A stretch of DNA of 64,000 nt, from assembly GCF_030295975.1 (NCBI RefSeq), contig NZ_AP027364.1, forward strand, positions 4,278,001-4,342,000, written 5' to 3'. Positions 1 to 64,000 of this stretch are shown here, piece by piece (position 1 is the first letter of the stretch; every line of letters starts with the position of its first letter). Both the position numbers and the translations under genes were made by a program. Below the pieces are notes generated by a model, which saw nothing but the letters and a program-made list of their open reading frames with translations, was not told where the DNA came from and searched no databases. The DNA is from Thalassotalea atypica (GTDB lineage Bacteria; Pseudomonadota; Gammaproteobacteria; Enterobacterales; Alteromonadaceae).

Positions 1-890
1 ATCGCCATGTCCATACGGGCACGTAATTCCGCCATCTTGAACTGAGTGTTTTGCATTGCAGCCAACGGCTTACCAAACACTTTTCGATCAAGCACAAATT
101 CTTTGGTTAATTCAAACGCGTATTCAGCCGTGCCCACGTTCCAGATCGCACAAATTAGGCGTTCTTCCGCTAAACCTGACATTAAGTATTTAAAGCCTTG
201 GCCTTCAGCCCCAATCAAGTTTTCTTTCGGCACTTTAACGTTATCAAAAAATAACTCGGCCGTATCTTGCGACTTCATGCCCATTTTTTTCAAATGCGCG
301 CCACGTTTAAACCCTTCAAAGTTCGATTCAACGGCAAATAAGCTGATCGCATGAGGAATATTTGGGTTAGTACGCGCTGCAACAACAAACACGTCACCGC
401 AAATTCCGTTTGAAATATAGGTTTTAGCACCATTAAGTAGGTAGTGATCACCTTGGTCCACAGCAGTTGCGCGCATTCCTGCTAAGTCACTACCGGCGTC
501 AGGTTCGGTCATTGCCACACCCAAAATGTATTCACCAGTAATTGCTTTGGGAATATATTTTTGCTTGAGTTCTTCACTCGCGTACTTTAAAAAATATGGC
601 GCAATAATAGTACTGTGCAGTTGTGGCATAAAACCCGTTTCGCCAGATACACCGATTTCTTCTGAGATAATTTGCTGAAAGCGAAAGTCGTCAATGCCTA
701 AACCACCAAGAGACTCTGGTGCTTGTGGGATCAAGAACCCCATTTCACCGGCTTTTAAATATACTTCACGCGGAACAATACCCGCTTCTCGCCACTCTGC
801 TCTATGAGGAGCAACTTCTTGCTCTAGAAAGGCACGAAATGACTCTCTAAACATATTATGATCTTCATCAAAACAATAACGTTTCATCAT
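1..890 (-). CDS. Acyl-CoA dehydrogenase, C-terminus cut by window edge
   Basis: The reading frame starts at an ATG at 890 (MMKRYCFDEDHNMFRESFRAF) and stays open to base 1, giving about 297 of the usual 380 or so residues. The N-terminal helical domain, the middle segment GVAMTEPDAGSDLAG and the later GAEGQGFKYLMSGLAEER are typical of FAD-dependent acyl-CoA dehydrogenases, which form the 2,3-double bond of acyl-CoAs in the cytoplasm. The catalytic glutamate should lie beyond the window. It is the most distal visible gene of the operon that begins at 3986, so it probably supplies the first beta-oxidation step for the hydratases, dehydrogenase and thiolase upstream. Substrate is unknown; a branched or cyclic acyl-CoA is inferred from the neighbours. 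Confidence 0.93.
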   Translation of the reverse strand, partial: MMKRYCFDEDHNMFRESFRAFLEQEVAPHRAEWREAGIVPREVYLKAGEMGFLIPQAPESLGGLGIDDFRFQQIISEEIGVSGETGFMPQLHSTIIAPYFLKYASEELKQKYIPKAITGEYILGVAMTEPDAGSDLAGMRATAVDQGDHYLLNGAKTYISNGICGDVFVVAARTNPNIPHAISLFAVESNFEGFKRGAHLKKMGMKSQDTAELFFDNVKVPKENLIGAEGQGFKYLMSGLAEERLICAIWNVGTAEYAFELTKEFVLDRKVFGKPLAAMQNTQFKMAELRARMDMA

Positions 891-947
891 AATTTCCTAA
901 TCTTAGTTTTATAAGAATGGCTCGAGGTTAATCGGGCCACTTATCAA

Positions 948-1352
948 TTAGCCAATAGCAACGACTGCTTCACCGACTAAGGTTAACGTGCCATCAGCTT
1001 TTGCTGCTTGAATAGCTACGCGAGCACATAGCTCACCTTCATTATCAAATAATTCAGTCACTTCGCCTGAACAGGTGATCACGTCTTGTAATTGCGTAAT
1101 AGCAGAAAATTTATTACTGAATGAGCGAAGTTGTGATTGTGGCTGCCAGTTTGTCAACAAACGACCTAAATAGGCCATTGACAACATACCGTGTGCAAAC
1201 ACGTCAGGCATGCCCGCTTTTTTAGCAAAATCACTGTCAATGTGGATTGGGTTATGATCGCCCGAGGCACCCGCATATAAAGCTAGCGTGAAACGTGAAA
1301 TAGGGGGAAGCTCGAGTGCTGGTAACTGTGTACCTTTACTTATATCAGTCAT
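948..1352 (-). CDS. MaoC-like (R)-specific enoyl-CoA hydratase, catalytic hot-dog subunit
   Basis: A 134-residue single hot-dog-fold protein. The hydratase-2 motif is visible near residues 33-40 (DHNPIHID), followed by the glycine-rich helix AHGMLSMAYLGRLL. This motif carries the Asp/His dyad that adds water to 2-enoyl-CoA in the R-specific manner. It lies 14 bp downstream of the MaoC N-terminal-type gene, so the two probably form a heteromeric hydratase, as in the HadAB/ChsH arrangement. In the peroxisomal multifunctional protein the same two half-domains are fused to each other and to a dehydrogenase like the product of 3066-3986. Substrate is not determined. Confidence 0.88.
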   Translation of the reverse strand: MTDISKGTQLPALELPPISRFTLALYAGASGDHNPIHIDSDFAKKAGMPDVFAHGMLSMAYLGRLLTNWQPQSQLRSFSNKFSAITQLQDVITCSGEVTELFDNEGELCARVAIQAAKADGTLTLVGEAVVAIG

Positions 1353-1366
1353 GAGAATGCTCCTAA

Positions 1367-1810
1367 TTATGCGTTGCGGTAAACAAGGGTTTGTTCAGCA
1401 GTGGCAACTATGTTTCCGTGCTGATTGGTGTAGCTAGTTTCAAGCACTACGAACTCCAGCGCACCACCTTTCTTGTCAAAAATATCTTTCAGTGAAGAGC
1501 TTACCGAGATGGTATCGCCCGCATAAATTTGACCTTTGTAGTTAAATGATTGAGAGCCGTGCAAAACTTTCGCAATATCTAGCTTTAGTAAACCGATAAC
1601 CGGTAAGAATTCTGGGCCTTCCATGTCTAAAGAGAACGGGAAAGTTGGTAATGCTGGAATGCCTTCATAACCTGCGTCTCTTGCTGCCGCTTCATCCGTA
1701 TAAATAGGATTTGTTTCACCTATTGATTGGGCGAAAAATTTTAAACGACCTTTTTCAACATCGACATCAAACGGCATAAATTTATGGCCGACTTTAGATT
1801 TATCTAACAT
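1367..1810 (-). CDS. MaoC N-terminal-type dehydratase subunit (FAS1-like hot-dog)
   Basis: A 147-residue hot-dog protein resembling the MaoC_dehydrat_N family: the start LDKSKVGHKFMPFDVDVEKGRLKFFAQSIG and the later segment NYKGQIYAGDTISVSSSL match that fold. It lacks the DxNPIHxD catalytic motif present in the adjacent gene, so it is expected to be the non-catalytic or substrate-shaping partner. Gene order (this subunit, then the catalytic one, 14 bp apart) supports co-assembly. An alternative is an independent thioester-binding protein, which I consider less likely. It belongs to the operon starting at 3986. Confidence 0.83.
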   Translation of the reverse strand: MLDKSKVGHKFMPFDVDVEKGRLKFFAQSIGETNPIYTDEAAARDAGYEGIPALPTFPFSLDMEGPEFLPVIGLLKLDIAKVLHGSQSFNYKGQIYAGDTISVSSSLKDIFDKKGGALEFVVLETSYTNQHGNIVATAEQTLVYRNA

Positions 1811-1862
1811 GATTATTCCTTAGCAGAGCGCAGCAACCGCCACGCTCAAATCAAACAATTAC

Positions 1863-3041
1863 TTATGAGATTTTCTTGTACATGGTCACAACAACTGCGC
1901 CACCAAGTCCTACGTTGTGTTGCAGTGCGATATTTGCATTGGGTACTTGACGATCACCAGCAGTACCACGAAGGTGCCACACGAGCTCAGTACATTGGGC
2001 TAAACCTGTTGCACCGATTGGATGACCTTTTGACATCAATCCTCCTGATGGATTAACAACATATTTGCCGCCAAACGTGTTGTTGCCGTCATTAATAAAT
2101 TTTTCAGCGCCACCTTCTTCACAAAGGCCCAAGCCTTCATAAGTCAATACTTCGTTTGGTGTAAAACAGTCATGAAGTTCAACAAGATCAACATCATCTG
2201 CGCCAATACCAGCTTGTTCATACACTTGGCGAGCCGCGGCTGCCGTCATTTCAGTACCAACAAGTTTCATTGGATCTGTCCACGTGTCTTGAAAATCTGT
2301 CGCCATCGCTTGTGCAACAATTTCAACATTAGCTGTAATACCATGTTTTTTAGCGAAAGCTTCTGAACAAACCACTACCGCAGCAGCGCCACACGTAGGA
2401 GGACAAGCCATAAAGCGTGTCAAATATGGAGGGAAAATTGTTGGCGCTTCCATCACCTCTTTCACAGTCAACGGCTTAGAAAACAATGAGTATGGATTCA
2501 AGATTGCATGGCTTCTTGATTTTTCAGAGACTTTTGCAAAAATATCTGGATTTGCGCCGTACTTGTCAATATATGCCGTACCTGCTTGACCAAACATGCG
2601 CAATGCAAGCGGGCCCGCTGGTGCGTCTGACACTTTGTCTAAGGCATCTAGCATATTGGAAAAAGGTGACTCGCGGTCATCCCAGTGTGAACCTAGAGCA
2701 CCTGGCTGCATTTCTTCAAAACCAAACGCCAAGGCGCATTCAACAGCACCCGACTCAACCGCTTGTCGAGCAAGGAATAAAGCCGTAGATCCAGAAGAGC
2801 AGTTGTTATTGACATTAATGACAGGGATACCTGTCATGCCAACGTCATAAAGTGCATGCTGACCACAAGTGCTGTCACCATAAATATAACTCGCATATGC
2901 TTGTTGAATGTACTTGTACTCAACACCCGAATCTTCAAGTGCTTCTTTAATAGCGGCACTTGCCATTACTCGGTAAGGTTGCTGCTGGCCTGGCTTACAA
3001 AACTTTGTCATACCGACGCCGGCGACTCTTGCATTAATCAT
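1863..3041 (-). CDS. SCPx-like 3-ketoacyl-CoA thiolase (lipid-transfer-protein type)
   Basis: 392 residues of the thiolase fold. The nucleophile motif NVNNNCSSGSTALF places the catalytic cysteine at about residue 81. Further conserved blocks are LHDCFTPNEVLTYEGLGLC, NPSGGLMSKGHPIGATGLAQ and the C-terminal HNVGLGGAVVV. From memory these blocks read almost the same as in the thiolase domain of mammalian sterol carrier protein X, which cleaves 2-methyl-branched and bile-acid-type 3-ketoacyl-CoAs. There is no fused SCP2 domain. The gene follows the HSD17B4-like dehydrogenase by 24 bp. No DUF35 partner gene is visible, which argues against an Ltp2-type aldolase role, though that remains possible. 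Confidence 0.9.
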   Translation of the reverse strand: MINARVAGVGMTKFCKPGQQQPYRVMASAAIKEALEDSGVEYKYIQQAYASYIYGDSTCGQHALYDVGMTGIPVINVNNNCSSGSTALFLARQAVESGAVECALAFGFEEMQPGALGSHWDDRESPFSNMLDALDKVSDAPAGPLALRMFGQAGTAYIDKYGANPDIFAKVSEKSRSHAILNPYSLFSKPLTVKEVMEAPTIFPPYLTRFMACPPTCGAAAVVVCSEAFAKKHGITANVEIVAQAMATDFQDTWTDPMKLVGTEMTAAAARQVYEQAGIGADDVDLVELHDCFTPNEVLTYEGLGLCEEGGAEKFINDGNNTFGGKYVVNPSGGLMSKGHPIGATGLAQCTELVWHLRGTAGDRQVPNANIALQHNVGLGGAVVVTMYKKIS

Positions 3042-3065
3042 TTTTATTTCCCCACTTAATATTAC

Positions 3066-3986
3066 TTATTTCTTCGCATTAAGTAGGTCAATGCCTACCA
3101 TTTTGCTTACGGCGTTGAATGTGCTGATAATGTTTTCTGCCGGTTTAGCATCAGTGAAATCACAAATTTTGTCCCACTTCTCGGCAACATCTTCAGCAGT
3201 AATAGGTTTATCAATACCAAAAGCATAACCTTCAGTACGTTCAATACGTACTTTAGCAAACCAGCTGGCACCTACTTCAAATACACTGCCAGACTCTTTG
3301 TTGTCTTCACTACATAGTTTAACGACCAGTGGAACAACGTATTCTGGCGAGGTTGCTTTTAGCACGTCTTCTGGCCAAATTGTTTCAGTTAAACGTGAAC
3401 CCGCGATTGGCGCAATCACGTTTACTTGAATATTTTTGCGAGCCCCTTCAAGTGCTAATGTTTTCCCTAAACCCAGAAGGCCTGATTTAGCTGTGCTGTA
3501 GTTAGCTTGACCGAAGTTACCGTAGATACCTGCAGCAGAAGTAGTGAAAATAACACGACCGTAGCCTTGTTCAACCATAAATGGCCATGCGGCTTTAGTC
3601 ACCGAGTATGCACCATCAACATGTACTTTTTGGATGAGTTCCCAATCTTGATCGGACATTTTGGCGAAACTTGAGTCACGTAAAATACCAGCGTTGTTAA
3701 TAACAACATCGACGCGACCGTAGGCATCTACAGCTGTCTTAACAATGCGCGCACCAAACTCAACAGAATCATAATTTGCCACGGCTTCACCGCCTGCGGT
3801 TGTAATCTCTTCAACGACTAGGTCGGCCGCTGAACTACTCGCGCCTTCGCCATGGCCTGAACCACCTAAGTCATTGACAACAACTTTAGCACCGCGTTTA
3901 GCAAACTCGATGGCGTATGCCTTACCTAAACCGCCGCCAGCACCTGTAACGATAACGACTTTATTTTTGTAGCTAATTTCGCTCAT
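3066..3986 (-). CDS. HSD17B4/FOX2-like 3-hydroxyacyl-CoA dehydrogenase (SDR)
   Basis: 306 residues of the short-chain dehydrogenase family. The cofactor motif TGAGGGLGKAYA is near the N-terminus, then NNAGILRD, the active-site YGNFGQANYSTAK and the extended C-terminal part (FEVGASWFAKVRIERTEG) that is specific to the dehydrogenase domain of peroxisomal multifunctional protein 2. It should oxidise (R)-3-hydroxyacyl-CoA with NAD, matching the R-specific MaoC hydratases downstream. The ATG at 3986 was chosen over the TTG one codon upstream because AGAGGAAAAG lies at the right distance. It is the first gene of the operon SDR-thiolase-MaoC-MaoC-acyl-CoA dehydrogenase and is divergent from an AraC regulator. 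Confidence 0.92.
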   Translation of the reverse strand: MSEISYKNKVVIVTGAGGGLGKAYAIEFAKRGAKVVVNDLGGSGHGEGASSSAADLVVEEITTAGGEAVANYDSVEFGARIVKTAVDAYGRVDVVINNAGILRDSSFAKMSDQDWELIQKVHVDGAYSVTKAAWPFMVEQGYGRVIFTTSAAGIYGNFGQANYSTAKSGLLGLGKTLALEGARKNIQVNVIAPIAGSRLTETIWPEDVLKATSPEYVVPLVVKLCSEDNKESGSVFEVGASWFAKVRIERTEGYAFGIDKPITAEDVAEKWDKICDFTDAKPAENIISTFNAVSKMVGIDLLNAKK

Positions 3987-4122
3987 CAACTTTTCCTCTA
4001 TTGAATTATTTAGGTAATCAAATGACTACCGATAAGTTATTTTTAGATACGGTTAGTGTTGACGATATCGAAAGCAAACCCAATGACCGAAAAGCACGAA
4101 AAAACAGGTCTTAGAGTTCTTT

Positions 4123-4254
4123 TTTGTTAATCATTTTTTTAAAAGCAGTAATTAACAAAGAATACAGAAATAGCATCAAGCCCTTTTATATCAGTTGTTA
4201 ACTGGAGTTTGCTTTGATAGAGTGATTTATCATTAAGGTACTATATTGTTAACA
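4123..4254. promoter_or_regulatory. Divergent promoter region with repeated TTGTTAA boxes
   Basis: The 291 bp between the SDR start and the AraC start contain four copies of TTGTTAA(T/C): 4124-4131, an inverted copy at 4151-4158, 4195-4202 and 4246-4253. The first two form a 9-bp inverted repeat (TTTGTTAAT / ATTAACAAA) with a 19-base spacer. The last two are 51 bp apart, close to five helical turns, and the last forms the palindrome TGTTAACA. They are candidate binding sites for the adjacent AraC regulator or another protein. No experimental support. Confidence 0.4.
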
Positions 4255-4277
4255 TTGTTTTTAGGTAAATTGCGGTT

Positions 4278-5306
4278 ATGAATGAGAACACAGTTTCCAT
4301 CCAATATGTTAGAGCGATTGTAGGTGGGTTAAAACGTCATGGAAAAAAAACCGACGAGATGTTAAGTCAATTTGGTCTATCCAGTGAATTTATCGCGAAC
4401 AATAAGAGCCGCGTCCCCTTTGATCTTATAGTTGCCTTGGTCCGTCGTTCATGGCGAGTTTTAGGTGATGAAAATATGGGGGTCAGTAAAAATAAGGTAC
4501 CCAATGGGGGGTTTTTTTATGCTGGTCAACTTGCGATAGGGGTAAGCAGTTTAGGAAAAAGCCTTTCTTTGCTCGTTGGCTATTACAACTATCTTGATCC
4601 TGGTTACTCTTTTGCTTTGGTCCGAAACAAGAATGAAATCAGCATAGAATTGAAACTGGATGATCCAACATTGGATGAATATCACTTACTGGCAGATTTT
4701 ATTCTGGGTGGTCTTTATCGATTTTGCTGTTGGTTAATCGGCAAACAGATCATCCTAAAACAAGCAACCTTTGATTATGCGCCCCCAGCACATCAAGCTG
4801 ACTACTCCATAATCTTTAATTGTCCAAAAAGATTTAACTCTAAGAAGCTATCAGTCACCTTTAGTGCAGATTACCTTGAGTTACCTATTGTCAAAAATAG
4901 AACCGATTTTGATAGTTATGTTGCGGTCACGCCGATGAGCATATTAGTCAACCCAGTTGACGATGATAGTTACACTACCAAAGTTAAACGACTGATCGAG
5001 CAAGAAAGTTGGTCAAATTTACCCACTTTTGAGCAAATCGCTGCCCAAATGCATATGGTGCCAAAAACGTTAAGACAGCGTTTGAAAAAAGAAGGCATCA
5101 ACTATCAAAAGCTCAAAGACGTAATGCGCCGAGATCTGGCCATATACTACTTATATCACGGTAACTACAGCATTACTGATGTTGCAGAAAAAATTGGCTT
5201 CACTGAAACCGCAGCGTTTATTCGCGCCTTTAAAAGTTGGACTAACATGACTCCAGGGCTTTATCGAAAAACATTTATCGAAGACAACCAAGAACAAGAA
5301 TCATAG
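4278..5306 (+). CDS. AraC-family transcriptional regulator with Arabinose_bd-type N-terminal domain
   Basis: 342 residues. The first 200 or so resemble the ligand-binding domain found in OruR/ArgR-like AraC proteins. The C-terminus has two helix-turn-helix units: TFEQIAAQMHMVPKTLRQRLKKEG and YSITDVAEKIGFTETAAFIRAFKSWTNMTPGLYR, the last being the usual AraC signature. It is divergent from the SDR-thiolase operon with about 290 bp between them and is followed 10 bp later by a small membrane-protein gene. It probably senses a substrate or intermediate of the acyl-CoA pathway and controls the divergent operon; this is inferred from position only. Confidence 0.92.
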   Translation: MNENTVSIQYVRAIVGGLKRHGKKTDEMLSQFGLSSEFIANNKSRVPFDLIVALVRRSWRVLGDENMGVSKNKVPNGGFFYAGQLAIGVSSLGKSLSLLVGYYNYLDPGYSFALVRNKNEISIELKLDDPTLDEYHLLADFILGGLYRFCCWLIGKQIILKQATFDYAPPAHQADYSIIFNCPKRFNSKKLSVTFSADYLELPIVKNRTDFDSYVAVTPMSILVNPVDDDSYTTKVKRLIEQESWSNLPTFEQIAAQMHMVPKTLRQRLKKEGINYQKLKDVMRRDLAIYYLYHGNYSITDVAEKIGFTETAAFIRAFKSWTNMTPGLYRKTFIEDNQEQES

Positions 5307-5316
5307 AGGAATAAAA

Positions 5317-5724
5317 ATGATATTTACCAAACACCTAAAGAGCTTTTTATGTCTTACTGGTGCAGGCACCGCTGCGGCATTCATTTATGCTATTGCGCCA
5401 GCTTGGGCACTGACTAACTTAAATGGCGTGACGTTAGATGGCAGCCATCAATTACTGATCCAGCATTGGGGCGCAATCGTTGGCCTAGTGGGCGTAATGA
5501 TGATTGTGGCAGCCTATAAACCACAGTGGCGCGAAAGCACGTTACTGCTTTGTACTGCTGAGAAAGCTTACCTTGTATTCTTGTTTTTGTTTCATCAAAG
5601 TAACCCACTAGTTGGCGAATTTGGACTGTTCGCTTTGGCAGACTCACTCATGATCGTTTTTGTACTGGGCTATTGGCTAGAGCAGCACCGTAAAATAAAC
5701 ACAGTGCAAGTTTCATCGACATAA
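5317..5724 (+). CDS. Small integral membrane protein, function unknown
   Basis: 135 residues with about four hydrophobic segments: around 9-31 (ending PAWAL), 47-65 (WGAIVGLVGVMMIVAAY), 82-95 (AYLVFLFLFHQ) and 102-120 (FGLFALADSLMIVFVLGYW). The start is preceded by AGAGGAATAAAA. The gene lies 10 bp after the AraC gene and probably shares its transcript. I do not recognise the family. Such small proteins often accompany lipid or steroid catabolism regulators, but no role can be assigned from the sequence. Confidence 0.75.
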   Translation: MIFTKHLKSFLCLTGAGTAAAFIYAIAPAWALTNLNGVTLDGSHQLLIQHWGAIVGLVGVMMIVAAYKPQWRESTLLLCTAEKAYLVFLFLFHQSNPLVGEFGLFALADSLMIVFVLGYWLEQHRKINTVQVSST

Positions 5725-5964
5725 TCATGCGTCCTCAACTGGGCGAAACTCAATCAAATTGATGAAGAGGTCAAGTGATATTCCTCTCATTCAACCATTT
5801 GTTCATTAAAAGGTACTTTTTCGTTATTGAACTCAAATTGCTGATAACCGACTCTAAAAAAGCTTTACGGAAAGCACATAAATACCGCAGTACACAAGCG
5901 ATCAAAAACAAATAAAAGCAAAAATCGTCGCTGTGGTTTATTTTATTTAAGAGGGGAATTATAA

Positions 5965-8427
5965 ATGTACAACCAGCCAATCGCTCGCAAGCGCTGTCAA
6001 CTAAGTTTAGCCATTACAACCGCACTATACTGTGCATCACCGTTTCAAATGGCGGTAGCCAATGACGCTCCGGGAGCAGAACAAGACTATGAAGTTATCT
6101 TAGTTAAAGGGGGAAAGCGCCCTAAAACTCTACAAGAAGTTGCAGCTTCTGTCGCCGTTATCGGCGGTGAAGAAATGAAACAGATGAAGATCGAAGATTT
6201 AGAAGATCTATCAACTAACCTACCTAACGTTAAGATTTCAGCTAATGCCATTCAAGATACTATTTCAATTCGAGGTATCAACTCAGATTTACAAGCCGGT
6301 GGGGAACAATCAGTTGGTATCTTTGTCGATGGTATTTTTCATGGTCGCGGTGTTCAATCTCGCTTTTCATTTTTAGACGTTGATACAGTTGAAGTATTGC
6401 GTGGCCCTCAGGGTGCCTTGTTCGGGAAGAATACAATCGCAGGTGTTATTGCCATTAATCCTGCACAGCCACGTGAAGATTTGGAAGCCAAAATCACTTT
6501 GGGTTATGAATCAGAATCGGAGCAAATAGAAACGTCCGGCTTTGTTACCGGAGCATTAAACGACAGTGGCTCGGTAAAAGGTCGTTTAGCATTTAAACAT
6601 TACAATACCGACAAAGCTTATATTGAAAATGTAAACCAAGAAGGTGACGAAGATCCTAATAAAAATACCGCTTTTAGGGGAATTTTAGATTGGGAGGTTA
6701 ACGAACAATTAACACTCAATATTAGAGCAGAAGACGGCAACCAAGAAGTAAATCACATTTATTGGGAGATGACTAAATTAGCCGTTAATGATCCTTCATT
6801 AGCGCCTATATTAGGTGCTTATCAAGCATTTGGCGCAGAAGACAACATTGATCATAAAGGTTCAGCTTCTCAGCAAAATTATCCTGGTTTAGGGTTAAAT
6901 GGCAAAGATACACCATATTTTATGGACACCAATTTTTCAGAATATGCCTTTAAAGCGAATTATGCGCTTGATGCTGGTAACGTTACCTTGATTGCCGCTC
7001 AATCTGATTACGATTATGTCCGCTCTGTTGATGCAGATTATGGTCCTTTACCTATTCTGCAATTTACTGATTATGAAGATTATGAGCAAACGTCAGTAGA
7101 ATTGCGTTTTGTATCAAAAGACAGTGACTCGTTTGAATACCTTGTTGGTGCTTACTATCAAGATTCCGACTTAGACGTTGTTGGTGTGTTAGATACAGCG
7201 ACCAGCCCGACGAGTATTGCTGGTGGTTTATTTAACCAAACCATGCCGTTATTTGAACAAATGCTTAGTTTACCTACCGGTGCGCTAGCGAATGTTTACC
7301 CTCAAGAAACCATTACCACACGTTTACATGGTTTAACGCAAAACACTGAAACATATGCTATTTTCGGTCAAGTAGGTATTGGTTTAAGCGATAACTTAAA
7401 ACTTGAACTTTCTGGCCGTTATTCTGACGAAGAAAAAACAGCAAGCCAAGAAGTCGAAATTTATGGTGGTAGCGGTTATGGAGCCACTTCAGGTAATGCA
7501 TTATTAAACCCAATTGAACACGCGTTTTGGCAAGTCGCTTTATTTGAAGCAACAAGCCATGTAAATGATTTATCTCGTAGTGAATCTAATTTCAGCCCAG
7601 CAGCCAACTTAGCTTGGTCAGTAGATGATGATACCAACTTATATGCAGCATATAGCAAAGGTTTTAAAGCCGGTGGTTTTAATGCTTTAGCCATGTCAGC
7701 AGACCCAGCAGAAGCAGAATATGACGAAGAAGAAGCTGATTCATTTGAAATTGGTGGTAAATTCACTTTGCTTGATGGCAATGCAAAATTAAATGTTGCT
7801 GTCTTTAGCACTGACTTCAAAAACCTACAAACTACCGTATTTACAGGCGGTACGACTTTTGTGGTAAGAAATGCTGCTGAAGCAACGACTCAGGGTCTAG
7901 AAGTAGACCTTACTTGGACATTGTCTGACGAATGGACCTTGTATTCAACGCTTGGTTATATTGATTTTGAGTTCGACTCATACGTTAATGCGGGTTGTAC
8001 TGCCAATCAAATGTTTGCCAACGGTTTAAATGGCGCACAATGTGCGGCTGCCGGCGTCAATGACTTAAGTGGTAAAACCAACCAAGACGTACCTGAATAT
8101 ACTACGTCACTAGGTCTTGAATATGGCACCATGTTTGGCGAATATGAATTCATCAGTCGCTTAAACGTTAACTATATTGATGACTACTATGCAGCACCAG
8201 ATCTTGATGAAGAATCAAAAATTGACGGCTACACCTTAGTCGACTTGTCAGTGAAGTTGATTTCGCCAGATGGCGATTGGGATGTTGCATTTGTTGGTCG
8301 TAACTTAACTGATGAAGAGTTTTATTTATACTCAAATGATACACCTCTTTTAGGTGGCTCTCATCAAGCAGGAACACAAGCACCAACCACTTATACGGTT
8401 CAGTTTAGCTACCATTTCCAAGACTAA
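5965..8427 (+). CDS. TonB-dependent outer-membrane receptor
   Basis: 820 residues. A cleavable signal (start MYNQPIARKRCQLSLAITTALY, likely cleaved after AVA near residue 32) is followed by a plug domain with TLQEVAASVAVIGGEEM, SIRGINSD and VEVLRGPQGALFGKNTIAGVI. A long beta-barrel ends in the aromatic terminus VQFSYHFQD with the usual NLTDEEFYLYSND block. The RBS AGAGGGGAAT is strong. It should import a ligand across the outer membrane with TonB energy; placement next to the acyl-CoA genes suggests a hydrophobic terpenoid, sterol or lipid, not a siderophore. That substrate is inference. It is monocistronic, with a terminator at 8471-8500. Confidence 0.93.
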   Translation: MYNQPIARKRCQLSLAITTALYCASPFQMAVANDAPGAEQDYEVILVKGGKRPKTLQEVAASVAVIGGEEMKQMKIEDLEDLSTNLPNVKISANAIQDTISIRGINSDLQAGGEQSVGIFVDGIFHGRGVQSRFSFLDVDTVEVLRGPQGALFGKNTIAGVIAINPAQPREDLEAKITLGYESESEQIETSGFVTGALNDSGSVKGRLAFKHYNTDKAYIENVNQEGDEDPNKNTAFRGILDWEVNEQLTLNIRAEDGNQEVNHIYWEMTKLAVNDPSLAPILGAYQAFGAEDNIDHKGSASQQNYPGLGLNGKDTPYFMDTNFSEYAFKANYALDAGNVTLIAAQSDYDYVRSVDADYGPLPILQFTDYEDYEQTSVELRFVSKDSDSFEYLVGAYYQDSDLDVVGVLDTATSPTSIAGGLFNQTMPLFEQMLSLPTGALANVYPQETITTRLHGLTQNTETYAIFGQVGIGLSDNLKLELSGRYSDEEKTASQEVEIYGGSGYGATSGNALLNPIEHAFWQVALFEATSHVNDLSRSESNFSPAANLAWSVDDDTNLYAAYSKGFKAGGFNALAMSADPAEAEYDEEEADSFEIGGKFTLLDGNAKLNVAVFSTDFKNLQTTVFTGGTTFVVRNAAEATTQGLEVDLTWTLSDEWTLYSTLGYIDFEFDSYVNAGCTANQMFANGLNGAQCAAAGVNDLSGKTNQDVPEYTTSLGLEYGTMFGEYEFISRLNVNYIDDYYAAPDLDEESKIDGYTLVDLSVKLISPDGDWDVAFVGRNLTDEEFYLYSNDTPLLGGSHQAGTQAPTTYTVQFSYHFQD

Positions 8428-8470
8428 ACAACGAGCTTAAAATAAGTAAGCACACTCGTGTGATAAACCT

Positions 8471-8500
8471 AAGCCGGCATTGATTGCCGGCTTTTGATTT
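8471..8500 (+). terminator. Rho-independent terminator after the TonB receptor gene
   Basis: Perfect 9-bp stem AAGCCGGCA (8471-8479) and TGCCGGCTT (8485-8493) with a 5-base loop, followed by a short T-rich tail. Confidence 0.8.
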
Positions 8501-8597
8501 GCTGCTATTTTCACAGAGTACTGTCACACTGCCCCTAACTATCATTACCAATCTCATGTGATAAACTCTTTTTCACATAAAACAATGGTACTTAAAA

Positions 8598-9071
8598 ATG
8601 AAAAAAATCCTCATATGCTTATGCATGTTAATGACAGTTTCAAGCTGCTCAGACAATGAAGTAGGTGATATATCGTTAGGCGTTTTCACCTCAAAAGACA
8701 TTAAAATAACATCATTAAAAGACGATAAAATCGCGGGTGTCACTTGTCATATCGCGTCAATTGAAGCCAACTTGAGCCTTTCTGATCCAAGTGACAGCTC
8801 TATTTCCTGTCGACAAACCGGTGAAATTACCCCTGAAATGATCGCTACTATTGATAAAAGTAAATCTGGTGAAATCGTCTTTAAACAATCCAAAAGTATC
8901 TTCTTTAAAACCATGAAGGTCAGAAGAATTTATGATGCTGAAAACCAAACTTTGCTCTACTTGTCTTACACCACAAAAGAAACCGAAGGCAGCTTCAAGC
9001 ACAGCTTATCAACCGTACCACTGTGGGGCACTAGGGCGTTTTCGACGCCTACAGTAGCAATAAACAACTAG
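8598..9071 (+). CDS. creA: CreA-family lipoprotein
   Basis: 157 residues. The N-terminus MKKILICLCMLMTVSSC has a lipobox with the cysteine at residue 17, so it should be a lipoprotein exported through LolCDE. The body matches the CreA family: VTCHIASIEANLSLSDPSD, SISCRQTGEI, EIVFKQSKSIFFKTMKVRRIYDAENQTLLYLSY and a C-terminal ST.PLWG block. CreA proteins are conserved periplasmic or envelope proteins of unknown biochemical function. The gene stands alone between two terminators and is probably unrelated to the catabolic genes. Symbol given by family only; the E. coli member is not lipidated. Confidence 0.8.
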   Translation: MKKILICLCMLMTVSSCSDNEVGDISLGVFTSKDIKITSLKDDKIAGVTCHIASIEANLSLSDPSDSSISCRQTGEITPEMIATIDKSKSGEIVFKQSKSIFFKTMKVRRIYDAENQTLLYLSYTTKETEGSFKHSLSTVPLWGTRAFSTPTVAINN

Positions 9072-9094
9072 CCAACGACTCAACATTCACCATT

Positions 9095-9123
9095 AAAAAA
9101 GCCACATTAAATGTGGCTTTTTT
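9095..9123. terminator. Bidirectional terminator between creA and the ALDH gene
   Basis: Stem GCCACAT (9101-9107) / ATGTGGC (9111-9117), loop TAA, flanked by six A on the left and six T on the right, so it can serve both convergent genes. Confidence 0.88.
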
Positions 9124-9160
9124 CATCATTATAGGGCTGTAAATTTACTGGCAGAAAGGG

Positions 9161-10534
9161 TTATTTAATTAATTTTTTCAACCACTTTACTTTCCCCGTG
9201 TACGGCGCATACCTAAGTGGTATATCAAGCCAAGTGGCACTCTTAACAACACCTTTAGCATGGCTGAACAGCTCGAATGAATGCTGACCATGATATGCAC
9301 CCATTCCACTTTCACCAAAACCGCCAAACGCCATATGACTATTGGCAACATGCATCAATGTACTATTAACGTTAACTCCGCCACAGCGCACTTTACGGAC
9401 AAGTTCTTGCTCAAACGCTTTATCTTTAGTGAAAATATACATGGCTAACGGATGCTCTGGCAGCTTTGCGATTTGCTGGCGGACATCATCAATATCAGTA
9501 AAGGTCATCACCGGCAGTACCGGACCAAAAATCTCTTCTTGCATAATATCGTCGTCAAAAGTGACATCTTTAACTACTGTAGGTGCGATAAATTTTTGCG
9601 AAGCATCGATTTGACCACCGACAACCACTCTGTCTTGTGGAATAAGAGCGCTGACCCGATTAAAGTGTCGGTCGTTAATTATTCGGCCAAAGTCTTTGCT
9701 CTGAATCGGATTTTCACTGTAAAACTCCGTCACAACCGCCTTTATTTTCGCTAAGAACTGCTCTTTGATGTCTTGATGAACATAGACATGATCAGGTGCA
9801 ATACATGTTTGACCGGCATTTAGGAATCGACCTGAAACAATACGTTTAACCGCTTGCTCTAAATTGCAGTCTCTATTGACGATCGTCGGCGATTTACCCC
9901 CTAATTCGAGCGTTACAGGCGTTAAATGTTTCGCTGCAGCCGCCATGACAATACGACCAACGTTTGGGCTGCCAGTAAAGAATATGTGATCAAATTTTTG
10001 CTCGAGCAAAACGTTGGTGACTTCGGTACTGCCCTGTAAACTGCAAATGTATTGTGCATCAAAGGCGTCATTTAACATTTTGTCCAGCAATGAAGACGTC
10101 GCAGGGGTCACCGAAGAGGCTTTAATGATCGCGGTATTACCGGCGGCAATCGCTCCCACTAGCGGCTGAATAGTCAAAGCCGCGGGGTAATTATAAGGCA
10201 CCATAATTAACACTTGGCCGACTGGGCAATACTCAATACGACTTTTGCCGGGCTGCGCTAAAACGTCCGTTTTGATTTTTTTAGGCTTCATCCACTTTTT
10301 CAAGTTTTTGATGGCGCCATTGACCTCATGAAAACACATCGCCAATTCAAAGTAAGCTTCAAATTCTGGACGCCCTAGATCTTTATTTAGCGCTTCAACA
10401 AGTGACGGTGTGTATTTAAGCATGGCATCTTTTAATTGATAGAGTTGCGCTAACCTAAAATCATAGGGATAGGTCGCATCGGTATTAAAATACGCTTTTT
10501 GTTGCAGTACTAATTTATCTATTTCTTGGCTCAT
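9161..10534 (-). CDS. Aldehyde dehydrogenase, coniferyl/fatty aldehyde (ALDH3) type
   Basis: 457 residues from the chosen start MSQEIDKLVLQQK at 10534. An upstream ATG at 10612 would overlap the preceding gene by 53 bp and adds a leader not typical of the family. The catalytic cysteine is C244 in FLNAGQTCIAPDH and the general base is E210 in TLELGGKSPT. The C-terminus ends in a hydrophobic tail (IPLRYAPYTGKVKWLKKLIK), typical of membrane-associated ALDH3 enzymes. It should oxidise a long-chain or terpenoid aldehyde to the acid for the CoA ligase at 11123. It is the last gene of the ligase-MaoC-ALDH group. Confidence 0.9.
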   Translation of the reverse strand: MSQEIDKLVLQQKAYFNTDATYPYDFRLAQLYQLKDAMLKYTPSLVEALNKDLGRPEFEAYFELAMCFHEVNGAIKNLKKWMKPKKIKTDVLAQPGKSRIEYCPVGQVLIMVPYNYPAALTIQPLVGAIAAGNTAIIKASSVTPATSSLLDKMLNDAFDAQYICSLQGSTEVTNVLLEQKFDHIFFTGSPNVGRIVMAAAAKHLTPVTLELGGKSPTIVNRDCNLEQAVKRIVSGRFLNAGQTCIAPDHVYVHQDIKEQFLAKIKAVVTEFYSENPIQSKDFGRIINDRHFNRVSALIPQDRVVVGGQIDASQKFIAPTVVKDVTFDDDIMQEEIFGPVLPVMTFTDIDDVRQQIAKLPEHPLAMYIFTKDKAFEQELVRKVRCGGVNVNSTLMHVANSHMAFGGFGESGMGAYHGQHSFELFSHAKGVVKSATWLDIPLRYAPYTGKVKWLKKLIK

Positions 10535-10559
10535 AACGGTAATACTTCTTGAGGATGAG

Positions 10560-11048
10560 TTAACAGCTTGTCGCGTTAATTTTAGTAGGGATACGCGCGA
10601 TAACAATTTCACCTATCGCATTTAGAACAACTTTATTTTCTTGGTTTTTAACAAAAAAGTTTATTTTCACATAGCCTCGATCAGGCTGTGACGCTTCCGT
10701 CGTTTCAAGCACTACCAATTCCACACTTAAGGTATCATTGGGGTATACAGGACGAACAAAGCGACAATTAGCGATCTGTTTACCAGCAAAAACATGCCAA
10801 GTTGAATAAACATGTTTAACCGTTAATCGCTGTTTTATTGCCAGCGTATGAATGCCACTGGCGATCAATGAGCCAAGTGGGCTCTCGTTTGCTTTTACCG
10901 GATCAACATGAAAATCAAACGGGTCATACTGGCTTGCAAACTCGATGATTTCTTTTTCAGTTACTAAATAGTCACCGTAGCTAAAGCTCGTACCTTCATT
11001 GATGTCTTCCCAATATTGTTTACTCACCACATTAGAACTGATTGTCAT
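10560..11048 (-). CDS. MaoC-like hydratase / hot-dog thioester protein
   Basis: 162 residues of the MaoC-like hot-dog fold. The segment FASQYDPFDFHVDPVKANESPLGSLIASGIHTLAI contains the DxFxFHxD form of the hydratase-2 motif, followed by the central helix. Later strands RFVRPVYPNDTLSVELVVLE fit the family. It lies between the acyl-CoA ligase (74 bp downstream of its stop) and the aldehyde dehydrogenase (25 bp). Probably a second (R)-specific enoyl-CoA hydratase with another substrate range than the heteromeric enzyme at 948-1810. Confidence 0.85.
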   Translation of the reverse strand: MTISSNVVSKQYWEDINEGTSFSYGDYLVTEKEIIEFASQYDPFDFHVDPVKANESPLGSLIASGIHTLAIKQRLTVKHVYSTWHVFAGKQIANCRFVRPVYPNDTLSVELVVLETTEASQPDRGYVKINFFVKNQENKVVLNAIGEIVIARIPTKINATSC

Positions 11049-11122
11049 AATTCACCTGTTCCTGATAGCGGTTTTTATTAAACAATCGTTGCCAAAGGAG
11101 CAAAATTAACAAGGTAGTCATC

Positions 11123-12688
11123 TTAATTAATCTTGCGATCAGCATTTTCCCAATAGGGTTCACGCAAGGCATTTTTTTGGATTTTATTCGCGCCGGTCAT
11201 CGGAAATGGCTGTTCTCTAAACTCAATAGAACGAGGTAACTTATAGCCCGCGATATGTTCTCGGCAAAACTCAATCACTTTGCTATCGTCGCAACTTTGC
11301 CCCTCTTTAAGCCGAATAATAGCGTGTACTGATTCACCCCATTCAGCACTCGGAATTCCAACTACAGCAACTTCCTGAACAGCAGGGTGCAAAGATACTG
11401 CACTTTCCACTTCTGCAGAGAATATATTTTCACCACCAGATATGATCATGTCTTTTACGCGATCAACCAAGAATATGAAGCCATCTTCGTCGATATAGCC
11501 AGCATCACCTGTATATAGCCAACCATCTTTTATCGCTGATGCTGTTTGCTCAGGATTATTCCAATACCCCATCATGACATTTGGACCTTTCGCACAAATC
11601 TCGCCGATTTCATTGGCAGCAAGCGTTTTGCCGTTTGCATCTTTAATTGCAACCGTGACGGTAAAATTAGCTCGGCCGGCTGATCTAATTTTCCCCGCGT
11701 TTTCTCCTTCAAGCACATGATGTTTTGGACTTAAAATAGAACACACAGGCGACAATTCTGTTTGTCCATAGGCTTGCATAAATTCTACGTTTGGCATTTT
11801 CTCCATTGCTTCTAACAAAGTCCCTTCCGGCATGGGCGATGCGCCGTAGATAATTTGCTTTAATGAGCTAAGTTTCGACGTATCAAACGCTGGGTCAGTC
11901 ATTAACATCGAGATCATAGTGGGAACCAGCAAGGTATCAGTTACCTTGTCTTTCTCAATGGTCTCAATTACTTTTTTCACATCGAATGCAGGGACGATAT
12001 CAAGCGTAACGCTTCCGATGACACTGCTCCAACATAAAGCTCCAGCAGCACCATGAAACATAGGAGCAGCAACCAAGACATTGGGTGACTGACGAGAGTA
12101 AATGCCAAAGTCCGCCATCACACCCATCGCACTTGACCAAACATTATTACCCGATAGCATCACGCCTTTTGGAAAACCTGTCGTGCCACCGGTATAGAAA
12201 ATACCAATCATTTCATCATCACTACGCAAATAAGGTTCAATGGCATGGTATTCATTCACTAGCGCTTCATAGCTCAGCATCCCTTCTGGTGTTTGTTGCT
12301 CCCCCATATAAATACTGTACGAAATTTTATTTGAGAGAGCTGTTAATTCAACGCCCATTTCAAGAAAGGTGTCGTCGACAAACAAGGCTACCGCGCCAGA
12401 ATCTTCCAATGCATATTGATTTTCTTTGATTGACCAACGAACATTCAGGGGCACCATGACCGCGCCTGCCCATACGACGGCGTAGTAATACTCTAAGTAG
12501 CGATCAGAATTTAACGCCAATATAGCTACCCGATCTCCAGGATTAATGCCTTTTTGTTGTAAGGCGTTTGCTAATCGAGCAATGCGCTCAGCCACGTCTG
12601 ACCAAGTTCTTCTTCGGTCACCAAAAATTGTCGCTGTTCTCTTACCATTTACTTGTGCGTTTCGTTCTATTGCTTGTGTAAATATCAT
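11123..12688 (-). CDS. Acyl-CoA synthetase (AMP-forming)
   Basis: 521 residues of the ANL superfamily. The P-loop is GIFYTGGTTGFPKGVMLSG, the adenylate motif QAYGQTELSPV, the hinge region YTGDAGYIDEDGFIFLVDR followed by KDMIISGGENIFSAEVE, and the C-terminal lysine is in GANKIQKNALREPYW. It should activate a carboxylic acid to its CoA thioester using ATP. Context with ALDH, GMC oxidoreductase, racemase and SCPx-like thiolase suggests a branched or terpenoid acid. A 248-bp upstream gap separates it from the GMC gene and holds its own candidate promoter. Confidence 0.92.
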   Translation of the reverse strand: MIFTQAIERNAQVNGKRTATIFGDRRRTWSDVAERIARLANALQQKGINPGDRVAILALNSDRYLEYYYAVVWAGAVMVPLNVRWSIKENQYALEDSGAVALFVDDTFLEMGVELTALSNKISYSIYMGEQQTPEGMLSYEALVNEYHAIEPYLRSDDEMIGIFYTGGTTGFPKGVMLSGNNVWSSAMGVMADFGIYSRQSPNVLVAAPMFHGAAGALCWSSVIGSVTLDIVPAFDVKKVIETIEKDKVTDTLLVPTMISMLMTDPAFDTSKLSSLKQIIYGASPMPEGTLLEAMEKMPNVEFMQAYGQTELSPVCSILSPKHHVLEGENAGKIRSAGRANFTVTVAIKDANGKTLAANEIGEICAKGPNVMMGYWNNPEQTASAIKDGWLYTGDAGYIDEDGFIFLVDRVKDMIISGGENIFSAEVESAVSLHPAVQEVAVVGIPSAEWGESVHAIIRLKEGQSCDDSKVIEFCREHIAGYKLPRSIEFREQPFPMTGANKIQKNALREPYWENADRKIN

Positions 12689-12779
12689 TTTTTAAGTCAC
12701 TTATATAGTTATTGCTAGACTTGTCTTAGCTTGTGCTGTGTCTTGTTCTAAAGCATGGTTTTACAATGAACAATCTCTC

Positions 12780-12842
12780 TTGTTAAAAGAGTCTATGGAG
12801 TTCACTTGGTTTATCAATAACCAAATAGAACCCAATAATTGG
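12780..12842. promoter_or_regulatory. Inverted repeats upstream of the acyl-CoA ligase operon
   Basis: The gap 12689-12936 holds a TTGTTAA box (12780-12786) inside the small hairpin CTCTT/AAGAG, an inverted repeat TTGGTT/AACCAA at 12806-12824 and the near-palindrome CCAATAATTGG at 12832-12842. The last two are candidate operators. No terminator with a T-tract is visible after the GMC gene. Confidence 0.3.
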
Positions 12843-12936
12843 CTAAAATTTCCCTTTGTCGAGCACACATGGATTTCATTTGATATGTGAAGAAAATTCT
12901 TTCAGCAATCATAAACACTTAGGCCGCTCTGCTAGT

Positions 12937-14547
12937 TTAAACATTGGCACAATCGGCTTTGATCATATCTGCCGCTTTTTCTGCGATCATTATCGTGGCC
13001 GCGTTGGTGTTACCACTGATTAACGTAGGCATGATCGACGCATCAACCACTCGTACATTATTCAAACCATGTACTTTCAGCCTGTCATCTACAACAGCCA
13101 TATCGTCATTGCCCATTTTGCACGTACCAACAGGGTGATAAGCATGCGCTACTTCTTGTTTTAAATAGGCTTCAATTTCTTGATCAGTTTCTAAACGCTT
13201 TTTAGGATGCAAACTTTCTAATCTTTGATCGTTCATGTAATCATGCTCAGCGATTTCTCTGGTCTTTTTATAGGCTTCCCGTAAATCCCTTAAATCGTCC
13301 GGATGTTCCAATAAATTTAGTTTTATTTTTGGGGGTGACATTGGATTGCTGTCTTTAAGCTTCACTTCACCACGACTCTTAGGGCGCGATAGATTGCAAA
13401 CGACGCTAAAGCCCCAATGGGTCATGATTTTGTAGTCTCTTGCGTGATCTCGATAGGCCATTGGCACGGTGTGCAACTGAAAGTTAGGTCTATCAAATGC
13501 TGGGTCTGATTTTAAAAATGCGCCTGCGGCCGTTGGTGGATTTGCCAGCCAACCCGATTTTTTAAAGATATAGCTTAAAATTGAGCCTGTTGTTTTGATT
13601 GTGCCTAATAGGTTTAAGGCAAGGCCCGATCGCTTCTTGCTTTTGTAGACCAATATCACATCAGGGTGTTCTTGCAGATTTTGTCCAACACCAGGTAACT
13701 CGTGAACAAGTTTTATTTTATGAGCCTTCAATTCTTTAGCTGGACCTACACCAGAAAGTATTAATAACTGAGGAGAATTGAACGAGCCACCGCACACTAG
13801 AACTTCTTGTTGGCATGGTACTGTCACTGTTTTTCCGTTTTTGATGTATTCAACGGCTACCGCGGTTTTACCCTCAAAAACAATTCTTTGAACTTGAGCT
13901 TCAGTAATTACAGTTAAATTGTCTCGCTGCATCGCAGGCATGATGTAAGATGCTCGCACGCCAGCACGTTTACCATTTTTAGTAGTGAATTGATAAAAGC
14001 CAACTCCTTCTTGGCTTTCACCATTAAAGTCTTTGCAAAAGCGATATTCAAGGTCTAACGCACTGCGTATAAAACTATGGTAAATACCGAATTCAGGGTC
14101 ACAATTTGAGACGCTCAATGGTCCTTCATTACCATGGTAAGTACTCGCACCACGTTCATTATTTTCAGCTTTTTTGAAATAGGGCAGCACATCGTGGTAA
14201 CCCCAATCTTTATTGCCAAGGGAAGACCAATGGTCAAAGTCAGATTGATCGCCACGAATATAGACCATACCATTAATGCTGCTTGAACCACCCAGTGCTT
14301 TGCCACGCGGCTGATAGTGAGAGCGGTTATTTGTCGACGCTTCAGGCTCGGTGTTGAAGCGCCAATTAAACGGATTAAAGCTAAAATCTTGTATTGCGCC
14401 AGCAAAGGCACCTGGTGTAGAAATGACGCTGCTGTTCCCTGATGGACCTGCTTCAAGTAAACATACTTTAACGTTTGGCTGTTCAGATAACCTATTGGCT
14501 AACACGCCGCCGGCAGAGCCCGCGCCTATGATGATATAGTCGTACAT
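12937..14547 (-). CDS. GMC-family FAD-dependent alcohol oxidoreductase
   Basis: 536 residues. N-terminal ADP-binding motif IIGAGSAGGVLANRL, GMC signature PRGKALGGSSSINGMVYIRG, second signature GGSFNSPQLLILSGVGP, and the C-terminal active-site region AYHPVGTCKMG with SGNTNAATIMIAEKAADMI. No signal peptide. It resembles AlkJ and choline-dehydrogenase-like enzymes that oxidise primary alcohols to aldehydes at the membrane, passing electrons to quinones. With the ALDH at 9161 and the ligase at 11123 it makes a complete alcohol-aldehyde-acid-acyl-CoA sequence. A second GMC gene lies at 61175. Confidence 0.92.
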   Translation of the reverse strand: MYDYIIIGAGSAGGVLANRLSEQPNVKVCLLEAGPSGNSSVISTPGAFAGAIQDFSFNPFNWRFNTEPEASTNNRSHYQPRGKALGGSSSINGMVYIRGDQSDFDHWSSLGNKDWGYHDVLPYFKKAENNERGASTYHGNEGPLSVSNCDPEFGIYHSFIRSALDLEYRFCKDFNGESQEGVGFYQFTTKNGKRAGVRASYIMPAMQRDNLTVITEAQVQRIVFEGKTAVAVEYIKNGKTVTVPCQQEVLVCGGSFNSPQLLILSGVGPAKELKAHKIKLVHELPGVGQNLQEHPDVILVYKSKKRSGLALNLLGTIKTTGSILSYIFKKSGWLANPPTAAGAFLKSDPAFDRPNFQLHTVPMAYRDHARDYKIMTHWGFSVVCNLSRPKSRGEVKLKDSNPMSPPKIKLNLLEHPDDLRDLREAYKKTREIAEHDYMNDQRLESLHPKKRLETDQEIEAYLKQEVAHAYHPVGTCKMGNDDMAVVDDRLKVHGLNNVRVVDASIMPTLISGNTNAATIMIAEKAADMIKADCANV

Positions 14548-14903
14548 CTTCTTCCCTCATATTTGAGAACTGATTGTTTTTTACAATCTTTTTATATTTA
14601 TTTATCAATGATGTGGAGCATCTTGTTCACTGTTTATTGGTTAATAACCATGCAGTGATTTTTTTTGATACTAGCCAAGAATAGGTTTAGCAACTACTCA
14701 TAATACGACAACATACTAGTCATGAGACGACATCGCATATTCCGTAATTTACATTTTTTATTCGGCTTATAAGAGGACGCAGCACATTTAGAATGGTGTA
14801 GGGGCAGTGTTTTTCCTAATCTGATCACTTTTTGGTAAGTTTTGGTCATTGTTATTGGCGGTAGATAGTTCTATGTTGAAGAAAACTACCAACTGGAACA
14901 GTA
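14548..14903. promoter_or_regulatory. Divergent intergenic region between GMC and racemase genes
   Basis: 356 bp without a gene. It holds the near-palindrome TGGTTA-A-TAACCA at 14638-14650, nested between CACTG (14628-14632) and CAGTG (14653-14657), about 90 bp upstream of the GMC start. Near the racemase gene is a run of TTGG-containing repeats (14832, 14842 and TTGGC at 14855). These are candidate regulatory sites; no other feature seen. Confidence 0.35.
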
Positions 14904-16103
14904 ATGCCTTTAACATCACTTAAGATCCTTGATTTTTCCACCTTGCTTCCTGGCCCTTACGCCACCATGATGTTGTCTGACATGGGCGCAGATGTGTTAC
15001 GCATAGAATCGCCTTCTCGCCCTGATCTTTGTCGTCATTTACCACCTGTTGATGAGCGTGGCACATCTTATATTCACCAAACGCTCAATCGTTCTAAGAA
15101 GTCACTAGGGCTTGATCTTAAAAACCCTGAAGCAATTGAGTTAATTCATCGCCTAATTGCTGACTATGACATCATTGTTGAGCAGTTCCGACCAGGCGTT
15201 ATGCAGCGATTAGGACTTGATTACAATACATTGAAAGAGATCAACCCGAAGCTGATTTACTGCTCGATCACAGGTTATGGCCAAACGGGACCTAAAAAGG
15301 ACAAAGGCGGTCACGACATTAACTACTTAGCCATTGCAGGACTTGCCAGTTACACCGGCACGCCTGACACAGGCCCCATGCCTATTGGCTTTCAAATTGC
15401 CGATATTGCAGGTGGTTCAATGCATTCCGTGACCGCTATTTTGGCCGCCGTTATTGAACGCTCACACAATGGAGAAGGGCAATATATTGACATTAGTATG
15501 ACCGATGCCGCATTTGCATTGAATGCCATGACCGGCGCTTCAGCATTGGGCTCGGGAGAAGTGCCACAATTAGCCAACGGGGTGCTAAATGGCGGTGCAT
15601 TTTATAATCATTATGAAACCCGAGATGGCCGGTATTTTTCTGTCGGCAGTATTGAACCGCAATTTATGACCCAACTCTGCGAAGCTATCGGTAGACCGGA
15701 CTTAGTTAAAAATGGCTTAAAATATACACCTGAGTCGCAAGCACCGTTGATTGAGGCATTGACTGAAGCATTTAAATTACAGGATTATCAACATTGGTGT
15801 GAAGTATTTGAAAATCTAGATGCTTGTGTTGAGCCCACTTTAAATGTCATTGAAGCAAGTCAACATCCTCAATTAGTAGAAAGAAAGATGGTAGTAGAAG
15901 TGCCTACTTTAGGCTCAGCGTCAGTTAAACAAATAGCGTCACCCATTAAGTTCTCTAAGCATACAACTAAATATAGCTTTACAGGATGTGAAGTCGGTCA
16001 TCATAATGACGACATCATCAAGGCATTAGGCATTGACGACGAGCACTACCAAAAAATGAAAGCCAATGGCGTTTTTGGCAGTTCATCAAACCAAATAAGA
16101 TAA
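14904..16103 (+). CDS. Alpha-methylacyl-CoA racemase (CaiB/BaiF family)
   Basis: 399 residues of the family III CoA-transferase/racemase fold. The catalytic triad known from the mycobacterial racemase is matched in position: H137 in GGHDINYLAIAG, D167 in IADIAGG and E251 in VGSIEPQFM. The AMACR-type blocks FYNHYETRDGRYFSVGSIEPQF and GPGxY-like N-terminus (LLPGPYATMMLSDMGADV) are present. It should interconvert (2R)- and (2S)-2-methylacyl-CoAs, needed before beta-oxidation of branched isoprenoid or sterol side chains. A CoA-transferase role is less likely because the triad and the blocks follow AMACR. Divergent from the GMC gene. Confidence 0.85.
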   Translation: MPLTSLKILDFSTLLPGPYATMMLSDMGADVLRIESPSRPDLCRHLPPVDERGTSYIHQTLNRSKKSLGLDLKNPEAIELIHRLIADYDIIVEQFRPGVMQRLGLDYNTLKEINPKLIYCSITGYGQTGPKKDKGGHDINYLAIAGLASYTGTPDTGPMPIGFQIADIAGGSMHSVTAILAAVIERSHNGEGQYIDISMTDAAFALNAMTGASALGSGEVPQLANGVLNGGAFYNHYETRDGRYFSVGSIEPQFMTQLCEAIGRPDLVKNGLKYTPESQAPLIEALTEAFKLQDYQHWCEVFENLDACVEPTLNVIEASQHPQLVERKMVVEVPTLGSASVKQIASPIKFSKHTTKYSFTGCEVGHHNDDIIKALGIDDEHYQKMKANGVFGSSSNQIR

Positions 16104-16132
16104 AGGGTTAACAACTTAATTAACCCTTTTTT
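16102..16132 (+). terminator. Terminator overlapping the racemase stop codon
   Basis: 10-bp stem AAAGGGTTAA (16102-16111) / TTAACCCTTT (16120-16129), 8-base loop, T-tract to 16132. The left arm begins within the TAA stop. Confidence 0.85.
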
Positions 16133-16158
16133 GGCTCACGAAATAATGCACTACAAGC

Positions 16159-16518
16159 TTAAAGTGCATTTTTGCCATCAAACTCCATAATATCAAGCTT
16201 ACGCGGTTCAATATGTTCAACACATCCTAAATTGATGCGGTATTTACCAGGCTCATAAGTCGCATCGTGAAATGGCGCAATACCACAGGTTTTGCAAAAG
16301 TAATGGTTTACGTCCTTATCGCCCCAATGATATATCGATAAATTTTCACGGCCACTGATCAACTCGAACTGGCTGGGTAAAATATAGTCTTTTGACATAA
16401 TGATGTTTTTTCTAATACAAATTGAACAATTGCATTGCAACCCTTCTGTAATTTCGTCGCTTCTAAATTCAAATTGTATTGCACGGCAATGGCAATATCC
16501 TTTATACCTCATGTTCAT
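16159..16518 (-). CDS. GFA/CENP-V-fold zinc protein
   Basis: 119 residues with the cysteine pattern of the Gfa family: CHCRAIQFEF near the N-terminus, LQCNCSICIRKN around residues 28-39 and YFCKTCGIAPFHDA near 74-88. These ligate two zinc ions. Family members include glutathione-dependent formaldehyde-activating enzyme, but most bacterial members have unknown substrates. It is convergent with the racemase gene and lies 91 bp downstream of the PhyH-family gene on the same strand. Confidence 0.85.
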   Translation of the reverse strand: MNMRYKGYCHCRAIQFEFRSDEITEGLQCNCSICIRKNIIMSKDYILPSQFELISGRENLSIYHWGDKDVNHYFCKTCGIAPFHDATYEPGKYRINLGCVEHIEPRKLDIMEFDGKNAL

Positions 16519-16609
16519 ATCTCCTCATTTAGCAACCCAGTCAACTGTACAAATAAACAGTTAAATTGTAAAGAGGGTAAGTTTGATGAAAGTTCATGCC
16601 AAGACTAGG

Positions 16610-17380
16610 TTACTTTATGTAGGCTAGTGTGTTTTTAAATACCGCAGGATCGGCAAGTATATCTAACATTGCTGGGCTCGGTAAAATACTGCGCTTCGCA
16701 AATTCAAGTAAATGTGGCTCAACATCACAAAAAAGGATATCAAACGCCAAGCGTTGCCCGCCATACAGACCACGGTGGATCATATTAGCCGAGAATAATA
16801 AAGCATCTCCGGCACCTAATGAAATTGCTTTACCAGAGGACAATTGCTCACTGTTTTTGTGCCCATTTCGCTCAAAACGTACATTAAGCTCTTCCTCTGT
16901 ATCCCAATTTTTATGACTTTTAGGAACTAATTCTATACCCGGTTCGTCAAATAATGGAATTCGAATATGAACAACCTCAGGGCCTGATAGCGCTGCTTTT
17001 TGCTCAGCTTCGTTTAAATGATACTGCGGATCTCTGTGCCAGTAATTTTGCTGTTGATTGTTGTGCGGATTAAAAAAAAGTTGGGTGCCCATGAAGGCAA
17101 ATGGACGCTCAAATACATGCTGCGCTGCTGATATCACTTTGCTTGAACTTATAAATTCAAACAGTTGCATACGTTGCTTATCTTCAAGGTATAAAGTATC
17201 GGTTAAGTATGCAGAATTGACCGCTCTCGTGTGATAAAAATCTTTATTCTCTTCAATCCATCGCTGATGAAAATTCAAAATCACGGTGCGAAGTGCATCA
17301 AGCTCATCCTTCGTAAAATACTGCCGAATGACTTGGTAACCATACGTCTGGTACGCACTGTGTTGAACATCATAATTCAT
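16610..17380 (-). CDS. Phytanoyl-CoA dioxygenase (PhyH)-family protein
   Basis: 256 residues of the Fe(II)/2-oxoglutarate dioxygenase fold. The HxD metal motif is H115-x-D117 in NYWHRDPQYH, the distal histidine is H202 in NMIHRGLYGG, and R210 in GGQRLAFD is placed to bind 2-oxoglutarate. PhyH proteins hydroxylate the alpha carbon of phytanoyl-CoA, but bacterial relatives act on many substrates. The nearby racemase, SCPx-like thiolase and HSD17B4-like dehydrogenase make an isoprenoid acyl substrate plausible. Family call is firm; substrate is inference. Confidence 0.85.
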   Translation of the reverse strand: MNYDVQHSAYQTYGYQVIRQYFTKDELDALRTVILNFHQRWIEENKDFYHTRAVNSAYLTDTLYLEDKQRMQLFEFISSSKVISAAQHVFERPFAFMGTQLFFNPHNNQQQNYWHRDPQYHLNEAEQKAALSGPEVVHIRIPLFDEPGIELVPKSHKNWDTEEELNVRFERNGHKNSEQLSSGKAISLGAGDALLFSANMIHRGLYGGQRLAFDILFCDVEPHLLEFAKRSILPSPAMLDILADPAVFKNTLAYIK

Positions 17381-17525
17381 GGCTAACTTTTCCCTTTTAG
17401 CATTAATTGTGTAGTCCGCTTGTTAATAACATTGAAACAAAAAATTCCGTTGAATACTAATTTCACCAAAAAACGTGATAGTTTAGTTGCTTGACGTTTT
17501 CTTAGAAGAATTAACAGGACTTAAT

Positions 17526-18731
17526 GTGAAAATAACAACAATCGCTTCAACATTAATCATGGCCGGTTTGGCGACATCACCATTTACCGCCAATGCAGCA
17601 ACCTCATCATATGCAAAAGAAATTGCCCAGAAATACATTCTGGTTGATACCCATATTGATGTGCCTTATCGATTAGAAGAAGCGTACGACGACGTCACTC
17701 AAGCAACAGAAAAAGGAGATTTTGATCACCCGCGGGCTGTGGCAGGTGGCTTAGACGCCCCGTTTATGTCAATTTACATTCCCGCCACCCTGGAAAAAGA
17801 AGGTGGAGGTAAAGCACTGGCAGATCGCTTGATTGATCGTGTTGAAGCCATGGTCGGCAGAGCACCTGATAAATTTGCACTAGCCTATTCTGTAGCCGAC
17901 ATTAAGAATAATTTTAAGCTGAACAAAATATCGCTACCCATGGGTATGGAAAATGGTACCGCTATTGAAGGCAGCCTCGACAACCTAGCGCATTTTTATC
18001 AACGCGGTATTCGTTATATCACCTTGGCGCATTCGCTGAGTAACCATATCAGTGACTCGTCTTATTCAGAAGATCGGCCTTGGCAGGGCTTAAGCCCATT
18101 TGGCAAAAAACTGATCACAGAAATGAATAATATCGGCATTATGATTGATATATCGCATGTTAGCGATCAAGCATTTTATCAAGCGGTAGAACTTTCAAAA
18201 GTACCCGTGATTGCGTCACATTCTTCATTACGCTATTTCACCCCGGGATTTGAGCGCAATATGTCTGACGATATGCTATTAGCGTTAAAGAAAAATGGTG
18301 GTGTTGTGCAAATCAACTTCGGCTCTTCTTTTGTCACTGAGGAAGCAAACAAATACCGAGATAAAGTCAAAAGCCATGTTACACAGTTTATGACGGATAA
18401 GGGGATAGCCGATAAAAAAGATGCCGCTGCCATTGCATTTGAAAAAGCCTATAAAGAAAAAGACCCGTTCCCGTTTGCTAGTACCGCTGATGTAGTGGAC
18501 CACATTGACCGCGCGGTAAAAATTACAGGCATTGATCATGTCGGTATAGGTTCTGATTACGACGGTGTAGGTGATTCATTACCAACAGGCCTAAAAGACG
18601 TATCAACCTTTCCGAATTTGATTCAAGAATTACTGGATAGAAAATACAGTGAAGCGGACATTGAAAAGTTGATGGGCGCTAACGTGTTACGTGTGTGGCA
18701 ACAAGTAGAAGACTACGCTGAGAAACATTAG
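17526..18731 (+). CDS. Secreted membrane dipeptidase (M19, renal-dipeptidase family)
   Basis: 401 residues from a GTG start at 17526, chosen because AGGA lies 6 bp upstream and because it gives a clean signal peptide (VKITTIASTLIMAGLATS, cleaved after NAA). Metal-binding and family blocks are VDTHIDVPYR, MGMENGTAI, DISHVSDQAF, VIASHSSLRYF and GIGSDYDG, which together give the two-zinc site of M19 peptidases. It should hydrolyse dipeptides, possibly D-containing ones, in the periplasm. It is divergent from the PhyH gene and appears monocistronic. Confidence 0.9.
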   Translation: MKITTIASTLIMAGLATSPFTANAATSSYAKEIAQKYILVDTHIDVPYRLEEAYDDVTQATEKGDFDHPRAVAGGLDAPFMSIYIPATLEKEGGGKALADRLIDRVEAMVGRAPDKFALAYSVADIKNNFKLNKISLPMGMENGTAIEGSLDNLAHFYQRGIRYITLAHSLSNHISDSSYSEDRPWQGLSPFGKKLITEMNNIGIMIDISHVSDQAFYQAVELSKVPVIASHSSLRYFTPGFERNMSDDMLLALKKNGGVVQINFGSSFVTEEANKYRDKVKSHVTQFMTDKGIADKKDAAAIAFEKAYKEKDPFPFASTADVVDHIDRAVKITGIDHVGIGSDYDGVGDSLPTGLKDVSTFPNLIQELLDRKYSEADIEKLMGANVLRVWQQVEDYAEKH

Positions 18732-18811
18732 TTCGGCACATTTTGACAAACGTATATCCATCCTATCAACGGATGTTACGTCGACGATGGAACTTGGTTT
18801 TGGACTAAAGT

Positions 18812-19585
18812 ATGGATTATCTAAACATCAATAAAGAAGCTTGGGATAAACGAACCAAGCTTCATGTTGACTCAAAATTTTATGATGTAAAAGTCTTCAA
18901 GGATGGCAAGTCATCACTCAACAAGGTTGAGCTTGAGCAAATGGGCAATGTTGAAGGGAGAAAGCTCTTACACCTTCAGTGCCATTTTGGACAAGATACT
19001 TTGTCATGGGCTAGAAAAGGTGCAATAACGACCGGTGTCGACTTATCTACGGAGGCAATTGAACAAGCCAACAAACTCAACTCAGCTCTAGGGTTAGATG
19101 CTACCTTCATTGCGCGTGATATTTACCAATTTGGTCATGAGAACACAGAAAAATTCGACCTTGTTTTTACCTCATACGGCGTGCTTTGTTGGCTACCGGA
19201 TCTGAGCCGTTGGGCACAAGTAGTGGCGGATTCGTTGACAATTGGCGGTGAGTTTCATCTTGTCGAGTTCCATACTTTTAACGATTTACTGTGTGGTTAC
19301 TCCTATTTTCCTCAAGGAGAGCCAGATGCTGAAGTTGAAGGTACATATACAGAAAACTGCGATGGCACAAAATCAAAAGTACTAACCTGGGCACATTCTT
19401 TAAGTGAAGTAATTAACGCTTTAATTGTGGCAGGCTTGAGTATCGAACATTTTGAAGAGTATCCATACAGCCCGTATGATTGCTTTGAAGGTCTTGAGTA
19501 TGTACCTGATCAGGGCTACCAATTGTTGCACAAAGGGCAACAAGTGCCTTTGCTTTATTCAATTAAAGCGAGAAAAGTTACCTAA
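18812..19585 (+). CDS. Class I SAM-dependent methyltransferase
   Basis: 257 residues. The SAM-binding motif I is LLHLQCHFGQDTLSWARKG, followed by the acidic loop TTGVDLSTEAIEQAN and the motif FDLVFTSYGVLCWLPDL. This CHFGQDTL variant is seen in a group of uncharacterised UbiE-like methyltransferases. The substrate cannot be told from the sequence. It stands alone, 80 bp after the dipeptidase gene. Confidence 0.87.
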   Translation: MDYLNINKEAWDKRTKLHVDSKFYDVKVFKDGKSSLNKVELEQMGNVEGRKLLHLQCHFGQDTLSWARKGAITTGVDLSTEAIEQANKLNSALGLDATFIARDIYQFGHENTEKFDLVFTSYGVLCWLPDLSRWAQVVADSLTIGGEFHLVEFHTFNDLLCGYSYFPQGEPDAEVEGTYTENCDGTKSKVLTWAHSLSEVINALIVAGLSIEHFEEYPYSPYDCFEGLEYVPDQGYQLLHKGQQVPLLYSIKARKVT

Positions 19586-19651
19586 CAATGTGCTTATTTT
19601 AATCACGTATTGATTTCTCATAGCCGTGGTATTAAGTGAAATGGAGTTTAC

Positions 19652-20074
19652 ATGAAGAAGTTATTAATATTAACACTGCTTACATCAGCAGTTTACGCGG
19701 ACAATTTTGACCTAGAAAATTACGCCTCCACCCTAGACTTTGCTCAAGTTACCAACGTTTTGGCGACTCAGGAATCCAGCGGCGCTTGGTGTTTCGGAAC
19801 TTCTGTTCTGCATAACGATCAAGGATGGGAGCATTATGCTGATGGCTGGGAAGTTATAGATTTTCAAGGTAATCTTCTGGGGTACCGAAAGCTCCATCAC
19901 CCTCATGTTAATGAGCAACCCTTTACTCGCAGTCAGTGCAGCATAAAAATTCCAACGGAAATGTCTAAAGTCATCGTAAGAGCCAAATGTAATAAGCACG
20001 GTTTTGGTGGTAAGTCCATGGTAGTTGATCTTAAAAAATCGAGGCTTGCAACGAACAAAGTAACTGGAGAATAA
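19652..20074 (+). CDS. Small secreted protein, function unknown
   Basis: 140 residues with a short signal peptide (MKKLLILTLLTSAVYA). The mature part has three cysteines (AWCFGTS, SQCSIKI, RAKCNKHG) and several tryptophans, and ends in a basic tail. The RBS ATGGAG precedes the ATG. I do not recognise a family. It lies 3 bp before the PhzF gene and may be cotranscribed with it, but no shared function is evident. Confidence 0.65.
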   Translation: MKKLLILTLLTSAVYADNFDLENYASTLDFAQVTNVLATQESSGAWCFGTSVLHNDQGWEHYADGWEVIDFQGNLLGYRKLHHPHVNEQPFTRSQCSIKIPTEMSKVIVRAKCNKHGFGGKSMVVDLKKSRLATNKVTGE

Positions 20075-20077
20075 GTT

Positions 20078-20869
20078 TTGGAAATGGATATATTTGTCGT
20101 TGATGCGTTTACCGAGCAACAGTTTAAAGGAAACTCAGCAGCAGTAATCCCTTTGCAACAATGGCCAGATGCCAATGTCATGCAAAATATAGCTATCGAA
20201 AATAATTTATCTGAAACCGCATTTATTAAACCCGTCAGTCAAAATAAGTATCAGATACGATGGTTTTCGCCAATAACAGAAATTGATTTTTGCGGCCATG
20301 CAACGTTGGCGTCAGCACACGTACTATTTCAAGAACTGGGCATTAGGCATAAGATTGAGTTTGTTACCGCCAAAGTTGGCACATTAGTGGTTACGATGAA
20401 CGCGAATAATAAAATTGAAATGAGTTTTCCTAGTCAAATGCCGACGCCGGTTTCAACTATACCTGATGCCGTTTATTCAGGACTTTCTATCACGCCGAAA
20501 AAGGTACTTAAGAACAGACAAGCATACTTTGCCGTCCTAAGTAATGAGCAAGAGGTGTACGACATCACATATGACTCGGAACAACTTAAGAAACTTGCGC
20601 CATACGATATCGTAGTAACAGCTAGATCTAATGAATACGACTTTGTTTCTCGATATTTTTGGCCTGCAAACGGTGGTGATGAAGACCCAGTAACGGGTTC
20701 AATTCATGCGGGGCTCGCCCCGTATTGGGCTGCGGCGCTAAACAAACAAGAAGTCATTGCATATCAAGCATCAAAACGAGGCGGGGCATTGCGCTGTGTC
20801 ATGTCAGGTGATCGCGTATTGGTTTCTGGTAATGCAGTGTTGTATTTAAAAGGTAAGATTTACCTCTAG
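20078..20869 (+). CDS. PhzF-family isomerase
   Basis: 263 residues. The family blocks DAFTEQQFKGNSAAVI, NNLSETAFI (with the catalytic glutamate), DFCGHATLASAHVLF and DEDPVTGSIHAGLAPYW are all present. PhzF-like enzymes are two-domain isomerases or epimerase-like proteins; most family members outside phenazine clusters have no known substrate and no phenazine genes are near. The TTG at 20078 is 8 bp from GGAG and is taken as start; the ATG at 20084 is the alternative. Confidence 0.88.
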   Translation: MEMDIFVVDAFTEQQFKGNSAAVIPLQQWPDANVMQNIAIENNLSETAFIKPVSQNKYQIRWFSPITEIDFCGHATLASAHVLFQELGIRHKIEFVTAKVGTLVVTMNANNKIEMSFPSQMPTPVSTIPDAVYSGLSITPKKVLKNRQAYFAVLSNEQEVYDITYDSEQLKKLAPYDIVVTARSNEYDFVSRYFWPANGGDEDPVTGSIHAGLAPYWAAALNKQEVIAYQASKRGGALRCVMSGDRVLVSGNAVLYLKGKIYL

Positions 20870-21161
20870 TAGTTAAAATTGTACGCCCAAACTTTCAACA
20901 CACTTAATCGAATACAATTGACACGGTTTACCTTTACTTCACTTTTTAAGCTGTTTAGACCGAGCCTCTTCAACTACTTCATAAAAGCTGAAGCCTATTA
21001 TTGGCTAAATCGATAAAAGTGGCTTTAATTAGTGCATATGACCATGTCATATTTGAAGCACATGACACCATCACTGCGCCGCAGCCAGAAAAATATGCCT
21101 AGTGCAGAGTATGCCAGATTAATCATGTATTAGAGTTTCTCTACGAATAAAGGATTATTAA
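20870..21161. other. Intergenic region with a 7-bp inverted repeat
   Basis: 292 bp. It contains the perfect inverted repeat ATATGAC-CAT-GTCATAT at 21036-21052 with no T-tract. The same stretch is open in one frame for a short peptide ending at a TAG near 21102 (LISAYDHVIFEAHDTI...), which could be the tail of a decayed gene. No confident gene. Confidence 0.4.
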
Positions 21162-21734
21162 ATGAATACTTATTCAGATAAAGTAGGAAAAAACAAAAGT
21201 CATACACAGGCGAATTTAGCCTCACAACAAAAGCCTCATTCAAATATAGCTCTTAAAGATCATCGGCGTGAAACATTAACCCAAAGAAAACTCCAAGCAT
21301 CGGCGGATGTATTTAGTAATCGAGAATATTTGAGTAATAATAATCCTTCTACTGCGCAATTAATGTCAGTGAGAACAGAAAAAAAAGTCGTTGGTGTTGA
21401 ACTTGATAAACACATCAAGCCACTCGATGAGCAAGAAGCCTGGGCAACAACAAAGGAAAAACCTAAGACAACGTTTATCGCTGACGACTCGGAAATTAAA
21501 CCTTTAGTTGACGACGACACTCATAACTTTGAACAGGAAACCGCAGATCTGGGCTATAAGACGATAGTAGGCAATATCACGACGACACAATGGGATAAAA
21601 TTGACGGTAATAATGGTGCAGGTCAACCGGTTGCCAAAACAAAAGATTTAGCACAACGCGGTTGCACCGTTGGGGTGACTAAAAAGGCTGGAACTGATGA
21701 TATTGTAATCAACCACTTAGCGAATGTAGAGTAA
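21162..21734 (+). CDS. Hydrophilic protein with DUF4157/contractile-injection-like N-terminus
   Basis: 190 residues, highly polar, no signal peptide or membrane segment. AAAGGA lies 8 bp before the ATG. The segment at about residues 28-45 (ALKDHRRETLTQRKLQAS) resembles the DNRPEAxAQRKLQ motif at the start of many proteins linked to extracellular contractile injection systems and polymorphic toxins. The rest (EYLSNNNPSTAQL, KHIKPLDEQEAWATTKE) is not recognised. No sheath, tube or toxin gene lies beside it. Could be an orphan cargo or adaptor protein; the resemblance is recalled, not searched. Confidence 0.55.
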   Translation: MNTYSDKVGKNKSHTQANLASQQKPHSNIALKDHRRETLTQRKLQASADVFSNREYLSNNNPSTAQLMSVRTEKKVVGVELDKHIKPLDEQEAWATTKEKPKTTFIADDSEIKPLVDDDTHNFEQETADLGYKTIVGNITTTQWDKIDGNNGAGQPVAKTKDLAQRGCTVGVTKKAGTDDIVINHLANVE

Positions 21735-22228
21735 TGAGTCACTCTCAGCGGTTCAAGTGTCCGCTTTAAGTACCAAATGCGACATACCAAAAGAGTCTCT
21801 CTAAATTAACCAAACTTAACACAAGCCTTAAAACTTGCTCGATGCTAGGAATAAATAAAAAGAGGCTACAAAACGTTCTTGATATGACTTAGATAATCAT
21901 CATATTGGTTTGATTACCTACACGAGTTAACGTAAAGAAATACAATAAAGTGGATGTGATAATTATTTATGAGGGGTCAATGTTTTTGGCAAATCGATAT
22001 CTGTACGTAAGAAAGAGCACAAATAGCAGCTATTTAATGAGCCTGACACTGGGATTCACTCATACGTGTCTATGGCGTGGTAATTCCTTCAGATAAACAC
22101 TCTAGAGTTATAAAAGTCAGCTAATATTGTGTTGCAATCTGTGGCAAAAGCTCGAGAGTATTCTCGTTCGCTTCTTTCATGAACTAAGCATTATTGTATC
22201 GCCATACTAAATATAAATAGGTTAACCG
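21735..22228. other. Long non-coding stretch
   Basis: 494 bp without a supported gene on either strand. Only a small hairpin, CGAGA/TCTCG at 22153-22166, was noticed. The region may be decayed accessory DNA or hold the promoter for the gene at 22229. Confidence 0.5.
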
Positions 22229-22639
22229 ATGAAATCGATATTATCTGCAATTGCCTTACTCTTTGTTATCTTATGCGCTACTGCAGAGGAAGCGAAAATA
22301 CAAAACGACACTACGGTGAAATTTGGCATGCAAGCGGTGATCACGGCAACAGAAGGAAAGGGTGATGAGTTAGCTGACATTATGCACCAAGCATCCAAAG
22401 CGATAGCGGAGATAGACGGGTGTATTTTGTACCTTGTACAGCAGTCACTTACTGATCCATCAAAAATCTTGATCACCGAAGTGTGGATAAACCAAGCCTC
22501 TCATGCCGCCTCATTGAAAAATTCAGAGGTTAGAGCGTTAATCATGAAAGCAAAACCAATTATTATTGAAATGGAGCATCATTTCGCAAAATATATTGGT
22601 GATCATGGTCTTTATGGCGCGTCCAAATCAACGGAGTAA
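22229..22639 (+). CDS. Exported antibiotic-biosynthesis-monooxygenase (ABM) domain protein
   Basis: 136 residues. A signal peptide (MKSILSAIALLFVILCATAEE) precedes one ABM-type dimeric alpha/beta-barrel domain: FGMQAVITATEGKGDELADIM, then GCILYLVQQSLTDPSKILITEVWINQASHAASLKNSEVRALI. The final MEHHFAKYIG is also usual. ABM domains are found in heme-degrading and quinone-oxidising enzymes; most are cytoplasmic, so export is noteworthy. No haem or catalytic residues can be assigned. Followed 50 bp later by a small membrane protein. Confidence 0.8.
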   Translation: MKSILSAIALLFVILCATAEEAKIQNDTTVKFGMQAVITATEGKGDELADIMHQASKAIAEIDGCILYLVQQSLTDPSKILITEVWINQASHAASLKNSEVRALIMKAKPIIIEMEHHFAKYIGDHGLYGASKSTE

Positions 22640-22689
22640 TCCAATTGGATGAACGCTTAAAGCAACAAAAATCAAGCACGGTTCAATAA

Positions 22690-23061
22690 ATGTTAAAGCT
22701 GTTATTGGCAATTCCGCCCATTATTTCAATAGTTCATGTATTCGTTGCGTTGACGCTATTTTCAATCAACATAACTTATTCCGGGAATATGCTCTTATTG
22801 TTTTCCGTACCTGTCACATTGGTATTTTTTATTCATATCTATATTGCTATTACAGACAATTCAATGACTAAAAGTGAACACTTAGGCTACGCATTGATCC
22901 ACATTCCTTTCTCTATGGTCTTTTCATTTTTTGCCGTACTTTTCTTTATACCAAATGAGACTAAAGCCATTGATATAAATGACGTTTCTAAGGATACTTT
23001 ATTACTATGTTCGAACAAAAAAGAAATAGAATGCATTAATAGTTTTCTTTCTAAAAAGTAA
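22690..23061 (+). CDS. Small membrane protein, function unknown
   Basis: 123 residues with about three hydrophobic segments (1-25, 31-55, 67-90) and a polar C-terminal tail with two cysteines (LLLCSNKKEIECINSF). No RBS of note precedes the ATG. I do not recognise the family. Same strand and close to the ABM gene. Confidence 0.6.
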   Translation: MLKLLLAIPPIISIVHVFVALTLFSINITYSGNMLLLFSVPVTLVFFIHIYIAITDNSMTKSEHLGYALIHIPFSMVFSFFAVLFFIPNETKAIDINDVSKDTLLLCSNKKEIECINSFLSKK

Positions 23062-23156
23062 GCTGTCGCTTGAAAAAAGCCTTTTCCTCATCAAAAATAT
23101 AAACGAAGCAGATATAGAAAATATGATCAGGCAACTCTTAGTTCAGGTCCAAACCA

Positions 23157-23657
23157 CTATGGCTCAGACCCTATTTTGAAATACATTGAGCTCACTCTAG
23201 CAATGCGCTTGAGTGATTCAATATTTTCATCTGACCAATACGTGATTTTACCAACACTTTCACAGCAAATTACACCCGATGCAATAAAATCCTGATGCAA
23301 AACAAAATCGAGTAACGACTGTATATCTAACGGTTCAAAATAGGCTTCATTAAAGCACTTTGTTAGCTCATGCGCTCTAGCATCAGGCGCATTAATCACC
23401 TTTTGATTCAAAATACCATTAAAGTAGTCATTGAAATCTGATTTGCTTAATATTGCCCCAGATTCAAATGAGCCATTGACTCTGTCAAAACAAATCAATG
23501 ACTCAATGCGGTCAAATTCTCCTGAAAACACCCATAAGCTAACTCTGTCCGCTCCTTGTATTAGCTGAGAGGTAACTATACAAATCTCTTTTAATTTATC
23601 TTCAACCTGTATTGCAGGATTAGTCAATTTAGCGGTTAATTTTATAAATGGATCCAT
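23157..23657 (-). CDS. GAF-domain protein
   Basis: 166 residues forming a single GAF-like domain: KLKEICIVTSQLIQGADRVSLWVFSG, followed by SLICFDRVNGSFESGAILSKSDF and the terminal ITYWSDENIESLKRIARV, the usual last helix of GAF domains. No output domain is attached, so it may be a stand-alone small-molecule or redox sensor that works with another protein. Convergent with the membrane protein at 22690 and upstream of nothing obvious. Confidence 0.75.
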   Translation of the reverse strand: MDPFIKLTAKLTNPAIQVEDKLKEICIVTSQLIQGADRVSLWVFSGEFDRIESLICFDRVNGSFESGAILSKSDFNDYFNGILNQKVINAPDARAHELTKCFNEAYFEPLDIQSLLDFVLHQDFIASGVICCESVGKITYWSDENIESLKRIARVSSMYFKIGSEP

Positions 23658-23721
23658 AACGGCCTATCGTTAAAAATAAATTGTACTCAACTCAAAGTAT
23701 AGTAACAGTGCGGCTTTCGTA

Positions 23722-25545
23722 CTATTCATCGGACTGCTTTAATAACCATTGATTGATTTTTTCTTCCATCAAATTAAGCGGCAAGGCACCATCTTCAATA
23801 ATTTGATCATGGAATGCTTTAATATCAAATTTATCGCCCAATGCAGCTTTTGCTTTGGCTCTTAACTCAACAATTTTGAGCTCGCCCAGCTTGTAACCTA
23901 AGGCTTGACCTGGCCATACGGTATAGCGTTCAACTTCACTGGTCGCTTCAGAAATATGAATACCTTCCGTTTTGATGGAGTAATCTATCGCTTTTTCTCG
24001 ACTCCAACCTAATCCATGCATACCGCTATCCACCACTAATCGTACCGCTCGATGCATTTCAGACTGCAGTCGACCAATATCATCAATGGGGTCATTTTCA
24101 TAAATGCCCATTTCTGCAGCTAAACGCTCAGCATAAAGTGCCCAGCCTTCTCCCGCGGCATTTGAATAAAATATGGTGTTTAGAATAGGTAGATCATCCG
24201 ATAAACCAACAATGGTTTGTAAATGATGTCCAGGGTTTGCTTCATGATAGGTCAGCGTTTGCAATGAATAAGAGGGCAAAGCAGAGGTGTCATTTAATGA
24301 TATCCAATAGGTGCCCAAGCGTGAGCCATCTTGCGATGGTGCGTCATAAAAAGCACCACTGGTAGATGCCGCTAAATGAGCCGGTACAGCTTTTACTGCC
24401 ACGTCTTGATCCGGTAATAAACCAAACCATTGCGGCAATTTTTCATTAGCAAGCGCCAAATCTTTTTTGATATCAGCGATCAGTTTGGCTTTACCTTCTG
24501 GGGTGTTTGGGTAGAGATATTTAGGATCATTTAACAATACCGTCATACGCTCACCGACAGTGCCTTTATCGTAGCCAACATTTTTTAATAACACATCCAT
24601 TTCTGCGGTGATGCGCGCCACTTCATCTAGCCCAAGTTGATGCACCTGTTCAGCTGTTAATGTTGTATCACTTAGGTGCGTGATCATCGCTGCATATAGT
24701 GCTTTACCGTTGGGTAAATGACCAATACCTGCTTTATGAGACGCGTAAGGTTTAAGGGCTTCTAAGCTCGCAATAAGCTTTTCGTTGGCAGGATAAAAAC
24801 TGGTTTTAACTGCTTTAATCGTAGCTGCGATATAGTCTGCTTTGTTAGTCGATGTTGCCTTCTCTAGTTTTTCAACCATGCTCGTCACTAGGGCATGATC
24901 TTCAGGAGAAAACTCGTTCTGAAGTCTCAAGTTATTGATGGTTTTGTTAATGACAAAATCAGGCGGAACAACACCTAGTTTTCTATCATGTTCAATTTTT
25001 GATATGACACTATCAATCACATCATCATAATCGTTCAGACGGGTCAGATAAGCTTTCGCTTGCTCGTCATTACTGACCGCAAACTTATCCACCATGTAGG
25101 CAGGAAATTCAACATGAACACCCGATAAATGGCTTATAGGGTAAGGTAAGAACCAAGCGCCATATTCACCTAAAATAGAGCCATACTCGACTATGGTTGC
25201 CGGTTTGTAGGCCGAAGAAATTTCCGTTTCGATTAACCTTAAACTAATACGTTCTTTATCGGTCAGCTTGCTTTGGTCAATTTGTCTCAGCTCAGCAATC
25301 AATGCTTTTACTGATTCACGTCGCGCTTGCTCTGTGGTTTGATCAAAATAGCTCGATTTCTCCATAATACCTTGGCCCGCATCTTTATCATCAAGGCCGT
25401 AATAGCTGGCAATAATAGGGCGGAGTTCAAAGTATTTTTGCGATAACGTATGCATTTGTTCGTTGAAATCGCTCTTGTGTGCGAGGGTGACAGTACTAAA
25501 AAGTGCAAGGCCAATTGTGGCGATGGCACTGAACAGACGATTCAT
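23722..25545 (-). CDS. DUF885 peptidase-like secreted protein
   Basis: 607 residues from the ATG at 25545 (preceded by GGA 7 bp upstream; an ATG four codons earlier is less likely). A signal peptide (MNRLFSAIATIGLALFSTVTLA) shows export. The family motif TYHEANPGHHLQ in the second half supplies probable metal ligands. DUF885 proteins look like zinc metallopeptidases or carboxypeptidases of the periplasm; the substrate is unknown. It is divergent from the 3-hydroxybutyrate dehydrogenase gene. Confidence 0.87.
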   Translation of the reverse strand: MNRLFSAIATIGLALFSTVTLAHKSDFNEQMHTLSQKYFELRPIIASYYGLDDKDAGQGIMEKSSYFDQTTEQARRESVKALIAELRQIDQSKLTDKERISLRLIETEISSAYKPATIVEYGSILGEYGAWFLPYPISHLSGVHVEFPAYMVDKFAVSNDEQAKAYLTRLNDYDDVIDSVISKIEHDRKLGVVPPDFVINKTINNLRLQNEFSPEDHALVTSMVEKLEKATSTNKADYIAATIKAVKTSFYPANEKLIASLEALKPYASHKAGIGHLPNGKALYAAMITHLSDTTLTAEQVHQLGLDEVARITAEMDVLLKNVGYDKGTVGERMTVLLNDPKYLYPNTPEGKAKLIADIKKDLALANEKLPQWFGLLPDQDVAVKAVPAHLAASTSGAFYDAPSQDGSRLGTYWISLNDTSALPSYSLQTLTYHEANPGHHLQTIVGLSDDLPILNTIFYSNAAGEGWALYAERLAAEMGIYENDPIDDIGRLQSEMHRAVRLVVDSGMHGLGWSREKAIDYSIKTEGIHISEATSEVERYTVWPGQALGYKLGELKIVELRAKAKAALGDKFDIKAFHDQIIEDGALPLNLMEEKINQWLLKQSDE

Positions 25546-25606
25546 AGAAATATCCAAATATTATTTTTAGTTTATCGGCCCATAATAGCACACCAATGAA
25601 CCCGAT

Positions 25607-25652
25607 ATGGTACTAAGGTGCTAAATCACTAATCCTTATTTTACAGTACCAT
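25607..25652. promoter_or_regulatory. Perfect inverted repeat before the 3-hydroxybutyrate dehydrogenase gene
   Basis: ATGGTACT (25607-25614) and AGTACCAT (25645-25652) are perfect reverse complements with 30 bases between them. The left arm continues into ACTAAGGT, which also occurs (as ACCTTAGT) at 28724-28731 in front of the kinase gene. Candidate operator for the response regulator at 33520 or another factor. Confidence 0.35.
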
Positions 25653-25689
25653 CAGAGCCATATTTACCAGATAAATTAAGGAATTTGTG

Positions 25690-26472
25690 ATGCTTAAAGG
25701 TAAAGTCGCACTGATCACCGGTTCAACCAGTGGTATCGGTTTGGCAACCGCGCATGTACTGGCAGGTGAAGGTGTGAATTTAATTCTTCATGGCTTATTA
25801 GATCCTGAAGAAGGAGACAAATTAGCGCAACACTTTAGCGTGCAATATAAAATTAACGCCATTTTCGACGATGCCGATTTACGTAATCCATTGGCAATAC
25901 AGCAATTTATCGACAGAGCACAATTCGAATTAGGCACAATTGATATTTTAATTAATAATGCTGGCATCCAACATACGGAGCAAACGGCAAGCTTTCCATT
26001 AAACAAGTGGAATGACATTATCGCGATCAACTTATCCGCCGCGTTTCACACCATTCAAAAATCTTTGCCCGGCATGCAAGTCAATCAATGGGGGCGAATC
26101 ATCAATATCGCGTCAGTACATGGCTTGGTCGGCTCAAAAAATAAATCCGCTTATTGCGCTGCAAAACACGGCATTGTGGGGTTAACCAAGGTAGTGGCTC
26201 TAGAGTGTGCTGAACAAGGCATAACGGTTAATGCCATTTGTCCGGGTTGGGTGGATACGCCATTAATTAATAAGCAAATTTCTGATATCGCCGCCCGCGA
26301 TAATGTCGAACTAGCACAGGCCAAATACAACTTAGTGACCGCAAAACAGCCGCAACCTGAAATGATGGAACCTAAACAGATTGGCGAATTTATTTTATTT
26401 TTGTGCAGTGATAGCGCTCGTAGTATCACAGGGGCTTCATTACCAATGGATGGGGCTTGGACGGCGCAATAG
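25690..26472 (+). CDS. bdhA: D-3-hydroxybutyrate dehydrogenase
   Basis: 260 residues from the ATG at 25690 (AAGGA 7 bp upstream; a GTG directly before it is too close). SDR fold with TGSTSGIG and NNAGIQHTE. All residues known to bind and turn over 3-hydroxybutyrate in the Pseudomonas enzyme fall at the same numbers: Q94, S142, H144, K152, Y155, K159 and W187 (in SVHGLVGSKNKSAYCAAKHG and PGWVDT). It oxidises D-3-hydroxybutyrate to acetoacetate with NAD in the cytoplasm. It opens a region rich in ester hydrolases, transport and a two-component pair. Confidence 0.95.
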   Translation: MLKGKVALITGSTSGIGLATAHVLAGEGVNLILHGLLDPEEGDKLAQHFSVQYKINAIFDDADLRNPLAIQQFIDRAQFELGTIDILINNAGIQHTEQTASFPLNKWNDIIAINLSAAFHTIQKSLPGMQVNQWGRIINIASVHGLVGSKNKSAYCAAKHGIVGLTKVVALECAEQGITVNAICPGWVDTPLINKQISDIAARDNVELAQAKYNLVTAKQPQPEMMEPKQIGEFILFLCSDSARSITGASLPMDGAWTAQ

Positions 26473-26483
26473 CTTAAGTTTAT

Positions 26484-26519
26484 AAAGCCAAGTTTATCCT
26501 TCCGCTTGGCTTTCTTTTT
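26484..26519. terminator. Terminator between bdhA and the esterase gene
   Basis: 9-bp stem AAAGCCAAG (26484-26492) / CTTGGCTTT (26505-26513), 12-base loop, then CTTTTTC. Serves the plus-strand gene; the minus strand has only three T after the stem. Confidence 0.8.
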
Positions 26520-26545
26520 CGATACTTCTTGCTACTTTGCAATAG

Positions 26546-27481
26546 CTAACCTTGCGTAAACTCAGAGATCAGTTGATAGGTTTTTTCACACTCTTCTTTG
26601 ACTAAGTTTTCGATCAGCATAAACGCATGCACCATTCCCGGAAACTGATGGCACTTAACTCTGACACCGGCGCTTTCTAATGCTTTAGCATATGCAATAC
26701 CTTCATCCTTGAGTGGATCGCAACCACCAACAATAACCAATGATTCTGGCATATTCGAACTAAAATATCCTAATAACGGGGAGGCCTTTTTAACGATGTC
26801 ATCGTTTAAATCGGACACCTGAAAGTATTGCTGGAAATACCACACAACTTTGTCCCGCTCTAATAAATAACCATGGCCATTTTCTTCCACTGAAGGCAGA
26901 GACATGGTGTAGTCAACACTGGGATAGATCAAAACTTGCTTATCTATTTTGACTGCATCATTATCGATATTATTCATCACTAAGCTGGTACAAATTGCCC
27001 CGCCAGCACTGTCACCTGCGATAAATAACTGTTCGTTAATTTTTTGTCCGCTAAGTAACTTTTTATAATGTTCAAGTGCATATTGGCAATCATCAATGCC
27101 GGCCGGAAATGGGTGCTCTGGCGCTAACCGATAGTCCACACAAATAACGATGGCACGGGCAGCAATCGCTAGTTTTCGACTAATAGGATCGTACACCTCT
27201 ACATCACCACACATATGACCGCCGCCATGAAAATGCAACAATACAGGCAATGTTTCATTTGGCGAAGGATTATAAATACGAACGGGAATTCGTTGATCGC
27301 CAAGGTATTTATCTTCAATATGGGCAATCTCAGGGCCTTCATCTAAAAAGGTTGTAAGATTTTTTAAACTCCCCCTGACGCGCTCTGCGCTGAACGAAAT
27401 ACCTGACTCTTTCGCCTCAGCCAATGCTTGATTTGCCTGGTCTAGAAACGCCGTTAATTTAGGTGAAATTACTCCGCGCAT
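26546..27481 (-). CDS. Alpha/beta hydrolase of the hormone-sensitive-lipase family
   Basis: 311 residues without a signal peptide. The HSL oxyanion motif HFHGGGHMCGD, the nucleophile elbow GDSAGGA (S158), the acid in GGCDPLKDEG and the histidine in FPGMVHAFM make a full catalytic set. It should cleave short acyl esters in the cytoplasm. The start overlaps the end of the MFS gene by 13 bp, so the two are translationally coupled. In this locus an intracellular oligomer or ester of 3-hydroxybutyrate is an attractive substrate, by inference. Confidence 0.9.
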   Translation of the reverse strand: MRGVISPKLTAFLDQANQALAEAKESGISFSAERVRGSLKNLTTFLDEGPEIAHIEDKYLGDQRIPVRIYNPSPNETLPVLLHFHGGGHMCGDVEVYDPISRKLAIAARAIVICVDYRLAPEHPFPAGIDDCQYALEHYKKLLSGQKINEQLFIAGDSAGGAICTSLVMNNIDNDAVKIDKQVLIYPSVDYTMSLPSVEENGHGYLLERDKVVWYFQQYFQVSDLNDDIVKKASPLLGYFSSNMPESLVIVGGCDPLKDEGIAYAKALESAGVRVKCHQFPGMVHAFMLIENLVKEECEKTYQLISEFTQG

Positions 27482-28653
27482 AATATGTCCTCCTGTCTAC
27501 GACCCGTTTCTGGTAGGAAGAAACTGCCAATAAAAAACGTCAAACTTAGTAACGAAATCAGTATAAAAGACGTGTGATAGTCGCCCTGATTAAGGTCGAC
27601 TAACTTGCCAAAAATCCATAACACCGCGGTAGAAACAAGGTAGCTGATAGAGTAAAACAAACTAAATATCACGGTAATACGTTCGCTGGTCATGTTTTTC
27701 ATTTCATGCGGAATTGACACCAGTGCTGTGATAGGAAAGAAAATGAAGAAGCCAAGCACAATAGCCGATAATGTTTGTAGCCACTCGACTGGGCTAAAAG
27801 ATAAACCAATTATGGTAATTGTCATGATCACTCCTGATATGCGAATGACCGGAATACGCAACGACACTTTCTTGCTGTAGATAATGCCCGCCAGCGTACC
27901 AACGATACCAAAGCCAATCACCCACTTACTTTGGCTAATACCCGCTTTCGGGTAAAAGGTAAATAAACAAATATAGAAGGTCAGCAAACCAGAATAGGTC
28001 AGGGCATAGGCCCAATTGAATCTGTCTTTTAATCCTTGCAAGTAGCCGTATGAAACTATCTTTTCGTCGCTGGCAGATTCACATTTTGCATTAGAATCAA
28101 AGCGCACGAGTAGCCAGGCTAGGCTAAGCAATAAACTGGCAATGGAAAAGCTCACTAAACTCGCTTTCCAATCACCTGTCATTTGGTTAATTGCCGGCAT
28201 CTGCCACAAAATTATGGCAGTCCCCACGTTAAAGGCAACGGCATTAAGGCCATTGATCATCGGCCGTTCTTTAGCAGAAAACCAATGCAGCACAATGGGA
28301 TTGAAATACACAATCATAAAGGCGCCACCTAAGCCCATTAAAAATCGACTTAATAACAACAATTCATAATTCGGCACAAATGGTGTTAGCACGCCAATGG
28401 TGATCAAAACACTCGAAAAGAAGAACGCGTATTTGATACCTAACTTGACGGCAATCCACGCTGCGCCAAAAGTGCCAACGATTTTAGCTAGGGTGACTGC
28501 ACCACTGATAAAACTGGCTGACGCTAAACTGTCAATCTGCATCGAAGACATGATTTGAGGCATGCTCGCTGTACCGCCTACCCACGCCATTGCAAACAAG
28601 ACATAACTAACAAAAACAATAGCTTCAACGAGGTATTTGTTACCTATTTTCAT
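27469..28653 (-). CDS. Major facilitator superfamily transporter
   Basis: 394 residues with about 12 hydrophobic helices. MFS features include LGIKYAFFFSSVLITIGVL, RFLMGLGGAFMIVYFNPIVLHWF after the second helix pair, and a central polar loop (around residues 190-205) between two six-helix halves. It lies in one transcript with the HSL esterase. Substrate may be a small carboxylic acid or ester taken up for hydrolysis, but the family does not determine it. Divergent from the transporter-kinase gene. Confidence 0.88.
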   Translation of the reverse strand: MKIGNKYLVEAIVFVSYVLFAMAWVGGTASMPQIMSSMQIDSLASASFISGAVTLAKIVGTFGAAWIAVKLGIKYAFFFSSVLITIGVLTPFVPNYELLLLSRFLMGLGGAFMIVYFNPIVLHWFSAKERPMINGLNAVAFNVGTAIILWQMPAINQMTGDWKASLVSFSIASLLLSLAWLLVRFDSNAKCESASDEKIVSYGYLQGLKDRFNWAYALTYSGLLTFYICLFTFYPKAGISQSKWVIGFGIVGTLAGIIYSKKVSLRIPVIRISGVIMTITIIGLSFSPVEWLQTLSAIVLGFFIFFPITALVSIPHEMKNMTSERITVIFSLFYSISYLVSTAVLWIFGKLVDLNQGDYHTSFILISLLSLTFFIGSFFLPETGRRQEDILCAE

Positions 28654-28687
28654 ATATGGTAATTTCTAACTTGGACAATAATCTAGC

Positions 28688-28797
28688 AGTAGGTTACCGC
28701 ACGCGTGGCGACAAATAACTACTACCTTAGTTCACTACCCAATAAGACAACGCATGTTATGCTTGTACGGTAGCTCCACACTGGCACAGCCCAGTGT
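28688..28797. promoter_or_regulatory. Divergent control region with ACTACC boxes and a hairpin
   Basis: The 190 bp between the MFS and kinase genes contain ACTACC at 28721-28726 and 28734-28739, an inverse form GTAGGT at 28689-28694, GGTAG at 28769-28773, and a 7-bp inverted repeat ACACTGG (28778-28784) / CCAGTGT (28791-28797) with a 6-base loop. Candidate sites for a NarL-type regulator. Confidence 0.35.
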
Positions 28798-28843
28798 TGT
28801 GATGTTGATGAACGCAATAGTAAAATAAACAAAAGGTACTTCA

Positions 28844-31800
28844 TTGTTAGTTTGGCTTTCTCTAGATACTTGGTTTATCACCTTCCTTTCTATTGCTTAC
28901 CTCGTGTTGCTGTTTATTGTCGCTCACTGGGGGCAAAATCAGTCAACTGAAAATTGGACATGCAAGCCTTGGGTTTATAGTCTGTCACTGGGCGTAAGCT
29001 GCAGCACCTGGGCGTTTTACGGTACGGTAGGCCAAGCCGCCACCACGGGTGCTTGGATCGCTCCAATATATATTGGTTCGATATTGTGCTTGGTGCTAGC
29101 ATGGCCAATGTTGCACAAAATGCTGCTGATAATTAAACAGCAAAACCTCACCTCACTTGCTGATTTTATCGCCTTTCGATATGACCGTTCACCAAAAATA
29201 GCGGCAACGGTTTCCTTAATCGCACTGGTTGGCATTATTCCTTATATTGCCTTGCAATTACGGGCGATCAGCACCAGCTTTGATTTACTGACCGGCACCT
29301 ATCAATCGGGCATCAGCACCGCGTTTGTCGTGACATTAGTACTGATCATTTTCAGCATTTTATTTGGCACCCGCCAAATAGCAGCCAATAAACAAAACCA
29401 AGGCTTAGTACTCGCCATTGCTTTTAGTTCAATAGTGAAGTTATTGGCATTAACGGCTATCGGCATTTTCGCAACATTTTTTGTCTTTGATGGCTTTAAT
29501 GATTTACTCGCTCAACGGGAAAACATCAAACCCGCAACACAAAGCAACACCGTATACTTAACGGTAGCCCAGGTAATACTAGGTGCGATTACGATTTTCA
29601 TCTTGCCTCAACAATTCCACATGATGATGATTGAAAACCATGATGAGCAAGAGCTAAGAACCGCACGTTGGCTTTATCCTGTTTATCTGATCCTGATTAA
29701 TATTTTTATATTACCCATCGCCATTGCTGGGCAATTAACCTTTCCAGGTGGCAGTGTCGACCCCGATACTTATGTATTAACCATACCATTATTTTACCAA
29801 CAAGCTTGGTTGGGTATTGTTGTTTATATCGGCGGCTTAGCGGCCGCAACCAGTATGGTGATTGTCTCGGCGATAGTGCTCAGTACGATATTTGTCGCTG
29901 AGGTATTAACGCCATTAATCCTCAAATTTAAATTGTTTAGCTCGCCACAAGCACCTAAGTTTTCAGGCGCTTTATTGAACCTAAGACGCAGCTCGATAGC
30001 GCTCATTTTATTACTGGCTTTTATTTTTGAGCGTTTTGTTGATCAGCACAATCATTTGGCTACCATCGGCTTACTGTCATTCGTTTTGCTATCACAATTT
30101 GCCCCTGCAGCTATTGGCGCGCTGTACTGGCGCAAAGCAAACACAAAAGGCGCATTCAGTGGGTTAATTGTTGGTAGCTTGCTATGGTTATATACCTTGT
30201 TATTGCCGTCATTGATGCCCGATAGTACTTGGGTACAACAAGGGCTATTAGGACTGACTTGGTTAAAACCAACCGCATTATTTGGTATCAATTTCCTTGA
30301 TAGCACCAGCCACGGCGTTTTTTATAGTTTATTGGCCAACCTGCTTTGTTATGTGTTTGTTTCGCTAGCAAGTCATCGCAGCGTTGGTGAGCAACTGCAA
30401 GCGGAATATTTTGTTAATAAAACCCAGGGCCAAGTAGAGCGCGACTTATCCCTGAACGATTTGTACAGTTTACTACTGCGCTTCATTGATAAAGACAGCG
30501 CCGACAAGCTCACTGCTTATGCCAATACATTAGATAAGCACAGTGAATCTTCAAAACGAAAATTAGTCGACTACACCCGCCTACAATTGTCGAGTGTACT
30601 CGGCTCAGCATCAACACGCATGGTAATGAAGGCTGCTTCAACCTCGCAGGAAATGCCGCTCGAAGATGTCGTTAGTATTGTGGATGAAGCCAATGAAATA
30701 TTTCGCTTTAATCGAGAATTACTGCAATCGGGGGTGGAGAATATCGAGCAAGGGATCAGTGTGGTGGATGCCGATATGCGCTTGGTCGCATGGAATCAAC
30801 GCTATATCGAGTTACTTAATTATCCTGAAGGGTTCGTTTCGGCAGGTAAACCGATTAAAGATCTTATTGCATTTAATATTGCCCAAGGGGTGATCACCGG
30901 CGCAGAACAAGAGGAGCTGATTGCTCGCCGAATTGATCATATGAGAAAAGGCAATAGTCACTCATTTCAGCGGACAATGCCTAATGGCTTAGTGCTTGAA
31001 ATAAAAGGGCAACCGATGCCCGGTGGCGGCTTTGTCAGTACCTTTTCTGACATTACCGCGCATATTGAAGCTGAAAAAGCCCTGCAACAAGCCAATGAGA
31101 CACTGGAAAAGAGAGTCGAACAACGAACGCTAGCGTTAAAACAAGCCAAAGCCGAGGCAGAAGCCGCAAACAGCAGTAAAACCCGATTTTTAGCGGCAGC
31201 CAGCCATGATTTGATGCAACCTTTCAATGCATTGACCTTATTTACCTCAATGTTAAAACGGAAAGTACAAGGTGAAGAATTATCATTGCTCGCCACTAAC
31301 ATTGACGACTCATTAAATGTTGTCGAAGCCTTATTGTCAGATTTGGTGGAAATTTCGCGGCTTGATAACAACTCAGAATCAAAAGAGCAAAGAGACTTCG
31401 CCTTAGACGAGCTATTACTGCCCCTTAAAAATGAGTTCACCGTGTTAGCAGAGCAAGACGGTATTGAATTTCGCTATCAACACAGTAGTTGTGTTGTCCA
31501 TTCTGACAAGCGCATGTTACGCCGCATTGTCCAAAATTTCTTATCCAATGCGGTGCATTATTGTCAGGACAAACACGGTGATAAATCGGGATTAACCAGT
31601 AAGATTTTACTCGGTGTTCGTCACAACAAAGATAATGTTCGTATTGAAGTCTGGGACAACGGACCCGGCATAGCCACTGAGCAACAAATAAAAATATTTG
31701 AAGAGTTTGAACGTTTAGAGCAAACCAGAGAAGTGCCCGGCCTAGGGCTAGGATTAGCGATTGCAGAGCGGATGGCATCCTTATTAGGGCTAAATATTTC

Positions 31801-32287
31801 AGTTAAATCTGAGTTAGGTAAAGGCACAGTGTTCATGATTGATGTGCCTCGCGTACAACACCTTCAAGCAGCCTCTACACCGGCACTTGAACCAAGCACG
31901 GATAAATCAGTGGATGATTTTGCCAACTTGTCAGTACTACTGGTTGATAACGATGTATTAATGCTCAAAGCAATGACTTCGCAATTAAAAGATTGGGGCT
32001 GTGATGTTTATAGCGCAACAGATGTTAACTCTGCGAACGCCGCACTAGGTGAAATGGCAAAACCACCTCATTTTATCATTGCTGATTATCATCTCGATAA
32101 CAATGCCAACGGCGTTGATTTAGTCGCCGAATTGTTAAAATCAAGACAATGGGATATTCCTTGTATGATTTGCTCTGCCGACCCGTCTGAACAAGTCAGG
32201 CAGCATACCAGCAATGAAAATTATGTCTTCTTGAGAAAACCGGTCAAACCGTTAGCATTAAAACGCTTTATTAAGCAAGTTACTTAA
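28844..32287 (+). CDS. Transporter-fused hybrid histidine kinase (CrbS/MxtR-like)
   Basis: 1147 residues from a TTG start (AAGG 7 bp upstream). Residues 1 to about 510 form a sodium/solute-symporter-type membrane domain with 12-13 helices. A PAS domain follows around 626-740, a short coiled coil, then the HisKA domain with H788 in ASHDLMQPFNAL, the ATPase domain with NFLSNAVHY, WDNGPGIA and GLGLGLAIAERM, and a receiver domain from about 1029 with D1081 in IIADYHL and K in RKPVKP. This architecture is that of CrbS, MxtR and ErcS'-type kinases, which control acetate and short-chain carbon use with a NarL-type partner. The likely partner is at 33520. Ligand here may be 3-hydroxybutyrate or acetate, by inference. 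Confidence 0.93.
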   Translation: MLVWLSLDTWFITFLSIAYLVLLFIVAHWGQNQSTENWTCKPWVYSLSLGVSCSTWAFYGTVGQAATTGAWIAPIYIGSILCLVLAWPMLHKMLLIIKQQNLTSLADFIAFRYDRSPKIAATVSLIALVGIIPYIALQLRAISTSFDLLTGTYQSGISTAFVVTLVLIIFSILFGTRQIAANKQNQGLVLAIAFSSIVKLLALTAIGIFATFFVFDGFNDLLAQRENIKPATQSNTVYLTVAQVILGAITIFILPQQFHMMMIENHDEQELRTARWLYPVYLILINIFILPIAIAGQLTFPGGSVDPDTYVLTIPLFYQQAWLGIVVYIGGLAAATSMVIVSAIVLSTIFVAEVLTPLILKFKLFSSPQAPKFSGALLNLRRSSIALILLLAFIFERFVDQHNHLATIGLLSFVLLSQFAPAAIGALYWRKANTKGAFSGLIVGSLLWLYTLLLPSLMPDSTWVQQGLLGLTWLKPTALFGINFLDSTSHGVFYSLLANLLCYVFVSLASHRSVGEQLQAEYFVNKTQGQVERDLSLNDLYSLLLRFIDKDSADKLTAYANTLDKHSESSKRKLVDYTRLQLSSVLGSASTRMVMKAASTSQEMPLEDVVSIVDEANEIFRFNRELLQSGVENIEQGISVVDADMRLVAWNQRYIELLNYPEGFVSAGKPIKDLIAFNIAQGVITGAEQEELIARRIDHMRKGNSHSFQRTMPNGLVLEIKGQPMPGGGFVSTFSDITAHIEAEKALQQANETLEKRVEQRTLALKQAKAEAEAANSSKTRFLAAASHDLMQPFNALTLFTSMLKRKVQGEELSLLATNIDDSLNVVEALLSDLVEISRLDNNSESKEQRDFALDELLLPLKNEFTVLAEQDGIEFRYQHSSCVVHSDKRMLRRIVQNFLSNAVHYCQDKHGDKSGLTSKILLGVRHNKDNVRIEVWDNGPGIATEQQIKIFEEFERLEQTREVPGLGLGLAIAERMASLLGLNISVKSELGKGTVFMIDVPRVQHLQAASTPALEPSTDKSVDDFANLSVLLVDNDVLMLKAMTSQLKDWGCDVYSATDVNSANAALGEMAKPPHFIIADYHLDNNANGVDLVAELLKSRQWDIPCMICSADPSEQVRQHTSNENYVFLRKPVKPLALKRFIKQVT

Positions 32288-32397
32288 CCGATTGAACTTT
32301 TTATATTTTCTGCTAACTTATTAGAACATCAGTCAATGGACATTACTGAGCCCTTTACATGATAAAATGTAAGGTAACTGAATAAGGGCAGGCGCAA

Positions 32398-32967
32398 ATG
32401 GATTTCATCAAGATAGGATTACTGATTATTCTTAATAAGCTACTCCTGTTAGTTATTGGATTAATTACTGGTGGAGTAGTTGGCTACTTTACTAACTCAA
32501 CGTTACTAGGTGTGATAGTTGCCCTATTAATTATAGGTGGTTTGTACTTTTATATACTTGGTCCAGTTCATTTCGTGACTAAAGAAAAGCTACAGTTACT
32601 TGTGGAAAAGGAATTAATTGTAGCCACACCTATTAACCCGTTCACTAAAGCTTTAAAAACCTTAAACTTAAAAAATAAGTGGGAGCATGGTGAGGGAGTA
32701 CTTGATCAATTTAAAGATAGTTATAGCACTCAACTACATCAAGAAAATCTTTTCTTCTTTAATAGAGGTATGCCATATTTACCTCTATATTTCCTGCCTT
32801 TATCGTCAATTTATAGTATCCAGAAAGACTCTGAGTTTATTAAGGACTTAAAGTTTCAAGATGACAAAAACATTTACGAAATAGTTATAAACGGTCAGCA
32901 TAAAATTGCTCTTCCTATGGATAGTGAATCTGCTGAAATTGTAATGAATTCGATTGGTTTAAAATAG
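32398..32967 (+). CDS. Membrane protein with cytosolic tail, function unknown
   Basis: 189 residues. Two hydrophobic helices at about 5-27 and 34-55, then a 130-residue soluble part with several Phe and Tyr (FFFNRGMPYLPLYFLPLSSIYSI). No family recognised. It lies between the kinase and the VOC gene, with separate gaps of 110 and 129 bp. Confidence 0.6.
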   Translation: MDFIKIGLLIILNKLLLLVIGLITGGVVGYFTNSTLLGVIVALLIIGGLYFYILGPVHFVTKEKLQLLVEKELIVATPINPFTKALKTLNLKNKWEHGEGVLDQFKDSYSTQLHQENLFFFNRGMPYLPLYFLPLSSIYSIQKDSEFIKDLKFQDDKNIYEIVINGQHKIALPMDSESAEIVMNSIGLK

Positions 32968-33096
32968 ATCAGGTGTTCAACACTGTCTAAAAAGCGCATT
33001 AAGTAACGGAATACTTAACAGTTAGCTTGGAGATCAATTTAGCCAAGTATTTATCTGCCCTTTATGCAAATGTTATACATCAAATGGAGTTAATCA

Positions 33097-33465
33097 ATGA
33101 TTTCTCATACAACTTTAGGTACCAACAACCTTGAAAAAGCAGCGCTATTTTATGTCGACATAATAGCTGCAATGGGTGGTACTCAGATATATAAATCAGA
33201 TAGCGTCATTTTTTGGGAATTTGAAGGGGGTAGTTCAAAATTAGCTCTTACTGTTCCGTTTGATGGTCAGCCAGCAACTCATGGTAATGGAACAATGGTT
33301 GCTTTTACCCTACCTAATATAGATAAAGTCAACGAGATCTATTCAATGGCCTTAAAGTTAGGGGCGAGTAGCGAAGGTGAGCCTGGAGAAAGAAATGGCG
33401 GCGCTTATTACGGCGCGTATTTTAGAGACCTAGATGGTAATAAAATAGCTATTTTTCATCGGTGA
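33097..33465 (+). CDS. VOC-fold glyoxalase/bleomycin-resistance-like protein
   Basis: 122 residues of one vicinal-oxygen-chelate unit: N-terminal MISHTTLGTNNLEKAALFYVDII, the middle THGNGTMVAFTLPNIDKVNEIY and the terminal YGAYFRDLDGNKIAIFHR, which bears the usual metal-ligand region near the end. Substrate unknown; many relatives are labelled glyoxalase-like. Convergent with the response-regulator gene. Confidence 0.85.
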   Translation: MISHTTLGTNNLEKAALFYVDIIAAMGGTQIYKSDSVIFWEFEGGSSKLALTVPFDGQPATHGNGTMVAFTLPNIDKVNEIYSMALKLGASSEGEPGERNGGAYYGAYFRDLDGNKIAIFHR

Positions 33466-33519
33466 TTTAACTAAGCGGCTACATTCATTTGTTAATATAA
33501 AAAGAATTGAATGGCGCTA

Positions 33520-34197
33520 CTAAGCGCTTTGTAGATCACCATCATTTTCAGGTAGGGTTAGCATTAACTCTTGATAAGCAAGCCCTGCTAATGTTCTATT
33601 ATTCACTTCTAGCTTCGATAAAATTGCCGAAACATGTTTTTTCACTGTCGTTTCTTTAATGTCCAAGTCGTACGCAATTTGTTTGTTTAACTGGCCATCG
33701 GCGATTTGAGTCAAGACAATATATTGCTGTGGAGTGAGCTGGGCTAATTGTTTCGCTAGCCGACGATGAGCAATCAAGGTTTGTTGATCAACATTGTTTT
33801 CAACGCACTCAGGTAACCAAATATCACCTTCAAGTACACAATCTATTGCTGTTGAAATCATTTGTAGATCAGCTGATTTCGGAATAAACGCAGCGGCGCC
33901 GAAGTTAATCGCTTTTTGCATGGTGTCATTGTTGTCGTCAGAAGAGACCATGATCACGACCAGATCAGGGTAGTGGTTTTGCAATTGCGTTAAGCCAGTA
34001 AAACCATTATTACCCGGCATATGTAGGTCGAGAAAAACAATCTCCAAACTGGGGTTACGCTCTATCGCCGTTAATAAATCACTAAAGCACTCGGCTTCCA
34101 ATGTTTGCGCATCATCTATGCATTCGATAATCGCTTGTTTCAGCGCAGTGCGAAACAGCGGGTGATCATCGGCAATAATAACTTTTGATTCTGACAT
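33520..34197 (-). CDS. NarL/LuxR-type response regulator (CrbR/ErdR-like)
   Basis: 225 residues. Receiver domain with the acidic pair in IIADDHPLF, phospho-acceptor D57 in VFLDLHMPGNNG and a lysine in AAFIPKSADL. The C-terminal LuxR helix-turn-helix runs LTPQQYIVLTQIADGQLNKQIAYDLDIKETTVKKHVSAILSKL. This matches the partner regulators of SSS-PAS-kinase hybrids such as CrbS. It lies 1.2 kb from the kinase gene, on the opposite strand, and directly downstream of a TonB receptor gene but behind a terminator. Confidence 0.9.
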   Translation of the reverse strand: MSESKVIIADDHPLFRTALKQAIIECIDDAQTLEAECFSDLLTAIERNPSLEIVFLDLHMPGNNGFTGLTQLQNHYPDLVVIMVSSDDNNDTMQKAINFGAAAFIPKSADLQMISTAIDCVLEGDIWLPECVENNVDQQTLIAHRRLAKQLAQLTPQQYIVLTQIADGQLNKQIAYDLDIKETTVKKHVSAILSKLEVNNRTLAGLAYQELMLTLPENDGDLQSA

Positions 34198-34231
34198 AAC
34201 GACTCCATGCTCATATCAACTGACAGTATGA

Positions 34232-34262
34232 AAAAAAGAGCCGGCCTATGCCAGCTCTTTTT
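34232..34262 (-). terminator. Terminator between the TonB receptor and response-regulator genes
   Basis: A/T-flanked stem: AAAAAGAGC pairs with GCTCTTTTT, with an inner GGC/GCC pair and a CTAT loop. Read on the minus strand it follows the receptor gene and ends in a T-run. Confidence 0.78.
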
Positions 34263-34283
34263 ATTTGCTAACTCACACCTAGC

Positions 34284-36545
34284 TTAGAATTGATAGCCAA
34301 GTGTAAATGAAATAGTGCGCGGGTCACCATAATAGCCAATGAGCGTATTATCGCCACCTAACCCTGGTAAATAACTACCATCAGGTTGTGGTGCAACAAA
34401 CTGATAGCCGCCAATCATATATTCTTGATCCGCAAGGTTTTTCACGTGTAGCCCCGCGTACCAATCAGCATCTGTGCTGTACCAATTAACACTGACATTG
34501 GCGATACCATAGCCGTCTTGCGTTAATAAGCTGTTCTCCTCAAATAACACATAGTCATCACGGTAGTAATAACTGGCATTAATAATGAAGTCACCAACAT
34601 CAGACTCTATGGTGTAATTTGCCCCTAAGTTGTAGGTGTAATCTGGCGTATTAGAAATGGAGAAACTATCTGATTTATCAAACTCTTGCCCAGTTTCAGG
34701 ATCGGTATCAATTACTTCCTTAAAGTCTGAATCAATATAGCCAAAACTAGCCGTTAGCAATAAATTGTCTGTGGCTAAATAAGTAAATTCTGCCTCAATA
34801 CCTGTCGCTTCTGAGCTACCGATGTTGCCTAAACGTTGATTCAGCTCTGTGGCATCTTCACTTGGCAATACCGAAATGTATTGGCGATCGTCATGGTCGA
34901 GTGAAAATAACGTGATATTGGCGCGTAAACGATTGTCTAACCACTCACTCTTCATGCCAATTTCGAACGAATCTACTTCTTCCGGATCTGCTGCTGGCTC
35001 TGCCGTTGTTGCTCTTGGGTTAAAGGTACCTGATTTAAACCCTTGTGCAAAACTGGTGAAAAACATTAAATCATCATTGGCCTGATATTCAACGCCGATA
35101 CGCGGGGTAAATTTAGACCAATCGTCTTCATCGTCTAATACCGTTGGCACTAAGTCACCTTCAGGGCGTACATAACCGTCAACCCAACCAGATTCAGGAT
35201 AAACCGTGGCAAATATCAATCCGTTATTAACTTTCGCTTCTTTCTCATCTTTGGTGTAGCGTGCGCCAGCTGTTACTGACCATTTTTCTGACAAGTCATA
35301 ACTTAATTGAGCATACACCGCTTTACTGGTTGAATTACTGCAACCACTGACTTCACGAGTTAATCCTGGCACACCAATGGCTTGGCCGAGTACTTCAAGA
35401 ATCGCTTCAAACTGACCACACGACTCACCGTCATAATAATAAAGACCAGAAACAAATTTATAGTTATCGCCGTAATGATTTAGCTGCAACTCATGTGTTT
35501 TTTGCTCATCATCATAAATGGCTGGAACATCAAAAATGCGCAGAGCAGTATTGTCAAAATCAATATTGGTGGGCGAGTAACTATCACGTGAAGAAAAAAC
35601 GTATTTCAAGCTGGTGTTATCAGCAACGTCCCAATTTGCTTTAAAGCTGATACCTTCAAGTTCTACTTCATTCCAAGTCGGCAAACTGGTGTATGAATCA
35701 TAAACACTGTCAGGTACTGGAGCTTCAGTTAATACGCTAGGCAATAAACGATAGCCGCCTTTTGAATTAGAATCATCTTGAGTTTTATCCCAATTTAGGC
35801 TGAAAAATAAATCATCTGTCGCGCGGTATTCCAGCGTTAACCGACCTGCTACTACGTCTTTATTGTAGTTTTCTTCGTCTTGATGATCTAAATCCGACTC
35901 TAGAAACTCGCCGTAACCGTCCCGTTGTAAACTGGCTAAACCAAAACCAACATAAAGCTTGTCTTCAATAATTGGATATTGACCTGTGACCTTGATATCG
36001 CGTTGATTATACAAGCCCATCGTACCTTGCACGTTGAGCTCGGCATCGCCGGACATTTCCTTAGTCACGTATTTTATTGCGCCACCAACGGTGTTTTTAC
36101 CGTACAGCGTACCTTGCGGACCACGTAACACTTCGACCCGTTCAATATCCAGTAAATCAAGGACCGCACCTTGTGGACGAGCAATGTAGACATCATCAAT
36201 ATAAATACCGACACCAGCTTCATAGCCCCACAGCGGATCTTGTTGACCTACGCCACGAATAAACGCAGTAATGGTTGAATTCGTGCCTCGGCTACGTTGC
36301 AACGTAGTATTAGGGGAAAATTGCTGCACCTCGGTTAGCACTTCAATGCCTTTTTCTGCCAATTCATCAGCGCTAATTGAGGTAACGGCAACAGGTACTT
36401 CTTGTAAACTTTCAACTGATTTACGCGCAGTGACCTCAATTCGCTCTAAACCGGAATCTTCTTCAGTGGCTATTGCTATTTGGCTTATTAGCGCGGTAGA
36501 AATAGCAACGGCAACACTGCTTAAATTACTGATCCGTGACTTCAT
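34284..36545 (-). CDS. TonB-dependent outer-membrane receptor
   Basis: 753 residues from the ATG at 36545, chosen because GGGGAAG lies 5-6 bp upstream; the ATG six codons earlier has none. Signal peptide MKSRISNLSSVAVAISTALIS, cleaved near IAIA. Plug domain: ESLQEVPVAVTSISADEL, FIRGVGQQDPLWGYEAGVGIYIDDVYIARPQGA and VEVLRGPQGTLYGKNTVGGAI. The barrel ends in RTISFTLGYQF. It is downstream of the PHB-depolymerase-like gene on the same strand (166 bp gap) and upstream of the regulator. Uptake of oligomers released by that esterase is the working idea; direct evidence is lacking. Confidence 0.92.
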   Translation of the reverse strand: MKSRISNLSSVAVAISTALISQIAIATEEDSGLERIEVTARKSVESLQEVPVAVTSISADELAEKGIEVLTEVQQFSPNTTLQRSRGTNSTITAFIRGVGQQDPLWGYEAGVGIYIDDVYIARPQGAVLDLLDIERVEVLRGPQGTLYGKNTVGGAIKYVTKEMSGDAELNVQGTMGLYNQRDIKVTGQYPIIEDKLYVGFGLASLQRDGYGEFLESDLDHQDEENYNKDVVAGRLTLEYRATDDLFFSLNWDKTQDDSNSKGGYRLLPSVLTEAPVPDSVYDSYTSLPTWNEVELEGISFKANWDVADNTSLKYVFSSRDSYSPTNIDFDNTALRIFDVPAIYDDEQKTHELQLNHYGDNYKFVSGLYYYDGESCGQFEAILEVLGQAIGVPGLTREVSGCSNSTSKAVYAQLSYDLSEKWSVTAGARYTKDEKEAKVNNGLIFATVYPESGWVDGYVRPEGDLVPTVLDDEDDWSKFTPRIGVEYQANDDLMFFTSFAQGFKSGTFNPRATTAEPAADPEEVDSFEIGMKSEWLDNRLRANITLFSLDHDDRQYISVLPSEDATELNQRLGNIGSSEATGIEAEFTYLATDNLLLTASFGYIDSDFKEVIDTDPETGQEFDKSDSFSISNTPDYTYNLGANYTIESDVGDFIINASYYYRDDYVLFEENSLLTQDGYGIANVSVNWYSTDADWYAGLHVKNLADQEYMIGGYQFVAPQPDGSYLPGLGGDNTLIGYYGDPRTISFTLGYQF

Positions 36546-36621
36546 AATCTTCCCCATGTTCATTAATTATTTTAGAGTTTCTTTCACTTATATTTTTAAG
36601 CTTTTTGGACTGTAAGAAACT

Positions 36622-36660
36622 CTATAGTAAAATGGCGAAAACATAATTTGTACTATAGTA
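36622..36660. promoter_or_regulatory. Repeated CTATAGTA element upstream of the TonB receptor gene
   Basis: CTATAGTA occurs at 36622-36629 and 36653-36660, 31 bp apart (about three helical turns). The second copy is part of the perfect palindrome TACTATAGTA (36651-36660). A related TACTAT lies at 37665-37670 (as ATAGTA) before the depolymerase gene. Confidence 0.35.
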
Positions 36661-36711
36661 GTATACGGACAAAATAGTTTATAACCACTTGATATTTATC
36701 AATTATTATTT

Positions 36712-37647
36712 TTAATATTTGTCTAATCCCCAAAAATTTATCAGGCTTTTCGCAGTGCTTAACGGTGATTTCAAAAGAAAAGGGGCCACGCTGCCGCCAT
36801 GTTCAATTGCCGGATTTACGGCCATGCCGTGAGTCATGTTGTCAATTTCTAGCAGCTCGACTTTACTGTCATCTGTGCTCCCCCAGCGAGTAACACGATA
36901 ACCCTGATTTAACTCCATCTTTTTGTTCGCGGGCAGACCAATCAGTTGTGCCCAATGCTCGGCCAGTGATTGTGAGTTTTTGGGATTAACCACCTTGTCT
37001 TGTGAGCCTGTCCATACCGACATGCTTGGCCACGGGCCCTGATAATTATTAAGAGCACGTACTTGTTCAGTTAACTCATTAGATAATTGTGTAGGTCCAA
37101 TGCGCATGCATGAAATCGCTTTCGTTAGATTATTCGCGCAAGGGTATGGCACGCCAGAAATCACAGCGCCGGCATCAAAAAGCTCAGGATAGTTAACCAG
37201 CATCACGCTCGCCATCGCCCCACCGGCCGACAAACCAGTAATATACACTTGTGACGCATTGAGTTTGTTTTTGGCGTGCAAAATCATATTTTTGAGTGAA
37301 AGGCTCTCACCGCTGTTTGATAAAATATCTTGCTCAGAAAACCAGTTGAAACAACCTTTAATGTTGTTTCTTTCGCTTTGCTGTGGCACCAGCAAGGCAA
37401 ATTTATGGGCGTGTGCTAAATCGACAAAACCACTTTGCTTAGCCAATTGCTCCCCTTGTTGAACACAGCCATGGAGCAATACCACCAGCCCATCGGAAGA
37501 GGGTTGTGTTGCATATAAACTTGCGGATATCTCACCGGGATTATCACCAAAATCTACCAAAGGTGAGAAACTGGCAAAGATTATTTGATGGTAAAAACAA
37601 AGGACAACAGTGACAGTTTGTAGAAGCTTGGCTGGGGATAAGAGCAT
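36712..37647 (-). CDS. Secreted PHB-depolymerase-family esterase
   Basis: 311 residues from the ATG at 37647, which has AGGTGA 6 bp upstream; the GTG three codons earlier overlaps that SD. Signal peptide through about residue 25 (VVLCFYHQIIFAS). Oxyanion motif LLHGCVQQGEQLA, nucleophile S140 in YITGLSAGGAMAS, acid in SQDKVVNPKN and histidine in NMTHGMAVN follow the extracellular poly(3-hydroxybutyrate) depolymerase family. No separate substrate-binding or linker domain is present, so soluble oligomers or other esters may be hydrolysed instead of granules. Followed by the TonB receptor gene. Confidence 0.88.
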   Translation of the reverse strand: MLLSPAKLLQTVTVVLCFYHQIIFASFSPLVDFGDNPGEISASLYATQPSSDGLVVLLHGCVQQGEQLAKQSGFVDLAHAHKFALLVPQQSERNNIKGCFNWFSEQDILSNSGESLSLKNMILHAKNKLNASQVYITGLSAGGAMASVMLVNYPELFDAGAVISGVPYPCANNLTKAISCMRIGPTQLSNELTEQVRALNNYQGPWPSMSVWTGSQDKVVNPKNSQSLAEHWAQLIGLPANKKMELNQGYRVTRWGSTDDSKVELLEIDNMTHGMAVNPAIEHGGSVAPFLLKSPLSTAKSLINFWGLDKY

Positions 37648-37651
37648 TCGG

Positions 37652-37707
37652 TTCACCTAAAATAGTACATACGTCAACAGCATGACGCACAATCAAAGTT
37701 AGGTGAA
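37652..37707 (-). promoter_or_regulatory. 5'-leader hairpin that could mask the depolymerase ribosome-binding site
   Basis: On the minus strand TTCACCTAA (37707-37699) is followed 38 bases later by TTAGGTGAA (37660-37652), a perfect 9-bp pair. The right arm contains the AGGTGA Shine-Dalgarno sequence. Just beyond it, GCATTC next to the left arm can also pair with GAATGC around the start codon. Confidence 0.45.
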
Positions 37708-37765
37708 TGCTACTTTAGTGCCAATCAACAATGGAAGTAATTAATAAGCGAATCTAAAGATCAGC

Positions 37766-38098
37766 TTAACCACAACATTTCTTGTATTTTTTACCGCTGC
37801 CACATGAACAAGGATCATTGCGCTCAGGTGTTTTTTCAAATCGTTGTGTTGCTGGCTTATTCAGTACCGCATCTAATTCCGTGATGTTTTCTTCGCAGTC
37901 TGCATCAAAGGTTATGTTGGCTACGAGTGCGTTTTCAGTCACAATAGCCTCAATTTCAATCTGTCTTTGTTCACTATTTACCAACAGTGACAAAGGATTA
38001 GCCGCAGTGCCTAGCTTTACATTGGGCTTGGGTGCGTAGCCACTTTTACCATAGTTACCCATGACGTCGGGTCTGCCCTTAAAGAAAAATTTTGACAT
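37766..38098 (-). CDS. SEC-C metal-binding motif protein (PBPRA1643 type)
   Basis: 110 residues. Starts MSKFFFKGRPDVMGNYGKSGYAPKPNVKLGT, as in the PBPRA1643 family, and ends with the zinc-binding SEC-C motif NDPCSCGSGKKYKKCCG. The motif resembles the SecA tail that binds SecB, but the function of these small proteins is not known. Stands alone. Confidence 0.88.
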   Translation of the reverse strand: MSKFFFKGRPDVMGNYGKSGYAPKPNVKLGTAANPLSLLVNSEQRQIEIEAIVTENALVANITFDADCEENITELDAVLNKPATQRFEKTPERNDPCSCGSGKKYKKCCG

Positions 38099-38166
38099 TG
38101 AATGATCCTAAAACCTAATAGGCTGTGTAATATGGGCGCGATACTATCAGCTTAGTTCAGTGATCG

Positions 38167-39159
38167 CTAAAATATTTCGCGATAAGCAAACAATCCTGCG
38201 CTGCCACCTGTGTGTAAAAAGAGCTGATGACTGTTTGGTGCAATCACTTTTTTTTGGCATAAATCGATAAGTCCCGCCATTGCTTTTCCACTGTAAACAG
38301 GGTCCAGTAATACACCTTCTAAAGATGCACATTGCCTGATGGCCATAATCATTTCATCCGTTGGCGCACCATAACTTTTGCCGTAATAATCGCCGTTTGT
38401 AAAAACTCGTCCATTAGACAACGCAGGATCAAGCCCTAAGTAAATCAGTAGTTGTTCAAGTAACGCCTCTACCAGTGCAGTTTGCGCTTTGCCAGGTCGG
38501 CTGACATTGATGCCTAGCACCTTAATATCACTATTGGCTGCAATTAAGCCGGCCAACAATCCCGCTTGCGTGCCAGCACTGCCTGTCGCTAACACAATTT
38601 GATCAATAACTAGGTTTTGCTCATCGATTTGTTCTAGCAACTCCAATGCGCAGCGCACGTACCCTAATCCGCCAACTACATTTGAGCCACCTAGGGGAAT
38701 CAAATAAGGTTTTTTGCCTTGCTGAGTCAATGTTGAGATAAGTTGCTCCGCATATGTATCGCAATCTTGCTGTGTGGTAAGCCAATGAATATTCGCGCCA
38801 AAAAGACCATCAAGTAGCACATTGCCACTGCGGTCGTAGTCTTGTTTTGGGGTACCTTCAACCTCTTGCAATACAAGCTCACACTGCATACCGAACTTAG
38901 CCGCTGCTGCTGCTGTTTGTCTGGCATGATTAGATTGCAGTCCACCAATAGTGACCAGTATGTCTGCGCGTTGCTGCTGAGCGTCAGCAAGCAAATATTC
39001 AAGCTTGCGTACTTTATTGCCGCCACTGGCAAGCCCAGTGCAATCATCGCGCTTGATATGTACCTGACAACCTAATGCTGTTGATAGTCGGGGCGCATAT
39101 TCTAATGGTGTCGGCGTATGTGATATGTCAACACGAGGAAACGATGCAAGTACATTCAT
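38167..39159 (-). CDS. dcyD: D-cysteine desulfhydrase / ACC-deaminase-family PLP enzyme
   Basis: 330 residues of the fold-II PLP family. The Schiff-base lysine is K49 in ASGGNKVRKLEYLL, with TIGGLQSNHARQTAAAAA and the phosphate loop VLATGSAGTQAGLL. These match DcyD-like enzymes that split D-cysteine to pyruvate, ammonia and sulfide. ACC deaminase activity cannot be ruled out from the motifs seen. The gene is followed by a SEC-C gene and preceded by the export operon, with no clear link. Confidence 0.85.
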   Translation of the reverse strand: MNVLASFPRVDISHTPTPLEYAPRLSTALGCQVHIKRDDCTGLASGGNKVRKLEYLLADAQQQRADILVTIGGLQSNHARQTAAAAAKFGMQCELVLQEVEGTPKQDYDRSGNVLLDGLFGANIHWLTTQQDCDTYAEQLISTLTQQGKKPYLIPLGGSNVVGGLGYVRCALELLEQIDEQNLVIDQIVLATGSAGTQAGLLAGLIAANSDIKVLGINVSRPGKAQTALVEALLEQLLIYLGLDPALSNGRVFTNGDYYGKSYGAPTDEMIMAIRQCASLEGVLLDPVYSGKAMAGLIDLCQKKVIAPNSHQLFLHTGGSAGLFAYREIF

Positions 39160-39193
39160 TACGAAGTCCTTTTTTTGAGCTGCTAGTATTTGA

Positions 39194-40264
39194 TTAAGAC
39201 AAATGCGGTGCTTTGACGAATTTGTTTTTCAAATGTTCTAAACCATAGATTGCAAGACAGGCATATAATGTCACCATAATAAACAGTCCCATACGCACAG
39301 CAAAAGCGGCATAAACATCTTTACCATTAGCACTATCTTCAACAGCAGGACCGAGTACGATGAGCATGGTTACAAAAGTATTTTGCCAAAACGATGCAGA
39401 AAATCGAGACGGTAAAATGCGATAAATTTTGCTGACAAAGTAAAGCGAAAACAACAATAGCCAAGCACTAAACATAAACAAGTTAGTCGACAAATCGAGT
39501 AAAAACCAAAATAGAATCGCAAAACATCCCGCCAAAAACGTTGAGCCCAGTAACTCTTTACCTGCATCTTTTGCTGACATGGTAGAGCCTTGCTGACCAA
39601 GCGTTACCGCCTTCATGATTATGGCCATGTACATCAACGGGTTGGTTAGCGTCAACAAGTAAGTGGGTAACACGATCAATGTGCTACGTAATGCAATCCA
39701 GTTAGAGGTTTGACTATTTTCAGGTAGCTCAGGCTTTGTTTTGGCCGCTATCACATCTGCTTTTGTTAATACATTAGGAAATAAAGGATAAACTAACCAC
39801 TGACACAACACAGCGATAGCAATTGCCGAGCAAAAACCCTGTATGACGGTGATGGCCAATACATGGTTTACCAGACCAGCTGCAGAGATCATGGTAAAGC
39901 CAATCGTCAAAAGTATTCCTAATAGCGCTTTTCCCAAAATTACCGTGATATAAGTACTAAAGTACAACCCAAAAGCGACCATCATGATAGCCGATAATGG
40001 GTATTGCAGTAATAACGGCACCAATAACACCCCAATACCAAGAGAGATGCAAACCACTATCACTAATGCAATCAGCGCTTTAAATGTTATCGCTGGTGCA
40101 GGTTTAACCGCCAGCAACAATCCCATAATTGGCGCCAAGAAAGGTAATGGCATTGCACTGGCATATGCAATTGCCAATGCCAACGTCACCACAGCGCTTA
40201 ACCTAAACGCGCGTAAAGCGGGAACTGGCATGTTGAACATCGTAACTACACGGTTAATAGGCAT
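39194..40264 (-). CDS. DUF2955 (FUSC-like) inner-membrane protein
   Basis: 356 residues with about 10 helices in two groups and a short polar stretch near residues 170-185 (AAKTKPELPENSQTSN). The pattern fits the DUF2955/aromatic-acid-exporter-like family that works with HlyD proteins. The start overlaps the end of the HlyD gene by 11 bp. It should be the inner-membrane part of the export system at 39194-42972. Confidence 0.82.
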   Translation of the reverse strand: MPINRVVTMFNMPVPALRAFRLSAVVTLALAIAYASAMPLPFLAPIMGLLLAVKPAPAITFKALIALVIVVCISLGIGVLLVPLLLQYPLSAIMMVAFGLYFSTYITVILGKALLGILLTIGFTMISAAGLVNHVLAITVIQGFCSAIAIAVLCQWLVYPLFPNVLTKADVIAAKTKPELPENSQTSNWIALRSTLIVLPTYLLTLTNPLMYMAIIMKAVTLGQQGSTMSAKDAGKELLGSTFLAGCFAILFWFLLDLSTNLFMFSAWLLLFSLYFVSKIYRILPSRFSASFWQNTFVTMLIVLGPAVEDSANGKDVYAAFAVRMGLFIMVTLYACLAIYGLEHLKNKFVKAPHLS

Positions 40265-41384
40265 AGCTTAGGTAGCTCATTAAGCGAATATACCATCGCC
40301 CCAATGTACTAATAATGCCTTCTTGCTGTGCATAAGCGACGACTGAAGCTTGAGCACCGATCCTCAATTGTTTTCTTAAAATGTCTTCTTGTTTTGGGTT
40401 GAAGCTGATAATCACTGGAAAACGCTGAGATTGACGCAACCAATCCCTATTATTATCGATACTCGGTAAGGTCCCAGCAGGTTGTGTTCTACCCGTACTA
40501 ACACCAATACCTATGCTGCGAATTTTCCCGCTAAAAACTTCACCAGGTACCGCATCAAATAAGATGTCGACAGCACTACCAACTTTAAGGTGCCCTAAGT
40601 TATTCTCAGTGAACTCAGCGTTAATCCAAACGTCGTGCATAGCTACCAGTGTCATTACTGGATTACCTGGATTAGCATATTGCCCAATATCAGCACGCAA
40701 ATCAGTGATCACACCGCGCGTTGACGCTTTGACTTGGGTATTGTTTAAATCTAACTGAGCCTTGGCAACGGCACTTTGTGCCGATTTAATGATGGCATTA
40801 TTGTCTTGATCATTACCGCCTTTTTGCTCTATCGCACGATTAATTTCTGATGTAGCAGCAATAACGCTTGCTTTGGCTTGTTCTAGCGACGCTTGCGATA
40901 TTTCAATACGTCTAACCGAAATGGTACCAGGATCTTCTTGATGTAAGCGCGATAGTCTATCTAAATCTTGTTGGGCTTTGACTTGGCTTGCTTTTGCAGC
41001 CAAGAGATTCGCTTTAGCACTCGACACACCAGCATCACCTGCGCTCACTTGGCTTTTTGCATTTTCCAGATCAGAAAGCGCTTTATCCAACGCAATTTGA
41101 AATTGAGAGGAATCAATTTCAAACAGTAATTGTTCTGCTTCAACTTCTTGGTTATTTTTAACGAGCACATTAGTAATCAGGCCACCCACTTTAGGTGACA
41201 CACCGACGACATAGCCTTGAACACGAGCCTGTGTCGTATAAGGTGCGTACCTGTCTGACATGAGATACCAAATAAGGGTAGCAATAATTAACCCAAATAA
41301 AACTAAGCCGCCTTTTTTAACCGTTTTTGCTGATGATTCAAGTTCCTGCTGATTTTCAGGCGTTTCTTCTTTCTTATTGGTCAT
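40254..41384 (-). CDS. HlyD-family membrane fusion protein
   Basis: 376 residues from the ATG at 41384, which has GGAG 9 bp upstream; two earlier in-frame ATGs overlap the NodT gene more. One TM helix (GGLVLFGLIIATLIWYLM), the lipoyl half-motifs RVQGYVVGVSPKVGGLITNVLVKNNQEVE and VKASTRGVITDLRADIGQYANPGNPVMTL, and a long coiled-coil hairpin between them. EmrA-like: bridges the inner-membrane DUF2955 protein and the NodT channel. Substrate unknown. Confidence 0.9.
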   Translation of the reverse strand: MTNKKEETPENQQELESSAKTVKKGGLVLFGLIIATLIWYLMSDRYAPYTTQARVQGYVVGVSPKVGGLITNVLVKNNQEVEAEQLLFEIDSSQFQIALDKALSDLENAKSQVSAGDAGVSSAKANLLAAKASQVKAQQDLDRLSRLHQEDPGTISVRRIEISQASLEQAKASVIAATSEINRAIEQKGGNDQDNNAIIKSAQSAVAKAQLDLNNTQVKASTRGVITDLRADIGQYANPGNPVMTLVAMHDVWINAEFTENNLGHLKVGSAVDILFDAVPGEVFSGKIRSIGIGVSTGRTQPAGTLPSIDNNRDWLRQSQRFPVIISFNPKQEDILRKQLRIGAQASVVAYAQQEGIISTLGRWYIRLMSYLSYAY

Positions 41385-42972
41385 ATTGTGATGCTCCATA
41401 TTCTGGCTCAAGCTCAGCAGCAGTATTTTCCGTTGATTCTATGTTAGGAGTAGTGAGTAGTTCGCCCCAGTCTGTACGTTTTTCCATGATCTCTTTTAAT
41501 GGCGGCGGCATCAGTTCGTCTATCGAATGCTCAGTCCAGCCTCCTCCTAACGCTTTATACAAACTCACAACTGAACGTACATGTTCACCTCTATTTAACA
41601 CTAGCTGCTCTGTTCGAGAAAATACGGCACGCTGTGCGTCTAACACCCGCTGAAAACTCGAATAACCTTCTCGATAGCGTGTATTAGCGAGCGATAGCGC
41701 TCGCTCAGAGGCCTGAACTGCTTGCTCCAGTATGACGAATTGCTCTGATGTTTTAACAATAGCTATTGCAGCATCATCTATTTCTCTCGCTGCTGAAAGT
41801 ACTGTTTGTTGATAGCGTTCTAAGGTTTGTTGAAAGCGTGCATCCTGTACTCGTATATTATTTTCAATGCGGCCATGATCAAAAATATTCCAAGTAAATC
41901 CTGGACCTACGCCAATCAAACCATTGTCTGAAGCAGCATCTGCAGTACTGCCCGACCAACTAATCGTGCCGCTTAACGAAATAGACGGATAATAATCACT
42001 TTCTGCAATACCTATCTGCGCTGACTGAATCGCCACTTGCCAAGCTGACGATCGAATATCAGGTCGGCGTATCAATAGGTGCGCAGGGATATGTTGCAAA
42101 TTCACCATATCAACTTTAGGTAAACTCTTTACGCTGCTAACCGTTAATTCGGCTATTTCTCCTGGCGGCCTTGCTAATATTAACGCCAAAGCATTACGCG
42201 TGGTCGTTAATGACATTTCAAGCTTGGGAATAGTTGATAGTGTTGCTAAGTATTGCGCTTTAGCTTGTTGTAGGTCGAGCTCGGATTCTTGCCCTTCTTG
42301 ATAGATTTTTTCAGTAATTTCAAAACTACGTTGTTGAATATCTGCATTGCTTTTCGCGATAGCTATACGGTGTTCAATCGTGCGATAAACGAAATATAAG
42401 TCCGTCACTTGTGCACTGAGCAATACTTGCATGTTCTGTTGATTAGCAACCGAGGAAAAAAAGGCAGCATCTGCTGCTTCAATACTTCGCTGGTATTTGC
42501 CCCAAAAATCGAGCTCCCATCCTAAACCAAATCCGGCTTGGTAGTTAATCAATCCTTGATCTTTGTCTGGTAACAAACCTCCTCGACGGCGAGATTCTGC
42601 GGCAATAACTGAACCACTCAATTGCTGAAGTTGCGGATATAGAGTACTGCCTACGATGCCCAATTGAGCTCGACTTTCAAGAATGCGTAAACCAGCCAAG
42701 CGCAAATCAATATTTTCTTGCTTGCTGATATGAATGAGTTGATTTAGTACGGGATCATCAAATAACTGCCACCAAAATGCTAAATCTATTGCCTCTTGTG
42801 AATTTTCACTTGAAAGCTGACCGTATAAGTCAGGCTGCCATTGTGCTAGCCATTGAACTTCTGGCTCTTGGTAGTTAGGCCCTAAAGTTGTACATGCACT
42901 TAAAACCCAGCCCAATGCAAACACTGAGCTACGTCTCAATGAACTTCCTATTCTTCCTTTTAACAAGGTCAT
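41374..42972 (-). CDS. NodT/OprM-type outer-membrane efflux channel lipoprotein
   Basis: 532 residues. Lipobox LSAC with the cysteine at residue 27, then LGPNYQEPEV, the usual start of RND-type outer-membrane factors. Two OEP repeats are visible, with ITEKIYQEGQESELDLQQAKAQY and SLANTRYREGYSSFQRVLDAQRAVF. The ATG shares its A with the TAA stop of the AI-2E gene, so these are coupled. Forms the outer part of the export complex. Confidence 0.92.
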   Translation of the reverse strand: MTLLKGRIGSSLRRSSVFALGWVLSACTTLGPNYQEPEVQWLAQWQPDLYGQLSSENSQEAIDLAFWWQLFDDPVLNQLIHISKQENIDLRLAGLRILESRAQLGIVGSTLYPQLQQLSGSVIAAESRRRGGLLPDKDQGLINYQAGFGLGWELDFWGKYQRSIEAADAAFFSSVANQQNMQVLLSAQVTDLYFVYRTIEHRIAIAKSNADIQQRSFEITEKIYQEGQESELDLQQAKAQYLATLSTIPKLEMSLTTTRNALALILARPPGEIAELTVSSVKSLPKVDMVNLQHIPAHLLIRRPDIRSSAWQVAIQSAQIGIAESDYYPSISLSGTISWSGSTADAASDNGLIGVGPGFTWNIFDHGRIENNIRVQDARFQQTLERYQQTVLSAAREIDDAAIAIVKTSEQFVILEQAVQASERALSLANTRYREGYSSFQRVLDAQRAVFSRTEQLVLNRGEHVRSVVSLYKALGGGWTEHSIDELMPPPLKEIMEKRTDWGELLTTPNIESTENTAAELEPEYGASQYDQ

Positions 42973-44087
42973 TAAACCTCTTCAGTGCTTTGATCCACTT
43001 GACTGTATTGATCAGCATTTTTGACCCAGTCCATGAATATTTGATAACCGACGGCAAGTAATACTGAGCCAACGAATAAACCAATAATCCCTGCGACCAC
43101 CATGCCACCAAGAGCGCCTAACAACACGACAGGCATCGGCGCGTCAACACCTCGACCAAGCAATATTGGTTTCAACACATTATCGGCAAGCCCTGCAATT
43201 ACGAGGTAAATAGAATAAACGATATTGCTGGTTGTAGAGCCATCTCCGCCCATCCATAGGTAGGCAATTGCTGGGATTGTGATTATCGCAGCCGGTAGCT
43301 GTAAAATACCAAACACCATGACAACTGCTGCTAGAACACCCGCGCCTGGGATACCCGCAAATACGAAGCCAATACCTAGTAAAAGTGCTTGAATAAAAGC
43401 AACGCCGATAACACCCGTAGCGACCGATCTCACTGTTCCAACAGATAATGAATGAAGCCTTTTTCCTTGTTGAGGGTTTGATATTCGTTGAAATATCTCT
43501 AACATCGCCTGACTGCCTGAAACCCCATAGGCCATCATGATTCCAGCAACAATGAGCGATCCCAGAAAGCTAAAGATAGCACCAGCAGTACTGGCCGTAA
43601 TTGCGAAGAGCTTTTTCGAAAAATCTCTTAATTGTGGCTGAACACTTTTGACTAGCTCTGGCAAGTCTTCCGAGGCCGCTGACCAAATCGAATACGCTTT
43701 TTCGCCAATCACGGGAATGTCAGCAACACTTTCCTTGGGCGCAGGAATGGTCAATGTGCCTTGCTCAAATTGGCTATAGACTTGGTGGATATGCTCAGAA
43801 AAAGACTTGCCTAACAGTATAGTTGGACCGCCAATGATCAATAAGCCGACAACAACAATCACTGTCGCCGCTCGTCCATGCTTGCCTTTTAACTTTTTGG
43901 CTAATTTTAGGTGCAAAGGATATAAGGCCACAGCAAGAATAAGCGCCCATAGCATTATGCCCATAAACGGAGCAAATACCTCGATGCACAGCACGACGAC
44001 TGCAGCAATAATACCAAAACGTATTAATACGTCTGTCAGCACGCTAGCTATTTGTTTGTTAGATAAATCTTGGTTAATTTTAGCCAT
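42972..44087 (-). CDS. AI-2E/PerM-family membrane protein
   Basis: 371 residues from the ATG at 44087 (MAKINQDLSNKQIASVL). Seven to eight helices, with the PerM family core GVAFIQALLLGIGFVFAGIPG, LPAAIITIPAIAYLW and VLLGALGGMVVAGIIGLFVG. The family includes the TqsA AI-2 exporter and Na+/H+ antiporter-like members. It is the first gene of the four-gene operon with NodT, HlyD and DUF2955, an arrangement that suggests a role in export. Confidence 0.88.
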   Translation of the reverse strand: MAKINQDLSNKQIASVLTDVLIRFGIIAAVVVLCIEVFAPFMGIMLWALILAVALYPLHLKLAKKLKGKHGRAATVIVVVGLLIIGGPTILLGKSFSEHIHQVYSQFEQGTLTIPAPKESVADIPVIGEKAYSIWSAASEDLPELVKSVQPQLRDFSKKLFAITASTAGAIFSFLGSLIVAGIMMAYGVSGSQAMLEIFQRISNPQQGKRLHSLSVGTVRSVATGVIGVAFIQALLLGIGFVFAGIPGAGVLAAVVMVFGILQLPAAIITIPAIAYLWMGGDGSTTSNIVYSIYLVIAGLADNVLKPILLGRGVDAPMPVVLLGALGGMVVAGIIGLFVGSVLLAVGYQIFMDWVKNADQYSQVDQSTEEV

Positions 44088-44603
44088 GGAGATCTCTTTT
44101 TGTTTTTTTATAATCATTTGCGATGTAGGGTAGTTATGCAAGTTAAATCACGTATTTATAGTGCTTAATATTTTTATACTAAGAAGATAATCACTCCTGC
44201 GTAAAAAGTTTAGTATCCACTAGAGTTGACGGTTGATAGCGTGATTGATGCATATTTTATGGTATTGAATTAATATAAAGTGAAATGAGCGTAGGTCTAA
44301 ATAATACTTACAAAGAAACAATCTGTTTAAAAGGTCGGCAAATATATCATTTTGTAATGTGAAATATCGATAGTATCACTTATTTTGGTAAATTGACTTC
44401 TCTTATTCAGCTATTTGAACAAAATTTGTTACTTATCTAATTGATAAATATATTATATATTTGAAGCAAAGTGGGTAACATAACGTTACTGGATTGATCA
44501 TAGTATATAGATTTAAAGTACACATAATATTTAACAGAATCAACATAGTAGACTTCAATTTTTTTTACGATGTAGTCATACGATATTTTAATAGGGAAAA
44601 CTC
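44088..44603. other. AT-rich divergent intergenic region
   Basis: 516 bp with no gene seen. It is very AT-rich and contains the inverted repeat GTAAC/GTTAC at 44475-44489 and a poor CRP-like pair with wrong spacing near 44358-44379. It must hold the promoters of the export operon and of the barrel protein gene. Confidence 0.5.
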
Positions 44604-45386
44604 ATGCCAACATATAAGGTAAATAAGGTATTTTCGTCATTAGTCATGGTAGGTGCTATTGCTGCAAATGTATATTCATCGAATGTGCTAGCCGAAGATT
44701 GGACACATCAAATTGAACCATACGCTATGATCACTTCAATTGAGGGAGATGCTAGTGTTGGTCGTGTGACTGGTGTCGATGTAGACGTAAATTTTGACAC
44801 TATTCTAGATAACTTAGAAAGTGCTGCGATGGTTCATTACGAAGGTCATCACTCGTCAGGCTGGGGTGTGATTTTTGACTATGGCTACATGGATCTAGGC
44901 GGCAAGAAAAGAAACGCTGACGGAAGCTCAATAAATGCAGAAGTACGCCAAGGTGTACTTGAACTTCATGCCGTTTATCGAAATACCCTAGCAAATGGTT
45001 ACCTTGATTATTTTGGTGGTGTTCGTTGGTGGGATAACGATGTAGAAGTTGATCTAACTGTTGCTGCTTTACCAGGAGATGGTATTTCTAAAGAAGTTAA
45101 AGCTGATTGGTTTGACCCTGTCGTAGGTGTTAGATGGTTAAGAAAAATTGACGAAGATTGGACATTTTTGGCACAAATTGATGCTGGTGGTTTTGGTATT
45201 GAATCAGACTTCACATCATCTGTTCAAACGGGTATTAATTACAAAATTAGTGACTTGATGACCTTAGATGTTAAATATAAGGCCACTTGGGTAGACTTTG
45301 AAGAAGGCACAACAGGCCAACCAGGCTACTTCCAGTATGACACTGTGACTCATGGCCCTATAATTGGACTTATTTTTAATTTTTAA
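44604..45386 (+). CDS. Outer-membrane beta-barrel protein
   Basis: 260 residues. Signal peptide ends near VLAEDWTHQIEPYAMIT. The mature part has alternating polar/aromatic strands such as GWGVIFDYGYMDLGG and YLDYFGGVRWWDNDV, and ends in GPIIGLIFNF with a C-terminal phenylalanine for BAM insertion. Size suggests 8-10 strands. No specific family is recognised, although it resembles uncharacterised porin-like proteins. Stands alone, followed by three hairpins. Confidence 0.78.
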   Translation: MPTYKVNKVFSSLVMVGAIAANVYSSNVLAEDWTHQIEPYAMITSIEGDASVGRVTGVDVDVNFDTILDNLESAAMVHYEGHHSSGWGVIFDYGYMDLGGKKRNADGSSINAEVRQGVLELHAVYRNTLANGYLDYFGGVRWWDNDVEVDLTVAALPGDGISKEVKADWFDPVVGVRWLRKIDEDWTFLAQIDAGGFGIESDFTSSVQTGINYKISDLMTLDVKYKATWVDFEEGTTGQPGYFQYDTVTHGPIIGLIFNF

Positions 45387-45409
45387 TCAACACTGCGCTA
45401 ACACCATCA

Positions 45410-45437
45410 GATGACTCGTTAGTCATCCATATTTTTT
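45410..45437 (+). terminator. Terminator after the barrel protein gene
   Basis: Stem GATGACT (45410-45416) / AGTCATC (45421-45427), loop CGTT, then a T-rich tail. Confidence 0.75.
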
Positions 45438-45448
45438 ATGGTGCACCG

Positions 45449-45513
45449 AAACTAGAAACTCTAGTTTAAGCTTAACTATTGGCTATCATACGATCATGTT
45501 GTGATAGCCAATA
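45449..45513. repeat. Two further perfect hairpins downstream
   Basis: AAACTAGA (45449-45456) / TCTAGTTT (45460-45467) with a 3-base loop, and a 12-bp stem TATTGGCTATCA (45477-45488) / TGATAGCCAATA (45502-45513) with a 13-base loop. The second is followed by TGTTTTCC. They may stabilise the 3' end, act as extra terminators, or be a repeat element. Confidence 0.55.
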
Positions 45514-45641
45514 TGTTTTCCTCAAACGCCCGCTGAAATTCCTTTACCAAAAACGCCTTATCCTAGAAAAGTTTTCACCTTTTTTGTGATGTGAATATGC
45601 TAAATTGATTTATATAGCACATTCACTAAAAGGAAGTTTGG

Positions 45642-46310
45642 TTGTCTTTACATATTCAACAGCTCAGTCATCAAATAGCCGATGGCGCTAACCAGCGACA
45701 AATATTGTCCAACCTTTCCCTGTCCGTCAATCAAGGCGAATGCGTCGCCTTAATGGGTAATAGCGGCTGTGGCAAAACCACGTTATTAAATATCATCGCT
45801 GGCTTAGAGCCTATACAACAAGGCGATATATATATTGCAGGACACTGCCTGTCTGCAGCTAACGACAAACAGCTCAGTGAATTACGAAAAAAGCATATTG
45901 GTATTATTTTTCAACAATATAATTTACTCACCAGTTTAACTGTAAAGGAGAACATTGAATTTAGCGCTAAACTAGCAGAACGTTACGATAGCGATCTTGG
46001 TGTCACATTAGCCCAGCAGTTGGGTATTGCACATTTATTGGATAAAGTGCCAGCGGTATTATCGGGTGGAGAAATGCAACGAGTAGCTATTGCCAGAGCA
46101 TTAAATGCCAAACCAAAGCTTTTGTTAGCTGACGAACCCACGGGTAACTTGGACGACTGTAATAGCACATTAGTGGTCAAACACTTGATCGCTTTGGTGA
46201 AATCACAAAACACGGCACTTCTTATGGTCACTCACAGTGCTGACATTGCGCGTCATATGGATAAAATTTACCATTTGCGCGATGCCAGACTCTCCTTATA
46301 CCAAGATTAA
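45642..46310 (+). CDS. attE: ABC transporter ATPase, AttE-like (LolD/MacB type)
   Basis: 222 residues from a TTG start with AGGAAG 5 bp upstream. Walker A MGNSGCGKTTLL, Q-loop FQQYNLL, signature LSGGEMQRVAIARAL, Walker B LLLADEPTGNLD and a switch histidine in MVTHSADI. Type-VII ABC ATPases of this kind drive mechanotransmission, not substrate import. With the permease and AttH genes that follow, it matches the AttEFGH arrangement known by annotation from Vibrio. Symbol rests on that context. Confidence 0.85.
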   Translation: MSLHIQQLSHQIADGANQRQILSNLSLSVNQGECVALMGNSGCGKTTLLNIIAGLEPIQQGDIYIAGHCLSAANDKQLSELRKKHIGIIFQQYNLLTSLTVKENIEFSAKLAERYDSDLGVTLAQQLGIAHLLDKVPAVLSGGEMQRVAIARALNAKPKLLLADEPTGNLDDCNSTLVVKHLIALVKSQNTALLMVTHSADIARHMDKIYHLRDARLSLYQD

Positions 46311-46323
46311 CTGGCACTTTGTG

Positions 46324-48717
46324 ATGAACCGAAGCCAATCGCAGATAAGTGAATTTATCTTAGTTCTTAAAACATGTTTTGCAGAGTACCTAGCCAAGCC
46401 CTTATTGAATTTAGGTTTTATCACCAGCCTTGCTTTGGCGACTAGCACGTTACTGTGTATTTTAGTGCTTAATGACACCAGTAAAAAACAATATCAACAA
46501 GCGCATACGCAGCTTAAACCGCCGATTGCTTTTCATATTGTGGCCGAGCAAGGTAGCACCATTGCGATGGAAGATTTTGTGCATTTAAGGCAACTAGGCT
46601 TTCCCCAATTAATGCCGATACATTTGTTTAGCCAACGTATGAGTGATGGCCATATTCTGCGTTTTAGAGCGATCGACACCTTAGCATTGGCGATCACAAT
46701 GCCTGATAAAATCAACAGTTCAATGATTAATATCAATCATGCCTATGGCGCGTCATTAAAGCTAAACATGGAAACGTTTATCAGTTTTGAACAACAAGGT
46801 TCGCTGCCCGTTCATTGGTTTGAACATCACAATATGGACCGTGTCGCTCTGATAGATTTAAGTATGGCTTGGCAATGGTTTCCCGAGATTAAAGGGTTAA
46901 GCCATATTGGCGTGACTAGTATCACACCGAGTGAAAAAAAAAGACTAGCACAACATTTACCGTCTTATTTGTCGATACGAAACGTTTGGTCTGTTGAAGA
47001 AAACCAAGGCTTTGCTAACGCCTTGCATTTGAATTTATCAGCACTAGCAGTTTTGGGGTTTATTGTTAGCCTATTTATAGCTTATCAGGCGGCAAATCAA
47101 GCATGGCAAACACGTGCCAAACTTGCGGTAACACTGCGCTTGCTTGGTGTATCAATAACTACCATTAGGCACGTCATGTATTTTGAAGCACTGCTGATAT
47201 CCCTAATAGCTTGTTTTTTGGGTAGCGTGATTGCTTCAGCACTCGTATCAATTTTATTGCCTGTCTTAGGTCTAACCTTAGAACAACTTTATCAACTGAA
47301 AGTCACCGAACAGTTTCAGTGGCATTGGTATTACACGCTCTGGGCATTAGCGTTATCTGTACTTGCAACGTTATTAGCGCTGACGCAGCAATTTCGTGCC
47401 GTATCATCAGCACATATCGCCTTAAATAGTCGCATGGTAAGCACGAGTTTCAGCTATAAAAAATCCTTCTTATCAGGTGTAGCGCTGTTGATCTTGTTCG
47501 CGCTCTGGCCACAGCATAACTGGTCTCACATTATGTTGAAGTACGGTTTGCTGCTTCTCGCAAGTGTTGCGATGCTGCCTAATTTTCTTGCCTTGTTATT
47601 GAATGGTCTTTCACGCATGGTTCGATCTTTTCGCGTTCGCTTTATCTTCAAAGATGCAAAACAACAAACAGGGCGACGCTTTTTGCCGTTGGCTGCTTTT
47701 TATTTAGCGCTAACTTCCAGTATTTCAGCCGCACTTATGGTGAATAGTTTCGAAACATCTTTTGTAGCCTATTTGAACCAGTTGCTTAACTCTGATTTTT
47801 TTGTTCGATATCAAATTGAACAGAAGTCTCACGTTAAAACATGGTTGGATGATCATGCAAATGTCAAAGAAGTAGTGTCATTTAAGAAAACCATCGCAAA
47901 GTATAAAAACGCCACTCTTGATGTCTACGCTGTGAATTCTATACATCAGCAACAAGGGCTGTTATTAAAATCAGCAAAGGTTGAGGCAGAGAGTACTTCA
48001 ATCCCCCTTTGTTATATCAATGAACAACTCGCCTTGAAATACAACATCGCCCCCGGGAAAACCATCAACATTACTCAGGGAGTAAACTCTTTATCATGTC
48101 AGGTCATTGCGATTTATTACGACTATGGCAACCAGCGCATCGCGGCAAAAATTATCCAACAGGGGCAGCAACAGTTGTCAGGTTGGCAAGACTCTGGCTT
48201 TGGCGTGGTGTTAATTCCTGAAGCTCACCTCGATAAAGCAACAATCATCTCTGAGCTCTCTTTATCTGCAGATCAAGTCTATGAACCTGCACAAATAAAA
48301 GAATTGGCACTAAAAGTCTTTGAGCAAACATTTGTACTCACCCAAGCAATCGCATTTGTATTGCTCAGCATTGCCTGCTTTGGTTTGTTTCTTTCGGCAC
48401 ATAGTCTTGAGCTCGCTAGGAAAGGGGAGTTGCACTTGCTAAGCAGTTTAGGCTTAAGCTCACAGTCATTGTTTGTTCATATGCTATTACAGTGGGGGAT
48501 TTTGGCATTACTCACGACATTATTGAGTTGGCCAATCGCCTATTTACTTGCTGAGGCGTTGGTGACCAAAGTGCTGCCAGCGTCTTTTGGTTGGTCGATG
48601 CCTTTGTCGCTAAACATAGCCCCCTTTATTCACAGTAGTGCATTAGGTTTACTGATATTAATACCGGCGTTAGCGCTTCCTCTGTATAAAATAAAATCAC
48701 GGAACAACCTATCATGA
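46324..48717 (+). CDS. FtsX-type ABC permease, probable AttF-AttG fusion
   Basis: About 797 residues from the ATG at 46324; a start at 46282 (28 bp overlap with attE) is possible and no strong RBS decides. Ten hydrophobic segments: one N-terminal helix, a periplasmic domain, three helices near 260-380, then two to three more and a second periplasmic domain, and three at the end. This is the layout of two FtsX-like permeases in one chain. It should couple ATP hydrolysis to periplasmic movement and lipid or lipoprotein handling. The stop overlaps the attH start (ATGA). Confidence 0.82.
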   Translation: MNRSQSQISEFILVLKTCFAEYLAKPLLNLGFITSLALATSTLLCILVLNDTSKKQYQQAHTQLKPPIAFHIVAEQGSTIAMEDFVHLRQLGFPQLMPIHLFSQRMSDGHILRFRAIDTLALAITMPDKINSSMININHAYGASLKLNMETFISFEQQGSLPVHWFEHHNMDRVALIDLSMAWQWFPEIKGLSHIGVTSITPSEKKRLAQHLPSYLSIRNVWSVEENQGFANALHLNLSALAVLGFIVSLFIAYQAANQAWQTRAKLAVTLRLLGVSITTIRHVMYFEALLISLIACFLGSVIASALVSILLPVLGLTLEQLYQLKVTEQFQWHWYYTLWALALSVLATLLALTQQFRAVSSAHIALNSRMVSTSFSYKKSFLSGVALLILFALWPQHNWSHIMLKYGLLLLASVAMLPNFLALLLNGLSRMVRSFRVRFIFKDAKQQTGRRFLPLAAFYLALTSSISAALMVNSFETSFVAYLNQLLNSDFFVRYQIEQKSHVKTWLDDHANVKEVVSFKKTIAKYKNATLDVYAVNSIHQQQGLLLKSAKVEAESTSIPLCYINEQLALKYNIAPGKTINITQGVNSLSCQVIAIYYDYGNQRIAAKIIQQGQQQLSGWQDSGFGVVLIPEAHLDKATIISELSLSADQVYEPAQIKELALKVFEQTFVLTQAIAFVLLSIACFGLFLSAHSLELARKGELHLLSSLGLSSQSLFVHMLLQWGILALLTTLLSWPIAYLLAEALVTKVLPASFGWSMPLSLNIAPFIHSSALGLLILIPALALPLYKIKSRNNLS

Positions 48718-49802
48718 GTAGAGTGGTCATAGTTTTCTTGGTACTTATAGGCGCCTCGTTATGGTATTTGTCGTTTAGCACCACAGATCAACCGTTAAAG
48801 GATAGTCCACTAAAAAACTTATCAGACACTCATGGCGACTTTAAGCAACCTTCACCTAACCATGTCATACGTTTTCCGGCGGCACATGCCCCGCAGAAAG
48901 ACTATCGCCAAGAGTGGTGGTATTTGACGGCGAACTTAACCACAGAATCCGGTAAATCTTTTGCGAGCCAATGGACACTTTTTCGACGAGCAGTACAGGA
49001 TAAACATTGGTATTTTGCTCATGCTGCGTTGGCAGATAATCATCAGCATATGTCTTCATATCGCAACGGGCGTGAGGATTTTGGCAACGTTATTATAAGT
49101 AGTTCGCCTTTTTTGACTCGGATAGATGATTGGCAATGGTCGTCTTCGAAGGAGCTATTACCAGCAACGCTAACTTATGGCTCAGCTGGCCAAATAGAGT
49201 CATTAGACCCGCAAGTAAATGAATGGAAAGTAGCTCTTGAGCTAAGCGATGCCCAACCGTTTTATTTGCAAGGACAAAAAGGTTTTAGCAGAAAACATCA
49301 GACATTGGATACAGCCAGCCACTACTATTCACAACCTTTTATCAAAGTAACCGGCAACGTTTATTGGCAAGGAAAATGGCAAAAAGTTACCGGCGATGCT
49401 TGGTTTGATCGTGAATGGGGTTCACAAATGTTGGCCGATGACCAACAAGGTTGGGACTGGTTCTCATTACGACTGGATAAGCATAATGCTTTGATGGTCT
49501 ATCGTATTCGCTCTACCGATAAAGACTATGTTTACGCTAGTATCATGACCCGCAGCGGCGAGATTAAAACATTGGCTCCAGATGAGATCAGTGTTCAAGC
49601 CAACAAAGGTTTATTCGATAAAAACGGAACATATCCACAATCGTTTTCACTGAAAATTCCACAGTCGAATATTGATCTCCAGGTGGACGTGGTCAATGAC
49701 AAACAAATCATGCGTTTTGGTATTGAATACTTCGAGGGTAAAGTCACTTTTTCTGGCTCTCATCAAGGCCAAGGGTTTCTGGAAATGACTGGCTATAAAT
49801 AG
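48714..49802 (+). CDS. attH: AttH-like secreted protein (lipocalin/CrtC-like)
   Basis: 362 residues with an N-terminal signal or anchor (VVIVFLVLIGASLWYLSF). The family blocks RQEWWYLTANLTTESGKSFASQWTLFRRAV, HYYSQPFIKVTGNVYW and GDAWFDREWGSQMLADDQQGWDWFSLRLD are typical of AttH/CrtC-like proteins (two lipocalin-like barrels). Related carotenoid 1,2-hydratases add water to isoprenoid chains; AttH itself has no proven reaction. Last gene of the three-gene operon. Confidence 0.87.
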   Translation: MSRVVIVFLVLIGASLWYLSFSTTDQPLKDSPLKNLSDTHGDFKQPSPNHVIRFPAAHAPQKDYRQEWWYLTANLTTESGKSFASQWTLFRRAVQDKHWYFAHAALADNHQHMSSYRNGREDFGNVIISSSPFLTRIDDWQWSSSKELLPATLTYGSAGQIESLDPQVNEWKVALELSDAQPFYLQGQKGFSRKHQTLDTASHYYSQPFIKVTGNVYWQGKWQKVTGDAWFDREWGSQMLADDQQGWDWFSLRLDKHNALMVYRIRSTDKDYVYASIMTRSGEIKTLAPDEISVQANKGLFDKNGTYPQSFSLKIPQSNIDLQVDVVNDKQIMRFGIEYFEGKVTFSGSHQGQGFLEMTGYK

Positions 49803-49873
49803 CAATTAAGCTAAATGCTAGTTGAGTCGATGACGGCTCTATTGAAAACCGTTAATATGCCAGCCATATTAAG

Positions 49874-50260
49874 TTAAATTCTCAAAGTCTGAAAGTGCTT
49901 CAGAAATACTTCATAAATGACCTCAGTCACTTCTGTACCGTAGCAACGAGTATGTCTAAATTCACCATGCTCAACGTAGACACTTGAATTGTATATAATA
50001 TACTTAGTGCCATCCTTACCTTTGACTCTTGCAGGATAATTATTCAAAGTTTCAAAACGCCCTAAGCGCCGCATCATATCGGCTAAACTGTCTTGATCTA
50101 GTTGAAATTCAGATACATGATGGCCTACGTATTCTTCTTTGTCATACCCCAGTACTTCAAGTTCCCACTCGTTGGCATAAACCACAATACCTTCGGGTGA
50201 TACCGCATGGATACCAATCGATGAATTTTCAATAAAATGTTCAGCGTTTTCTTTAAACAA
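49874..50260 (-). CDS. Single PAS-domain protein
   Basis: 128 residues. One PAS domain, ENSSIGIHAVSPEGIVVYANEWELEVLGYDKEEYVGHHVSEF, with a PAC-like end (GTKYIIYNSSVYVEHGEFRHTRCYGTEVT). No kinase, cyclase or DNA-binding output, so it would act through a partner. Convergent with attH. Confidence 0.8.
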   Translation of the reverse strand: MFKENAEHFIENSSIGIHAVSPEGIVVYANEWELEVLGYDKEEYVGHHVSEFQLDQDSLADMMRRLGRFETLNNYPARVKGKDGTKYIIYNSSVYVEHGEFRHTRCYGTEVTEVIYEVFLKHFQTLRI

Positions 50261-50413
50261 AAATCCTCCTCGCCGACTGCACCATGCTTTCTTCTACGAG
50301 CTTTACCAGCAACATGACAAAACTCGGCAACTAAACAGTTTTCATAGTCGTTAGGCTACGATATTTAGCAGGTATTTAAAAGTAGTCTTATGGCTAAATC
50401 GGCAACAGCCGTA

Positions 50414-51025
50414 TTACTGAGGGTTGAATAATCGCTCTTGGCTATGCGGGTAATAAGTACCACCAACACGGTGCACTATAGAACACTGTTTAATGGCATT
50501 CCTTTTTCCTCCCAAACAAAGGGGTTCCAAGACTTCCCACTCTTGCTCTTGGTACGAAATTACACCGTAAATTAGTCGCTTATCGTCATATTGCAAAATA
50601 ACGGTATCACTTTCTCTTATCTTCGAAATTGTATCAACTAGTAATAAGGTACCTCTGGGGAAAATGAAGTCTGAATAATCTACCACTATTGCGTAGGCAT
50701 GATCCAAATTCACCGGAGAGGGTATTTGCTCGTATGTATCAGCAAGTTCACGCCCTGACAACGTGTATTTAACACAGATAGACTGCAAAGAGATTTTATG
50801 CAAATCACTGTGCGGTATTAATTCAGTTATATTAGTTTGTGTTAACGTAGAAAACTTAGCAATGAAGTCTGTATTTAGCGGTATTTCACCGCGCAAGTAC
50901 TGACTAAACGCCGATTGATTCATCTCCATCGCTTGCGCAGCTTTGGTCTGACTCGTTTTAACCGTACCTTTATAACTTGCCCAGATTGTATTAATTTTTT
51001 CTAGTGTTTTCTGGCTATATTCCAT
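50414..51025 (-). CDS. XRE regulator with S24/LexA-like C-terminal domain
   Basis: 203 residues from MEYSQKTLEKINTIW at 51025 (an ATG 11 codons earlier adds an acidic leader). Helix-turn-helix around 24-55 (QTKAAQAMEMNQSAFSQYLRGEIPLNTDF). C-terminal half resembles the phage-repressor/LexA fold (AIVVDYSDFIFPRGTLLLVDTISKIRESDTVILQY) but the GxSM nucleophile motif is replaced by DYSDF, so self-cleavage is doubtful. No phage genes are near; probably a chromosomal regulator. Confidence 0.75.
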   Translation of the reverse strand: MEYSQKTLEKINTIWASYKGTVKTSQTKAAQAMEMNQSAFSQYLRGEIPLNTDFIAKFSTLTQTNITELIPHSDLHKISLQSICVKYTLSGRELADTYEQIPSPVNLDHAYAIVVDYSDFIFPRGTLLLVDTISKIRESDTVILQYDDKRLIYGVISYQEQEWEVLEPLCLGGKRNAIKQCSIVHRVGGTYYPHSQERLFNPQ

Positions 51026-51570
51026 TGACCAATCTTCATCGAAGTAAACTGCAACCACTTTATAAGTATTACTGATAATTCATTTATTTGCACGTTAAAT
51101 TTAATTTCATATACTCAGTCACAATCTTGAAAACAATATCAGGCACATGATGCACATCAATGTTTATACCTTTATTTACGAAATTAACATAAAGAAACAG
51201 TTTTTAATATTGAAATAACAGTGTTACTGATTATAATTACACCGTTCCTATCACTTATATTACGAATGCAATGACCTTTTTTAAACCCTTGTCTAGCCGA
51301 GAACTAGCTTTAATCTCATTACTACTGTCCATTATTTACTTATTGGACCCTCAATCTTTGACCTTTTTTTAGGCCAGAGACCTTGAATTAGCCGAACAAA
51401 TAAAAATTAAAGCACTCATTTAATATGAGTAAAGTGAATCATGTTTTATTCAAAGGAAAGTGCGCGAACGGCTATCCTGTTCTAGAATAACCGATCACCT
51501 TTTTAAATTAGAAATGGGTCAAATACCCAGATGCATTACAGCTTCTAATCGACCGAACTTGATCCAAGCA
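51026..51570. other. Long intergenic region between XRE and ligase genes
   Basis: 545 bp, AT-rich. Holds a possible 33-codon small membrane ORF (51271-51372, listed separately), a direct repeat TGACCTTTTTT at 51272 and 51359, and a hairpin ACTCAT/ATGAGT at 51414-51430. Otherwise empty. Confidence 0.5.
51271..51372 (+). CDS. Possible small membrane protein (33 residues)
   Basis: ATG-initiated frame coding MTFFKPLSSRELALISLLLS and continuing to a TAG at 51370, with one hydrophobic helix (LALISLLLSIIYLL). No clear Shine-Dalgarno sequence. Could be chance; reported because it sits in an otherwise empty gap. Confidence 0.25.
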   Translation: MTFFKPLSSRELALISLLLSIIYLLDPQSLTFF

Positions 51571-53127
51571 TTATTGACGAAGTTCACGTCTTAGAATTTT
51601 ACCCACGGTTGATTTAGGTAGCTCATCTAAGATCACCACTTTTTTCGGCACTTTATAGCCCGTTAAGCTTGTGCGGCAATGTTCAATCACTTGCTCTGCA
51701 TCGACATCACTTTCCACGGTAATATAGGCACATACTTTCTCACCGGTTTTATCATCAGACTCGCCAATGACGGCCGCTTCTAAGATATTGTCATGTTGGG
51801 TCAAGACGTCTTCAACTTCATTAGGGTAAACGTTAAAACCCGAGACAATAATCATGTCTTTTAAGCGATCAACGATTTTGATTTCACCTGTTTCAAGACG
51901 AATACCAACATCACCTGTTTTGAAAAAGCCGTCTTTCATCACTTTGCTGGTTTCATCTGGCATATTCCAATAACCACTCATTACTTGCGGACCACGTGCA
52001 ACAATCTGGCCTTCTTCAGCGATATTGTCTTGCTCGTCCCAAAGCTCTATTTCTGTGCCTTCAAGTGGCGTACCTACAGTACCCAGTACTTCTTTATCCG
52101 GTGTATTAAAACAAAGTACTGGCGATGTTTCTGACAAGCCATAACCTTCAGTAATTGAGCAGCCAGTCACCGCTTTCCAAATGTTAACCGCCGACGACGT
52201 TAACGCCGTACCACCTGAAATAGTTAACTTTAACGCTGAAAAATCTAGTGCTTTAAAGCCCTCGTGATGACTTAGTCCAACAAACAAGGTGTTTATGCCA
52301 GCAAAACCTGTGAACTTAAAGGGTTTGATTGCACCGACAAAAGCATCTAAATCACGAGGATTAGGAATCAACACGTTGAGATTACCACGCGAGAAAAACA
52401 TGATCATATTTACGGTAAATGCATAAATGTGATAAAGCGGTAACGGACAAACAAAAATCTCTTGGCCTTCACTACACTTTTGATCAAGGCGTTCAAAGAC
52501 TTGATCAGCATTACTGATAATATTGTGATGACTTAAGCAGGCGCCTTTTGAAACGCCCGTCGTACCGCCAGTATATTGCAATGCACAATTCTCGCTACCT
52601 AGCACTGCGGGACGTGCAGCTAATCTTTGACCATCAAAATCGTTCAATATTTGATTGAAACTTTGGCATCCTTGTGGCGCTGCCGATACATCTTGAGTTA
52701 GCAAGTCAGTCGCTGCCGTTGTAATAACTAGCTCGATGTTAGTATCCGCTTTAATTTCATCAAATTTAGGCAGTAAATCTTGCAGTATCATTAACGCCTT
52801 AGCACCAGAGTCTTTAAACTGATGCTGCATTTCGCGCGGCGTGTATAGTGGGTTTGTGTTTACCACGACTAAGCCAGCTCTTAAGGCGGCATAGGTAGCA
52901 ATTGGGTATTGGGTCACATTAGGTAACTGTATTGCAATACGATCGCCAGCACTTAAAGCAGGGTGTTGCTGTAGAAAGCAGGCTAACGCTCTCGATTTCT
53001 CTTCTATCTCGCTAAAACTTAACGTTTGCCCTAAACAAGAATAGGCGGGATTGGAACCAAACTTGTTAAGAGTCGCTTCAATAAAGTCCGCAATATTTAG
53101 GTATGATGGTGCAGAGGTATTTGTCAT
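51571..53127 (-). CDS. Long-chain acyl-CoA ligase (FadD-like)
   Basis: 518 residues of the ANL superfamily. P-loop LQYTGGTTGVSKGACLSH, adenylate motif EGYGLSETSPV, hinge KTGDVGIRLETGEIKIVDRLKDMIIVSGFNVYPNEVEDVL and C-terminal catalytic lysine in STVGKILRRELR. This pattern is that of FadD. It lies 19 bp after the aldehyde dehydrogenase gene in one operon and would activate the acid that enzyme makes. Second ligase in the window (the other is at 11123). Confidence 0.92.
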   Translation of the reverse strand: MTNTSAPSYLNIADFIEATLNKFGSNPAYSCLGQTLSFSEIEEKSRALACFLQQHPALSAGDRIAIQLPNVTQYPIATYAALRAGLVVVNTNPLYTPREMQHQFKDSGAKALMILQDLLPKFDEIKADTNIELVITTAATDLLTQDVSAAPQGCQSFNQILNDFDGQRLAARPAVLGSENCALQYTGGTTGVSKGACLSHHNIISNADQVFERLDQKCSEGQEIFVCPLPLYHIYAFTVNMIMFFSRGNLNVLIPNPRDLDAFVGAIKPFKFTGFAGINTLFVGLSHHEGFKALDFSALKLTISGGTALTSSAVNIWKAVTGCSITEGYGLSETSPVLCFNTPDKEVLGTVGTPLEGTEIELWDEQDNIAEEGQIVARGPQVMSGYWNMPDETSKVMKDGFFKTGDVGIRLETGEIKIVDRLKDMIIVSGFNVYPNEVEDVLTQHDNILEAAVIGESDDKTGEKVCAYITVESDVDAEQVIEHCRTSLTGYKVPKKVVILDELPKSTVGKILRRELRQ

Positions 53128-53146
53128 TATTTTTCCTGCCTAAAAT

Positions 53147-54562
53147 TTATCTTATAAAAAGTTTATACACTAACTTATGTAGTGACTTACCATATGGAGG
53201 GAATAACAAGCTGGTTAAGCTGATCCGTCCCCGCGATAAAATCGCCTTCGCATGTGAAAACGTTTTAAATCCTTCTATGCCATGATAGTTACCCATACCA
53301 GACGCGCCAATACCACCAAACGGTAAATCTTCCACAGCGACATGGAAAGCCGCTTCATTGACACAAACACCGCCTGAATGAGTCTGATTTAGAATATGAC
53401 GTTGTGTTTTTTTGTCAAAACTAAAAATGTATAAGGCTAACGGACGCTCATTTTTTTGAATATAACCAATCGCGTCATCTAGCTCATCATATTCGATAAT
53501 TGGCAACAAAGGACCAAAAATTTCCTGCTGCATCAAGGTCATATCATCGTTAACCTGTTCTACAACCGTCAAAGGTAATTGGCGTGTTTTTTGACAATTG
53601 GGATTCGCAGACAGTTCAGTTATACGCGCCCCTTTCATTCGCGCATCCTCAAGTAAACCAACTAACCGTTGATATTGATGATCGGTAACCACACTGGTGT
53701 AGTCTCGGTTACCATCAACCGTAGGAAACATTTGCTGGAATAATTGCTGCAATGCCATCACTAGTGCTTGGCTTTTACCGCGGGGAACAAAAATGTAATC
53801 GGGAGCGACACAAGTTTGCCCCGAATTTAACGTTTTACCAAGCATAAGTCGCTCGACTGCCGTTTTAATGTCCATATCTGGTGCAATAATCGCCGGCGAT
53901 TTTCCACCAAGCTCCAACGTTACAGGCACCAGGTTTTCTGCTGCCGCTTTCATCACCAATTTCCCCACATGGGTCGAGCCAGTGAAAAACAGATGATCAA
54001 AGGGCAAAGAAGTAAAGGTTGCTGCCACTTGGGCATCACCGCCGATGATGGCCACTTTACTTTTATCAAAATATTGACTGACAAGATCAGCCAATACTTG
54101 AGTTGTCTTCGGGGTAAATTCTGACATTTTAATCATGGCACGATTACCCGCCGCAAGGGCAGCCGTCAATGGGCCAATAGCTAGATATACGGGGTAGTTC
54201 CACGGAGCAACAATACCGACAACACCTACAGGTTGGTATTGAACTCTCGCTTTTGCGGGTTGAAATAAAAGCCCAACATGGCGTTTTTGTGGCTTCATCC
54301 ACTTTTTCAGTTGTCGCTTCGTGTAATGAATACCAGAGACACAGGTAAGAATATCGCCGATTTTAGAGTCGTCTGTGGCACGATTGCCAAAATCTTGGTT
54401 CATTGCCTCAACTAAGCGATCTTGGTTATCAAGTACCAACCTCAATAAGGTATTTAAATCATCAATACGGGATTGGTAGCTCTGTGCAGGTTCTTCAATA
54501 AAAGCCAACTTTTGCTGTTGCAGTAGCTTTTCCAAATCAGATACGTTTTTCGAATGTTCCAT
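53147..54562 (-). CDS. Aldehyde dehydrogenase, coniferyl/fatty aldehyde (ALDH3) type
   Basis: 471 residues. Catalytic C251 in TLNSGQTCVAPDY and E217 in TLELGGKSPAI; NAD-binding FFTGSTHVGK. Hydrophobic C-terminal tail (SLLFPPYGKSLHKLVYKLFI). It is a paralogue of the enzyme at 9161. First gene of the ALDH-ligase operon, whose promoter lies in 54563-54702 and contains a TTTTGGCTCGTT box. Probably oxidises aldehydes produced by the GMC enzyme at 61175. Confidence 0.92.
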   Translation of the reverse strand: MEHSKNVSDLEKLLQQQKLAFIEEPAQSYQSRIDDLNTLLRLVLDNQDRLVEAMNQDFGNRATDDSKIGDILTCVSGIHYTKRQLKKWMKPQKRHVGLLFQPAKARVQYQPVGVVGIVAPWNYPVYLAIGPLTAALAAGNRAMIKMSEFTPKTTQVLADLVSQYFDKSKVAIIGGDAQVAATFTSLPFDHLFFTGSTHVGKLVMKAAAENLVPVTLELGGKSPAIIAPDMDIKTAVERLMLGKTLNSGQTCVAPDYIFVPRGKSQALVMALQQLFQQMFPTVDGNRDYTSVVTDHQYQRLVGLLEDARMKGARITELSANPNCQKTRQLPLTVVEQVNDDMTLMQQEIFGPLLPIIEYDELDDAIGYIQKNERPLALYIFSFDKKTQRHILNQTHSGGVCVNEAAFHVAVEDLPFGGIGASGMGNYHGIEGFKTFSHAKAILSRGRISLTSLLFPPYGKSLHKLVYKLFIR

Positions 54563-54658
54563 TAATAAACCTCAGGCAATCAGATTATCGTTACTTTCAA
54601 CCCCGAAATGATTGAGCATATATCAGAGTTGATAAGTCAGTTGCTGGATTATTAAGTG

Positions 54659-54692
54659 AACGAGCCAAAAAAAATATGTTTATCTGCGCCAA
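54659..54692 (-). promoter_or_regulatory. TTTGGCnCG-type boxes before the ALDH-ligase operon
   Basis: On the minus strand TTTTGGCTCGTT (54670-54659) and ATTGGCGCA (54693-54685) lie 24 bp apart, about 100 bp upstream of the aldehyde dehydrogenase start. The first matches TTTTGGCACGTT at 62929 in 11 of 12 positions. Confidence 0.45.
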
Positions 54693-54702
54693 TTGATAGT
54701 CT

Positions 54703-55773
54703 TTAACTCGGTAATGTATTAGTTTCGTGGTCTGAGGTTGGAATAACAAATCCTGAGTTTTCTTTTCTGTAAGCACCGGGCGTGCACCCCGTCCAGCGCT
54801 TGAAAGCACGATTAAAATTACCAATATTGGAAAAGCCGACTAAGTAGCCGATTTCGCTGAACGTTAGATGATGTTGCTGTATATATTCTAGTGCCAAACT
54901 CTTGCGGGTATTTTCTAATATGTCTCTGAAGCTGGTATTTTTCTCATTTAGCTTTCGTTGTAAATTGCGCAGACTCATCGCCAATTGAGAAGCAATTTCC
55001 GTTTGTGAAGGCGTCCCTAAAGGCAGCATTTCATAAATACGGTTTTTAACGAGCTGTTCAACGTCGTTTTTATCAATACGTGATAAGTAGTCATTGAGTA
55101 TTTTTTCGTGGGTCTGCATGATCAGCGGATTACCGCCTGGCAATTGTTTAGACAAACTTTCATCATCAAACACTAAGCTAATTTCATCACAATCAAAAAC
55201 GAATTCACAATTAAAAAACTCTTTTAAGGCATTAATGTCATAAGAAGGTTCGGGCCAGTTTAAATGTATTTCAAGCGGACTATAATCGCTTTTCAACGTT
55301 TCGCGGGTAAATTGCAACATGGTTGCTAAGAAACACAGAATACAGCCTTGAGTTAACACCGGACGTTGAGAATCTTCGTAATAGGCTATGTCCATAATGA
55401 AGTGCACGTGGTTGCCACGCGTATCCACCGACAAGGTGCAGGTGTTTGACACAACGCGTTTATATCGTGCTATGCGAATATAGGCATCTTTCAAGGTATC
55501 TGACGACATCATGGCGTATCCCAGCGCATGAAACATACCGGGGTGAAACTGCTCGGCAACAGCGATAGCAAAGTCTTTTCGCCCTTTAACTTTATCGCAG
55601 TATTCGATCACTTGAGACATTTTTTCGGCCGCTAGGCGAGATTCTGGATCTTTAAACTCTTCTGGTTTTAGGTCGCATTGTTCTATGACTTCTTGTATGT
55701 CGATATTCCACGCTTCTAGCGCTCTGCTAATGGGGATCATCCAGCCACTAAGTACCGAAAAATAATTACTCAT
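54703..55773 (-). CDS. AraC-family transcriptional regulator with Arabinose_bd-type domain
   Basis: 356 residues. N-terminal ligand-type domain (GWMIPISRALEAWNIDIQEVIEQCDL, FHPGMFHALGYAMMSSDTL), C-terminal helix-turn-helix pair: PSQTEIASQLAMSLRNLQRKLNEKNTSF and LTFSEIGYLVGFSNIGNFNRAFKRWTGCTPGAYRK. Paralogue of the regulator at 4278. It sits between the ALDH-ligase operon and the divergent DUF1302-DUF1329 genes and is the best candidate reader of the TTTGGCnCG boxes. Confidence 0.92.
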   Translation of the reverse strand: MSNYFSVLSGWMIPISRALEAWNIDIQEVIEQCDLKPEEFKDPESRLAAEKMSQVIEYCDKVKGRKDFAIAVAEQFHPGMFHALGYAMMSSDTLKDAYIRIARYKRVVSNTCTLSVDTRGNHVHFIMDIAYYEDSQRPVLTQGCILCFLATMLQFTRETLKSDYSPLEIHLNWPEPSYDINALKEFFNCEFVFDCDEISLVFDDESLSKQLPGGNPLIMQTHEKILNDYLSRIDKNDVEQLVKNRIYEMLPLGTPSQTEIASQLAMSLRNLQRKLNEKNTSFRDILENTRKSLALEYIQQHHLTFSEIGYLVGFSNIGNFNRAFKRWTGCTPGAYRKENSGFVIPTSDHETNTLPS

Positions 55774-55833
55774 AACTTCATCGTCTCTTGTGATTCAACT
55801 TCATTCTACTCGCTGTGTATGAAATGACAATCA

Positions 55834-55843
55834 TTTGGCACGT
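55834..55843 (+). promoter_or_regulatory. TTTGGCACGT box before the DUF1302 gene
   Basis: The 10-mer TTTGGCACGT lies about 120 bp upstream of the DUF1302 start, in the divergent gap with the AraC gene, and is identical to the 10-mer at 62930-62939 upstream of the Ycf48-like gene. Confidence 0.45.
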
Positions 55844-55961
55844 ATAGCTACCATTCATCAAAGTATTTGTCTGTATGTTATTAGCTATAGCTCGTATTGG
55901 GCTATGTAACATTTCCAAAATAAAAACAAAAACAATGACATTCATCTCTTTGGGGGGAAAA

Positions 55962-57821
55962 ATGACAACAAAGCTTAACAACAAGAAATTGCTTTCAGTG
56001 GCAATAGGTGTTGCTTTGCTCAGTGCAAACAGCAATGCTGCCGAGTTTTATTTCGGTGAAAATGACGATATCTCATTGACGATCAACTCACAATTGTCTG
56101 TTGGTGCCAGCTGGCGTTTAGACGAACAAGATCCACGTTATATTTCAACCGTAAATGGCGGTACCGGCGCCACGTCCACCACTGACGACGGCACGCTAAA
56201 TTTTGAAGACGGTGAAACGTTTTCAAAAATCATAAAAGGTACCCACGAGCTACAATTATCTAAAGATGACTTTGGTGCCTTTGTTCGCTTTAAATATTGG
56301 TACGATAAAGAGTTAAAAGACGAATCTCGTCCTCATGGTCATTCGCCTAATGGCTACACACCGGGCGCACCACTTAATGACGATGACTTTTCAGATTTTT
56401 CAAAATTTTCTGGTCTTGAGCTGCTTGATGCCTACGTTTACGGTTCATTTGAGCTAGGTGAGTCTGTTGTCGATCTGCGCTTAGGTCGGCAAGTTATTAG
56501 CTGGGGGGAAAGCACCTTTATCCAAGGCGGCATGAATGCCACCAACCCATTTGACGTCAATGCGCTAAGACGTCCAGGAGCGGAATTAAAAGAAGGTATC
56601 CTACCGGTTGGCATGTTGTACATGAACGCTGGTGTCACCGAAAATCTCTCAATTGAAGCTTTCTACCAGTATGAGTGGGAAAAAACGGAAATCGATGGCT
56701 GCGGTACTATTTTCCAAGGGGCTGACTTTGCCGCTGACGGTTGTTTTGCGATTACTATTGCGGTGCCAGATCAGCAAGCTTTGGCGGGCGGTTTCTATGC
56801 TCAACGCCAAAAAGATATTGAGCCAGATGATGGCGGGCAATATGGTTTAGCAATGCGTTATTTCGCACCTGAATTAAACGATACAGAGTTTGGCCTGTAT
56901 TACATGAACATTCACTCTCGTGTTCCGATGATCAATGCGGTTCGAACTTCTGTACCAGCCGCAACGGGTGATCCTTCAACGGTATTTGTACCACGAGCAC
57001 TAGACCCAACAGGTGGCGCTCTTGCAGACCTAAACCCTGCGTACTTAATTGAATTTCCAGAAGATTTAAAATATTACGGCGCCAGCTTTGCGACTAACGT
57101 TGGCGGTTTAGCCCTGTCTGGTGAAATTTCATATAAACCTGACACACCAATTCAAATCAATGGCCCTGAGATATTAAACGCAGTTTTATCTGAAAACCCA
57201 GCTTTTCGTTTTACCGAGAGAGTGAAATCTGTTGGTTTTGGTGAAGTAGCCCGCGGCTGGGACGAGTATGACGTCACTCAAATTCAAGTCACAGCACTAC
57301 ATTTCTTTGAGCGAGTGATGGGCGCCTCTCGTTTGACCTTGATAGGTGAAGCAGGGGTTGTGTTAACCGATGGCATTGAAGATTCTGACCAGCGTTACGG
57401 TCGAAATGCTGTATTTGGTTTAGGTGACTTCGACGCTGGTTTTAATCACCCGGAAGCTGGCTTCCCGGTGAATTGTGACAACTTAGTCGCTGCGGGTGCA
57501 ATCGCTGGCGACTGTCGAGACGATGGATTCACTACAGACTCAGCATGGGGCTATCGCATGCGAGCCGTGTGGGATTACTCAGATTTATTCGCTGGCATCT
57601 CACTAAAGCCAACGCTGGCTTGGTCACATGATGTCAGCGGCTACTCTCCTGAGCCAGGACAACAATTTCACGAAGGAAAAAAAGGCTTAGGACTTTCTTT
57701 GGAAGCTTCGTATCAACAGAATTATAGCGCCACCATCAGCTATTCACAGTTTACCGGTGGTAGTCACAACGTCATGACAGACAAAGACTTTATTTCGTTC
57801 AGCATGTCTGTGTCTTACTAA
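55962..57821 (+). CDS. DUF1302 outer-membrane-type protein
   Basis: 619 residues from the ATG at 55962, which follows a strong G-rich RBS (GGGGGGAAAA); earlier in-frame ATGs lack one. Signal peptide ends after NSNAA. The mature part shows barrel-like strands and the family starts with AEFYFGENDDISLTINSQLSVGASWRL and ends FISFSMSVSY. DUF1302 proteins accompany DUF1329 and RND exporters in lipid and hydrocarbon gene clusters and are presumed outer-membrane channels. Followed 11 bp later by DUF1329. Confidence 0.88.
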   Translation: MTTKLNNKKLLSVAIGVALLSANSNAAEFYFGENDDISLTINSQLSVGASWRLDEQDPRYISTVNGGTGATSTTDDGTLNFEDGETFSKIIKGTHELQLSKDDFGAFVRFKYWYDKELKDESRPHGHSPNGYTPGAPLNDDDFSDFSKFSGLELLDAYVYGSFELGESVVDLRLGRQVISWGESTFIQGGMNATNPFDVNALRRPGAELKEGILPVGMLYMNAGVTENLSIEAFYQYEWEKTEIDGCGTIFQGADFAADGCFAITIAVPDQQALAGGFYAQRQKDIEPDDGGQYGLAMRYFAPELNDTEFGLYYMNIHSRVPMINAVRTSVPAATGDPSTVFVPRALDPTGGALADLNPAYLIEFPEDLKYYGASFATNVGGLALSGEISYKPDTPIQINGPEILNAVLSENPAFRFTERVKSVGFGEVARGWDEYDVTQIQVTALHFFERVMGASRLTLIGEAGVVLTDGIEDSDQRYGRNAVFGLGDFDAGFNHPEAGFPVNCDNLVAAGAIAGDCRDDGFTTDSAWGYRMRAVWDYSDLFAGISLKPTLAWSHDVSGYSPEPGQQFHEGKKGLGLSLEASYQQNYSATISYSQFTGGSHNVMTDKDFISFSMSVSY

Positions 57822-57832
57822 GAGGAATTACC

Positions 57833-59194
57833 ATGAAAAATATGATCACAGCAACAGGATTACTTTCTCTGACCCTACTTAGCAGCACTGTATTAGCGAA
57901 AGTTAGCCCAGAAGAAGCAGCTAAATTAGGCACAACGCTAACACCAATCGGTGCTGAAGTGGCAGGCAATGCCGCGGGGACTATCCCAAAATTTGAAGGG
58001 GGTTTGCACAGTGGTAACACCACAAAAAGTGCTGACGATGGCCGACCTGACAACCCATTTGGCGACGATAAGCCTTTGTTTACCATTACCAATGCCAACC
58101 TAGACCAATATAGAAATAATTTAAGTCCTGGCCAATTGGCGATGTTCGGCAAATATCCTGACTATCAAATGCCAATTTATCAAACTCGTCGTACTGCAAC
58201 GTATGCTGATGAGATAAATGCCAAAGTTAAAAAGAATGCAACGACCGCAGAACTTGTACAGGGCGGCAATGGTATTGCCAATTTTGACACCGCCATTCCG
58301 TTTCCGATTCCTTCAAACGCTAACGAAGTGATTTGGAATCACATTACCCGCTATCGTGGCGGCTCTGCCCGTCGATTTTTAACCACTATTCCTGCACAAG
58401 CAGATGGTTCTTTTGTACCTGTGAAACTCAATGACCAGTTGGTGTGGCCTGAGTTTTTAGTGGGTGGGCGTGATGCCAAAAAAGATGACAACATCTTATT
58501 CTACTACTTACAAGTGATCACCGCTCCTTCACGTTTAACGGGTACTGCATTGATGGTACACGAGACCATTGATCAGGTAGCAGAGGCACGTAAAGCATGG
58601 GTGTATAACTCTGGCCAACGCCGTGTTCGTCGTGCACCTAATGTCTCGTATGACGGTCCTTCAGCAGGTACTGACGGCTTAAGAACTTCTGATAACTATG
58701 ATATGTACAATGGTGCACCGGATCGTTACGACTGGAAAATTATCGGCAAGAAAGAGCTTTATATTCCTTATAACTCATACAAGTTAATGGATACTTCAGC
58801 CAGTTATGAAGACATTGCTAAAGCGGGCCACTTAAACCCTGAATACTTACGTTATGAATTGCACCGTGTATGGCATGTTGAAGCAACATTAAAAGAAGGG
58901 GCTCGTCACATCTATGCAAAACGTAGTTTCTACATTGATGAAGACACATGGGGCGCGTCTGTCATTGATCATTACGACGGTCGTGGCAAATTATGGCGCA
59001 TGGCTGAAGCACACAATGTTCAGTTTTACGATGTTGATACACCGTGGATGGTGGCAGAAACACTGCATGATTTAAACTCTGGCCGTTACTTAACAACGGG
59101 GTTAAGTAATGAAGAGCCTAAATTTATGGTTTGGGGTGAGAAAAACAAACGTAAAGCGTTTTCAACTTCTGCTCTGCGTCGTATTGGTAAATAA
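57833..59194 (+). CDS. DUF1329 periplasmic (LolA/LolB-like) protein
   Basis: 453 residues. Signal peptide MKNMITATGLLSLTLLSSTVLA. Family blocks: KVSPEEAAKLGTTLTPIGAEVAGNAAGTIP, RGGSARRFLTTIP, YNSGQRRVRRAP, YDMYNGAPDRYDWKIIGKKELYIPYN and EDTWGASVIDHYDGRGKLWR. The family has a LolA-like fold and is taken to carry hydrophobic compounds through the periplasm. Operon partner of DUF1302; terminator at 59212-59254. Confidence 0.9.
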   Translation: MKNMITATGLLSLTLLSSTVLAKVSPEEAAKLGTTLTPIGAEVAGNAAGTIPKFEGGLHSGNTTKSADDGRPDNPFGDDKPLFTITNANLDQYRNNLSPGQLAMFGKYPDYQMPIYQTRRTATYADEINAKVKKNATTAELVQGGNGIANFDTAIPFPIPSNANEVIWNHITRYRGGSARRFLTTIPAQADGSFVPVKLNDQLVWPEFLVGGRDAKKDDNILFYYLQVITAPSRLTGTALMVHETIDQVAEARKAWVYNSGQRRVRRAPNVSYDGPSAGTDGLRTSDNYDMYNGAPDRYDWKIIGKKELYIPYNSYKLMDTSASYEDIAKAGHLNPEYLRYELHRVWHVEATLKEGARHIYAKRSFYIDEDTWGASVIDHYDGRGKLWRMAEAHNVQFYDVDTPWMVAETLHDLNSGRYLTTGLSNEEPKFMVWGEKNKRKAFSTSALRRIGK

Positions 59195-59211
59195 ACTAAT
59201 TAAGTCACGAT

Positions 59212-59254
59212 AAAAAGCGGTGTGATGATCACTCATCTCGCCGCTTTTTCTTTT
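59212..59254. terminator. Bidirectional terminator between DUF1329 and the metallo-hydrolase gene
   Basis: Stem AAAAAGCGG (59212-59220) / CCGCTTTTT (59241-59249), inner small hairpin GTGAT/ATCAC, T-rich on both sides. Confidence 0.82.
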
Positions 59255-59257
59255 CTG

Positions 59258-60355
59258 CTACGACTTAACCTGGCGCCACCAAGTTGTTGTCTCATTCTTT
59301 TCACTTCGCGCCGATATCGCCTGCCCCATGATGGGTGTCAATAAGCTTATCTCAGACGCTTGTGCTAACTTGTGAATACGCTCTAACGGTTCATACCAAC
59401 TGTGAAATGCCAAATCGAAAGTACCATTGTGCACCGGCATCATCTGGCGACCTTTTAAATCAATGTGCGCTTGCAAGCTTTCTTCCGGCGTCATATGTAT
59501 CGTCGACCAGTCCTTATCATAGGCACCTGTTTCAATCATCGTCAGGTCAAAAGGACCTAATCGCTCACCAATTTCTTTAAAACCATCGAAGTAACCTGAG
59601 TCGCCACTAAAATATATTTTACTCCGAGCAGACTCAATCACATACGACGCCCATAACGTTTCATTTTTATCAAACAATCCACGGCCTGAGAAATGTTGAG
59701 TCGGCGTTGCCGTTATTCTCACCCCAGCAATATCAATCGATTGCCACCAGTCCAATGCATGGATATGGTTTTTGTTTACCTGCCACTTTTTCAGGTACTT
59801 ATCGACGGCTAACGGTACGACAAAATGCTTAGCCTTGTCTGATAAGTACTTGATTGAAGCTTCATCTAAATGGTCATAATGATCATGGGAAATGATGACA
59901 CCTTCAATTTCAGGCAGTGAGTCAAGTGCAATAGGCGACTGATGGAATCGCTTTGGCCCCGCAAAACTAAAAGGGGAGGCGCGATCACTAAAAACGGGAT
60001 CAATAAGCCAAAATTTCCCTGCAAGTTTCATTAACATACTGGAATGACCTAGCCTAATAACGAAGTCTTGCTCCTCAGGAAGTTGCTGCAACTGCTCCGC
60101 GGTAAGTGGTGCTAACGGGATTTCACTGACGGGCATGGTATCAACACGTTTTTCTGTTATATAACGTTTCAATAGCGGTAGAATGCTCACGTCGTTTTTA
60201 AAGTCAGGTGCACTATTAATAAATGTTCCATCATCTCCGTGATGCAATGCCGAGCTATCTTTTTCTTGAGCGAGTACGCTGGAGTTTGTAGAAGTAACGG
60301 TTAGCAAGCTGCCTCCAATAAGTAAAATAAAAACAACAATTAAGGGTATTTTCAT
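59258..60355 (-). CDS. MBL-fold metallo-hydrolase (NAPE-PLD/UlaG-like)
   Basis: 365 residues with an N-terminal signal or anchor (KIPLIVVFILLIGGSLLTV). Metal motif SHDHYDHLDE, then TPTQHFSGRGLFDKNETLWAS, FSGDSGYFDGFKEIG and MPVHNGTFDLAFHSWYEPL supply the remaining ligands. Closest group: NAPE-PLD-like phospholipases and UlaG lactonases; the substrate is not determined. It is divergent from a TetR regulator, with a palindromic operator between them. Confidence 0.88.
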   Translation of the reverse strand: MKIPLIVVFILLIGGSLLTVTSTNSSVLAQEKDSSALHHGDDGTFINSAPDFKNDVSILPLLKRYITEKRVDTMPVSEIPLAPLTAEQLQQLPEEQDFVIRLGHSSMLMKLAGKFWLIDPVFSDRASPFSFAGPKRFHQSPIALDSLPEIEGVIISHDHYDHLDEASIKYLSDKAKHFVVPLAVDKYLKKWQVNKNHIHALDWWQSIDIAGVRITATPTQHFSGRGLFDKNETLWASYVIESARSKIYFSGDSGYFDGFKEIGERLGPFDLTMIETGAYDKDWSTIHMTPEESLQAHIDLKGRQMMPVHNGTFDLAFHSWYEPLERIHKLAQASEISLLTPIMGQAISARSEKNETTTWWRQVKS

Positions 60356-60370
60356 AACAAAACCACAAAG

Positions 60371-60416
60371 TAAACTATACGGTGTAGTTTATTTGTATTG
60401 TTTTGAAAAGTAAACT
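60371..60416. promoter_or_regulatory. TetR-type operator between the metallo-hydrolase and TetR genes
   Basis: A 21-bp palindrome at 60371-60391 with arms TAAACTATAC and GTGTAGTTTA (9 of 10 bases pair around a central G). AAAGTAAACT occurs at 60367-60376 and again at 60407-60416, exactly 40 bp apart, the second beginning a weaker palindrome TAAACT-CATT-AGTGTA. Confidence 0.65.
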
Positions 60417-60452
60417 CATTAGTGTAAAATAAGTCGTATTAATGGTGAGCTC

Positions 60453-61079
60453 ATGGCTAAGAACTTGATAATGAATGAAAAAAAATTAACGCGTTCCGAT
60501 ATGAAACGTATCGCTATTGTTGATGCAGCAACTCTCGAGTTTCAGTTGAAGGGTTTTAAAATCGCGAGTATGGACGATATTGCTAAGCGCGCACAGGTTT
60601 CTAAACGTACGGTTTATAATCATTTTTCGAGCAAAGAGCAGCTCTTTAATGCCATTTTAACTCAAATGTTCATTTTGCTAGATACGTTCGAGCCTGTGCC
60701 GTATTCAAGTGAAACCCCATTGGCAGAGCAATTAACATTGTTAGCAAATCATGAGATAACACTACTAAAAACTGACGGTTTTATTACCACCGCTAAAGTA
60801 CTTATCGCAGAAGGGATACATTCACCAGATTTACTTAATGACGCGATGATCCGATTCAGTAAAAAGGAATCGCCATTAACCAGTTGGTTTAAGGCAGCAG
60901 CAACCGCTGGCGTATTTAAAACGGAGCACGTTGATTTTATTGCAACCCAGTTTATGGCGGTAATTAAAGCATTTTGTTTTTGGCCGCAGGTAACTCAAAA
61001 CGTTGCATTTCCAGATGATAAAGAAGTACAAAGGGTTACTGATGCAGCGGTAGACATGATTTTAAAGCAATACACTTAA
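60453..61079 (+). CDS. TetR/AcrR-family repressor
   Basis: 208 residues. N-terminal helix-turn-helix MDDIAKRAQVSKRTVYNHFSSKEQLFNAIL at about residues 41-70; the helical C-terminal domain should bind a ligand. The GGTGAG RBS precedes the ATG. It is divergent from the metallo-hydrolase gene and probably represses both through the operator at 60371-60391. Effector unknown. Confidence 0.92.
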   Translation: MAKNLIMNEKKLTRSDMKRIAIVDAATLEFQLKGFKIASMDDIAKRAQVSKRTVYNHFSSKEQLFNAILTQMFILLDTFEPVPYSSETPLAEQLTLLANHEITLLKTDGFITTAKVLIAEGIHSPDLLNDAMIRFSKKESPLTSWFKAAATAGVFKTEHVDFIATQFMAVIKAFCFWPQVTQNVAFPDDKEVQRVTDAAVDMILKQYT

Positions 61080-61174
61080 CTTGCGAGCAACTTAAACATG
61101 CATACCGCTTCAACGAATAAGCTGCTAGTTAAGAAACGACCTCGAAGCTTACCAACCAAGCTTAAAGACCAAGA

Positions 61175-62788
61175 CTAACAGGTTAAGTTATGGGTTTGTT
61201 TGACCATATCTGCCGCTTTTTCGCCGATCATAATCGTTGGTGCATTGGTATTGCCACTGACTAAGTTAGGCATTATAGAGGCATCTACAACACGCAACCC
61301 TTCGATGCCATAGACTTTGAGTTGCGCATCGACAACCGCCATCTCATCTTCTTTTGTACCCATTTTGCAGGTTCCTACGGGATGATATTGAGTGTCTGCG
61401 CGATTACGAATGTCTTGCTCAAACTCGCTTTTATTTTTTGGATTTACTGGATAAAGCATTTTGCCGCGAACACCATCGAACGGCTTACCTTCCAATACTC
61501 GCTGCATACGTTTTGCGCCCGCTATCATCACCGCCATATCACGTTCGTCTTCAAAAAAGGCCGGATCAATGTCCAGAGAATCTTGTGGATTGCTGCTGCG
61601 TAATTTCACTTCGCCGCGGCTTTCCGGTCGCAGCAAGGTGATGTGACAGCTGTAACCGTGGCCCATATTAAAAGTTCTAGCGTGGTTATCAACTATACCG
61701 GCGACCCACACTAATTGAACGTCCGCAGATGGCGCGTGTTCATGGGTTTTGTAAAAAGCGCCTGACTCAGCAATTGAACTCGTGACTTTCCCTGTACGAC
61801 TGTTTTTCCATGACCAAATTTCTTTGAGCATTTTAGTACTGCCTTGAAGGCTGATACCAAAAGTGTCTTCCTGTGCTTTCACTTTAAAAGTTTGCACATA
61901 ATCTATGTGATCTTGTAGGTTTTGACCGACGCCAGGTAGGTCAAGCTTCACGTCAATATTATGCTCATGTAGGTGTTGCTTAGCACCGATACCTGAAAGC
62001 ATAAGTATTTGCGGAGAGCCAAATGCGCCTGCACTTAATAGCACTTCTTTATTCGCATAAACTTCTTGCACATTACCTTTAACGCTAAAACGAACACCAA
62101 CCGCTTTTTTGTTCTCAATAAGCACTTTCTCGGTCAGAGCATGGGTAATCACCGTCAAGTTAGGACGTGACAAGTTTGGCGTTAAGTACGCTTTTGCTGC
62201 GCTAAAACGTTCACCGTTTTTAATGGTACGTTGATAGATAAAGCAGCCATCTTGAGTCTCCCCGTTATAATCATCATTGCGTTGAATGCCTTGTTGCTCA
62301 CAAGACTGCAAAAACATTTCGTTTAAGGTGCTGGCATCTGAGGGGTCTGAGACATTAAGTGGCCCAGATTGACCATGGTATTCATTCTTGATCCGCTCAT
62401 TGTGTTCAGCTTTTTTAAAGTAAGGTAGCACTTCATCTGCACTCCACCCATCGTTTCCTAATGCTGCCCACTGATCATAGTCATAATGAGAGCCGCGCAC
62501 ATAAAGCATGGCATTGGTAGAGGAACTCCCGCCTAATGTTTTACCACGCGGTTGGTACCCTTTGCGGCCATTGAGGCCTTTTTGAGGAATGGTTTCAAAT
62601 GCCCAATTATTGTGCTTCGTCGGTAACATCGCAGCAACCCCTAATGGGGCATGAATAAAGACACTTTTATCAGGGCCTCCTGCCTCTAAGAGACAAACAC
62701 TGACGCTAGGGTCTTCACTTAAACGTCCTGCTAAAACGCAACCAGCAGAGCCACCACCAATAATAATAAAATCATATTTATTTGGCAT
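61175..62788 (-). CDS. GMC-family FAD-dependent alcohol oxidoreductase
   Basis: 537 residues. ADP-binding IIGGGSAGCVLAGRL, GMC signature PRGKTLGGSSSTNAMLYVRG, second signature SAGAFGSPQILMLSGIG, active-site QYHPVGTCKMG and terminal SGNTNAPTIMIGEKAADMV. AlkJ-like; oxidises primary alcohols to aldehydes. Paralogue of the gene at 12937. With the ALDH at 53147 and ligase at 51571 it completes a second alcohol-to-acyl-CoA set. Divergent from the Ycf48-like gene. Confidence 0.92.
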   Translation of the reverse strand: MPNKYDFIIIGGGSAGCVLAGRLSEDPSVSVCLLEAGGPDKSVFIHAPLGVAAMLPTKHNNWAFETIPQKGLNGRKGYQPRGKTLGGSSSTNAMLYVRGSHYDYDQWAALGNDGWSADEVLPYFKKAEHNERIKNEYHGQSGPLNVSDPSDASTLNEMFLQSCEQQGIQRNDDYNGETQDGCFIYQRTIKNGERFSAAKAYLTPNLSRPNLTVITHALTEKVLIENKKAVGVRFSVKGNVQEVYANKEVLLSAGAFGSPQILMLSGIGAKQHLHEHNIDVKLDLPGVGQNLQDHIDYVQTFKVKAQEDTFGISLQGSTKMLKEIWSWKNSRTGKVTSSIAESGAFYKTHEHAPSADVQLVWVAGIVDNHARTFNMGHGYSCHITLLRPESRGEVKLRSSNPQDSLDIDPAFFEDERDMAVMIAGAKRMQRVLEGKPFDGVRGKMLYPVNPKNKSEFEQDIRNRADTQYHPVGTCKMGTKEDEMAVVDAQLKVYGIEGLRVVDASIMPNLVSGNTNAPTIMIGEKAADMVKQTHNLTC

Positions 62789-63105
62789 TATTCACTTCCC
62801 CTCACACTTATTGTAACGATATCGCTAACCTGCTCGACGGAATTATTATGATGAAGTCGGCACACTAAGCAGTATTTTTATCTCTCATTTATACAATATT
62901 TATGCTGTGAAGGTAGCCATGAAAAATCTTTTGGCACGTTATGATGAAAAGTTGGCGTAATTATTAAAATTGCCCCTGAGTTAAATGACATTTCAACGAA
63001 AGTATGTAGCGTCAGTAAAGATAATTATTTGGCGCATACAGTACCTTTAATTCCTAAATTTCTGCTTAATAATGATTGCTACGTTTTTTAAACAAATGCA
63101 GTTAT
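62789..63105. promoter_or_regulatory. Divergent region with TTGGC direct repeats
   Basis: 317 bp. TTTGGCACGT (62930-62939) is followed by TTGGCGT at 62952; the two TTGGC cores are exactly 21 bp apart, the spacing typical of AraC-family half-sites. A further TTTGGCGCATAC lies at 63028-63039. No gene. Confidence 0.5.
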
Positions 63106-64000
63106 ATGTTTTTTAATAAACTTCAACACCGACTTTTGCTCGCCGTCATTTTGTGCTTTAACGGTCTTGCATATGCAAACATTGACTTACTGTCACACCC
63201 AGCAATACAAAGCAAGCTGGCACCTAAAAGTGTGACAACAGCCATTATTCCCGATCGCAATGCTGTGCTCGCTGTGGGCGAAAGAGGCCATATAATTCAC
63301 TGGCAAGATAAAGACAACTGGCAGCAAGACTTGGTACCGCTCAGTATTATGTTGAGCTCAGTCACGTCGTTGGCTGATGGTACCTCTGTTGCTGTCGGCC
63401 AAGACGCTGCCATTGTTGTGACCAAGGGAGAAACCGCTTCAAATACACAGCGTACGTGGCGCAAAACTTTCGATGGGTATGAGCTAACGCGACTTAAAAT
63501 TGCCTTACTCGAAAAACAGCAACTTGCCTTGCAAGGCCAAATGGAAGCAACAGCAGACGAAGATGAACTTGAAGAGCTAGAGTACCAATTAGATGAAGTT
63601 ATTTTCTCATTAGAAGACGCTCAGGCAGAGCAAATTTCAGGCCCCAACAAGCCGTTATTGAGTGTGACTCATACTGATAACAATACCTTATTTGCGGTGG
63701 GCGCATACGGCACCTTATTGCGCAGTGATGACTTAGGTGTTAGTTGGGTACTGCAAGACGATTTACTCGATAATCCAGATAAGTTGCATTTGAATGCGAT
63801 CCACTATCACAACGGTACCCTCTATATTGTCGGTGAAAGCGGCTTAGGTTTCATATCAACCAACAATGGCAAGTCTTGGCAGCTCATGGAATTGCCATAC
63901 AGCGGCAGTATTTTTGGTATTACCGGACAAGAAAATTCAAATAATTTGGTCGCCTATGGCTTGCAAGGAAATGTCATGACCTCCAACAATGGCGGCAATA
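63106..64000 (+). CDS. Ycf48/BNR-repeat-like secreted protein, C-terminus cut by window edge
   Basis: 298 residues are visible from the ATG at 63106 and the frame stays open to the end. Signal peptide MFFNKLQHRLLLAVILCFNGLAYA. Beta-propeller type repeats with Asp-box-like ends recur: AVLAVGERGHIIHWQDKDNW, TLFAVGAYGTLLRSDDLGVSW, TLYIVGESGLGFISTNNGKSW and the last NVMTSNNGGN. A coiled acidic stretch (ATADEDELEELEYQLDEV) interrupts the repeats. Such proteins are found with DUF1302, DUF1329 and MMPL/RND exporters; an exporter gene may follow outside the window. Confidence 0.85.
   Translation, partial: MFFNKLQHRLLLAVILCFNGLAYANIDLLSHPAIQSKLAPKSVTTAIIPDRNAVLAVGERGHIIHWQDKDNWQQDLVPLSIMLSSVTSLADGTSVAVGQDAAIVVTKGETASNTQRTWRKTFDGYELTRLKIALLEKQQLALQGQMEATADEDELEELEYQLDEVIFSLEDAQAEQISGPNKPLLSVTHTDNNTLFAVGAYGTLLRSDDLGVSWVLQDDLLDNPDKLHLNAIHYHNGTLYIVGESGLGFISTNNGKSWQLMELPYSGSIFGITGQENSNNLVAYGLQGNVMTSNNGGN

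Follow-up and report, generated by a model that had tools for sequence, protein, structure and literature searches.

Polysaccharide utilization loci bring together an outer-membrane receptor, a hydrolase, an inner transporter and a dedicated sensor under shared control. For PHB and related polyesters, which are promoted as marine-degradable plastics, the entry of released oligomers into Gram-negative cells is, to our knowledge, usually left open. Reports place Colwellia and relatives on such polyesters both in seawater and at the deep-sea floor (PMC5877338, PMC10817984). In Alteromonas macleodii, PHB was predicted to be the substrate of the TonB-dependent transporter MASE_06600 from a neighboring PHB depolymerase, and its transcript was up under carbon limitation (log2 fold change of 1.59) (PMC7190382). 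This was the sole close precedent for a TonB/PHB link or gene cluster that we recognized in the open-access literature (a description in a subscription journal is possible), so the original prediction that no TonB-dependent PHB-oligomer system had been described holds only beyond MASE_06600.

We analyzed a 64,000-nucleotide stretch of the Thalassotalea atypica genome (the window), in which all seven genes previously named were open frames at the coordinates given below. The receptor encoded there resembles MASE_06600, going by the published description of the latter, in being a TonB-dependent transporter adjoining a PHB depolymerase; MASE_06600 is a single-gene prediction in one strain (PMC7190382), whereas a switch, a candidate operator and interchangeable arms are features of the loci of the window and its relatives. 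The locus has the receptor, hydrolase, inner transporter and sensor of a polysaccharide utilization locus and differs in that polyester enzymes replace glycoside hydrolases and control is of the CrbS/R type; a search of ten window proteins gave no SusD match. We consider it likely that the locus serves the utilization of external PHB fragments, with TonB-dependent import of 3HB oligomers. The proposed analogy with a polysaccharide utilization locus, here for a polyester, was supported by gene linkage across genomes, a second depolymerase type, D-3-hydroxybutyrate dehydrogenase (HBDH) and SCOT genes, a shared motif and the lack of a PHB-synthase match.

The depolymerase gene (positions 36712 to 37656, minus strand) lies 148 bases upstream of the receptor gene (34284 to 36563, minus strand; plug and barrel domains). 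Its product scored 251.3 bits against the NF050058 model (cut-off, 150) over residues 36 to 309 of 314. H62 (followed by G and C), S143 in GLSAG, D220 and H276 were invariant in an alignment of eight sequences, and from knowledge of the family we take them to be the oxyanion-hole histidine and the Ser-Asp-His triad. This histidine precedes the GxSxG box, as in type 1 catalytic domains, and x1 of Gx1Sx2G is hydrophobic (GLSAG in the window, GFSAG in locus L008), as it is in 81% of type 1 proteins (PMC2666664). Extracellular dPHA-SCL depolymerases by definition carry a linker and a substrate-binding domain after the catalytic domain (PMC2666664), for which the span of the NF050058 match leaves no space; the enzyme was therefore classed as a single-domain relative of the type 1 short-chain-length PHA depolymerases and not as a full member. 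With an N terminus that by eye looked like a signal peptide, it may be a periplasmic oligomer hydrolase, and a periplasmic location seems more likely than secretion. The periplasm is the described location of the Rhodospirillum rubrum PHA depolymerase, which has a catalytic domain of the "extracellular" kind; that domain is of type 2, whereas the window enzyme is of type 1 (PMC2666664). Of the secreted PHB-depolymerase-family esterase originally envisaged, the family assignment stood and cleavage outside the cell lost ground.

HBDH (25687 to 26472, plus strand) scored above cut-off with NF009093 (317.5 bits; cut-off, 258) and TIGR01963 (307.5 bits; cut-off, 307.05). In alignment to its closest solved relative, 1wmb (282.5 bits), it retained all of the substrate-binding residues of the Pseudomonas fragi enzyme (Q, S, H, K, Y, W, Q and W), in agreement with the dehydrogenase and signature residues first reported. 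An HSL-family esterase with an Abhydrolase_3 domain (26546 to 27481, minus strand), a candidate cytosolic cleaver of 3HB esters or oligomers, scored below cut-off with the HSL models of NCBIfam, and no signal peptide was seen in it by eye. Its frame overlaps by 13 bases that of an MFS_1 transporter (27469 to 28653, minus strand), a candidate inner-membrane importer that matched no NCBIfam transporter model above cut-off. These two genes were paired in 9 of 17 type 1 loci as well as in the window. The genome also carries two adjoining CoA-transferase genes, a SCOT-type pair. PhaC_N, the PHB synthase domain, was not matched in the T. atypica genome, so the food of the locus is probably external. 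Colwellia has been cited as PHA making (PMC10817984), which we counted against this reading, given that the T. atypica genome had no synthase match.

The kinase gene (28844 to 32287, plus strand) encodes, by Pfam, an SSF-PAS-HisKA-HATPase-REC hybrid histidine kinase, in which the SSF match was weak (23.4 versus 22.8 bits), and the regulator gene (33520 to 34197, minus strand) encodes a LuxR-type protein with Response_reg and GerE domains, a candidate activator of the locus. This is the domain order of CrbS/CrbR (MxtR/ErdR) (PMC5715377). The curated ErdR model NF041830 (cut-off, 390) was reached neither by the local regulator (200.9 bits) nor by a second one in the genome (249.9 bits), and the local protein is therefore ErdR/CrbR-like and not a canonical member. 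The second regulator belongs to another CrbS/R-like pair elsewhere in the genome, with 35% (kinase) and 43% (regulator) identity to the local one; judged from domain order and identity, the local kinase and regulator are a CrbS/R-like pair paralogous to it. The CrbS/CrbR-like pair first proposed thus held in domain order but proved to be one of two, and the less ErdR-like. In trees that were midpoint rooted and unevenly supported (starred inner branches, 7 of 32 for the regulator and 15 of 22 for the kinase), the local kinase grouped with kinases from other receptor loci; the kinase of L085 clustered with that of the second pair, possibly as a long-branch artifact. A regulator was labeled in 52 of 57 loci, and the kinase was not found near six type 1 loci (L005, L007, L008, L009, L031 and L032, of which L008 and L009 are short stretches). 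Adjoining the second pair is a gene for a VC_2705-family symporter (818 bits) below the ActP cut-offs, which makes an acetate role of that pair less secure. A stem-loop with a T run was seen in the gap between the window's receptor and regulator genes and was absent from the terminator-scan list.

Of 295 genomes sampled from the family, 209 had receptor homologues (E ≤ 1e-120), and the receptor may serve as a genomic marker of marine polyester users. Among the 150 receptor matches listed, from which receptors of 59 further genomes were left out, 117 had a gene for a short-chain PHA depolymerase no more than 12 kb away, of the short type 1 in 48 cases and of type 2 in 69. Conversely, where a genome had a listed receptor, a distance of at most 12 kb from it was seen for 48 of its 51 short type 1 genes taken over all such genomes (about 0.3 of the 51 by chance, by our estimate for a random gene in a 4.4-Mb genome), for 69 of 79 type 2 genes and for just 2 of 33 type 1 enzymes of at least 500 amino acids. 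The active-site elements of the two types are differently ordered, and their loci came from 15 (type 1) and 17 (type 2) genera with none in common; by this pattern of linkage, two PHA-depolymerase types converge on one receptor. Esterase, receptor and regulator were adjacent in 16 of the 17 fetched loci with an esterase (about 4.5 kb separated the esterase in L038), so the receptor-esterase neighborhood, whose loss would have spoken against the original prediction, proved conserved there and among the short type 1 genes. When 20 of the 33 listed receptors with no depolymerase inside 12 kb were opened, 19 had an ester-use arm of esterase and permease genes; by hand tally, HBDH was found in 11 of these and ScoAB in 8 of the 11. 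Across genomes the receptor is therefore linked to degradative enzymes and a regulator, as in a utilization locus; what stays fixed is the receptor with its regulator, and what varies is the enzymes.

The acyl-CoA ligase encoded in some loci suggests that a different acid is handled in those relatives. A class-wide search (E ≤ 1e-140) gave 4 of 369 genomes, including T. atypica and G030; the other two receptors had 47 to 48% identity and no labeled arm, but the L103 receptor had as neighbors genes for an SSF symporter, an AMP-binding ligase, an alpha/beta hydrolase and an SDR protein. On plasmids, 27 records were found, all below 60% identity and mostly from sphingomonads (28 to 38% among the 15 listed). 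No PHA gene was named in the three annotated neighborhoods opened, and we did not count these relatives as belonging to the system. One record had an unspecified alpha/beta hydrolase directly behind the receptor, and in a fourth, unannotated neighborhood labeling gave the receptor alone.

Upstream regions contained a palindrome of the GTACTATAGTAC type. It shares its NAC-N4-GTN geometry with the ACTU motif, by which CrbS/CrbR controls acs and actP and of which TACGACTAAAGTCTAAA is a published site (PMC5715377). The local sites read TAC-N4-GTA as opposed to GAC-N4-GTC. Upstream of the receptor, TAC-N4-GTA occurred in 41 of 57 regions (3.8 expected; four patterns tried, single-base shuffles) and GAC-N4-GTC in 1 of 57 (1.8 expected, no enrichment); regions from related genomes are not independent, and these expectations come from shuffles and not from a tree. 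The conserved motif block contrasted with diverged flanks. Of the 150 matches listed for the exact pattern, 85 were in genomes with a receptor coordinate, and 72 of the 85 sat just upstream of the receptor.

With a matrix trained on 40 receptor sites, excluding the window's own, just four intergenic, operator-like sites were found in the window, all in the four promoter regions of the locus: upstream of the receptor (36650 to 36661; CTACTATAGTAC on the coding strand; score, 17.3, the strongest), upstream of HBDH (25610 to 25621; GTACTAAGGTGC; 11.9), upstream of the depolymerase (37710 to 37721; GCACTAAAGTAG on the coding strand; 10.2) and between the divergent MFS and kinase genes, in their promoter region (28722 to 28733; 8.7, the weakest, known before the threshold of 8.6 was chosen). 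The HBDH site lies in an intergenic region common to that gene and a divergent DUF885 gene. The window gave 9 hits in total against 1 to 8 per 64 kb in ten Markov controls, so the evidence is the placement of the intergenic hits and not their number. The receptor site was the single place in the genome at which ATAVTACTAWNGTAC was matched exactly; with one mismatch allowed there were 9 hits, as with the reversed control, and single weak sites outside the locus therefore carry no meaning.

Across loci, counting upstream regions longer than 100 bases (17 of 18 type 1, 5 of 9 HBDH1 and 34 of 37 kinase regions), palindromes scoring at least 9 preceded the depolymerase gene in 16 of the 17 type 1 regions (expectation, 0.3). 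The motif was present at 5 of 10 MFS regions (0.2 expected), at just 2 of 5 HBDH1 and 3 of 22 HBDH2 regions (0.3 expected for the latter) and at 8 of 34 kinase regions (0.6 expected), the last being in part the MFS site viewed from the other side. Counts at the receptor (45 of 57) and the permease (31 of 33, the same divergent region) are largely of training sites and are not independent; the independent counts are those for depolymerase, MFS, HBDH and the window. By matrix scoring of upstream regions, no enrichment was found at regulator, E22, type 2 and HSL genes.

In the route that we infer, including its substrate, direction of transport, enzyme location, signal and regulator-operator binding, water-soluble 3HB oligomers would bind the TonB-dependent receptor and be pumped into the periplasm, and the single-domain depolymerase, whether secreted or periplasmic, would shorten them. 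The MFS protein would pass short oligomers or monomers to the cytosol, where the HSL esterase would complete cleavage, HBDH would oxidize 3HB and the resulting acetoacetate would be activated by SCOT, whose genes lie elsewhere in the genome. The locus-specific CrbS/CrbR-like pair would sense a compound of the pathway, perhaps via the SSF domain of the kinase, and the regulator would activate the depolymerase, receptor, MFS-HSL/kinase and HBDH promoter regions through the GTACTATAGTAC-type operator.

The enzyme might instead be a CE1-like acetylxylan or feruloyl esterase, in a locus that scavenges acetylated material while the CrbS/R-like pair responds to released acetate. By sequence and fold its nearest solved relatives were indeed feruloyl and acetylxylan esterases of fungi, with a PHB depolymerase slightly behind (in a structure model of moderate confidence, 65.8, whose fold neighbors do not separate the two groups), and in Vibrio and Pseudomonas the acetate switch is CrbS/R (PMC5715377). 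We nevertheless regard this as quite improbable, as the enzyme exceeds the NF050058 cut-off, its CFNWFS segment aligns better with CWNWFD of the PHB depolymerase 8daj than with CWDVSS of acetylxylan esterase, the same receptor elsewhere adjoins a type 2 PHA depolymerase and is joined by HBDH and SCOT, and the more ErdR-like second pair sits elsewhere, beside the solute symporter gene.

That the receptor is a mere neighbor importing something else, such as an iron ligand or another ester, while 3HB esters are used by the enzymes and the products of the inner-membrane genes, seems unlikely. The receptor matched 24 NCBIfam receptor models, mostly for siderophores, heme or vitamins, but every one below cut-off (its structure model, from nine sequences, had an unusable mean pLDDT of 36.9), and in the three annotated records that were opened, plasmid relatives had different surroundings. 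Against this, it is the receptor and regulator that stay constant while enzymes change, the strongest of the four motif sites is the receptor's own, and, the receptor aside, none of the ten window proteins searched was an iron-uptake protein. Least probable is that receptor and depolymerase recycle PHB that the cell or its kin synthesized and that lysis set free: PhaC_N was found in 6 of the 28 receptor-bearing genomes among the 60 searched, T. atypica included (hand tally), but went unmatched in T. atypica and 21 further receptor-bearing genomes.

With its conserved receptor, its switch and the candidate operator, use of external PHB fragments would offer a concrete, testable uptake route. 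A fuller reading, to which as a whole we give slightly less than even weight, is a "selfish" polyester system: TonB-pumped 3HB oligomers would be cut in the periplasm by depolymerases devoid of binding domains, a duplicated acetate switch would have changed an operator half-site and retuned its transporter-like sensor domain to 3HB, and four different catabolic arms would have been exchanged around a fixed core of receptor and regulator. The two pairs of T. atypica would present a natural experiment in the divergence of a signaling pair and its operator after duplication. In the 20 kb around the second pair, 15 loose matches were found, of which three were intergenic, GACTTTAGTC and GACTAACGTC among them.

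All seven genes that the original prediction had placed at 25607-37707 were present, as judged by open frames, family models, and alignment to a solved relative. The window corresponds to C1:4278001-4342000 of a complete genome of 4.39 Mb. On the minus strand, the depolymerase gene (36712-37656) is followed by the receptor gene and then by the regulator gene, with a stem-loop and T run seen in the sequence between the latter two. Between kinase and regulator, two plus-strand genes encode a 189-residue protein that matched no family (32398-32967) and a small glyoxalase-family protein (33097-33465), neither of which had a match at the corresponding position in the 17 loci retrieved with the esterase as query. 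A DUF885 protein gene (23722-25557, minus strand; 516.9 bits) diverges from that of D-3-hydroxybutyrate dehydrogenase (HBDH), and an operator-like site at 25610 lies in their common intergenic region. Three consecutive minus-strand genes at 39194-42972, for a DUF2955 membrane protein, an HlyD-type adaptor, and an outer-membrane efflux protein, resemble an efflux system and are unrelated to the polyester locus.

Esterase, receptor, and regulator were adjacent in 16 of the 17 loci fetched with the esterase, with the exception of L038, in which the esterase lies ~4.5 kb off; the MFS-HSL pair joins 9 of the 17. Six of eight named esterase relatives in GTDB contigs were from Colwellia or Cognaticolwellia. 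Across 295 genomes of the family, the receptor was found in 209 (E<=1e-120), and the type 1 and type 2 depolymerase models were matched in 98 and 109, respectively. Neighbour distances (<=12 kb) were assessed among the 150 receptor matches listed with coordinates: 47 had a short type 1 enzyme, 68 a type 2 enzyme, 1 two type 1 enzymes (one short, one long), 1 a type 2 enzyme together with a long type 1 enzyme, and 33 no depolymerase. In the genomes of these listed receptors, proximity to the receptor was the rule for short type 1 (48 of 51 genes) and type 2 (69 of 79) enzymes and the exception for long type 1 enzymes (2 of 33). Short type 1 and type 2 enzymes near listed receptors came from 15 and 17 genera, respectively, without overlap. 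Adjacency and distance counts thus show linkage, and the expectation that receptor and esterase are lasting neighbours was borne out. Three receptor homologues (G120:C103, G069:C36, and G147:C36) carry one in-frame TAA each.

This conserved linkage supports the proposed reading as a polyester locus resembling a polysaccharide utilisation locus, with its own CrbS/R-like switch. It needs correcting in places: the depolymerase has no substrate-binding domain, and there is a precedent in Alteromonas macleodii, in which PHB was predicted, from a neighbouring gene, as the substrate of a transporter induced by carbon limitation (PMC7190382). No description of the whole system was found in searches of an open-access library. 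Colwellia was among the dominant members of seawater biofilms on PHA film (PMC5877338), and Colwellia genomes from PHA-covered deep-sea samples had >10 secretable depolymerases (PMC10817984); this last source cites Colwellia as PHA-making, and TonB does not occur in its main text.

The catalytic model spans nearly the whole mature window enzyme, which therefore has neither the linker nor the substrate-binding domain, the defining parts of classical extracellular short-chain depolymerases (PMC2666664). According to the same source, a Paucimonas enzyme is the only validated extracellular short-chain depolymerase without a binding domain, and Rhodospirillum rubrum has a periplasmic depolymerase. 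Since the binding domain is absent and the long type 1 enzymes of relatives are mostly encoded away from the receptor locus, oligomers are favoured over solid polymer as the substrate. In both sequence and fold, fungal feruloyl/acetylxylan esterases and a PHB depolymerase are about equally near to the enzyme; gene context decides for PHB depolymerase. PhaC_N had no match in the T. atypica genome, and two CoA-transferase genes side by side (C1:3007828-3009121) are taken for SCOT subunits, so external 3-hydroxybutyrate polymer or oligomers are the likely food. PhaC_N was matched in 12 of 60 genomes searched and in 6 of the 28 with the receptor (T. atypica included).

We labelled 57 receptor loci (the window, 55 from genomes, and one plasmid). 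A type 1 arm (depolymerase, often with MFS-HSL and HBDH) was found in 18; a type 2 depolymerase arm, typically with a divergent GntP-family permease, a MetX-like E22 esterase, and HBDH, in 11; a permease/acyl-CoA ligase/E22 arm in 6; an arm of permease and/or E22, in many cases accompanied by HBDH and ScoAB, in 17; and none of these in 5. The regulator was labelled in 52 of the 57, and a kinase was within reach in 37. In L074, L078, and L085, the type 2 enzyme scored above the NF050059 cut-off; the L078 HBDH was above the TIGR01963 cut-off, and the permease of that locus had a partial GntP match above the Pfam cut-off. One type 2 locus (L070) had no labelled E22 esterase. Twenty of the 33 listed receptors lacking a nearby depolymerase were opened and their arms tallied by hand: HBDH was accompanied by ScoAB in 8 and lay beyond the kinase in 3, the ligase arm was present in 3, and 5 had permease and/or E22 only. 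At L077, no labelled arm stands beside the receptor, although HBDH is encoded two genes away. Because most E22 esterases have signal-peptide-like N-terminal stretches and the L074 type 2 enzyme carries a lipobox (judged by eye and with a simple pattern), much cleavage in relatives with E22 or type 2 arms looks periplasmic or cell-bound; in type 1 loci, the HSL enzyme may instead complete cleavage in the cytosol.

In the ligase-arm loci (L080, L081, L084, L112, L115, and L120), a receptor of the family stands by a GntP-like permease, an acyl-CoA ligase, and an E22 esterase, with depolymerase absent. The top match of the L080 ligase was 3-(methylthio)propionyl-CoA ligase, under its cut-off, and a general fatty-acid ligase model scored above cut-off; these loci are possibly a related system for a different acid ester. 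Receptors of 47-48% identity from another family of the class (L103 and L104, in G572 and G667) perhaps mark an additional arm on the same logic, that of L103 standing with an SSF symporter, an AMP-binding ligase, an alpha/beta hydrolase, and an SDR gene, and L104 having neighbours of similar size. In another family of the order (L085, G048), a receptor of 41-44% identity still adjoins a type 2 depolymerase (377.5 bits), with a GntP-like permease and a CrbS-like kinase nearby.

A second kinase/regulator pair lies elsewhere in the genome, beside a VC_2705-family sodium/solute symporter gene, and is 35% and 43% identical to the local pair. It is provisionally taken for the acetate-type pair because its regulator scores more ErdR-like (249.9 versus 200.9 bits for the local one, neither reaching the cut-off of 390). 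In trees, the local pair groups with pairs of other receptor loci and the second pair falls outside on long branches; pairs of type 1 and type 2 arms form largely two groups, with exceptions and weak support.

Of the 57 loci, 41 have the motif TAC-N4-GTA upstream of the receptor, against 3.8 expected, and it lies within a longer conserved block near ATAGTACTATGGTAC whose flanks have diverged. With a symmetric 12-base matrix from 40 receptor sites, excluding the window's own, sites scoring >=9 were found at 16 of 17 type 1 depolymerases (0.3 expected), 5 of 10 MFS genes (0.2), 2 of 5 HBDH1 (0.1), 3 of 22 HBDH2 (0.3), and 8 of 34 kinases (0.6). There was no enrichment at the regulator (2 of 51; 1.6 expected), E22 (0 of 33), type 2 (0 of 11), or HSL (0 of 10) genes. 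Counts at receptors (45 of 57) and permeases (31 of 33) are not independent of the training set. Nine sites in the window scored >=8.6, and only four were intergenic, upstream of HBDH, MFS/kinase, receptor, and depolymerase. Family-wide, 72 of 85 exact matches, among those listed in genomes with a receptor coordinate, lay directly upstream of the receptor. Around the second pair, the intergenic GACTTTAGTC and GACTAACGTC resemble the published CrbS/CrbR site (ACTU motif); with TAC-N4-GTA at receptor loci and ACTU-like sites here, the two systems may bind sites that share their geometry but differ in the half-sites. A perfect GTACTAAAGTAC palindrome at 39954 (score 18.3) lies within the coding frame 39194-40264 and does not precede any gene. 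In seven genomes (G231, G316, G138, G182, G215, G271, and G246), the operator-like site occurs in two copies 82 bases apart, a possible double operator.
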